DNA of 32,997 bases, taken from positions 94,777 through 127,773 of the forward strand of contig MFRS01000003.1 in NCBI GenBank assembly GCA_001784635.1, read 5' to 3'. Positions within the stretch are counted from its first letter, which is position 1. Each line of letters opens with the position of its first letter. The stretch is from Candidatus Micrarchaeota archaeon RBG_16_49_10. GTDB taxonomy: Archaea; Aenigmatarchaeota; Aenigmatarchaeia; CG10238-14. Position numbers and translations under genes: made by a program. The notes below the pieces were generated by a model. It was given only the letters and a program-made list of their open reading frames with translations. It did not search any database and was not told the DNA's origin. Positions 1 to 32,997 of this stretch are shown piece after piece.

Positions 1-1
1 G

Positions 2-1492
2 ATTGTATATTCGAGTATAGTAATATTAACGTTTAATTTCTCGTCCATCACATCTGACGAGGGCACCCACCTTTTATTAGGGCTGTTTTATAGAGACTTG
101 ATAAAGTTCATACTTACTGATGGCGTAAGTGGCATGTATGACTTCTCGATAAATTACTTGATTACCTACCCTAAACTCACAATACACTATCCCCCGTTAT
201 ATCAGACTTTGGTAGGGATAACCTTTATATTTTCCGAGTCGATCTATACAGCAAGAGTAATAACCCTTTTATTTTCCTTAGGCTCGATGGTTTTTATTTA
301 CAAGATAGGTAAATTTCTTTATGATGAAAAAACAGGTTTCTTATCCACTGTTTTTCTTGGTTTCTCACCTCCATTTTTCTTTTTAGCTAGATCAGTCTAC
401 CCAGATTCTGCTTCTTTCTTCTTCTTTTTTATTTCGATATGGTTTTGCCTATTGGCCTTCAAGACAAATAAAAAAATGTATTATATTTTATACGGAATAG
501 TGGTCGCTTTAGGTTTTTTGACAAAATGGACGGGAATTTTCAGTCCATTGGTTATGGGTATCTATTTGATTTTCCAAAAAAACCCAGTAAACAAAAAATT
601 AGCCTCATTCAAATATCTTTTTATATCTGGGGCTGTTTGCCTGTTGTTGCTATCACCATATCTGATTTTGGCTTACAAACTTGACATTTTTCCTGATTTG
701 GTACTTAGAAGCACAATAAAGGCCGGCTATACTGAGAAAGACCCCCAAATCAACAATTTAGAGGGTTGGACTTATTATGCCAAAAAAATTCCTGTACAAC
801 TATCTGTTTTTGTCTCTTTGGTGGCCATACCTGCTTTAGCTTATTTTTCTATCAAAAAAGGTAAAAACTACGAGTTACTGCTTATTTGGATTGTTGTTGT
901 GTACCTCCTTTTCACGCTAATACCGAACAAAAATGTTAGATATTCTTTGGTCATTTTACCACCTTTTTACTTTGCCTTGGTGGAAGTTCTAAGGAAGTTC
1001 CAAAGAGAAGTCTCCCTAGCTATTATCATCTTATTGATAACAACTCAGGCTTACTTTTCTTATATCCTCTTGGATAAATTTAACGAACCAATAGAAAAGG
1101 TCGCTAACTACATTTTCGACAAGGTAAATGGTAATGTTGGCATAATATCTGAAAATAACAAGTTCTACTCGTCTGCCGTAATGTTTTATTTTGCCAAAAA
1201 CGACGAGAAAAGGGAAACACAATTATTTAGGCCGTGCCTATTCGATAATAAAACAACCTCTGAGACAAACAATATTCTTCGTGAAAACAATGTCGAGTAC
1301 CTTATACTTGTTGAAAATGGAGATACAAGAAATAATACATATGGTTTCGAGAACATCACTCTTGAGAAAAAGTTTGGCTCCGCAACCGTATATAGGGTGA
1401 ATTCGTTTGAAAAAAACGATAATCCACGTTGTACTTACATTTGCGTTCTCAATGGAAAAATTTGTGAGAAGCTAATCAAAGGTTCTCAATGA
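2..1492 (+). CDS. GT39/ArnT-like membrane glycosyltransferase, 5'-truncated by window edge
   Basis: Frame is open from base 2; upstream of the listed TTG start it reads ...SSITSDEGTHLLLGLFYRDLIKF..., the typical N-terminal acidic-loop region of PMT/ArnT-type enzymes; many hydrophobic helices. Confidence 0.8.
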   Translation: MVYSSIVILTFNFSSITSDEGTHLLLGLFYRDLIKFILTDGVSGMYDFSINYLITYPKLTIHYPPLYQTLVGITFIFSESIYTARVITLLFSLGSMVFIYKIGKFLYDEKTGFLSTVFLGFSPPFFFLARSVYPDSASFFFFFISIWFCLLAFKTNKKMYYILYGIVVALGFLTKWTGIFSPLVMGIYLIFQKNPVNKKLASFKYLFISGAVCLLLLSPYLILAYKLDIFPDLVLRSTIKAGYTEKDPQINNLEGWTYYAKKIPVQLSVFVSLVAIPALAYFSIKKGKNYELLLIWIVVVYLLFTLIPNKNVRYSLVILPPFYFALVEVLRKFQREVSLAIIILLITTQAYFSYILLDKFNEPIEKVANYIFDKVNGNVGIISENNKFYSSAVMFYFAKNDEKRETQLFRPCLFDNKTTSETNNILRENNVEYLILVENGDTRNNTYGFENITLEKKFGSATVYRVNSFEKNDNPRCTYICVLNGKICEKLIKGSQ

Positions 1493-1943
1493 ATTTTTTT
1501 ATCTCATCATATATAGGTGATCTTTGTTTCTTGTAAACTATCGAAAAGTTTTTACTTTTTAAGCAGCCTTCCAATTCTTCAAGATTGTTTGCCACAAAAG
1601 CTAAACCTTCCTTAGACACACCTTTTCCTAGCTGAACTTGGTGATTGTCTATATGTTCACCATATTTTTTAAGGCGAGGAAATATAATAGGCTTCTTCCC
1701 ATTGTCTACACATTTGAAAAGGCTCGATGACCCCCCTGAAATTATAACTACTCTAGCCTTTTTAATAGTCTTTTCGAAATCTACAGGGTTCAAAAATTTT
1801 ACATACATTGCATTTTGCGGGATATGTTTGCTGTGTCCTATTTGTATTAGGACCATCTCTTCTACTTTTTTTGAGAGTTCATCTATCGTTTTCACCATTC
1901 TAGAAAAATCATGTTTCGACGTCCCAACAGTAGCGAATATCAA
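1476..1943 (-). CDS. Alg13-like glycosyltransferase subunit (GT28 C-terminal type)
   Basis: IFATVGTSKHDFSRM start and VVIISGGSSSLFKCVDNGKKPIIFPR...EHIDNHQVQL match Alg13/EpsF-type architecture; TTG at 1943-1941 gives MIFATVGT and overlaps the upstream TGA. Confidence 0.8.
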   Translation of the reverse strand: MIFATVGTSKHDFSRMVKTIDELSKKVEEMVLIQIGHSKHIPQNAMYVKFLNPVDFEKTIKKARVVIISGGSSSLFKCVDNGKKPIIFPRLKKYGEHIDNHQVQLGKGVSKEGLAFVANNLEELEGCLKSKNFSIVYKKQRSPIYDEIKKFIENL

Positions 1944-2443
1944 TATAAAGACCCCCAATATTCGGCCTTTTTGCCGTATAATTTGACTGAAGATTCCCAT
2001 TGGACAAAAAACCTATTCGAAAAATAATATAACAATTTTCCCGTCAAAGTTTTGCGTTTGAATCTACCCATCGTTTCTATATAAATAAGTTTTTTACCTG
2101 CAATCCTGGAAATTATACTGATAAATAAGGTGGCATCAGCACCGGTAGAAATAACTAGGTCAGGCTTCTCTTTTAAAAAAATAGCTAAAGACTCTAAAAA
2201 ATTTAAAATCGTGGGTTTTACTCTTCTCTGTGGGAGTTCAACAAAATAGACTTTTTCATTTTCCAGGAGAAAATTTGTGTCAGTCGATCTAATCGTCACG
2301 AAAAAATAATTATATTTCTCGCATAGGAATTTTAATTTCATAAGTTGCGTAAAATGGCCTCCCGAAGATGAGGCTAGACATATTTTTATTTTTCTAATAA
2401 CCCTTTTTTTCATTATAAACCTAATAAAATATACTTTAAACAA
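1940..2443 (-). CDS. Alg14-like glycosyltransferase membrane-anchor subunit
   Basis: ICLASSSGGHFTQLMKL, DLVISTGADATLFISIISRIAGKKLIYIETMGR, FVQWESSVKLYGKKAEYWGSLY: Alg14/PssD-type signature; adjacent to Alg13-like ORF. Confidence 0.85.
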   Translation of the reverse strand: MFKVYFIRFIMKKRVIRKIKICLASSSGGHFTQLMKLKFLCEKYNYFFVTIRSTDTNFLLENEKVYFVELPQRRVKPTILNFLESLAIFLKEKPDLVISTGADATLFISIISRIAGKKLIYIETMGRFKRKTLTGKLLYYFSNRFFVQWESSVKLYGKKAEYWGSLY

Positions 2444-2529
2444 ATATTAATAAAAATCTTCAATGTACAGAAAACAGTTAAAATTAATGTTTAAATGAGC
2501 ATACAGTTAAAAATAAGGAAGGAAATTTT

Positions 2530-3963
2530 ATGAAGATAACTTTGATATACCCGGGGGAATTAAGTTTATCAAGTGCCCTTTACCCCCCTCTTGGTTTAAG
2601 TTATATTGCTTCATATGTCGAGCAAGCTGGGTTTAAAGTTAAAATAATAGACACAATATTTCAAAAAATTGAGGATATAGAAATAGACGGCGATAAAAAC
2701 ATTTATGGGATATACACTGCAACCCCTATTCATTTTAAAGGTATAGAATTGGCTAAAAAAATAAAAAAGATGGATAAAAATGCAGTAGTTGTTTTTGGTG
2801 GTCCACACCCAACAATTTTGCCAGAAGAGACGATTAAAGCAGGAGCTGATATAGTAGTTATTGGCGAGGGCGAAGAGGCGTTTTTAAGTATTGTCAGGGC
2901 AATTAATACCAACAAAAAGTTAGACGACATTTCGGGTATCGTATTCAGAAAATACGGAAAAATAATAAAAACTCCACCAAAACATTTTATCGAAAATTTA
3001 GACAAATTACCATTCCCAGATCAATCTAAATTTCCAATAGAAAAATACTTTAAGTTGAAAGGTTTTAGGGAAATATCCATGATAACTTCTAGAGGTTGCC
3101 CGATGAATTGTATATTTTGCCAGCCCACGCTAAGAAAACTTTTTGGGAATACGGTAAGATACAGATCGCCTAAAAATATTGTTGATGAAATAGAGTATTT
3201 AGTTAAAAATTTTAAACCAGATATGATTGTGTTTTCTGATGATACTTTTTGTTCAAAAGAGCAGAATATAATAGAAGTTTGTAATTTAATAATAAAAAGA
3301 AAAATAGACGTTCTCTGGAGATGTCAAACTCGTGTTGGGCTTAAAAAAGAAACTTTGAGACTTATGAAAAAGGCAGGGTGTTTTTTATTAGCTCTAGAAG
3401 TCGAGTCCGGCTCTCAAAAAATATTAAATAATATAAGAAAGGGAATAACACCCAACCAAATTATAGAAACATTTATTTTATGTAAAAAAGTTGGCATATT
3501 AACTCACGCATATTTTATGGTTGGCAACATAGGCGAAACCTTCGAAACAATAGATGATTCAAAGAAATTAATGAGTAAAATAAAACCTTTCAATATATCT
3601 GTCGCCATTGTTACGCCTTATCCTGGAACAGACCTCTACGAGTTTGCATTAAAAAACAACTTACTATTAGAAACAAACTGGGATCAGTTTTGTCACGTTC
3701 AGAATAAACCCACTTTAAAAATAGACGGTTTAACAAAAAAAGAAATTATAGCAATAAAAAATGATTTTTTAGAACAACACAAAAAATCTGTAAACTCAAA
3801 AATAAAGGATTTGTCTTTTTCTTTGAAAGATTTAATATTTATTAGGAAAATATTTAGGATAGCTTTGAAGGATAAAAATATCATAAAAAGGATATTTTTA
3901 TTATCCTTTAAATCAATAAAATCAACTGGCTTTTCAATCTCAAATCCTTATAAAAATAGCTAA
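2530..3963 (+). CDS. B12-binding domain radical SAM protein
   Basis: N-terminal B12-binding-like region (PPLGLSYIASYVEQAG...GGPHPTILPEET) plus CxxxCxxC in SRGCPMNCIFC. Confidence 0.9.
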   Translation: MKITLIYPGELSLSSALYPPLGLSYIASYVEQAGFKVKIIDTIFQKIEDIEIDGDKNIYGIYTATPIHFKGIELAKKIKKMDKNAVVVFGGPHPTILPEETIKAGADIVVIGEGEEAFLSIVRAINTNKKLDDISGIVFRKYGKIIKTPPKHFIENLDKLPFPDQSKFPIEKYFKLKGFREISMITSRGCPMNCIFCQPTLRKLFGNTVRYRSPKNIVDEIEYLVKNFKPDMIVFSDDTFCSKEQNIIEVCNLIIKRKIDVLWRCQTRVGLKKETLRLMKKAGCFLLALEVESGSQKILNNIRKGITPNQIIETFILCKKVGILTHAYFMVGNIGETFETIDDSKKLMSKIKPFNISVAIVTPYPGTDLYEFALKNNLLLETNWDQFCHVQNKPTLKIDGLTKKEIIAIKNDFLEQHKKSVNSKIKDLSFSLKDLIFIRKIFRIALKDKNIIKRIFLLSFKSIKSTGFSISNPYKNS

Positions 3964-3995
3964 GCTTCTAATAAATAGACACATTAAATGATTGT

Positions 3996-5870
3996 ATGTG
4001 CGGAATAACCGGTTTCTATGGTTTAGAAGACAAAAGTCTAATTAAAAAAATGGCGGATGTCATATACCATCGGGGGCCTGATGACGAGGGTTACTTTATA
4101 GATAACACAATATCTATGGCCAATAGAAGGCTAAGTATAATTGACGTTTCTGGTGGCAAACAACCCATATCTAACGAAAACGATTCGATATGGATAGTTT
4201 CAAATAATGAAATCTACAACTACATACAACTGATGGAATATCTAGAGAAAAAAGGCCACAAATTTAAGACTGTTTGTGATACAGAAGTTATTCTCCATTC
4301 TTACGAGGAGTGGGGTGAAGAGTGTGTCAAAAAATTCAATGGAATGTTCGCATTTGCAATTTGGGATTCTAATAAGAAACAGCTTTTTTTAGGTAGGGAT
4401 AGATTTGGAAAAAAGCCACTTTATTATACATTTAAAAACGGTGTATTTTTATTTGGTTCTGAAATAAAATCAATTTTACAGTATGGAGAAGTAGAAAGGA
4501 AAGTAAATATAAAAACTTTACACGACTTCTTGTCGTTTAAACATGGTCCTATTGATGAGACAATCTTCGAGGGTATATTAGATTTGCCCCCTGCTCATTA
4601 TATGGTTGTAAGCAAAAATAAGAGCAGTGTTAAGCAGTACTGGGATTTGTTTTATGAAGAAAAAAGTTACACAGAAAATTTTTGCGTCATGAAACTTAGA
4701 CAACTCTTAGAAGACTCCGTCAAAATAAGACTTATGTCAGAAGTACCTCTGGGTGTATTTCTATCTGGGGGGATTGACTCTTCAACTATTGTGGCTTTAG
4801 TAAACAAATATTCAAATAGTGAAACAAACACCTTCACCGTAGGTTTTGGAAATGAGAGGGAAATAGACGAATTATCCGAGGCGAGAAGAACATCAGAATA
4901 TTACGGAACGAATCATCACGAGTTGATTTTAGACGAAGATGATTACAACTATCTTCCACTTTTAATGTGGCACCAAGACCAGCCTACAGGTGATGTTACA
5001 TGCCTTCCGCTTTACAGACTTTCTGAAATGACTAAAAAATACGCCACTGTCATCTTAACAGGAACTGGAGGAGACGAGCAGTTTGTGGGTTATGATGACT
5101 TTAAAATAGGACTTGTTAACCATAGAATAAATAAATTACCTAAAAAAGTCAGAACCAGTATCTCAAAATCTATAAATATAATACCAGGTTTTGAGAGAAT
5201 TAAAAGAGGTTTCACTTACGTTTTAGATAGTGATAGCTACCAGGACGCTATTTTATCCGTTAAAAGTATGTTTAATGAAGAGGAAAAACAAAAACTATAT
5301 TCTCCTGAAACTTCAAAAAGACTTGGCAATCACAACATCAAAGAAAGATACATAAAATATTTCATTTTTGATAACCCATTGGCTAGTATGTGTTATTTTC
5401 AAAATAAGGTTGGCTTGCCCGAAGATATGCTTCAGGTTACTGATAAGATGACTATGGCTAAATCTTTGGAAGCTAGATTGCCACTTTTGGATTATAGGAT
5501 GGCTGAATTTTCTGCAACAATACCCTCTAGATTAAAGATTAGGAACCTTAATGAAAAATATATATTTAAAAAAACCATGGCGAAAATTTTGCCTAGAGAG
5601 ATAATTAAACGTCGTAAGAGGTTCTTTAGACTTCCTGTAGAGACATTTTTTAATAAGAACTTGTCTGATATCGCCAACAACATACTTACGGAGTCAGAAA
5701 TCCGCAAAAAAAAGTACTTTAATGAAAAAGAGATAGAAAGGATAATATTTAACCATAAAAAAGGGATTAGGCGCTCCTCTTACCAACTTTTCAACCTATT
5801 GGCTTTTGTGACTTGGCACAGAGTATTCATAGATTCGGAGAATGTATCTAAAAAACCACATAAATTCTAG
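3996..5870 (+). CDS. asnB: Asparagine synthase (glutamine-hydrolysing)-like protein
   Basis: MCGITGFYG N-terminal Cys glutaminase, YHRGPDDEG, PP-loop SGGIDSS, C-terminal synthetase domain. Confidence 0.9.
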   Translation: MCGITGFYGLEDKSLIKKMADVIYHRGPDDEGYFIDNTISMANRRLSIIDVSGGKQPISNENDSIWIVSNNEIYNYIQLMEYLEKKGHKFKTVCDTEVILHSYEEWGEECVKKFNGMFAFAIWDSNKKQLFLGRDRFGKKPLYYTFKNGVFLFGSEIKSILQYGEVERKVNIKTLHDFLSFKHGPIDETIFEGILDLPPAHYMVVSKNKSSVKQYWDLFYEEKSYTENFCVMKLRQLLEDSVKIRLMSEVPLGVFLSGGIDSSTIVALVNKYSNSETNTFTVGFGNEREIDELSEARRTSEYYGTNHHELILDEDDYNYLPLLMWHQDQPTGDVTCLPLYRLSEMTKKYATVILTGTGGDEQFVGYDDFKIGLVNHRINKLPKKVRTSISKSINIIPGFERIKRGFTYVLDSDSYQDAILSVKSMFNEEEKQKLYSPETSKRLGNHNIKERYIKYFIFDNPLASMCYFQNKVGLPEDMLQVTDKMTMAKSLEARLPLLDYRMAEFSATIPSRLKIRNLNEKYIFKKTMAKILPREIIKRRKRFFRLPVETFFNKNLSDIANNILTESEIRKKKYFNEKEIERIIFNHKKGIRRSSYQLFNLLAFVTWHRVFIDSENVSKKPHKF

Positions 5871-5877
5871 TTCTAGG

Positions 5878-6477
5878 TTATTTCAAGTTCCATCTGCTTT
5901 TTTCCGGTTCATAAGAATATGCCCTCTCTGAAACGGCCATTTCACACTCGATTTCTGAAATACCACCTAGGTAGTAACAAATTAACCTTTCAGTAAACCA
6001 AAAATTTAGATTAATAAATGGGTTTACTATAACGTTGATAACTTTCAAAAAAAAGTTGTTTGGGTGTGAAATATAATTCAGTTTCATTTTTTTAACATCG
6101 AATCCATACCTTGATCCTAATTGATAAAAGGTCTTAGTAGCAAAGAACTGTTTGTGCTCTGGATCTGAAAAGGCATTTACGCTTGAATAGTGCGGCACTC
6201 TGATTTTAACCAAACCTGTTTTTTTAAGAATTCTCCTAATTTCTTTTATACAATTAATTTTGTCATTTACATGTTCAAGTATGTAATCCATTACAACTAA
6301 GTCAAATTCGCCTTTTTTGAAAGGGTAAGGCGTTTTGTTTAGATTATGTACGATGTCAACATTAGGATGTTTTATAATGTCTAAAGTGGTTACTTTGTCT
6401 TTCGGAAACGTTTTTCTATAATTTTTATTTCCTGAGCCAAGCACTAAAATATTTCTCTTTCCTATTTTAATCACCAT
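5878..6477 (-). CDS. SAM-dependent methyltransferase (class I, methyltransferase type 11-like)
   Basis: NILVLGSGNKNY, DIVHNLNKTPYPFKKGEFDLVVMDYILEHVNDKINCIKEIRRILKKTG. Confidence 0.8.
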   Translation of the reverse strand: MVIKIGKRNILVLGSGNKNYRKTFPKDKVTTLDIIKHPNVDIVHNLNKTPYPFKKGEFDLVVMDYILEHVNDKINCIKEIRRILKKTGLVKIRVPHYSSVNAFSDPEHKQFFATKTFYQLGSRYGFDVKKMKLNYISHPNNFFLKVINVIVNPFINLNFWFTERLICYYLGGISEIECEMAVSERAYSYEPEKSRWNLK

Positions 6478-6494
6478 TCATATAAAACATAATT

Positions 6495-6527
6495 ATTTAA
6501 TTAACATTTAATTAACATTTAATTAAT
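6495..6527. repeat. Three contiguous 11-bp tandem repeats (ATTTAATTAAC x2, then ATTTAATTAAT)
   Basis: Direct reading of the intergenic sequence. Confidence 0.95.
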
Positions 6528-6539
6528 AGGTGGTTTTAG

Positions 6540-7517
6540 ATAAAAGCCTCTATTATAATACCAGTTTTGAATGGTGAGAAACTTATAGGAAGAACACTAG
6601 ACGGCGTTTTACGCCAGTCAATCGCCAAAAAAAACTATGAAATTATTGTTGTTGACGACGGTTCAATAGACGGTACGGGTAAGATTGCAAGGACATTTAA
6701 AAAAATTCGTTATTTCAAAATAAAGCATGGAGGCCCCTCTATAGCCAGAAATTTTGGAGTTACAAGATCGGCTCACGATATAGTTGTTTTTGTAGACTGT
6801 GGGTGTGTTCCTAAAGAAGACTGGTTAGAGAAAATTTTACTTCCGTTTAAAGAAAAAAGAGTGGTTGGGGTGGCCGGTACTTACAATACACTCAATAAAG
6901 ACAGCTGGGTTGCTAGATTTTTTGGGTATGAAATAGAGCATCGGCATGAGAAAATGAAGGAATTAGAAAGAATAGATTTTGTTGGCACTTATAATTGCGC
7001 ATATAGAAAAGGTGTTTTTTTTGGATTTGACGGATTTAGCACGAAATTCACATCCGCAAACGCCGAGGACCCTGATTTATCATACAGGATAAGCGCTGCT
7101 GGCCATCAGATAGTTTTCCAACCCGATGCAGTTGTTTATGGCGATCACCCAGACAAGTTATCTGTATACTTGAAAAAGAAAAAATCTCGAGCGTATTGGA
7201 AGGTCATGCTCTACAAGAGAAACACTGAAAAAGTTTTCGGCGATACTTATACACCTAAAACACTACTCCCTCAGTTATTTCTTATGGGACTTTCGTTGCT
7301 ATCGCTCCCTTTTATTTTAATCCTTCCAAAACTACTTTATTATTCGCTATTTTTTATGCTATTTTCAGTTGGCCTAAATTTAGATTTTTATAGATTTCTT
7401 TGGAGAAAGGAAAAAAAACTTACAATAATGGCGCCTTTTGTTTTTGTGCTCAGGAATATCTATTCCGTTTTTGGTATAGCTCACGGTGTTTTAGATTTTG
7501 TCTTGAAAAAGAACTAG
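6540..7517 (+). CDS. GT2 family glycosyltransferase
   Basis: IKASIIIPVLNGEKLIGRTL...IIVVDDGSIDGT...; canonical N-terminal strand starts at 6540 with ATA, right after in-frame TAG (6537-6539); ORF track starts at TTG 6567. Confidence 0.85.
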   Translation: MKASIIIPVLNGEKLIGRTLDGVLRQSIAKKNYEIIVVDDGSIDGTGKIARTFKKIRYFKIKHGGPSIARNFGVTRSAHDIVVFVDCGCVPKEDWLEKILLPFKEKRVVGVAGTYNTLNKDSWVARFFGYEIEHRHEKMKELERIDFVGTYNCAYRKGVFFGFDGFSTKFTSANAEDPDLSYRISAAGHQIVFQPDAVVYGDHPDKLSVYLKKKKSRAYWKVMLYKRNTEKVFGDTYTPKTLLPQLFLMGLSLLSLPFILILPKLLYYSLFFMLFSVGLNLDFYRFLWRKEKKLTIMAPFVFVLRNIYSVFGIAHGVLDFVLKKN

Positions 7518-9136
7518 TACTTTATCTCATATACAATGTTTCCATCACAGAGACCCTGAGTTAGGCACTGGTTCAAAGGTGGGCCATTCTCATATATTTT
7601 TACAAAATGAGCGGGGTTATCTTCCATGAACTGAACGAATGATATGGGGTATTTTTCCGACATGTCTTCACTCTGGCTCAGACTGAACTTTTGGATGAAT
7701 ATATGTGTAACTTTGAGCATCTTTGCGACATCTAATGTGTAGTTCAAGTCCTTGCTTAATTCTATATCGGCTACTGAGCCTACCGCTGACCTTTGGCAAT
7801 TATAAGCCGTTCTGTAGGACCAGACAGTTAGAAGTAAAGCATCTTCACTAGTGTTCTGTTTTATGAAGTTACAGGCCTGGAAAAAACTGTTACTGAAGGT
7901 TTTTACTGGTTTCAAACCTATTAGTTTCTCACTGAAATTCTTATAAGCAAAAAATCCAACGTATAAAATAACTATCAACGCCACAAACTTCATTATTGCC
8001 ATATCTTTTTCGTGAGACTTTATAAATCGATAAGCTTCGGAGAAGTAGAGGCCTGAAATCACAGCTATTATTGGCAACCAACCGAGCGTGTACCTGGAAG
8101 TGTCCTCCGCCCTTAAAGTAGAAGATGGTAGAATGAAGACAAACAATGTTAAAAAAACGGCAAATAAAATTACCTTAGCTTCGCCTTTATTACCCATAAT
8201 AAACATAATGACCCCAGCTATGAGGCCGAAAATTATCAACCAGACACTCCCATAGGCAAACATGATGTAGTTCATCAATCCAAACCTGAAAATATCAATC
8301 TCTGTCCCCTCTTCAGTGGTTCTTTTTTCGAACTCATACTTGTTTTCGAAATTATCTATGTTGCATATGTTGTTCTCGCTCACACTGTAACCCTCTCTAC
8401 ATAAAAAGTCCCCATAAACAGCATAGTTCCTTATGAAGAAAGTTGCCGTCAAAAGGAATATCATGACGCCTGCCACCAGATAGTTGTTGAATTTAAAGTC
8501 CTTCCTCTTAAAAGCAATCTCGTAAATGAAAAGGAGGCCAAAAATAGGGAAAACCGCCAACCCAGGCGCCTTTGTTAAAATGGCCAAAGAGCCAAAAATG
8601 GAGCTAATAATCCAGTATTTACTATTTTTGTCCCTTACGGCTAATATCAATGTCAGGAAAAACGCATTCAAATAGAGAGTGAATAGCATATCAACGTAAT
8701 AGAGAACAGAGTATGTTACTATAGCTGGGGCAGTGATGGTTATGATAGTTGAGAAAAATGATGTCATCTCGTCAAAAACTTTTCTTGCCAACACAAAGGT
8801 AGATATCCCGAGAACTAGCGCAACAAATGGGGTCAAAACTTTTGGCACAACGTCACTAACCCCGAATATGAAAAAGAAACTGCCCTCCAATATATTCCAA
8901 AGCGGTGGCCTGTGGAATCCCCCCCTTTCTAAATCAGACCCCACGAAAGGCACATACTCGGGAATCTCCCTTTCCTCCGCTATCCATTGGGCGAGCCTTG
9001 TATGAAAACCCTCATCACCGAAACTTATAGTTGTCCTTAACCCAAGCATGACCTCCAACACGAAGACTGCGGTCAGGATTGTCAGCACAATTATAGGCAG
9101 TGGTTTCTTGATTTCGATGGTCATTTCCTTTGTCAT
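7514..9136 (-). CDS. GT39/ArnT-like membrane glycosyltransferase
   Basis: FGDEGFHTRLAQWIAEE N-terminal loop, ~10+ hydrophobic helices, soluble C-terminal part. Confidence 0.75.
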   Translation of the reverse strand: MTKEMTIEIKKPLPIIVLTILTAVFVLEVMLGLRTTISFGDEGFHTRLAQWIAEEREIPEYVPFVGSDLERGGFHRPPLWNILEGSFFFIFGVSDVVPKVLTPFVALVLGISTFVLARKVFDEMTSFFSTIITITAPAIVTYSVLYYVDMLFTLYLNAFFLTLILAVRDKNSKYWIISSIFGSLAILTKAPGLAVFPIFGLLFIYEIAFKRKDFKFNNYLVAGVMIFLLTATFFIRNYAVYGDFLCREGYSVSENNICNIDNFENKYEFEKRTTEEGTEIDIFRFGLMNYIMFAYGSVWLIIFGLIAGVIMFIMGNKGEAKVILFAVFLTLFVFILPSSTLRAEDTSRYTLGWLPIIAVISGLYFSEAYRFIKSHEKDMAIMKFVALIVILYVGFFAYKNFSEKLIGLKPVKTFSNSFFQACNFIKQNTSEDALLLTVWSYRTAYNCQRSAVGSVADIELSKDLNYTLDVAKMLKVTHIFIQKFSLSQSEDMSEKYPISFVQFMEDNPAHFVKIYENGPPLNQCLTQGLCDGNIVYEIKY

Positions 9137-9198
9137 AAAACACCCATCAAATATTGTTTTACATTCTTATTAATATTATAAATTTATTAAGTGTTTGC

Positions 9199-10653
9199 AT
9201 GAGAGTTTTGCTGATAAACCCACCCTCAAAATTCAACATAAGCAAGGACAGCCGGTGGCCGGAACACACCAAGAGCGGAACTTTATACTACCCCTTTTGG
9301 CTAGCCTATACAGCGGGTGTTTTGCTCGAGGCAAAAAAGGAAGTCATGCTAATAGACTCTATAGCCAAGAGAGACACTTTTGAGTCGGCCCTGGAAAAGG
9401 TGAAGAGATTTTCGCCGAATTTGCTGGTGGCCACAACCACAACCGGAACGCTGTACGCAGATATAAAATTTTTGGAGTCAGTTAAGAAAGAATTGAAAAA
9501 ATGTAAGACCGTTTTAGCCGGATCCCATGTTACAGCTTTGCCCGAGGAAACCCTAAAAATAAGCAATTCTATAGACTTCATTACAAGAGGGGAGTTCGAA
9601 TATACAGTTTTTGAATTATCCGAGGCATTAGAAGGCCAAAAAAATTTTGAGTCAATAAAAGGCTTGTCCTATAGAAAAGGGGGTAAAATAATAAATAATC
9701 CTGGCCGTGAACCAATTACATGTCTAGACAAGATACCGTTCGTTTCGAAAGTCTACAAGAAATTTCTGAACCCACAAGATTACCGTTATGCGCTCGCTTT
9801 GCACCCAATGACACAGATTTGGACTAGCCGTGGCTGCCCCAACATGTGCAATTTCTGCGTCTATCCGCACCAGTTCACTCTTAAAGATTTCAGGGTCAGA
9901 AGTCCCAAGAATGTCGTCGATGAGGTCGAATGGATAAGCAAGAACCTACCTGAAATCAAGGAATTTTTTTTTGAAGACGACACATTTACCATAGACCAGG
10001 AAAGAGTGCACAGGATTTGCGAAGAAATACAAAGAAGACGACTTAAAGTGACATGGTCATGCAACGTGAGGGTGAGCACAAGCTACGAAACTTTGAGGAG
10101 GATGAAGGAGGCCGGCTGCAGGATAGTCATAGTCGGCTACGAGTCAGGTGACCAGAATGTTCTGAACACAATCAAAAAAGGAACCACTTTGAAACAGGCG
10201 GAGGAGTTCACAAGGAATGCAAAAAAAGTCGGTCTCAAAATATTTGGCTGCTTCATGATTGGGCTCCAAGGTGATGATAAAGTTTCTGTAGAAAAGACCT
10301 TCAATTTTGCCAAAAAAATAAATCCTGACATGGTCTTCTTCCAGCAAGCCGTTCCGTTCCCGGGAACAGCATTCTATAACTGGGTTAAAGAAATGGGATA
10401 CTTGAATGCTAAAGACTGGGACGAATGGATAGATGACAACGGCCAGCTCAGATGCTTAGTCGACTATCCGGATTTGCCTGCCGCTGAAATTAAAAAACTG
10501 AGAGACAGCTTTATGCTCAGGTTTTACCTTTCACCGAAGCATGCATTTCAGCTTTTGAGGAACAACATAAACTCGGCCTCCGAAATCGCTAGGATAATGA
10601 CATACTCCAAGGAATACCTTTTATACTTATTAAAATCCAGGAAATCTAAATAA
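9199..10653 (+). CDS. B12-binding domain radical SAM protein
   Basis: MRVLLINPPSKFN start (ATG 9199), SRGCPNMCNFC cluster motif. Confidence 0.9.
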   Translation: MRVLLINPPSKFNISKDSRWPEHTKSGTLYYPFWLAYTAGVLLEAKKEVMLIDSIAKRDTFESALEKVKRFSPNLLVATTTTGTLYADIKFLESVKKELKKCKTVLAGSHVTALPEETLKISNSIDFITRGEFEYTVFELSEALEGQKNFESIKGLSYRKGGKIINNPGREPITCLDKIPFVSKVYKKFLNPQDYRYALALHPMTQIWTSRGCPNMCNFCVYPHQFTLKDFRVRSPKNVVDEVEWISKNLPEIKEFFFEDDTFTIDQERVHRICEEIQRRRLKVTWSCNVRVSTSYETLRRMKEAGCRIVIVGYESGDQNVLNTIKKGTTLKQAEEFTRNAKKVGLKIFGCFMIGLQGDDKVSVEKTFNFAKKINPDMVFFQQAVPFPGTAFYNWVKEMGYLNAKDWDEWIDDNGQLRCLVDYPDLPAAEIKKLRDSFMLRFYLSPKHAFQLLRNNINSASEIARIMTYSKEYLLYLLKSRKSK

Positions 10654-10659
10654 TATTGA

Positions 10660-11679
10660 ATGCAGAAAAGGCCTTCTGTAACGATATTTGTTTCTGTCAA
10701 GAATGCAGAGTGGATTATAAAGGAATGTGTCGATTCACTGATAGATCAGAGCTACCCAAACAAGGAAATCTACATAATAGACAACATGTCAACGGACAGG
10801 ACATTTGAAATTCTGAAAACCTACGGTAAAAAAATAAAGTTGGAAAGGGTGGCTGGCTGGGTACCTAAGGTCCACAATCACGCCCTAAAAAAAATCAAGA
10901 CCGATTTCATAGCCTATACCGACGCAGACTGTGTCGCCGAAAAGGACTGGATTGAGAAACTGATGACAGGTTTCACATCGGATAATATTGTTGGAGTGGC
11001 TGGCTATGCGGGTACACCAAGATCCGTAAACAAGCTTCAAAAACTGATTGGCAAAGAGCTGGAATCCAGGTGGAAGAAGTTTCCGGAATTCATAACGAGG
11101 GCCCCGACAATCAACCTTTGCGTAAGGAGTGAAACGGCCAAAAAAGTCAAGTTTGACGAGAAGTTTTTCTGGGCTTGGGAGACGGACTTTGGCTACAGAA
11201 TGAGCAAGCTCGGTAAAATAAGGTATCTTCCCGGGGCTGTCGTCTACCATTATCACAGGGCCACCTTCAAAGGTTTTTTCAAACAACAACTGAACAACGC
11301 CAAAATCCAACCATTTTTGTGGAAGAAGCATTGGAGGAAGATAGTGGGAGACCATATTTCAACATCAAAAATGGGCCTTTCCTTGCTGATTGCGTATATA
11401 ACAGTTCTCTCATTACTCTTAGGCATTTTTTTCCCTAACTTATTGTTTTTTTCCGGCATTTTTTTCGTAGCTTTCATGGCTATTCTAATCATCGACGTGG
11501 CCAAGATGAAACCCTCCGCAGAAGACGCTCCGCTTTTACTCTATATCTTCATTGTACGGACAGCCGCCTGGATGATAGGAATACCGATAGGAATGCTATA
11601 TTTCCTTGGGATAATCAAAAAAGTCTCGGTTTCTGGCTACGGGAAGGGCGACAGCAAGAAATTTAAATATTCTTATTAA
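10660..11679 (+). CDS. GT2 family glycosyltransferase with C-terminal TM helices
   Basis: PSVTIFVSVKNAEWIIKECVDSLIDQSYPNKEIYIIDNMSTDRT... DADC; hydrophobic C-terminal helices. Confidence 0.88.
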   Translation: MQKRPSVTIFVSVKNAEWIIKECVDSLIDQSYPNKEIYIIDNMSTDRTFEILKTYGKKIKLERVAGWVPKVHNHALKKIKTDFIAYTDADCVAEKDWIEKLMTGFTSDNIVGVAGYAGTPRSVNKLQKLIGKELESRWKKFPEFITRAPTINLCVRSETAKKVKFDEKFFWAWETDFGYRMSKLGKIRYLPGAVVYHYHRATFKGFFKQQLNNAKIQPFLWKKHWRKIVGDHISTSKMGLSLLIAYITVLSLLLGIFFPNLLFFSGIFFVAFMAILIIDVAKMKPSAEDAPLLLYIFIVRTAAWMIGIPIGMLYFLGIIKKVSVSGYGKGDSKKFKYSY

Positions 11680-11703
11680 AGACATTATGTTGAGTTGGTA
11701 ACA

Positions 11704-12228
11704 ATGGCCAAAGGGGCGTATCATTTCATCGGGGAAGCTTGGAAAAACCCAAAAAAAAAGCTGAAGAAGCTGTACAGGGAAAAGCTAATATCGCTGAGAG
11801 CTGGAGAGGGCTTCGAGAAAATCCCTAAACCAACCAGACTGGATAAAGCCAGGGCTTTGGGTTATAAAGCCAAAAAAGGGTTCTCGGTCGTCAGAGCGAG
11901 GATTAAGAGAGGTGGGAGGAGGAGACCACTTTTTGGCAGGAAGGGCAGAAAACCTTCAAAAATGGGTCTTGTAGGCTTCACGCATTCAATGCCCAGGCAA
12001 TCGATAGCGGAAGAAAGGGCCAATTCTAAGTACCCCAACCTTGAAGTTTTGGGAAGCTATAAAATTGGGGAAGACGGCCAGCATGAATGGTTCGAGATTA
12101 TATTGGTGGACCCCAGTGCCGGCGAAATCAAGAAGGACAAAAACCTGGGCTGGATTTCCGAGAACAAACATAGGAGAAGAGTATATAGGGGCCTCACTAC
12201 GTCAACCAGGAAAAGCAGAAACCTTTGA
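11704..12228 (+). CDS. rpl15e: Large ribosomal subunit protein L15e
   Basis: MAKGAYHFIGEAWKNPKKKLKKLYREKLISLRAGEGFEKIPKPTRLDKARALGYKAKKG; canonical L15e. Confidence 0.95.
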   Translation: MAKGAYHFIGEAWKNPKKKLKKLYREKLISLRAGEGFEKIPKPTRLDKARALGYKAKKGFSVVRARIKRGGRRRPLFGRKGRKPSKMGLVGFTHSMPRQSIAEERANSKYPNLEVLGSYKIGEDGQHEWFEIILVDPSAGEIKKDKNLGWISENKHRRRVYRGLTTSTRKSRNL

Positions 12229-12305
12229 CGGTTTTCCTTGAAAACTGGTTTATTAAATCTGCTTACAAAATTAATTTAGGTTCGCTTTTGTTTTGCGGTG
12301 AAGTC

Positions 12306-13010
12306 ATGAAGTGCTTTGATTTGCATGTTTCCCCGGCCTTCTCTGAGGGCAGGAGTTCTCCGGAGCAGATAATTGAAAGGGCAAGGCTCCTCGGTTTCTC
12401 CGGGATTTGCCTCGTCGATGGGATTAAAAACTACAAACCCCACAGAGAGATAAAAAGTTCTTTCGATACTAAAAAATTCGGAATTTTCATAGGGTTCGAG
12501 GCCACAAAGGCTAGCGACCTTGACAGGCTTGTGGGAAAAAGGAGGGAGTTCGATATCCTTATAGTGAAGGGCGGCGACCTTAAAATAAACAGGAGAGCCG
12601 TTGAAACGCCAGAGGTCGACATACTCTCCATCCCAGAGTACGAGAGGATAGACAGCGGATTCAACCACATAATGGCCAAATTGGCCAAGACGAACCAGGT
12701 CGCTCTGGAGATTAACTTCAGGGAGGCCTTGAATTCCCATAAATCGACAAGGTCCCACATAATGCAAAAAATGGCCCTAAACATGATGTTGGCGAAAAAA
12801 TTCAGAGTGCCAGTCATAACGACTTCCGGGGCATTCTCCCACTTACAGCTGAAGGACCCGTACATTTTGAGCTCTTTTGGCGTTTTGCTGGGCTTGACCC
12901 CCGAAGAATCAAGGGCCGCCATATCCAAAACACCTGAGGACATAATAACTGTGTCCAAGGAAAAGCAGGCAGAGGAATGGATAATGCTAGGGGTGAAGGT
13001 GGTGAAATGA
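12306..13010 (+). CDS. rnp3: Ribonuclease P protein component 3 (Rpp30)
   Basis: MKCFDLHVSPAF..., PHP-like barrel, position in archaeal superoperon. Confidence 0.85.
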   Translation: MKCFDLHVSPAFSEGRSSPEQIIERARLLGFSGICLVDGIKNYKPHREIKSSFDTKKFGIFIGFEATKASDLDRLVGKRREFDILIVKGGDLKINRRAVETPEVDILSIPEYERIDSGFNHIMAKLAKTNQVALEINFREALNSHKSTRSHIMQKMALNMMLAKKFRVPVITTSGAFSHLQLKDPYILSSFGVLLGLTPEESRAAISKTPEDIITVSKEKQAEEWIMLGVKVVK

Positions 13011-13375
13011 AAGGCCTGAAAAATTTACCGCTGTCTTTGAGGGAGAGGAAGAGGTACATAGCCTTCAAAATAATACCCGAAGAGGGGGAGGACTTCACAT
13101 ATTCGGACTTGCAGGCTGGCATTTGGAACACCCTGCTCGACTTTTTAGGGGAATATGGGGTTTCCAGAACATCCTTTTGGCTAATGAAGGACTGCTGGGA
13201 TGAGGGCCAAAAGATGGGTATTTTAAGATGCAACCACAAATCAATAGATGTCGTCCTTACATCCCTGGGTATGATAGACAGGCTGGGCGACAACCGTATA
13301 ACATTTAAAATTCTAAATATAACAGGTACTATAAATAGTATCAAGAAAAAAAATTATTGTTCATTCAAGGGGTGA
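13007..13375 (+). CDS. rnp2: Ribonuclease P protein component 2 (Pop5)
   Basis: LSLRERKRYIAFKIIPEE...; 4-nt ATGA overlap with Rpp30 stop; synteny. Confidence 0.85.
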   Translation: MKGLKNLPLSLRERKRYIAFKIIPEEGEDFTYSDLQAGIWNTLLDFLGEYGVSRTSFWLMKDCWDEGQKMGILRCNHKSIDVVLTSLGMIDRLGDNRITFKILNITGTINSIKKKNYCSFKG

Positions 13376-13379
13376 TTAT

Positions 13380-14090
13380 ATGACAAGTTTGTTGCCGGAA
13401 ACAATGGGTTATGACAGGACTATTGCGGTATTTTCGCCTGACGGCAGGCTTTTCCAGGTGGAGTACGCCAAGGAAGCTGTTAAAAAAGGCACCACTTCTG
13501 TCGGAATGGTCTTCAAGGACGGGGTTATTTTGGCGACCGCCAAGCAGCTTTTGCCGCTCTCCGTTCCGGGAAGCACCGAAAAATTGTTCAAGATTGACGA
13601 TCATATAGGTGCGGTTGCCGCTGGTCTGCTCGCAGACTCAAGGATATTGGTGGAGCAGCTGAGGGTCAGGGCTCAGATGAACAAAATAACATACGAGGAA
13701 GACATAGACGTCTGGAACCTTGCGAAGTCGCTTGGCGACAGGATGCAATTTTCCACGCTTTACGCTGGCTTGAGGCCTTTTGGAGTCTCTTTTCTTGTAG
13801 GGGGTTGTGACGCAATGGGACCGAAGCTGATTGAGGCGGACCCTTCAGGCATGCTTTATGAGTGGAAGGCCTACACCATAGGCCGTGGGGCAGAGATAGC
13901 TAACAAGGTTTTCGAGGAGAAATATAGTGATGATATATCTGAAAAGGAGGCTCTGAAACTTGTGATAGACGCGATAAAGAAATCGGAAAAGATACAGAAC
14001 CTTTCGAAGGCCCTTGACATAGCGGTAATCAGAAAACAAGACAAAAAAATCGACTTCCTCTCCGAAGAAGATATAAAGAAGCTTTTGTGA
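13380..14090 (+). CDS. psmA: Proteasome subunit alpha
   Basis: MGYDRTIAVFSPDGRLFQVEYAKEAVKKG signature. Confidence 0.97.
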   Translation: MTSLLPETMGYDRTIAVFSPDGRLFQVEYAKEAVKKGTTSVGMVFKDGVILATAKQLLPLSVPGSTEKLFKIDDHIGAVAAGLLADSRILVEQLRVRAQMNKITYEEDIDVWNLAKSLGDRMQFSTLYAGLRPFGVSFLVGGCDAMGPKLIEADPSGMLYEWKAYTIGRGAEIANKVFEEKYSDDISEKEALKLVIDAIKKSEKIQNLSKALDIAVIRKQDKKIDFLSEEDIKKLL

Positions 14091-14095
14091 ATTTT

Positions 14096-14809
14096 ATGGT
14101 AAGCATAGAGGACTCTACTGTAATTAGGCTTAGAAAGGCGGAAAACAGGTTTGAAATCCTAGTAGACCCTGACAAGGCCTTTGAGTTCAAGAGGGGACAG
14201 AAAATCAACATCGAGGAGGCCTTGGCATACCCGTCTGTTTACAAGGATGCCAGGAAAGGCGATGTGGTCCCTCGCGAAGCTTTGCAAGTAGCCTTTGGGA
14301 CTACGGACGTCTTCAAAATAGCGAGGAAAATATTGACTGAAGGGGATTTCCAGTTCACCACAGAGCAGAGGAGGACCCTGATGCACGAAAAGACGAGGGA
14401 GATAGCCGATATAATATCTAAAAGGTCGATAAACCCCCAGACAAACACACCACACCCTCCTGACAGGATATTGAACGCGATGGAGCAGACCGGCGCCCGG
14501 GTTGACCCTTTCGTTGACGCGAATCTCCAGGTGGGCGAAATAGTTAAAAGTATTAAACCCTTAATTCCAATAAGAATCGAAAGCTTGGTAATCCAGCTAG
14601 TAGTCCCTGCGAAGTTTGCGGGGAAGGCTTACTCTGCCTTGAAGCAGAATTTCGAAAATTCGGAGGAAAAATGGTTGAACGATGGGTCTTTGCAGCTGGC
14701 ACTAACGATTCCTGCGGGCTTGGAGACGGAGTTGCTGCAAAAGGTCGGAGACCTTACGAAGGGAGATTTTAGCTCTAAAATAATAAAAAGGATGGGATTT
14801 GATGAATAA
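14096..14809 (+). CDS. Ribosome maturation protein SBDS homologue
   Basis: IRLRKAENRFEILVDPDKAFEFKRGQ..., IISKRSINPQTNTPHPPDRILNAMEQ. Confidence 0.95.
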   Translation: MVSIEDSTVIRLRKAENRFEILVDPDKAFEFKRGQKINIEEALAYPSVYKDARKGDVVPREALQVAFGTTDVFKIARKILTEGDFQFTTEQRRTLMHEKTREIADIISKRSINPQTNTPHPPDRILNAMEQTGARVDPFVDANLQVGEIVKSIKPLIPIRIESLVIQLVVPAKFAGKAYSALKQNFENSEEKWLNDGSLQLALTIPAGLETELLQKVGDLTKGDFSSKIIKRMGFDE

Positions 14810-15461
14810 AACAAGAGAAATTGTGATTCCGGGAGAGAAAATAGACAACGCCAAGAGCGTGAAGGCCGGCTATGGGACTTATGAGGAAGACGGGAAGATA
14901 TTCTCAAAGTTCGTGGGTATACCCAAGAAGTCGGGGGACTTCATCTCGGTGATCCCGCTTTCTGGCGTTTATTTGCCAGCCATAAACGACAAAATAATAG
15001 CCATAGTCAAGGATGTGGAGAAATTTGGTTGGATACTCGACATAAACTCGCCATGGAACGGGTTTTTGTCCCTTTCCGAAGGGGTTGACGACTATGTCGA
15101 TTTGAAGAAGGTGGATTTAAAGAGGTACTTCAACAAGGATGACATAATATATACCCAGGTTAAGGAGGTCAGGAATGGCGGGGATGTCCAAATGACCATG
15201 AAGACCAGCATCGCCAGGAAGCTGAAGGGTGGCGTCCTGATAAAGATAACGCCAAGCAAGGTCCCAAGGCTGATTGGCAAGGAAGGGAGCATGGTCAACA
15301 TGATAAAGGAAAAGACCAACACTGTGATTTGCGTGGGGCAAAATGGTATCGTCTGGGTTTCAGGCGAGAACATCAAGAAGGCGATTAAAGCGATTAGGAC
15401 TATCGACGAAAAGTCCCACATGTTTGGCTTGACCGACGAGATATCGAACTTATTGAGCTGA
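14802..15461 (+). CDS. rrp4: Exosome complex RNA-binding subunit Rrp4
   Basis: S1/KH architecture; IVIPGEKI, PSKVPRLIGKEGSMVNMIKEKTNTVICVGQNGIVWV. Confidence 0.93.
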   Translation: MNKTREIVIPGEKIDNAKSVKAGYGTYEEDGKIFSKFVGIPKKSGDFISVIPLSGVYLPAINDKIIAIVKDVEKFGWILDINSPWNGFLSLSEGVDDYVDLKKVDLKRYFNKDDIIYTQVKEVRNGGDVQMTMKTSIARKLKGGVLIKITPSKVPRLIGKEGSMVNMIKEKTNTVICVGQNGIVWVSGENIKKAIKAIRTIDEKSHMFGLTDEISNLLS

Positions 15462-15466
15462 TTTGT

Positions 15467-16180
15467 ATGGGGAAAACAGAGCAAAAAATGATTGCAAACG
15501 GGAAAAGGTTGGATGGCAGAGGCCCTCTTGACCTTAGGGAAATAGAGATGAAGGTCGGCGTCATACCTAACGCCAACGGCTCTTCTTATGTAAGGTTTGG
15601 GAAAACGGCTGTTATAGCTGGTGTCTACGGCCCAAGGCCGCTGTTCCCAAGGTTCCTCAGGGAATCGGACACGGGGATTCTGAAGGTCAGATACAACATG
15701 ATTCCGTTCTCTGTGGATGACAGAAAAAGGCCGGGGCCGTCCAGAAGGGAGACCGAGATATCAAAGGTCATAAGGATGGCTTTCGAGGGCAACCTATTCC
15801 TCAAGAACTACCCACAGACCGGAGTGAACCTTTATCTGGAGGTCATCGAGGCCGATGGATCCACAAGAGTGACTAGCATAAACGCGGCTTCCTTGGCCTT
15901 GGCGGATGCCGGTGTCCCTATGCGCGACTTCGTGGTGGGACTATCAGGGGGCAAGATTGATGGTACTTTGATTCTTGACTTGAATGGGCTTGAGGACAAC
16001 AACTCAGACGCCGACATGCCAATGGCGGTGCTGCCCACAAAGAAGGAGGTCACGCTGCTGCAGATGGACGGTAGGATGAACCCAGAGGAGCTTAAGGATT
16101 TGATAAAGCATGTGATTGACGCTTCCGGGGCCATCTATGAAAAGCAGGCAGAGGCGTTGAGGAAAAAGTATATAGAGTGA
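15467..16180 (+). CDS. rrp41: Exosome complex exonuclease Rrp41
   Basis: RLDGRGPLDLREIEMKVGVIPNANGSSYVRFGKTAVIAGVYGPR...RRETEISKVIRMAFE. Confidence 0.95.
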   Translation: MGKTEQKMIANGKRLDGRGPLDLREIEMKVGVIPNANGSSYVRFGKTAVIAGVYGPRPLFPRFLRESDTGILKVRYNMIPFSVDDRKRPGPSRRETEISKVIRMAFEGNLFLKNYPQTGVNLYLEVIEADGSTRVTSINAASLALADAGVPMRDFVVGLSGGKIDGTLILDLNGLEDNNSDADMPMAVLPTKKEVTLLQMDGRMNPEELKDLIKHVIDASGAIYEKQAEALRKKYIE

Positions 16181-16184
16181 TTTT

Positions 16185-16967
16185 ATGAGGAAAAATTACA
16201 TATTGGATCTGTTGAAGAACGACGAGAGGCTGGATGGAAGGAAGCTTGACGAGTACAGGGAAATCGAGATCGAGGTCAACCCAGTATCGAAGGCCGAGGG
16301 ATCAGCCCGCGTGAGGATTGGTAAGACGGACGTCATTATCGGGACAAAAATGGATTTTGGAACGCCATTCCCCGATACGCCAAACGAGGGCACTATAAAG
16401 AGCGAGGCCGAGTTCATGCCAATAGCATCCGAGGACTTCGAATCAGGCCCGCCTGGAGAAGACGCCATAGAGCTTGCGAGGGTTGTCGACAGGGCCATAA
16501 GGGAATCGCAGTGCCTTGACCTTAAAAGCCTTTGCATAACCCCTGGGGAGAAAGTTTGGTCCATATCCTTGGACACGATCATACTCAACCACGACGGCAA
16601 CTTAATAGACGCCGCAACAATTGGGGCTATGGTGGCCCTGCTAAACTCAAAAATACCGGAGTTGGAAGATGATAAAATAGTGAGGGACAAGCACAGCGGG
16701 AAACTCCCAGTAAGCTCGAAAGCCGTCAACGTGACTGTGTGCAAGTTCGAGGACAAGTTCATCCTTGACCCCACGAGAGAGGAAGAGGAGGTCTTCGACA
16801 CGAAGATGTGCATCGGGGTGAGGGACGATGGCAAGGTGGTCTCAATCCAGAAGATGGGGCCGGGCTCCCTGAAGGACAGCGAAATTTACGACATGATAGA
16901 CATAGCCATCAAGAAATCCAAAAACCTTTTCAAACTGGTGGGCAAGGATGGGAAGAAAGATATTTAG
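16185..16967 (+). CDS. rrp42: Exosome complex subunit Rrp42
   Basis: RLDGRKLDEYREIEIEVNPVSKAEGSARVRIGKTDVIIGTKM; follows Rrp41. Confidence 0.94.
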   Translation: MRKNYILDLLKNDERLDGRKLDEYREIEIEVNPVSKAEGSARVRIGKTDVIIGTKMDFGTPFPDTPNEGTIKSEAEFMPIASEDFESGPPGEDAIELARVVDRAIRESQCLDLKSLCITPGEKVWSISLDTIILNHDGNLIDAATIGAMVALLNSKIPELEDDKIVRDKHSGKLPVSSKAVNVTVCKFEDKFILDPTREEEEVFDTKMCIGVRDDGKVVSIQKMGPGSLKDSEIYDMIDIAIKKSKNLFKLVGKDGKKDI

Positions 16968-17112
16968 CAGGAAGATCAGGCAGATAAAGGCCGGCAAGAT
17001 TAGGCTTGCGCCCAGGTGGGTCGACATCAAGAAGTTCGGCATTAAGAGGGCGAGGAACAGAAGAGTGGCGGTCAACAGGAGGAGCTGGAGAAGGACCAAA
17101 CTCAAAATCTAG
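16948..17112 (+). CDS. rpl39e: Large ribosomal subunit protein L39e (54 aa)
   Basis: Manual translation MGRKIFSRKIRQIKAGKIRLAPRWVDIKKFGIKRARNRRVAVNRRSWRRTKLKI; C-terminal NRRSWRRTKLK is L39e-typical; below the ORF-track length cut-off. Confidence 0.88.
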   Translation: MGRKIFSRKIRQIKAGKIRLAPRWVDIKKFGIKRARNRRVAVNRRSWRRTKLKI

Positions 17113-17148
17113 TTAAAACCTATATACTTTATTCCCCAATTATTATCA

Positions 17149-17589
17149 ATGGACTGGAAAAACTTTGGCAAGGGTGTATTCTTAGTCAATGTTCTTGGGA
17201 TTGTCTATGACCCCAAGACCAAAAAAATACTCATCGGTAAGAGGGAGAAGGACAAGTACGTTCCTCAACTTTCTTGGTGTTTCCCTGGAGGCGGACCAAC
17301 CTACAAACACTCGCTGAGCATGTCCCTCAGGATGAGCATAAAGAGGAAGACCAATCTTGATGTGAACGTCTTAGACTGTATCTTTGCTAGGACGCTCCCA
17401 GAGAACCCTGAGATACTTCTCATATACTACTTCTGCGAGGTCGTCGAGGATAGCGAGAAGCCGAAGGCGATGGACGACTTGAAGGAGATAAAGTGGGTGA
17501 AGCCGACGGAAGCCACAAAGAGCTTCACGACTTCGGTCGACCCTGTTATATCCGACTTTTTGGACGCGCTGGAAAAGGGGGAAATTTAG
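17149..17589 (+). CDS. Nudix-fold protein with degenerate Nudix box
   Basis: GVFLVNVLGIVYDPKTKKILIGKREKD...WCFPGGG...LKEIKWVKPTEA; Nudix-like framework, catalytic residues missing. Confidence 0.75.
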   Translation: MDWKNFGKGVFLVNVLGIVYDPKTKKILIGKREKDKYVPQLSWCFPGGGPTYKHSLSMSLRMSIKRKTNLDVNVLDCIFARTLPENPEILLIYYFCEVVEDSEKPKAMDDLKEIKWVKPTEATKSFTTSVDPVISDFLDALEKGEI

Positions 17590-17618
17590 TTAAATTTGTC
17601 TTCTTAAATATTTCTATT

Positions 17619-18977
17619 ATGTATTCTGAACAGATTCTCGCGGTCCTAAAAAAGATGAAGGTCAAAGTCGGCGACAGGGTGAACGTGACCAAGGGAAAAG
17701 AAATATTTGAAGGGGTTCTCATGCCCCGCATAGAGGTCGGAGACCAAGACACCCTATCGATTAAGCTGAATAGCGGGTACAATGTGGGTCTTAGGTTTGA
17801 CAGGTCGGTCAATATTGAAAGGGTTGGTGATGGCCCGAAACTGGGTTCCATTCCGGCATTGAAACTGAAGGAGAGTAAAGAACTACCTTCCATTTCCATG
17901 ATATCGACAGGCGGCACCATCGGCACGCACGTCGATTACAAGACCGGCGGGGTGTTCATGTGCAGGTCACCGGAGGAGATATTGAGCACGGCACCGGAAA
18001 TCCAGAGCATTGTCAATTTGAAAAACATAATCAGACCTTTCACTCTGGCGAGCGAGGACATGCTACCTAGTGATTGGCAGAAAATGGCTGAGCTTTCCGC
18101 AAAAGAGCTAAACAAGGATGTCGAAGGAATCATCATCACCCATGGCACGGACGTTTTGCACTACACCTCATACGCGATGTCATTCATGCTCAAAAACCTC
18201 ACCAAACCTATCGCTATCGTGGGAGCCCAACGCTCCCCAGACAGGGGAAGCTTCGACGGCGCTATGAACCTCATATGCGCGGCGCATTTCATTGGGCATT
18301 CGGATGTCGCGGAGGTCTGCGTCGTCATGCACGGGAGCAGTAACGATGATTACTGCCTTGCCCACAGGGGCACCAAGGTCAGAAAGATGCACACGTCCAG
18401 GAGGGACGCCTTCCGTTCCATCAATGACATACCGCTGCTTAAAATTTGGCCCAACGGAAAAATAGAAACTTTGAACTCAAATTATAGAAAAAAATCCAAA
18501 GGGAAAGTAGTCGCCGACACTAAGTTCGAGCCGAAAGTATCTTTGGTGAAGGCCTATGTGGGTTCAGACCCGGAGATTATCGACTGGCATGTCAAGAGAG
18601 GCTTTAAGGGCATCGTTGTAGAGGGTACTGGTCTTGGCCATGTTCCGACCGGTGAGAGCGGCATAACCAAGGACCCCTTAAGGAAAAAATATTCTTGGAT
18701 ACCGCACATCAAAAGCGCGGTCGATTCAGGGGTCGCTGTCGTCATGACTTCCCAGGCGATGTATGGGAGGGTCAACCCATACGTATACAGGAACTTGAGG
18801 CTCGCAAGCAACGCTGGCACAATATTCGGTGAGGACATGCTGCCCGAGGCGGCGTATGTGAAGCTCGGGTGGGTCCTGGGGCACACCAAGAACCTTAAGA
18901 AAGTCAGGGAGCTGATGGCGCAAAATCTGGCTGGCGAGATTAACAAAAGACTGGATACCGATTTGTTTCTAATCTAG
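17619..18977 (+). CDS. gatD: Glutamyl-tRNA(Gln) amidotransferase subunit D
   Basis: L-asparaginase-like STGGTIGTHVDYKTGGV..., IITHGTDVLHYTSYAMSFML; N-terminal GatD domain. Confidence 0.95.
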   Translation: MYSEQILAVLKKMKVKVGDRVNVTKGKEIFEGVLMPRIEVGDQDTLSIKLNSGYNVGLRFDRSVNIERVGDGPKLGSIPALKLKESKELPSISMISTGGTIGTHVDYKTGGVFMCRSPEEILSTAPEIQSIVNLKNIIRPFTLASEDMLPSDWQKMAELSAKELNKDVEGIIITHGTDVLHYTSYAMSFMLKNLTKPIAIVGAQRSPDRGSFDGAMNLICAAHFIGHSDVAEVCVVMHGSSNDDYCLAHRGTKVRKMHTSRRDAFRSINDIPLLKIWPNGKIETLNSNYRKKSKGKVVADTKFEPKVSLVKAYVGSDPEIIDWHVKRGFKGIVVEGTGLGHVPTGESGITKDPLRKKYSWIPHIKSAVDSGVAVVMTSQAMYGRVNPYVYRNLRLASNAGTIFGEDMLPEAAYVKLGWVLGHTKNLKKVRELMAQNLAGEINKRLDTDLFLI

Positions 18978-18985
18978 TGGTCTTT

Positions 18986-20455
18986 ATGGATTATGACGAG
19001 ATTGGACTGAGAGTTGGGATAGAGGTCCATCACAGCCTCGACACCGAAAGGAAGCTCTTCTGCAGCTGCCCCACCTTACTGAAGACAAAGGATAATCCTG
19101 ACCTCATTCTTGAAAGGAAGCAGAGGTTTGTGGCTGGGGAAACAGGGGAAATAGACGCTGCGGCCTTTGAGGAGACAAAAAAAGGTAAAAAAATCATTTA
19201 TGAGGCGTATAAGGACTGCAACTGCCTTGTCGAGACTGACGAGGAGCCCCCGCATGCGCTGAATGTGGAGGCGTTGAAGGTGACTTTGATAATCGCAGAG
19301 CTGTTCCACTGCAGGATTGTCGATGAAATCCAGGTGATGAGGAAGACGATAGTCGATGGCAGTCTCCCTTCTGGGTTCCAAAGGACTATACTAATTGGGG
19401 TTAATGGGTGGGTGCAGACCAGCCAAGGAGAGGTCGAGATAGAGGCAATAGCGCTTGAGGAGGATTCAGGGAGGCTGGTCGCAAGCGACAAAGAATCGCT
19501 GACCTTTAGGCTTGACAGGCTCGGTACGCCTGAGGTGGAGGTTGCGGTTGGGAAGGGCATCAAATCCCCGGAACATGCTAGGGAAGTGGCGAAAAAGATA
19601 GGCGACACAGTCCGCTCCACAGGGAAGGCCATCGTCAGGGAGGGTTCTGTCAGGCAGGACGTCAACGTCTCGATAAAGGGCGGGGATAGGGTGGAGATAA
19701 AGCATGTCCCAAGCCTTTCATTGATACCTGCGGTCATAGAGAGGGAGATAACCAGGCAGCAAACCATAATTAAGGCCGGCAAAAAGGTTTCACGGGACGT
19801 TCGCAAGGTCTTACCAGACGGCTCAACGGAATTTTTGAGGCCTCTGGCTGGGGCAGCCAGAATGTACCCTGAAACAGACATCATCCCGATGGCAACTGGA
19901 CCTCTCCTAGGCTGGGTCAGGAAGAATCTACCCGAGACTCCGGAGAAGAGGTTACAAAGGTATGTGAAGAAGGGCCTTTCGGAGGAGATGGCCAGGCAGA
20001 TGGTGGATTCGGAGTATTTGGGCCTTTTTGACAGGGTTTCCGCCAAGTTCAAGGTGGAGCCAGCCTTAATAGCCGGCGTATTCGTCAGCACTTTGAGGGA
20101 CTTGGAGAGAAGAGAGGGCTTAAATGTTTCTATTTTGGCTGAAAAGGACTTTGAAGAGTTGTTTTACCTATTGAAAGGCAAAAGACTTGTAAAAGAAGCT
20201 ATCCCAGAGGTTTTGAAGCTGAAGATTGGGAATCCAGAAATAAAGATATCGGACGCAGTGAAGAAATTGGGTCTGGGCGGGCTTTCGGATGAGGAACTGG
20301 CAGCAATAATAGCCAAAAAAATAAAGGAGAACCCAAGTCAACCTGAAGGCAAGATAGTAGGATTCGTCATGAAGGATGTAAGGGGCAATGCAGACCCGGC
20401 TAGGGTGATTCAGCTTACCAAAAAAATGTTCAATAGCCCTCGTCAATCTCCTTGA
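18986..20455 (+). CDS. gatE: Glutamyl-tRNA(Gln) amidotransferase subunit E, compact form
   Basis: GIEVHHSLDTERKLFCSCPTLL, KTIVDGSLPSGFQRT, RPLAGAARMYPETDI, GatB/Yqey-like tail; follows gatD. Confidence 0.95.
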   Translation: MDYDEIGLRVGIEVHHSLDTERKLFCSCPTLLKTKDNPDLILERKQRFVAGETGEIDAAAFEETKKGKKIIYEAYKDCNCLVETDEEPPHALNVEALKVTLIIAELFHCRIVDEIQVMRKTIVDGSLPSGFQRTILIGVNGWVQTSQGEVEIEAIALEEDSGRLVASDKESLTFRLDRLGTPEVEVAVGKGIKSPEHAREVAKKIGDTVRSTGKAIVREGSVRQDVNVSIKGGDRVEIKHVPSLSLIPAVIEREITRQQTIIKAGKKVSRDVRKVLPDGSTEFLRPLAGAARMYPETDIIPMATGPLLGWVRKNLPETPEKRLQRYVKKGLSEEMARQMVDSEYLGLFDRVSAKFKVEPALIAGVFVSTLRDLERREGLNVSILAEKDFEELFYLLKGKRLVKEAIPEVLKLKIGNPEIKISDAVKKLGLGGLSDEELAAIIAKKIKENPSQPEGKIVGFVMKDVRGNADPARVIQLTKKMFNSPRQSP

Positions 20456-20771
20456 GCAGCTTGTCTTTCCTTTTCTCCAGCTTGTCTATCTCCTTTTCCA
20501 AAAAACCAGCTGTTTTCACATCTTTCGCCTTTATGACGTCCTTCCTTTTGGTTTTCAGCTCGGCGATTGTCTTCCTCGTCTCCTGCAGCTCCAATTGTTT
20601 GTCTTCTAACTCCTTGGTCTCAGTCTCGAACCTTTTCGATATCTCCTTCGTCCTCTTTATTCCCCACTTCGAGGCTAGGTAGACGAAAATGATCACAAAA
20701 ACCAACAGTATGGCAGCCGCTCCAATGGACCCCACAAAGGACACAATGCTCATGATTGTATTTCGCATCAA
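20430..20771 (-). CDS. Single-TM protein with cytoplasmic coiled coil
   Basis: One hydrophobic helix (AAAILLVFVIIFVYLASKW) then a charged heptad-like helix to the C-terminus. Confidence 0.75.
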   Translation of the reverse strand: MMRNTIMSIVSFVGSIGAAAILLVFVIIFVYLASKWGIKRTKEISKRFETETKELEDKQLELQETRKTIAELKTKRKDVIKAKDVKTAGFLEKEIDKLEKRKDKLLKEIDEGY

Positions 20772-20797
20772 GAAAACTTAAAAGTTCCGGGAGTAGC

Positions 20798-21469
20798 CTA
20801 ATCCCTTCCGAAGGCCAGGTCGTCCTTCATGACCTCGCTCTCGGACATGAGCTTGGATACCTCCTGCCTAAGCTCGGTGATCCTCCTTTCAAGCTTCTCC
20901 TCCCTCTCCTTAAGGCCCTTCATTTTGGATGGGCTGACGGCAAAATCGGTCATGTCCTCCCTGACAATCCTCAACTCCTCGTGCGCCTCGGAAAGCTCCT
21001 TCTTCAAAGTCTCCATCTGCTTGGAGGCCGCCCCGTAGGCGTCAGCCTTGGTCTTCCAGTAGCCGGTCTTGGCTCTGCCGAAGAACAGGGTCCCTAGCAC
21101 GAACATAACGGCGAATATTATGACGACGGCGAAAGTCCCTAAGCTAGAAACCGTAAACACTAAATGCGATAGGACGCCGTAGTACATCAGTGATAGCGCA
21201 AAGAGCAGCGCGATTATCACCTTGACGTTCTTCTTCTTGAAGATGTTAAGCTCTGTGAGTATGCCGAAGACGATGGTGAATGATATGAGGAACGGCACGA
21301 TGGCAAAGAAGATGACCTGCCTCAAGGTGCTGAACTTTATCTGGGGTTTGAACAGGTCGTTCATGACTTTGTAGAACCAATATGGCTGAAATCTGAACGG
21401 CAGGGAAAATGCCGACGGAAGGAAGACCACCAAGATGATAGCAAGATATATGAGGGTACTCTTCTTCAT
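20798..21469 (-). CDS. ELxIF-family membrane coiled-coil protein (copy 1)
   Basis: N-terminal hydrophobic signal, GILTELNIFKKKNVKVIIALLFALS, TM pair, GYWKTKADAYGAASKQMETLKKELSEA coiled coil. Confidence 0.8.
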   Translation of the reverse strand: MKKSTLIYLAIILVVFLPSAFSLPFRFQPYWFYKVMNDLFKPQIKFSTLRQVIFFAIVPFLISFTIVFGILTELNIFKKKNVKVIIALLFALSLMYYGVLSHLVFTVSSLGTFAVVIIFAVMFVLGTLFFGRAKTGYWKTKADAYGAASKQMETLKKELSEAHEELRIVREDMTDFAVSPSKMKGLKEREEKLERRITELRQEVSKLMSESEVMKDDLAFGRD

Positions 21470-21500
21470 GAAGGTAATTTGGGTTTATTCGATATTTAAT

Positions 21501-22418
21501 TTATGCATATAGGCTGTAGGCCTGCTTTTGGAGGATTTCGAAGAACTTATCCCTTACATGGCCCCTTATTTCCCTACCCAAGGATTTCGTGCCGTTTATC
21601 CCGACATTGTAGGCGTAGCTTATCAGCTTGCCGACATCAGTGGTTCCGTACTTCTCGAGCAGCACGCTTTCGACAAGCTTCTTGGGCTTGTAGTATGGGT
21701 GGTTCTCCCCTACTGTCTCCCTACCCAGGATCTGTTCTGTGAAAAGGCTGTTGAGCCCCTCTTCCGTTATGACGTGAGCCTCGGCTGTTGGGTCGCCCTT
21801 GTATTCCCTCATCATCTGGTCCAAAGGCGAGAATATACCAAGTGAGACGAGTATCACATGGCCGAGCTCGTGAGCCAGAATAGCTTCGGTGTCTCCTTCC
21901 TCTATGCTGGCCAAAGCCCTCCTGTAACCTCTGTAGAGCTCTGTCGCTTCCAGCCTCGCCCTATAGGCTTCCAACGGGTTTTCCGCAACCTTCCTGCATA
22001 TTTCCGCAGCCTTCTTGTATGCATCAATGTACTTTTTGACATCCGACCCGCCTTCTAGGTAGGCTCTGTGTAGCAAAAGGACATCTTCGTCATCTTTGTC
22101 ATATTCCGAGTAAGCCCCCAAAGCTTGGGGCAGGAACGGCAATGTGTAGACACCTTCTGAAGTGTACAAGGTATATGGCTGGCCGTCAAGTTCGCCGGAA
22201 ACCCTTACCTCCCTGGGGAGCACATAGTCAAGGTTATAGCGCCTTAGGTATCCCTTTACAACTTCATAAGTATCCCTGAGGGCCTTCCTTGTGGCCGCCC
22301 TATCCTCCTCCTTCCCGGACTGCACGACTATGTTGACGTCGTCTATGCTGACCGGCAGACTAGGTGGACTGAAGGTGTAAAGATGTTTTTCCAGTTGCCC
22401 CAAGTCCTGTTTTAGCAT
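21501..22418 (-). CDS. Predicted gluzincin-like zinc metallopeptidase
   Basis: EAILAHELGHVIL (HExxH) followed by ITEEGLNSLFTEQ, typical third-ligand helix. Confidence 0.65.
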   Translation of the reverse strand: MLKQDLGQLEKHLYTFSPPSLPVSIDDVNIVVQSGKEEDRAATRKALRDTYEVVKGYLRRYNLDYVLPREVRVSGELDGQPYTLYTSEGVYTLPFLPQALGAYSEYDKDDEDVLLLHRAYLEGGSDVKKYIDAYKKAAEICRKVAENPLEAYRARLEATELYRGYRRALASIEEGDTEAILAHELGHVILVSLGIFSPLDQMMREYKGDPTAEAHVITEEGLNSLFTEQILGRETVGENHPYYKPKKLVESVLLEKYGTTDVGKLISYAYNVGINGTKSLGREIRGHVRDKFFEILQKQAYSLYA

Positions 22419-22520
22419 GCCAAATACCCTTCTGAGTTTAAGTTTCTAAATATAAACTATCAACTAGTAGTGATATATATACTATTTATATATTTATATA
22501 ATGGAGCATATAGATTACTG

Positions 22521-22540
22521 TCACCACTTTTATATGGTGA
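22521..22540. promoter_or_regulatory. Inverted repeat TCACCA-N8-TGGTGA in promoter region
   Basis: tcaccacttttatatggtga, perfect 6-bp arms, upstream of ORF at 22584. Confidence 0.5.
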
Positions 22541-22583
22541 ATAATACAAAAATTTAAATACTCGCCTATAGAATAAGGAGTCT

Positions 22584-23096
22584 ATGAAAAGACTAACCGA
22601 TCACACTCTTTATGAATTACTGGGCCTTCAAAAAGATGCTTCTGAGGCTCAAATCAGAAAAGCACATAGGATGATTATGGCGTTGATTCAGGGAGAGGCA
22701 TCGGTTGCTCCTGAAATAGTAAAGGAATATAAGACTAGGTGCCCCCATTTACCAATCGGCGAAAATTTGACAAAAAATGAAAGAGACAAAATACGAGACC
22801 TTCTTGATGGAGCTAAATCCGTCCTATTCGATTCCGAGAGGAGAAAACTATATGACCTTTATGGGCAAAACGGCCTTACTAGAGCAAAATACTCTTTCGG
22901 AACTGCAGGCCTCGGAGTTATGGCGGCATGTCTTGCGTACAGCGGAATAAGAGACTTTTTAGGCTTTGATGCAGAAGAAAAGGAAACAAAAAATGAAAGA
23001 GTCCTCAGATACTTATGGGGAACAGGAAAGTTAGGATTAGCTGCTCTTGCAGGATATGGCTCATACAGTTATTTTCAGAAAACCAAAAATAGCTAA
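22584..23096 (+). CDS. J-domain-like membrane protein lacking HPD
   Basis: LYELLGLQKDASEAQIRKAHRMIMALIQ...IRDLLDGAKSVLFDSERRKLYDLYG J-like; SD-like aaggag before ATG; two C-terminal hydrophobic segments. Confidence 0.7.
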   Translation: MKRLTDHTLYELLGLQKDASEAQIRKAHRMIMALIQGEASVAPEIVKEYKTRCPHLPIGENLTKNERDKIRDLLDGAKSVLFDSERRKLYDLYGQNGLTRAKYSFGTAGLGVMAACLAYSGIRDFLGFDAEEKETKNERVLRYLWGTGKLGLAALAGYGSYSYFQKTKNS

Positions 23097-23113
23097 ATCA
23101 AAATAAAAAATCA

Positions 23114-23803
23114 CTAAACGGTATAGCCAGTCGGCGCTTCAGCCTCTTTCTTTTCCATTCTATAATCCATTTCAGACAAATGCGATCCGTAGGCTATCAA
23201 GTCCCATGGAATGACCTGTACAATTTGCGTAAGCGTGAATAGTGCGGCTCCTGCAAAATTCTTAATCTTATCTGATTTTTTGGAATAAACAGGTCGCCCA
23301 GTTTTGGGGTCTATCGCCATTAAATTTAGTGATAACTGCCCTAATATAGCCGCCAGTGGCCGTGGGATAGCTGCTATGGCATCAGCCTTCTTGTCTCTAG
23401 CCCCTTCTCTTCGATACTCACTCCTATTGTAAAATCCCTCGAAACCATAGAAGTTGAGCATGACTTGGAGAACTTGCCCAGCCCCAATTAAACCCGCCGG
23501 TAGACGTTCTTGTTTACCCATCATCCATCTCCAAAAACTAAGTAGTTGCAATCCTGCTATCGGTATCATGGCCAAGTCAGCATATGCTGTGCTATGTATT
23601 CTTTCTCCTAAATACTCATTAGTCGTAATTTGATTCCGATAACGATCATAAGCAGTCGTGAAATCAATAGACGGATTCCTCCTATGAGTAGAATATGCCG
23701 CCGTGTATAATGACGTGCTTCCATATTTCCTAACAGCGTTGCTAATCCCGTTACCGGCTTTCCCAACGTAATCTCTAAAATCTATCTTACTCAACTTCCT
23801 CAC
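23114..23803 (-). CDS. Hypothetical membrane-associated protein
   Basis: Long ORF with coding-like composition, several hydrophobic segments; overlaps next upstream gene. Confidence 0.7.
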   Translation of the reverse strand: MRKLSKIDFRDYVGKAGNGISNAVRKYGSTSLYTAAYSTHRRNPSIDFTTAYDRYRNQITTNEYLGERIHSTAYADLAMIPIAGLQLLSFWRWMMGKQERLPAGLIGAGQVLQVMLNFYGFEGFYNRSEYRREGARDKKADAIAAIPRPLAAILGQLSLNLMAIDPKTGRPVYSKKSDKIKNFAGAALFTLTQIVQVIPWDLIAYGSHLSEMDYRMEKKEAEAPTGYTV

Positions 23804-24473
23804 CCTCTACAATCTTGTCCGCTTCCCGCTTCACATACCTGAGCATTTCCCTCATCTTTATCGTGTCCTTACTGTAGGTCCCGCCGTTGTAAGCCATCTG
23901 CTCGGCCTGTCCCCTAACTTGGTTAAGCTGCAAAAGGATTTGGCCCTTTTCCTCTTTCCCGTAGGCCTCGAGTATCTTCAATGTCCTCAAGTCCAAGTCG
24001 TCGACCTTTTGGGCGGCCACATCGCTACCCCACAACAAGCTCAGCAAGGTTTTTGGGTCAAAATTAGTGCCATCAACCGTAAAACCCCCGCTTCCCGCAA
24101 GGCCCTCAGCCGACTTCATCACAGTCTCGTACAGTTTCTCCGTCCCTCTCCTTGCCTGGTGAAAGTTCCACAGTTCCATCAGCAAAAGCGCGCCCGAGGC
24201 AATCTTCCTGTCATCAGTAGTGAACTCCTTGTCGAGCTGGACCTTTCCCAAGAGTTCAAGTGAAAGCTCGTAGAATGGAGGCATCTGCTCCATCCCGTCC
24301 TTGTACCTCAGGCCCCAGACTTCCAATAGGCAGCCTTCATATTCGCCTTCGTTGTACATCCTTGCAGCCCTGTTGTAACCCCTTATGGAGCTTGCAGGGA
24401 CGTCTACCATGCCGTTGAAGAACTTGCTCATCAATCCAGTCCCGAAGGTCGGTGCCTTGTAAACCATAATCAT
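23787..24473 (-). CDS. Hypothetical helical soluble protein
   Basis: 228-aa ORF coupled to neighbours by short overlaps; no recognised domain. Confidence 0.75.
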   Translation of the reverse strand: MIMVYKAPTFGTGLMSKFFNGMVDVPASSIRGYNRAARMYNEGEYEGCLLEVWGLRYKDGMEQMPPFYELSLELLGKVQLDKEFTTDDRKIASGALLLMELWNFHQARRGTEKLYETVMKSAEGLAGSGGFTVDGTNFDPKTLLSLLWGSDVAAQKVDDLDLRTLKILEAYGKEEKGQILLQLNQVRGQAEQMAYNGGTYSKDTIKMREMLRYVKREADKIVEGEEVE

Positions 24474-25495
24474 CGCCTATACATATTCCTTGAATAATTT
24501 TTAGATTCATATTTTAGGGCATTAACACCATTGTAACTCAAATCGGCAGAAGCTGAGATTCTCCTTCTGTAGGCTGCACCTTTGGCTGCCTCCGTGATGG
24601 CCCATGCCAATAATGGCATGTAAAACGGTATCGCTTCCATTCCCATATCAATGTAATCCAAGCCTTTCCCAGCCTTTTCGCCTATGCCTTTAACTTCTTT
24701 GGCTAGACCGGCAGTTCCTTTTCTTACCCCTTCCGTTTTATTAACGACCCAGTTTCTTGGGTTTCTTAAAATCCCAGTTTTTACTTGTTTCCAATCTCCC
24801 AAATTCCCAGTTGTAGCGGAGAAAGCCGTCACTAACTCTAATATATTTTTGCCAGCTTCAATCGCGATTGTTGCATTAACTATACCATTTGCCAATTTCT
24901 GAACTTTATAGATATTTGGGTTGTAGTCGCCATACTCTTGAGCCATGAGTGTTATTAAGTCACGAACTCTATCGGCAGTTATTATACCAACGAGACCCTC
25001 AATCTTCTGGTATGCTTTGCTCAGATTGCCTTTTGCCTTTACATAGACATTCAATTCCCTTAAATCCCTCTGCCAACCTGCAACTTTACCTTCCCATCCG
25101 AGATCATAATCTTCATAATATCCTAGAGCACCACTTATTTTAGGATCTTTTATGTCAGAATATTTTACATTGTGATCTGAAGCAAGTATGGACAGTTCCT
25201 CCATATCAATTCCAGTCAACCCATTCTTCCTCTTGTATTTGTCCACACCAATTTTTGCCCTATCTTCGTCTATCCTAAATTTGGAGCCGGTGGCATTCAA
25301 AACGTCTGAAATCGCGGCGCTTGACAACTCATAACCACTCACATAAACGTAGTCAAAAACTTCGTTCAAGGCGTCATTCTGCTCTTCTTTTGTCAAATGC
25401 GTCCCAAATTCATTTGAAAAATTTTTGGCACCCCAGCTAAACAAACTCCTTAGGATTCTCTCGAAACCTTGCGAATTTGGAGCCTTCACAACCAT
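24470..25495 (-). CDS. Hypothetical helical protein with C-terminal hydrophobic segment
   Basis: 341-aa ORF, 4-nt overlap with downstream 23787-24473; no recognised domain. Confidence 0.75.
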   Translation of the reverse strand: MVVKAPNSQGFERILRSLFSWGAKNFSNEFGTHLTKEEQNDALNEVFDYVYVSGYELSSAAISDVLNATGSKFRIDEDRAKIGVDKYKRKNGLTGIDMEELSILASDHNVKYSDIKDPKISGALGYYEDYDLGWEGKVAGWQRDLRELNVYVKAKGNLSKAYQKIEGLVGIITADRVRDLITLMAQEYGDYNPNIYKVQKLANGIVNATIAIEAGKNILELVTAFSATTGNLGDWKQVKTGILRNPRNWVVNKTEGVRKGTAGLAKEVKGIGEKAGKGLDYIDMGMEAIPFYMPLLAWAITEAAKGAAYRRRISASADLSYNGVNALKYESKNYSRNMYRR

Positions 25496-25539
25496 ATTAA
25501 AACCTACTTATATCTGAGTTAAAGATTAAAAAAGAAAAA

Positions 25540-25920
25540 TTAAACAGATAATTTTTCAACTAGTTTTTCAGATTCCCTGAAGCTCTTGTAGCTCTCATAT
25601 GAAAGCATAGTAGCTCCTACCAGTTTAGCTAGTCCTGACACATACCTGAGCACTTTTCTGGTTGTGGTTTCTTTCCCGTGATCCCCAAAGAAATCTCTTG
25701 CAGCCCAATATGTTAAACCAACCGCGGCACCAGCTTCAACAGCCCCAGCACCATATCGTCTCAGACCACTTGATTCGTAACTTTCATTCAAATCTATTAT
25801 TTTTTTGTATGGATATGAGCGAATTTTATGGTATCTATCACTAAATTTTTGTTTGAAAGGGTTTTTTTCTGTGGTGCTTTCTGCTTCAACTCCATCAACT
25901 TTTTCACCTTTTCTAGTCAT
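25540..25920 (-). CDS. Small membrane protein sharing C-terminal module with the J-like protein
   Basis: SGLRRYGAGA...ARDFFGDHGKETTTRKVLRYVSGLAKLVGATMLSYESYKSF. Confidence 0.75.
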   Translation of the reverse strand: MTRKGEKVDGVEAESTTEKNPFKQKFSDRYHKIRSYPYKKIIDLNESYESSGLRRYGAGAVEAGAAVGLTYWAARDFFGDHGKETTTRKVLRYVSGLAKLVGATMLSYESYKSFRESEKLVEKLSV

Positions 25921-25940
25921 ATTTTATATCACCTAATATG

Positions 25941-25987
25941 CCACTAAATAGTAGTGCTAATATATAAACATTTGTATTGTTTAGTGG
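25941..25987. promoter_or_regulatory. Inverted repeat CCACTAAA...TTTAGTGG spanning the promoter of the 25540-25920 gene
   Basis: 8-bp perfect arms at 25941-25948 and 25980-25987 flank an AT-rich TATA-like element. Confidence 0.45.
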
Positions 25988-26158
25988 ACAAATAAAAGCT
26001 GAAATCCAACCTAAAATGGGTAAAGAAACTATTTTAGCTTTGATTGGCTTGATTTTAACAATTTGGTAGTTCAGTGATAATCTATACTAAAAAACATATA
26101 TAAAAAAATATAGAAAAATATTTATACCCCAAATACTACTATACGATAGTGACAAAAT

Positions 26159-26677
26159 ATGATAGTACGCCAAAATGATGTAGGACGTGCGAAATACACG
26201 GGAAGAGGGGCAGCTAGACCTGCCGTTGCACCAAATATACTATTCTCGTTTGCTGGCGTTAGCTATGTAAACAGAAATTATGGTGCAAGGAGGATCAATG
26301 AACTAAAAGTCTCAGATGCCTATGCGGTTGCTGGTTTGGTCGCTGGCAGTTTAGCTTTGTACGCCCTGGCGAGAAAGTACTGGCCCAGCATGAAGTCAAG
26401 GATAAGAAGGACCGCAGAGTCGACGGAAGACGGTATGAGGGAATATGTCGATTCGGAGAGGGGCTTGATTGAGGAATACAACAGCGGAATGGCCGACGCG
26501 AGCCGCGACCTTCAGAGAGTGGACGTAAGGGACGAGAAGGCATCGACCCAAGTCGAGGCCGCAGAGAAGAAGATAGAGATATACAAGGAGCTCAAGGAAG
26601 ACTCGCAGAGCGATTTGAGATACCAGCAGAGGACAGCCAGGCGAAGAGACATGTTCAGGAAGTCTGCATTGTTTTGA
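26159..26677 (+). CDS. Single-TM protein with long C-terminal coiled coil
   Basis: AYAVAGLVAGSLALYALARKYW TM followed by charged helical tail; TATA-like element ~30 nt upstream. Confidence 0.75.
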   Translation: MIVRQNDVGRAKYTGRGAARPAVAPNILFSFAGVSYVNRNYGARRINELKVSDAYAVAGLVAGSLALYALARKYWPSMKSRIRRTAESTEDGMREYVDSERGLIEEYNSGMADASRDLQRVDVRDEKASTQVEAAEKKIEIYKELKEDSQSDLRYQQRTARRRDMFRKSALF

Positions 26678-26697
26678 TTTTTTTCTTTCCTTTTTTT
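26678..26697 (+). terminator. Oligo-T archaeal-type terminator
   Basis: tttttttctttccttttttt directly after stop codon. Confidence 0.6.
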
Positions 26698-26734
26698 ACT
26701 AACCTATAAAACCTTATTCCTAGAATAGAGTTGC

Positions 26735-27589
26735 ATGCCCAAAAAGCAGGCGGGTAGAATTAAGTTAGGTGTCCATTATAGGGTAGTTCCTTGGGCACAC
26801 CGCGATTACATTTTGACTAGGCTGCCGTTCGGGAAGTACCCCCCTTACCACAAGCTGAACACGAGGCACGATTTTCTGGCGGACGTAAAGATGGAAGGGG
26901 AGAATTTCGCGACCATAACTGAGCCAGAGATCATGGGCTACGAGGATGTCTACAAAAGGAGGCTCATAAAGGTCGGGGCTGATTTGTCGACCCCCGCCGA
27001 ATGGACGCTTGATTTGCCGAACGAGTACCAGATAAACTCCGGGGAGCTAAACGAAGGCAGGCTGCTTTCGCTTGTGGTCGAGCTTTACGCGACGGAGGAG
27101 GCTGGGAGGGGGGAGCGGGAGGAATACCACCTTGACCAGAACAGGAAAAGCTTCAGCCAGCATCCCATATCCATCCCGATAAACATGACGAGGAAGATAC
27201 TCGGCGAGAAGGTGGAGCTGATGGAGCTCGGCGAGCTTTACAGTGCGGACTTCAGCATAAAGCCAAACACATCTCTGGAGTTGGATGAGGACGTAATCCC
27301 GCAGAGGGTGAAGACCTTGGGCGCTGTCGCCTACACGCTGAGGGATTCCGATGGCGAACTATACGCAAAGATATACAGGGAGCCTGTTAGCAGGCTGCTG
27401 AGCTTCGGCATCGCAAGGAGATACGGCATCGAGATACCCAAAAAATATTCAAAGGAAAGGGAGCTGATACTTTTCGTTATCGCCCTGACCGACTTCATAG
27501 ACAGCAAGAAGAGCATAAGGAGGAACCCGCAAGTTTACGATAACCAGAACAACATCCCGACCCCGGAAAGGATACTGGGATACAATTAA
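26735..27589 (+). CDS. Hypothetical protein, soluble, no recognised domain
   Basis: 284-aa ORF, codon style similar to the housekeeping block. Confidence 0.78.
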   Translation: MPKKQAGRIKLGVHYRVVPWAHRDYILTRLPFGKYPPYHKLNTRHDFLADVKMEGENFATITEPEIMGYEDVYKRRLIKVGADLSTPAEWTLDLPNEYQINSGELNEGRLLSLVVELYATEEAGRGEREEYHLDQNRKSFSQHPISIPINMTRKILGEKVELMELGELYSADFSIKPNTSLELDEDVIPQRVKTLGAVAYTLRDSDGELYAKIYREPVSRLLSFGIARRYGIEIPKKYSKERELILFVIALTDFIDSKKSIRRNPQVYDNQNNIPTPERILGYN

Positions 27590-27982
27590 CTATTTACTTT
27601 TTTTGGCCTTTTCCTTTATCCTATCGGCTATCTTCCCAAGGTAGTCGAAATAGGTCACCAGCCCGACAAAATCCCCTTTATTATCCACCACGGGCAGCGA
27701 CATGAACCCTTTCTTGAACATAAGGTCCGCAGCCTTTTCCAAATCATCCTCCAGGCTAACCGTCACGACAGGGCTGGTCATTATATCCCTGAACTTCAAT
27801 CTCTCGTAGTCAGCCTCGCTCTTTATGCTCCTTACTAGGTCGTTGTTCGTCACTATACCCACAGGCTTCCTGCCCTCGACGACCACAAGGATGTGGCAGT
27901 ACATGTTCCTGACCGAGGAGAGCTTCTCGTCGGCCTTCACCTGGCGGTGCTCGTCGTCGATTCTGCAGTCCGCAATCTTCAT
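27590..27982 (-). CDS. Tandem CBS-domain protein
   Basis: ILVVVEGRKPVGIVTNNDLVRSI, DIMTSPVVTVSLEDDLEKAADLMFKKGFMSLPVVDNKGDFVGLVTYFDYL. Confidence 0.9.
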   Translation of the reverse strand: MKIADCRIDDEHRQVKADEKLSSVRNMYCHILVVVEGRKPVGIVTNNDLVRSIKSEADYERLKFRDIMTSPVVTVSLEDDLEKAADLMFKKGFMSLPVVDNKGDFVGLVTYFDYLGKIADRIKEKAKKSK

Positions 27983-28020
27983 GAAATAAATATATCCTTC
28001 GGAGATAAATATTGTTTATT

Positions 28021-28644
28021 ATGGGAATGTCCAAATACGAGGCCAGCGCGCTCCTTTGGCTCTTGGCAAGATACAACCCAGGCGTAGCCCATCTCATCAG
28101 GGACCCGGAGAACAAGAAGAAGCTTACATCCGAGATAGAGGAGAGCCTTAAGGCGATAGCCTACGGCATTTCCCACGACGCGCTGGACGCAATCTGGGAG
28201 AAGGTGGAGGATGCGGCTGAAATCGGGGCTTTGGTCCCCACGGGAGGAACTGGGTCAGTTTCCATGGAGGCCGCAAGTTTCATAGCTAAGATGATGGTGC
28301 TCGGCCCCCTTGCGAGGAAATACTACTCATCTATTGAAAAGGTCCGTCCAGGCGTCTCCAAGGCTTTGGAGGCCTACCAGAACTTTTCAAATCTCCCACT
28401 ACTGGATAGCATACTCACAGTAATCCCGGAGAAGGGCATAGCGGCCATATACGCTTTCGTCAGGAACATCTACAGCATCATAAAGCAGGGGAAGAGCTTC
28501 GAGAGGGATGCCAAATACGGCAGAGGGGACTATGTGGACGACCTCTACGGCAAGGGGATGGAAGGGTACAGGGACCAGACTAGCACACACCCACTGAGGC
28601 CTGCGCTTGAGGATTACGGGGTTTCAAAAGCAAAGAAGAAGTGA
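28021..28644 (+). CDS. Hypothetical helical protein
   Basis: 207-aa ORF from ATG 28021, coding-like composition; no recognised domain. Confidence 0.75.
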   Translation: MGMSKYEASALLWLLARYNPGVAHLIRDPENKKKLTSEIEESLKAIAYGISHDALDAIWEKVEDAAEIGALVPTGGTGSVSMEAASFIAKMMVLGPLARKYYSSIEKVRPGVSKALEAYQNFSNLPLLDSILTVIPEKGIAAIYAFVRNIYSIIKQGKSFERDAKYGRGDYVDDLYGKGMEGYRDQTSTHPLRPALEDYGVSKAKKK

Positions 28645-28710
28645 ACACCTTTCTGAAATAATTAAAACTTGGAAAAGAAAGTTATTTTAAGAATTCGCTA
28701 TGTGAAAAGT

Positions 28711-29472
28711 ATGGGAAAACGTCCTAAAGTAAATATAACCAATGTTATACCTACTGGTCCACCAAAAAGTGGGTTTGGCAGATTTATAGGTGGTTATAAC
28801 GACCTTCTTGTAGCTGTCGGTGGTACCGTTCAACTTTTGATGACCGCCATACAACAAGTCATACCAGCAGTCACGCCTCAATATCAACTCCAAAAAGAAC
28901 CAGTTCAAGTATTATCAGTTCACCCATACGATGGATTACTCAAAATAGCGAGCGAGGCTGAAGCGATTTGCATAAAATACGGAAATACCCAACTTTTAAA
29001 CCAAATAAGGGAACAGACAGATACGTTAAGACTACAGGCAGACCGTTTAATTGGATACCGAAAGCTTTTGGAAGACCCAACTGTTCATGACAAACTTTCC
29101 AATTACGATTTACAACCGTCAGATCAAAGACCAAGGGACTCTCTAGAACCATACTTAAATCAACCAAGAGACGAAGTTTATAGGAATGAATTAAAATCAA
29201 ATTTGTACACTCCATACAATCCTTCGTCAGTTTCTCCGCAAGCTCCGGTTGCTCAACAAAAGAAAAAGACGGACCCAACAACAACTACAGCAGTGGTAAC
29301 TCTTTTAATCTCGACATTAACCCTGCTCTACCTTCCGTTCTCTTCCCTGACCGCGACGGCAAAAGTAGCTTCACCCACGTCCTCGGCCTTGCCGATATTC
29401 ATAGGATTGGCTTCTATAATAGCCGTCTCGATAGTCTTCTTGGCAAGAAGGAAGTCACATGTTCCTGGTTGA
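28711..29472 (+). CDS. Hypothetical protein with C-terminal TM segments
   Basis: Helical N-terminal part, Pro/Gln/Ser-rich linker, two C-terminal hydrophobic segments ending LARRKSHVPG. Confidence 0.7.
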   Translation: MGKRPKVNITNVIPTGPPKSGFGRFIGGYNDLLVAVGGTVQLLMTAIQQVIPAVTPQYQLQKEPVQVLSVHPYDGLLKIASEAEAICIKYGNTQLLNQIREQTDTLRLQADRLIGYRKLLEDPTVHDKLSNYDLQPSDQRPRDSLEPYLNQPRDEVYRNELKSNLYTPYNPSSVSPQAPVAQQKKKTDPTTTTAVVTLLISTLTLLYLPFSSLTATAKVASPTSSALPIFIGLASIIAVSIVFLARRKSHVPG

Positions 29473-30273
29473 CTCGTGCAATTCAGTGAGCCTCTCCTGG
29501 ACGTCCCTTCTCCTATCCTGCAGCTCCCTAAGACTGGCTTCCAAGGCGACCCTTTTGTTCGGGTCTTTTTCAGTAGCTAATTTGTGAGCAGCCTCAGCAA
29601 CAGCCTCGCTCATCTCGGCTAATTCTAACCTAAGGTTCTTGGTTTCGTCATGAAAAGCGGAGTAGACGCCAGCAGTGGTAGACCATTGTAGCTTTTTTTT
29701 AAGGAAGAAATAGTACAAACCAAATGTGAATATTAAACCAAACGCTAAGAGCGAAGCCCAACCCATTCCGTAAAAATATAGAAACAACAGTGTATAGGCG
29801 CAAAGTACGGTAGTACCTTGAAGAAGTGGCATTATAGGTTGTGCAAGTGGCCCTAACCACGCTACCGGTAGTGGGACAATCATAACTAAGGCTACCGTGA
29901 GAGCTAGCCAGACATTAGTTATCTGCGTTGACCTGAAAATTTTAAGCTCGTTCAAAAAACCATACACAATAAAAAAAACAGAGCCGGGAATAAGCACAAT
30001 AAGGAGCAGATTTACTATGCTAGCTAAAATTGGTGGTAGCACCATGTTGGCATAGTTCGTCAGTGCCAAGGCTATATTCGGACCCATAATAAAAATCGTA
30101 AGGGCCTTCAACCATACAGGAACATTATTTAATAAGTCAGATTTTGTATTGGTCTGGCTTCTGCTCCCTGGACCACTTGGGTCTAGACTGGTAGCAAACC
30201 GAAGTCCTATCAGAGACAACAACAAAATTAGAATAAGTCCCCGCCAAACCCTTCTCATGAAATAATTATGCAA
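29455..30273 (-). CDS. ELxIF-family membrane coiled-coil protein (copy 2)
   Basis: Signal peptide; VFFIVYGFLNELKIFRSTQITNVWLALTVAL; LQWSTTAGVYSAFHDETKNLRLELAEM; coiled coil. Confidence 0.82.
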   Translation of the reverse strand: MHNYFMRRVWRGLILILLLSLIGLRFATSLDPSGPGSRSQTNTKSDLLNNVPVWLKALTIFIMGPNIALALTNYANMVLPPILASIVNLLLIVLIPGSVFFIVYGFLNELKIFRSTQITNVWLALTVALVMIVPLPVAWLGPLAQPIMPLLQGTTVLCAYTLLFLYFYGMGWASLLAFGLIFTFGLYYFFLKKKLQWSTTAGVYSAFHDETKNLRLELAEMSEAVAEAAHKLATEKDPNKRVALEASLRELQDRRRDVQERLTELHESTRNM

Positions 30274-30295
30274 TCCTAACTTTTTAAATTTGGGT

Positions 30296-31042
30296 TTAGG
30301 CCGACCTTAAAGTTCCTCTCATCTCCTCGAGCCTGTCCTCTAAGCTTCTCACATCGTCTTTGAGTTTAGTCACCTGGGCCTCGAGTTCCGCTCTCCTGCT
30401 TGAGCTAGCGGTCCCGGCCATCTTCTCGGTCAGCTCTATTAACAGATCCCTTTTTTGGGCTAGCTCCATCCTCAACCCCTTCACAATCTCGTCATACCCT
30501 GCCGCAACGCTGGCCTGCGAGCCCCACTCAGACTTCCTTCTTTTGTAGTATAACCATGTCCCTACTATGAAAATCAGGGCAAAAAGGAGGACTGCCCATG
30601 TAGTTAATATTTGGAAAACAAAGTTGGCTATCATGTAGGTTACGTGCAGCGGGAAGAGGGAGAAAGACATCAATAAGGCCAGCCAAATATTGGCCTTTCG
30701 TACCCTTCTGAAAATCCTCAGCTCCTCCAAGAAACCGTAGACGATTATGAAAATAGCCAGGAAAGGTAAAATCGCGTACTGAACCAACACCCATATGAGA
30801 GTTAGGTTGAAAATAGTACCATGCGCCCCAGGCTCAAGTTTACTTGCTGGTATCCCAGTAAAGAATGAAAGAAAACCAGCTTTACAACTTTTAGTACCGC
30901 AAGCCTCTGTGCCCTTACACACATTTTGTAAATCCTCTAATGAACATCCTTGTTTCAAGAAAACTAGAGGATTAAATGCAGCGACTACATTCAGAATTAA
31001 CAAAGAGCACAATACCAAACTGACAGATTGGAGTTTTCTCAC
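30296..31042 (-). CDS. ELxIF-family membrane coiled-coil protein (copy 3), Cys-rich exodomain
   Basis: Signal peptide; IFIIVYGFLEELRIFRRVRKANIWLALLMSFSLFPLH; SEWGSQASVAAGYDEIVKGLRMELAQK; coiled coil. Confidence 0.83.
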   Translation of the reverse strand: MRKLQSVSLVLCSLLILNVVAAFNPLVFLKQGCSLEDLQNVCKGTEACGTKSCKAGFLSFFTGIPASKLEPGAHGTIFNLTLIWVLVQYAILPFLAIFIIVYGFLEELRIFRRVRKANIWLALLMSFSLFPLHVTYMIANFVFQILTTWAVLLFALIFIVGTWLYYKRRKSEWGSQASVAAGYDEIVKGLRMELAQKRDLLIELTEKMAGTASSSRRAELEAQVTKLKDDVRSLEDRLEEMRGTLRSA

Positions 31043-31052
31043 TAAATATCAC

Positions 31053-31745
31053 CTATATATCATCCAATTGCTTCATCTGAGCCCTGACATTGCTTATCTC
31101 AGCGTCTATTTTATCTAACCTTTGCGTTATTTGATCCAACCTTTTGCCTCTCGCGTCAGGTATCTCCTCGACTAACAACTTCCTCTCCTCATACAGTTGG
31201 CTCAGTTGCTCTTTAATGGATTTTTTAGCTACAGCTTCGGCTTCCGCAGTCGCGGCGGCCGATGTCCACTGCGACCTTCTGACTACCCCATACTTCCAGA
31301 TACCCACTGCGAAAATAAACGCGAAGACTAGGACAGCCCAAAAGGACATAAGATTGAACGTGACATTAACAAGCCATAAAAACATATGGGTCGGGAGTGT
31401 CGAAAAGGCTATTAAGAAAGACAGAATTCCATTGACCTTCCTAGTCCTCCTGAATATCCTCAATTCCTTGAGGAAGGCATATACAATTATCCAAACGCTG
31501 AAGAACGGTAATATACCAACCCATATAAACATAAACCAATTCTGTGTTGTCGCATCAAAACCAAACCATTCTGCCAAAACCCAAATAACTATATCCCACA
31601 ACCATTGAGGAACATCCTTTAAATCGCTTGGAAATGTCGGGACTGGTCCCCCAGCACCCGGAGTTGGTCCAATACCAAGAACAACATTCAAAGTAAGAGT
31701 TAAAAAAACAAGTAGGAACAGACTTCTTATAAGCTTCTTACCCAT
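31053..31745 (-). CDS. ELxIF-family membrane coiled-coil protein (copy 4)
   Basis: Signal peptide; VWIIVYAFLKELRIFRRTRKVNGILSFLIAFSTLPTH; SQWTSAAATAEAEAVAKKSIKEQLSQL; coiled coil. Confidence 0.83.
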   Translation of the reverse strand: MGKKLIRSLFLLVFLTLTLNVVLGIGPTPGAGGPVPTFPSDLKDVPQWLWDIVIWVLAEWFGFDATTQNWFMFIWVGILPFFSVWIIVYAFLKELRIFRRTRKVNGILSFLIAFSTLPTHMFLWLVNVTFNLMSFWAVLVFAFIFAVGIWKYGVVRRSQWTSAAATAEAEAVAKKSIKEQLSQLYEERKLLVEEIPDARGKRLDQITQRLDKIDAEISNVRAQMKQLDDI

Positions 31746-31818
31746 TGTGTATCAACCTTAACTAAGATTAATTTCGAAATTCCAATATTTATATTTTCCC
31801 AGAAGACAAATTCTATTC

Positions 31819-32121
31819 ATGATACCGGCAACTCCAGGGCTATTCGTCTTCATCCCGTCATCAATACTTTTGACGGTCGCCCTATACCACCTCCTAAATG
31901 AACTGAAAATCTTCAACTTCCAGAAGGCCAACATCCCTATAGCCATAGCCATCGCGCTGCCGGCGATGTACTTCCTCTCCTTCCTTTCCCCGTTCATTGG
32001 AGCCGCATCAATCTTCATCATATTCACTACAAGGCCGAAGAAGGAGACCAAGATGCGGCTGGCCATGCTGCTGTCCGCAGGCTACTTTCTGGCGGCCTCC
32101 CTTGTGGTGTACCTCCTCTGA
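31819..32121 (+). CDS. Minimal ELxIF-family TM protein without coiled coil
   Basis: LTVALYHLLNELKIFNFQKANIPIAIAIALPAMYFL resembles the core of copies 2-4; no charged C-terminal tail. Confidence 0.72.
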   Translation: MIPATPGLFVFIPSSILLTVALYHLLNELKIFNFQKANIPIAIAIALPAMYFLSFLSPFIGAASIFIIFTTRPKKETKMRLAMLLSAGYFLAASLVVYLL

Positions 32122-32187
32122 TGGGCATAATATATATTTTTGTTCCTATAATTCCTATTATTTTCCTAAAGGCATTCTTGTGATATC

Positions 32188-32997
32188 ATGGAGACAAAGA
32201 TAAACAAACTCACGCTTCACGGCTTCAAGTCCTTCAGGAAGAACGTGTCCATACCCTTCCTGCCGGGCTTCAACTCGGTTGCGGGCCCTAACGGATCTGG
32301 GAAAAGTAATATTTTGGATGCGATATGCTTCGTCCTAGGCAGGACCTCTGCCAAGTCCATGAGGGCGGACAAGTTGTACGAGCTGGTGTTCCATGGCAAC
32401 AAGATCAGCCCAGGCTCGGAATACGCCTCGGTTACACTATGGCTCGACAATTCCAAGAAGATATTCCCATACGAGGTGCCCGAGCTGTCTATAAACAGGA
32501 AGGTGAACGTCAAGGGGAACAGCATATACAAGCTCAACGGCAAGACGACGACGAGGGAGAAGGTGCTCGAGGTCTTCTCCGCGGCCAGAATCCACCCGGA
32601 CGGCTTCAACATCATACTTCAGGGCGATGTCACCAGCGTCATAGAGATGAGCCCCGAGGAGAGGAGGGAGATAATAGACCAAGTAGCTGGGATAAGCCTC
32701 TACGACGAGAAGAAGGAGAAGGCCCAGAGGAACCTGGATTTGGTCAGCGAGAAGCTGAGGGAGGTCGAGATAATAATAACCGAGCGCCTCGAACGACTGC
32801 AGGAGCTGGAGAGCGACAGGAACACGGCATTGAAGTACCAGGAGATGATAGATTACCTGAAGGTCCTCACCGCGTCAATCGCATACAAGAAGTACCAGTT
32901 CGAGATGGAGAAGTTCGATTCCCTGGAGGACAAGATAAAGGAGAGCGAGAAGGAGATAACAGGCTTCGAGGGGCAGATAAGGTCGTTGGACACCCAG
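32188..32997 (+). CDS. smc: Chromosome segregation protein SMC, N-terminal part (continues past window)
   Basis: METKINKLTLHGFKSFRKNVSIPFLPGFNSVAGPNGSGKSNILDAICFVLG (Walker A); SPEERREIIDQVAGISLYDEKK; absent from ORF track because no stop in window. Confidence 0.95.
   Translation, partial: METKINKLTLHGFKSFRKNVSIPFLPGFNSVAGPNGSGKSNILDAICFVLGRTSAKSMRADKLYELVFHGNKISPGSEYASVTLWLDNSKKIFPYEVPELSINRKVNVKGNSIYKLNGKTTTREKVLEVFSAARIHPDGFNIILQGDVTSVIEMSPEERREIIDQVAGISLYDEKKEKAQRNLDLVSEKLREVEIIITERLERLQELESDRNTALKYQEMIDYLKVLTASIAYKKYQFEMEKFDSLEDKIKESEKEITGFEGQIRSLDTQ

Follow-up and report, generated by a model that had tools for sequence, protein, structure and literature searches.

A gene block between gatE and smc in an Aenigmatarchaeote holds membrane proteins related to subunits of a type IV pilus-like locus

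Two type IV pilus (T4P)-like loci encoding CpaF, TadC and coiled-coil proteins are described for cluster 2 DPANN archaea, the Aenigmarchaeota included, and a role in host interaction has been proposed for them (Hamm et al. 2024, PMC11291902). Three other described systems are close enough to compare. Archaeal type IV pili and the archaellum (FlaI, FlaJ, FlaC/D/E; Makarova et al. 2016, PMC4858521) are built around a related ATPase and platform protein, and the same survey outlines two-component systems of Thermoproteales subclade 4D in which a pilus-type ATPase is encoded with small proteins of 4-5 transmembrane segments (TMs). In the DPANN dark-matter pilus islands (Makarova et al. 2019, PMC6393860), unrecognised proteins surround a FlaI-type ATPase and TadC.

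The block compared with these systems here lies in a window of 32,997 nucleotides, the whole stretch of DNA analysed (contig positions 94777-127773), from a 0.92-Mb genome that is 83% complete and is taken to belong to an Aenigmatarchaeote, a DPANN archaeon. It spans positions 20430-32121 of the window, is 93.7% coding and is flanked by gatD (17493-18977) and gatE (18977-20455) on one side and by smc (from 32188) on the other. A preliminary description had reported about 16 ORFs here, most of them without recognisable families, and this picture is borne out with a count of 17. Scored with a codon model built from the housekeeping genes nearby, 16 of these ORFs do best in their annotated frame; the sole exception, 31819-32121, is supported by homologues. 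The block is real, and searches of 58 genomes in 20 families, with 27 of the genomes near-complete, show it to be conserved in relatives and explain it in part.

Six of the 17 ORFs (20430, 20798, 29455, 30296, 31053 and 31819, each named by its first position) form one superfamily. Its full form, here called 4TM-CC, consists of a signal peptide or lipobox, a core of three TMs and a C-terminal cytosolic coiled-coil hairpin. Four minus-strand genes encode this form, and all match a single profile, A1, with E values below 1e-60: 20798-21469 (paralogue group a, E 3e-62), 29455-30273 (group c, E 2e-62, placed also by the tree), 30296-31042 (group b, E 8e-75, with single-sequence matches in 18 of the 58 genomes) and 31053-31745 (group d, supported by the profile, the tree and an AlphaFold2 model). 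These are the genes in which the recurrent design of signal sequence, TMs and coiled coil, noticed in the preliminary description, is found.

The other two members are partial. The product of 20430-20771 (minus strand), a single TM plus coiled coil, is a half-member equivalent to the end of 4TM-CC, its final TM with the coiled coil (A1 positions 110-215, E 8e-11). The plus-strand gene 31819-32121, which adjoins smc, encodes a minimal 3-TM core protein that hhalign aligns to the 4TM-CC profile with E 7.5e-7 (score 46, where ten shuffles reach at most 24) and to the profile of the 5TM proteins introduced below with E 1e-5.

The topology predicted for 4TM-CC proteins places the N-terminus on the outer side and the coiled-coil hairpin in the cytoplasm, with the membrane crossed three times. 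The signs of it are signal peptides, lipobox-like cysteines (in L018_6054 and L021_335), the helices modelled by AlphaFold2 and, behind the first core TM, an ELRIF or similar motif that runs into basic residues (ELRIFRR). The model of 31053 has a 3-TM core, a 74-residue helix and an antiparallel return helix, with a pTM of 0.33. The Foldseek search that the preliminary description had called for was run with this model and returned nothing below E 0.1 among PDB and viral structures.

Downstream of the block, on the same contig, is a type IV pilus-like locus, L041, with its 5TM genes about 93 kb and its secretion ATPase about 96 kb away. The three tandem 5TM genes (L041:7082-8758) encode proteins of ~180 aa. 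Next to them are genes for an ATPase of T2SSE/CpaF type (748 aa), a TadC-like platform (644 aa), a coiled-coil protein that matches nucleoporin-like sequence weakly, and pilin-like proteins with a single TM. Among the models compared, FlaI/TadA come nearest to the ATPase (NCBIfam FlaI E 5e-36, under that model's cut-off), and the platform is identified by a T2SSF match in a homologue (E 2e-8) and by hhalign alignment to ordinary TadC proteins (E 3e-9). Comparison of profiles by hhalign indicates that the 4TM-CC core and the 5TM proteins are homologous (E 3e-9, score 64.6), with nine controls, one reversed and eight locally shuffled, scoring at most 34.

The CpaF-type ATPase, TadC-like platform and coiled-coil protein with its nucleoporin-like match liken L041 to the description given by Hamm et al. 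(PMC11291902), and by gene content it would be their locus 2; a further locus, L042, with a thermosome subunit, pilin-like genes, ATPase and TadC, resembles their locus 1. The main-text passages of that paper compared here make no mention of the 4TM-CC family, of the 5TM trio or of an array at gatE-smc, and the novelty of the 3-TM-core family is to be read relative to those passages. L041 shares its FlaI/TadA ATPase and T2SSF/TadC-like platform with archaeal pili and the archaellum as surveyed in PMC4858521, whereas genes for an ATPase, a platform or a class III pilin are absent from the block, and the 3-TM-core family has no counterpart in the passages compared. The combination of a pilus-type ATPase with small multi-TM proteins recalls subclade 4D, judged by description only, but the 4-5 TM proteins of that subclade were suggested to be diverged TadC, and here TadC is also present (PMC4858521). 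In the dark-matter islands, as presented in PMC6393860, the unrecognised proteins around the ATPase and TadC were read as signal-peptide pilins, whereas those described here are multi-TM proteins that lie partly away from the ATPase.

None of the 17 block ORFs matches T2SSE or T2SSF, and the block itself is not a T4P or T2SS core locus. It also contains no integrase, transposase, capsid or secretion ATPase gene, as had been stated from the outset, the secretion-ATPase locus being elsewhere on the contig. Among the 58 genomes, the ~748-aa ATPase and the 5TM family are each found in 56, and both are present in all 27 near-complete genomes; the coiled-coil protein of the pilus-like locus is found in 50.

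Outside the window's family, 4TM-CC genes sit no more than 12 kb from ATPase or 5TM genes, on the same contig, in 14 of 17 genomes (G015, G018, G019, G022, G024, G025, G026, G028, G029, G030, G031, G040, G047 and G053); in the other three they are on a separate contig. This tally covers genomes with a match of E up to 2e-12 and excludes matches that are themselves 5TM genes. At an assumed chance of 5% the binomial probability of such a count is 4e-16, a value that is uncorrected for tandem duplication, which is a real caveat. Within the window genome the 4TM-CC array does not neighbour CpaF and TadC, being about 93 kb from them on the same contig, and in genus g7, too, array and pilus genes are apart.

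A tree of 74 proteins separates 4TM-CC from 5TM with support of 1.0, although its deep nodes are weakly supported. The 5TM trio appears in it as three old paralogues common to several families, and 4TM-CC copies from gatE-smc blocks interleave with copies from pilus loci. Membership of the 4TM-CC proteins in the DPANN T4P-like machine, as an accessory module, is thus suggested by homology and by gene neighbourhoods in relatives, but not by the neighbourhood in their own genome.

All seven genera of the family have members of the block next to gatE, smc or both, in keeping with the earlier view of the block as lineage-specific, envelope-associated and unlike a standard mobile element. Matching order extends over several contigs of genus g7, with homologues of gatE, 20430, 20798, 23114, 26735, 28012, the CBS gene, three to four 4TM-CC genes, the 3TM gene and smc. 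Homologues of 20430 adjoin gatE in L022, L052 and L057; 20798 has orthologues adjoining gatE in L019 and L022 and one that neighbours the peptidase gene in L023. The version in G004 spans 5 kb and encodes CBS, 4TM-CC and 3TM proteins together with a further HExxH protein. In genus g3, gatE is followed by a CBS gene, one 4TM-CC gene and four tandem genes for ~320-aa proteins with 5-6 TMs; block versions in g3 and g6 are reduced or very divergent. In L018 the block is interrupted by an RHH/PIN-like gene pair and by a gene for an ATPase. GC3 is 0.27-0.40 in the orphans 22584, 23114, 24470, 25540 and 28669 and 0.56-0.76 in their neighbours. The neighbourhood check proposed in the preliminary description therefore yields a conserved placement at gatE and smc across the family and a block that combines a stable core with a rapidly changing remainder.

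Several genes of this remainder have recognisable features. The product of 22584-23096 (plus strand) is a degenerate J-domain protein (Pfam DnaJ E 1.2e-6) that keeps the start and end of the domain and ends in a weakly hydrophobic hairpin; the proposal of a J-like protein stands in this form, but the HPD motif is missing, with HRMIMALIQGE at its expected site between helices II and III. A homologue of the orphan helical protein 23114-23803 (minus strand) in L022 (L022_2246; 34% identity, E 4e-23) is fused to a complete J domain with HPD present (Pfam DnaJ E 4e-15). The small weakly hydrophobic hairpin protein 25540-25920 (minus strand) shares a hairpin of ~53 aa with the C-terminus of 22584 (hhalign against shuffles, E 2e-7). 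The J-domain fusion of the L022 homologue of 23114, taken with the hairpin common to 22584 and 25540, suggests that the J-domain/23114 and hairpin genes may act together. A hairpin family common to all helical orphans was also tried; it held for the 22584 C-terminus and 25540 only.

The gene at 21501-22418 (minus strand) encodes the metallopeptidase-like protein of the preliminary description: HELGH is present at residue 183, but family matches are not significant (Pfam DUF2268 at E 0.022, below cut-off). It shows 29% identity over 270 aa to L023_9433, which carries HEILH (E 3.5e-21). HExxH proteins occur in the blocks of g1, g5 and g7, and those at the equivalent site in L019 and L050 have no BLAST similarity to 21501. 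The peptidase profile also matched streptopain (E 0.009), which was dismissed as chance. The CBS assignment is firm: 27590-27982 (minus strand) encodes a CBS-pair protein with two CBS stretches (Pfam CBS E 2e-19), a recurrent block member whose cluster has seven members in the blocks of g1, g3, g5 and g7.

Beside the CBS gene, 28012-28644 (plus strand) encodes a conserved orphan helical protein with 40-41% identity to L017_4482 and L021_1074. Profile searches find the orphan 26735-27589 (plus strand) in 3 of the 58 genomes, all of them from its own genus or from g7 in the same family. Its identity to L017_525 and L022_10 is 33-35%, and AlphaFold2 gave no confident model of the protein alone (pLDDT 29). 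The product of 28669-29472 (plus strand) has a C-terminal 2-TM tail and aligns weakly to L017_3067, L021_2076 and L018_9943, which are encoded at the same place. Family searches were empty for two orphan helical proteins on the minus strand, 23787-24473, which is coding by codon score, and 24470-25495. The plus-strand gene 26159-26677 encodes helical or coiled-coil sequence with a single weak TM and no convincing family; the design of one TM plus coiled coil that had been attributed to the block is clear at 20430. For the orphans, searches of Pfam, PHROG, NCBIfam and PDB sequences returned nothing beyond coiled-coil or chance matches.

The block is probably (at a rough probability of 0.55) a displaced and enlarged accessory membrane module of the T4P-like machine of DPANN archaea, with its CpaF/T2SSE ATPase, TadC and coiled-coil protein, together with fast-evolving helical genes. 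We favor this reading because the 4TM-CC core is homologous to the 5TM trio, because 4TM-CC genes lie inside the pilus locus in other families and because the copies interleave in the tree. Confidence in the pilus link, drawn from homology and neighbourhood, is moderate, and it is low for the detailed mechanism; membership of the complex and function are inferred. In the proposed base of the machine, the 3-TM cores may join TadC and the 5TM trio, the coiled-coil hairpins would extend to the ATPase or the coiled-coil protein, and the 4TM-CC paralogues could replace one another as subunits. Lineage-specific partners in assembly, quality control or regulation might come from the J-domain, HExxH, CBS and helical-hairpin genes; this is the weakest step, and the 11 of 17 genes that comprise the J, HExxH, CBS and orphan genes have no independent tie to pili.

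Some observations run counter to the accessory-module reading. Support from neighbourhood comes from other families, the arrays of the window genome and g7 being apart from pilus genes, and the versions in relatives of g3 and g6 are reduced or very divergent. Tandem duplication from 5TM could have placed 4TM-CC genes near the ATPase without a common function, and the fold model, at pTM 0.33, has no structural match.

A rival reading is an independent membrane machine. The 4TM-CC proteins, of common ancestry with the 5TM subunits, would then have the J, HExxH, CBS and hairpin proteins as partners in a separate complex, whose task might be membrane remodelling or protein quality control. The recurrence of these partners away from the pilus locus (CBS in g1, g3, g5 and g7, HExxH in g1, g5 and g7, and the J fusion in L022) fits this proposal, which we nonetheless consider rather unlikely, since in other families 4TM-CC genes lie within the pilus locus and interleave with block genes in the tree. 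The machine proposed in the preliminary description accordingly survives as envelope-associated but not as a self-contained new one, its membrane proteins being homologous to subunits encoded beside a T2SSE/CpaF ATPase and TadC. The clear match to a known secretion system that was said to count against that proposal was found in part, through relatives and not in the block itself. There may instead be no machine at all, and the gatE-smc interval would be a turnover hot spot for unrelated lineage-specific genes with the 4TM-CC array as one resident. Cargo that differs strongly between genera, the low GC3 of the orphans and the interruption in L018 are what such a hot spot would leave, but in g7 the 4TM-CC groups, CBS and 28012 keep the same gene order, and we regard this account as unlikely.

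Many orphans and a compositional mosaic could also mark the remnant of an integrated virus or plasmid. This origin is very improbable: nine of ten orphan-type ORFs have no PHROG match and the tenth reaches only E 0.009, no hallmark gene is present, and the block is vertically conserved beside gatE and smc. Moreover, the one 4TM-CC protein searched has no match in phage records and 26735 none in plasmid records, and no significant fold match to viral proteins was obtained. Least probable of all is kinship with Oxa1/YidC/Get1-like insertases, which have three TMs and a cytosolic coiled coil. The TM count and coiled coil are similar, and Get1/Get2 and TMCO1 appear among weak, chance-level matches. 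Oxa1-type insertases, however, carry their coiled coil between TM1 and TM2, whereas that of 4TM-CC is C-terminal, after the last TM; there is no insertase Pfam match, and the structural match has an E value of 0.9.

How DPANN archaea attach to their hosts or exchange material with them is an open question, and T4P-like loci are among the few candidates. Tentatively, and with more doubt than attaches to the accessory-module reading itself, Aenigmatarchaeota may possess an apparatus for contact or secretion, derived from T4P, that draws its membrane base from a previously unrecognised 3-TM-core family, comprising an invariant 5TM trio and a lineage-variable 4TM-CC set, with the second cluster at gatE-smc tailoring the machine, possibly to different hosts. 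A membrane family tied to the pilus-like locus in every near-complete relative searched provides specific genes to test. Part of the machine may be encoded away from the recognised locus, and searches restricted to pilus genes would then overlook it.

4TM-CC is the block's family of membrane proteins with a three-helix transmembrane core and a C-terminal coiled-coil hairpin. In genome G006, a relative of the window's organism (locus L023, 3277-10260), dnaJ-dnaK, together with apparent grpE and hsp20 genes read from the sequence, lies within a few kilobases of the 4TM-CC and HExxH genes. Genus g3 of the window organism's taxonomic family encodes, beside gatE, four tandem proteins of ~320 aa each with 5-6 transmembrane segments (L053, L054 and L059). 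In G009 the corresponding block is broken up (L018, 3306-4123 and 8405-9787): from their sequence, the intervening genes read as a toxin-antitoxin pair of RHH/PIN-like type and a gene for an ATPase, an arrangement consistent with an insertion hot spot. Within the window itself, positions 1-8000 form a stretch of distinct composition (GC 0.29-0.37 versus 0.37-0.53 in the remainder) that includes a methyltransferase-like gene.

The window's genome also has a second, conventional pilus locus (L042, 4766-12720), comprising genes for a 590-aa T2SSE ATPase and a 291-aa T2SSF protein as well as pilin-like genes, and adjoined by a thermosome-like gene. This locus resembles locus 1 of the T4P-like loci of cluster 2 DPANN reported by Hamm et al. 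2024 (PMC11291902).

At the pilus ATPase loci of six relatives (G005, G016, G037, G047, G048 and G055), the ATPase match consists of two separate segments within a single open frame of 920-2007 aa, with the break at approximately query residues 473-540, a pattern as expected for inteins. The match of the G005 smc frame (L051, 6140-10000) to the window's SMC begins only at SMC residue 40, corresponding to residue 603 of the G005 frame, which suggests a candidate intein near the Walker A region of SMC in this relative.

Follow-up and report, generated by a model that had tools for sequence, protein, structure and literature searches.

What are four related, anonymous membrane proteins, E1-E4, for in a small, uncultured archaeon of the phylum Aenigmatarchaeota? 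Their genes lie on a 32,997-nucleotide stretch of Candidatus Micrarchaeota archaeon RBG_16_49_10 (contig MFRS01000003.1, positions 94,777 to 127,773), which is referred to here as the window. An earlier reading of the sequence alone (the sequence-only reading) had described them as a self-contained paralogous family of four and suggested that they are subunits of one hetero-oligomeric membrane complex. All four minus-strand open reading frames are present (Table 1), and the reported gaps of 22 bp (E2-E3) and 10 bp (E3-E4) are exact. E4 is the first gene in the E4-E3-E2 tandem; E1 stands apart from the tandem and adjoins gatE. The annotated start of E2 is a TTG codon, and an in-frame ATG five codons downstream (MRRVWRG) is the likelier true start.

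Table 1. E genes and neighbouring features of the window (positions within the window).
Feature	Position	Strand	Description
cc1	20430..20771	-	One TM and a coiled coil; conserved beside gatE
E1	20798..21469	-	223 aa; signal peptide, TM, ELNIF turn, TM, TM, cytosolic helical hairpin
Putative zinc metalloprotease	21501..22418	-	AHELGHV; weak DUF2268 match; adjoins E1
284-aa island protein	26735..27589	+	Among 57 relatives, only in the window genus and its sister genus g6
Two-CBS-domain protein	27590..27982	-	Orthologues adjoin E-type genes (six genomes, four genera)
Soluble helical protein	28012..28644	+	Sits between the CBS gene and E2
E2	29455..30273	-	272 aa; E1-like architecture; ELKIF; AlphaFold model made
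E3	30296..31042	-	248 aa; E1-like architecture; EELRIF
E4	31053..31745	-	230 aa; E1-like architecture; KELRIF; AlphaFold model made
Mini	31819..32121	+	100 aa; stripped-down member with the LNELKIF hairpin but neither signal peptide nor helical hairpin

Judged by a sequence similarity that lies far above chance, E1-E4 are true paralogues, as had been proposed. Every pair was linked by blastp (E3/E4, 9e-29; E2/E3, 7e-25; E1/E3, 1.5e-15; E1/E4, 1.9e-14; E2/E4, 3.6e-8; E1/E2, 2e-7), and a profile built from other genomes only recovered all four copies with 226 (E4), 210 (E3), 150 (E1) and 144 (E2) bits, as compared to a maximum of 41 bits for 200 sequences shuffled in local blocks with hydropathy kept. 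The cc1 protein, which clustering had grouped with the E proteins, was rejected as a paralogue, as its 28 bits fall below the shuffled controls and its similarity is at the coiled-coil level only. In the tree, E1-E4 fall into four orthologous groups, each forming one clade, that are older than the split between the window genus and its sister genus, and gene order is conserved. Because they share one topology and have been retained together, E1-E4 are not recent redundant duplicates.

In the common topology, a signal peptide and an extracellular stretch precede three TM helices, which carry an ELxIF turn and are followed by a hairpin of two helices in the cytosol. AlphaFold2 was run on E4 (mean pLDDT 73) and E2 (mean pLDDT 70.5), and the two models concur, each predicting a signal-peptide helix, a weakly ordered ectodomain, two TM helices, a long third TM helix and the cytosolic hairpin. 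Neither outcome that would have refuted the sequence-only reading, copies lacking significant similarity or predicted topologies in conflict, was observed. The single continuous C-terminal coiled coil of the sequence-only reading is replaced in these models by an antiparallel helical hairpin. Of the motifs described in that reading, SDLxx(N)VPxWL does precede the first TM in E2 (SDLLNNVPVWL) and E4 (SDLKDVPQWL), while 'N..LA' is exact in E2 and E3 but reads N..LS in E4 and is without its Asn in E1.

Profile comparisons place E1-E4 within a membrane superfamily that had no name before this analysis and that we call KIF. It is defined by a TM hairpin with the turn P-F...L.(E/K)L(K/R)IF....N; by profile similarity, the E proteins share the Pro-Phe, the Leu and the (K/R)IF turn, and after these an N..(I/L)(A/S) helix. 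The superfamily takes four forms: six-helix 'KSKIF' proteins, intermediates of 160-180 aa whose C terminus is a helical hairpin, E-type proteins that combine such a hairpin with a signal peptide, and minis. The E profile matched the intermediates at 2.3e-21 across the TM hairpin, third TM and helical hairpin, and the remaining comparisons gave 4.1e-13 (intermediates with KSKIF), 6.9e-10 (minis with E) and 3.2e-7 (E with KSKIF), as compared to only 0.048 and 0.047 for two unrelated membrane families. With a KSKIF profile, E and intermediate proteins scored up to 48 bits, as compared to a maximum of 2.5 bits for 29 unrelated multi-TM proteins and of 8.5 bits for 360 shuffles, except for one at 20.5. 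In the window's own genome, an intermediate profile made without window sequences recovered E1, E4 and E3 together with the three KSKIF proteins.

E1-E4 are a lineage-specific expansion within KIF, a branch of a phylum-wide superfamily in place of the self-contained family first described. The four copies are real, but a fifth, short member had been overlooked: the mini is transcribed divergently from E4, 73 bp away, and lies 66 bp upstream of smc. The E-type genes of the window's family are found at a separate locus between gatE and smc, usually together with a CBS-domain gene. The soluble helical protein has a clear orthologue in genome G005, where an orthologue of the putative zinc metalloprotease also adjoins E1; the helical protein's resemblance to the gene at the same position in genus g3 is only suggestive. 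Many unrelated proteins are encoded in the island that surrounds E1-E4, including the zinc protease, a DnaJ-like protein and the CBS protein; these neighbours suggest another or an additional function.

The KIF superfamily has no match in Pfam, NCBIfam or solved structures: Pfam, NCBIfam and PHROG scans of E1-E4 returned coiled-coil noise only, and E and KSKIF profiles searched against solved structures picked up only coiled coils and designed proteins. A Foldseek search with the E4 model found nothing at E<=0.001, and assignment as a channel by fold was rejected, since the best match, to channel complexes, had an E-value of 0.33 and a TM-score of 0.27. Type IV pilins have a class III prepilin signal and then a single N-terminal helix, whereas the E proteins, by hydropathy and in the models, have an ordinary signal peptide and three TMs besides, and so are not pilins of this type. 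For VirB6/TrbL or other conjugation membrane proteins, only sub-threshold coil matches were seen in Pfam and NCBIfam, and the fold comparison is limited by model quality. The TadC/GspF platform proteins (T2SSF), which are polytopic membrane partners of the secretion ATPase, share its loci with KSKIF proteins, but E1-E4 have no PF00482 match and their profile met that of the doubled TadC-like family at only 0.048. One hit, in L053 (G049), turned out to be a T2SSF protein and was set aside as probably spurious.

KSKIF genes and a 747-aa ATPase were each found in all 39 of the high-quality Aenigmatarchaeota genomes searched, and across the phylum KSKIF genes occur alongside genes for a FlaI/TadA-like secretion ATPase and a doubled TadC-like platform protein. 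Where both lay on one contig, KSKIF genes were within 10 kb of the type-IV-filament ATPase in 43 of 46 genomes, and the same held for E-type genes in 10 of 12; in most other families of the order, E-type genes sit in the type-IV-filament locus itself. The window's own genome has an ATPase locus with three KSKIF genes, the doubled TadC gene and pilin-like genes, and E1-E4 lie ~97 kb away from it. The own-genome ATPase maps to C3:222528-224759, and the doubled TadC to L068 12774-14708. For a degenerate scan, alignment A1 varied too much; the narrower A2 gave matches in three named Aenigmatarchaeota/Aenigmarchaeota contigs.

Because KIF relatives adjoin a type-IV-pilus-like machine phylum-wide, E-family members are candidate parts of such a machine or of a derived second one. 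Our preferred reading, held tentatively and at slightly less than an even chance, is that E-type proteins are hetero-oligomeric membrane scaffold subunits, ancestrally of the type-IV-filament machine and expanded here as a separate module. E1-E4 and the mini would be non-redundant subunits of one assembly in the cytoplasmic membrane, a proposal compatible with four old orthologous groups in conserved order, sharing one topology and retained together; to this extent the complex postulated by the sequence-only reading fits, its physical association being our inference. TM hairpins packed side by side could form a scaffold or collar round the platform and ATPase, with the cytosolic helical hairpins docking onto the ATPase or onto neighbouring coiled-coil proteins. 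In the window's family, E-type and mini genes would have been relocated to the gatE-smc interval, where the E-type genes expanded to four copies, and their products may work with the CBS-domain partner, which is of the adenylate-sensing type. Together they may form an accessory ring on that same filament machine, or else a second membrane machine derived from it. The ~97 kb separation from the ATPase locus counts against this reading and makes a present-day link to that machine hypothetical in this genome; the unrelated island proteins, and sequence and structure searches that returned no match indicating a function, count against it as well.

A rival reading, less likely than the preferred one but a real contender, joins E1-E4 and the mini with the CBS protein and the helical protein next to it in an independent membrane machine (an adenylate-regulated transporter, channel or membrane-organising complex) that borrowed the KIF fold and has no functional tie to a filament. 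The gatE-[CBS, helical, E-type, mini]-smc locus is conserved family-wide away from the ATPase, and CBS-domain partners often regulate transporters and channels. Genus g3 has four tandem proteins with 5-7 TMs (316-343 aa) at the same position, which align collinearly with the E proteins at 1.7e-4; their relationship is suggestive and is not claimed here. However, the same protein types lie within the filament locus in most other families. The conserved hairpin residues in the E alignment are the IF turn, Pro, Phe and Gly, and conserved polar residues of the transport-path type were not found there.

A surface or adhesion family, with the signal peptide and variable ectodomain as the working part and the paralogues providing antigen-like variety, is improbable. 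The ectodomain is the least conserved part, and the E proteins evolve fast (35-45% identity between genera, as compared to 73% for SMC and 63-64% for GatE), but the ectodomains span only ~40-60 aa, most of the conservation falls in the TM and cytosolic hairpins, and the orthologous groups are stable and not shuffled. It is very improbable that the island represents a virus or other mobile element that has integrated, with E1-E4 as its holin-, spanin- or portal-like membrane proteins: many short unknown genes do lie together and the TM-plus-coil part has weak PHROG matches (e.g. an Rz-like spanin, 1e-3), but these are coiled-coil noise, the gatE-to-smc chromosomal interval is the same in several genera, the tree indicates vertical descent, the A2 scan of viral contigs found no relative, the window has no tRNA, and neither viral hallmark genes (Pfam, PHROGs), free viral relatives nor a mobile insertion were seen.

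How the scaffold reading relates to known machines can be outlined. The archaellum and type IV pilus scaffold proteins ArlX and ArlC/D/E are membrane-anchored and cytosolic helical proteins around the ATPase and platform, and may offer a functional parallel only. Unlike them, the E proteins have three TMs and a signal peptide and share no sequence similarity; the FlaC_arch Pfam model touches only the E helical tails (12.2-12.6 bits, E 0.19-0.25), under its cut-off of 27.8 bits. An archaeal type IV pilus census is available (PMC4858521), and the 'dark matter' type IV pilus islands of DPANN archaea were reviewed by Makarova, Wolf and Koonin in 2019 (PMC6393860), who proposed that the unknown proteins in them are diverse pilins. 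Like those islands, the loci with KSKIF genes contain a FlaI/TadA-like ATPase and a TadC-like platform, along with pilin-like genes and numerous membrane proteins that have gone unrecognised; by contrast, E1-E4 are encoded at a distance from the pilus locus. The label 'pilin' is unsuitable for KIF proteins because they are polytopic, have no cleavage motif of the class III prepilin type and can be defined as a single superfamily.

E1-E4 are a clear example of subunit duplication and subfunctionalisation within one family. An extended proposal, unlikely as a whole, is that KIF is an undescribed membrane-scaffold class forming a multi-subunit collar round the type-IV-filament motor across Aenigmatarchaeota, which in the window's family would have been duplicated and rewired, as four E proteins, a mini and a CBS sensor, into a second membrane machine. 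Cell-surface machines are believed to be what DPANN archaea rely on for attaching to and feeding on other cells. While most genes of such machines are unannotated, a set of anonymous membrane proteins is now a defined superfamily tied to a recognisable ATPase, and the family is open to modelling, tagging and testing.

The sequence-only reading had proposed that the window encodes a four-member paralogous family of ELxIF membrane proteins (E1–E4), and its coordinates, minus strand and tandem gaps of 22 and 10 bp all match open reading frames. The paralogy itself proved real. Pairwise blastp among the four gave E-values from 9e-29 (E3/E4) to 2e-7 (E1/E2), and a profile derived from other genomes alone recovered all four at 144-226 bits, as compared to ≤41 bits for 200 shuffled controls permuted within 10-residue blocks to preserve hydropathy and composition. 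Across 16 sequences, conservation is complete or nearly so at the Pro and Ile in the first TM, at the turn's IF, at two Phe and one Gly in the last TM, and at the Trp opening the cytosolic part. For E1–E4, Pfam, NCBIfam and PDB offered no matching sequence family, and PDB offered no significant fold match.

Genes of the E family in the window and four-paralogue tandems in genus g3
Feature	Stretch	Positions	Strand	Remark
E1	window	20798-21469	minus	
E2	window	29455-30273	minus	
E3	window	30296-31042	minus	
E4	window	31053-31745	minus	
mini (100 aa)	window	31819-32121	plus	fifth family member; divergent from E4, precedes smc
g3 tandem	L073	4018-8086		
g3 tandem	L074	9817-13875		
g3 tandem	L075	9304-13319		

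Hydropathy and, for E4 and E2, loop charges and AlphaFold models (mean pLDDT 73 and 70.5, respectively) give a concordant topology. A signal peptide leads into a weakly ordered ectodomain with amphipathic helices, followed by an out-to-in TM with ELxIF at its end, a short loop (strongly basic in E4), an in-to-out TM, an out-to-in TM extending into the cytosol, and an antiparallel helical hairpin within the cytosol. The signal peptide, extracellular stretch and three TMs of the earlier reading thus stand, while its cytosolic 'coiled coil' is this hairpin in the AlphaFold models.

In a maximum-likelihood tree, E1, E2, E3 and E4 each form a single clade (ultrafast bootstrap 84-100) that includes orthologues from the sister genus g6 (genomes G005, G008 and G010), where the E2-E3-E4 gene order is preserved and one genome carries an extra E4-group copy (G008_d). 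Identity between genera is 35-45% for the E proteins versus 72-73% for SMC and 63-64% for GatE, indicating that the E proteins evolve faster than their neighbors. Such diverged and long-retained tandem copies fit non-redundant subunits.

In the window's family, E-type genes sit at a second locus, between the chromosomal genes gatE and smc. The order in G004 is smc, mini, E-type, mini-like, helical-hairpin protein, helical protein, CBS and gatE; in genus g3 it is gatE, helical protein, CBS, E-type, mini and four tandem 5-7 TM proteins, with smc outside the stretches read and the G009 stretch lacking the CBS gene. The parts of the g6 locus appear on separate contigs, with E1 adjoining gatE in G008 and G010, and the tandem adjoining smc in G005, G008 and G010. 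Orthologues of the CBS protein occur in six genomes from four genera. The four g3 paralogues (∼290-360 aa; 'YRGFIVTRLIYIL'), at the gatE-side locus, align collinearly with the E proteins at only 1.7e-4 and may be very diverged E-type subunits.

Besides several unknowns, the window's interval (∼12 kb) encodes a zinc-protease-like protein, a DnaJ-domain protein and the CBS protein; among 57 relatives, the 284-aa protein at 26735 is found only in the window's genus and g6. The DnaJ-domain protein (22584-23096) and a 126-aa protein (25540-25920) have a common C-terminal two-helix module (40% identity, E 3e-5), and in G010 a DnaJ-like N-terminal part is fused instead to a homologue of the 23114-23803 protein; these differing combinations indicate that the island shuffles domains. 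A 267-aa protein (28669-29472) ends in a two-TM tail, and its apparent sister-genus relatives, picked by eye (L037 3067-4038 and L039 9943-10569), cluster in the search with each other alone. Adjoining the island is a conserved archaeal housekeeping cluster (11695-20455: ribosomal L15e, Rpp14/Pop5, proteasome, exosome, NUDIX, GatD, GatE), and many of these genes also border the island in relatives (L073, L074, L075, L077). Positions 1-11679 have lower G+C (about 0.30-0.43) and form a cell-surface sugar and radical-SAM region, with genes named by eye as membrane glycosyltransferases, asparagine synthase, B12-binding radical SAM proteins and a methyltransferase.

E-type genes from other families of the order neighbor a 747-aa ATPase with similarity to archaellum FlaI and TadA (scoring below curated cut-offs), a doubled TadC-like platform (weak PF00482 match), pilin-like genes, and arrays of small membrane proteins carrying an 'LPF...GLL.KSKIFG...IN..IA' hairpin. 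Profile comparisons linked E proteins to 160-180-aa intermediates (2.3e-21, spanning hairpin, third TM and helical hairpin), intermediates to six-helix KSKIF proteins (4.1e-13), E to KSKIF (3.2e-7) and minis to E (6.9e-10), as compared to 0.048 and 0.047 for two unrelated membrane families, and we therefore join them in one superfamily, named KIF here. The KSKIF profile scored E and intermediate proteins at up to 48 bits and 29 unrelated multi-TM neighbors at ≤2.5 bits, and an intermediate profile lacking window sequences retrieved E1, E4, E3 and three KSKIF proteins from the window's own genome. Pfam, NCBIfam and PDB likewise gave no sequence match for the KSKIF proteins examined, and a limited search of open-access literature found no published description of the KIF family. 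DPANN type-IV-pilus islands with unknown proteins, read as diverse pilins, have been described (PMC6393860), and Aenigmarchaeota are reported to have pili and archaellum genes (PMC8407114).

In a survey of the phylum (155 genomes), the ATPase family and the KSKIF family were each present in 39/39 genomes at least 90% complete. Among the top-ranked matches listed with both genes on one contig, KSKIF lay ≤10 kb from the ATPase in 43 of 46 genomes and E-type genes did so in 10 of 12. The window spans positions 94777-127773 of contig C3. Its genome (0.92 Mb, 83% complete; closest named relatives among the public set, Candidatus Aenigmatarchaeota/Aenigmarchaeota MAGs) obeys this linkage for KSKIF, with three copies (C3:219.6-221.3 kb) adjoining the ATPase (222.5 kb), doubled TadC and pilin-like genes; its E genes, ∼97 kb from that locus, are the exception. 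The stretch read there (L068, C3:212000-231994) holds an entire type-IV-filament locus reaching the contig end: three KSKIF genes, two coiled-coil proteins, a 748-aa ATPase, doubled TadC, a 566-aa single-TM protein and six pilin-like genes.

The best-supported reading is that E1–E4 form a hetero-oligomeric membrane scaffold. The chief alternative is an independent CBS-regulated membrane machine built on the same fold; a viral origin of the E genes is unlikely, as the chromosomal interval is fixed, the tree is vertical and no relatives turned up in viral contigs. The data establish family membership, topology, orthology and linkage. Within the proposed scaffold, the E subunits would associate with one another, E/KIF proteins may be arranged as a collar, and the CBS protein may have a regulatory role. 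On the scaffold reading, E-type proteins would have had their ancestral place in the type-IV-filament machine and, in the window's family, would have expanded into a separate module of their own, whose copies in the window may still be tied to that machine today.
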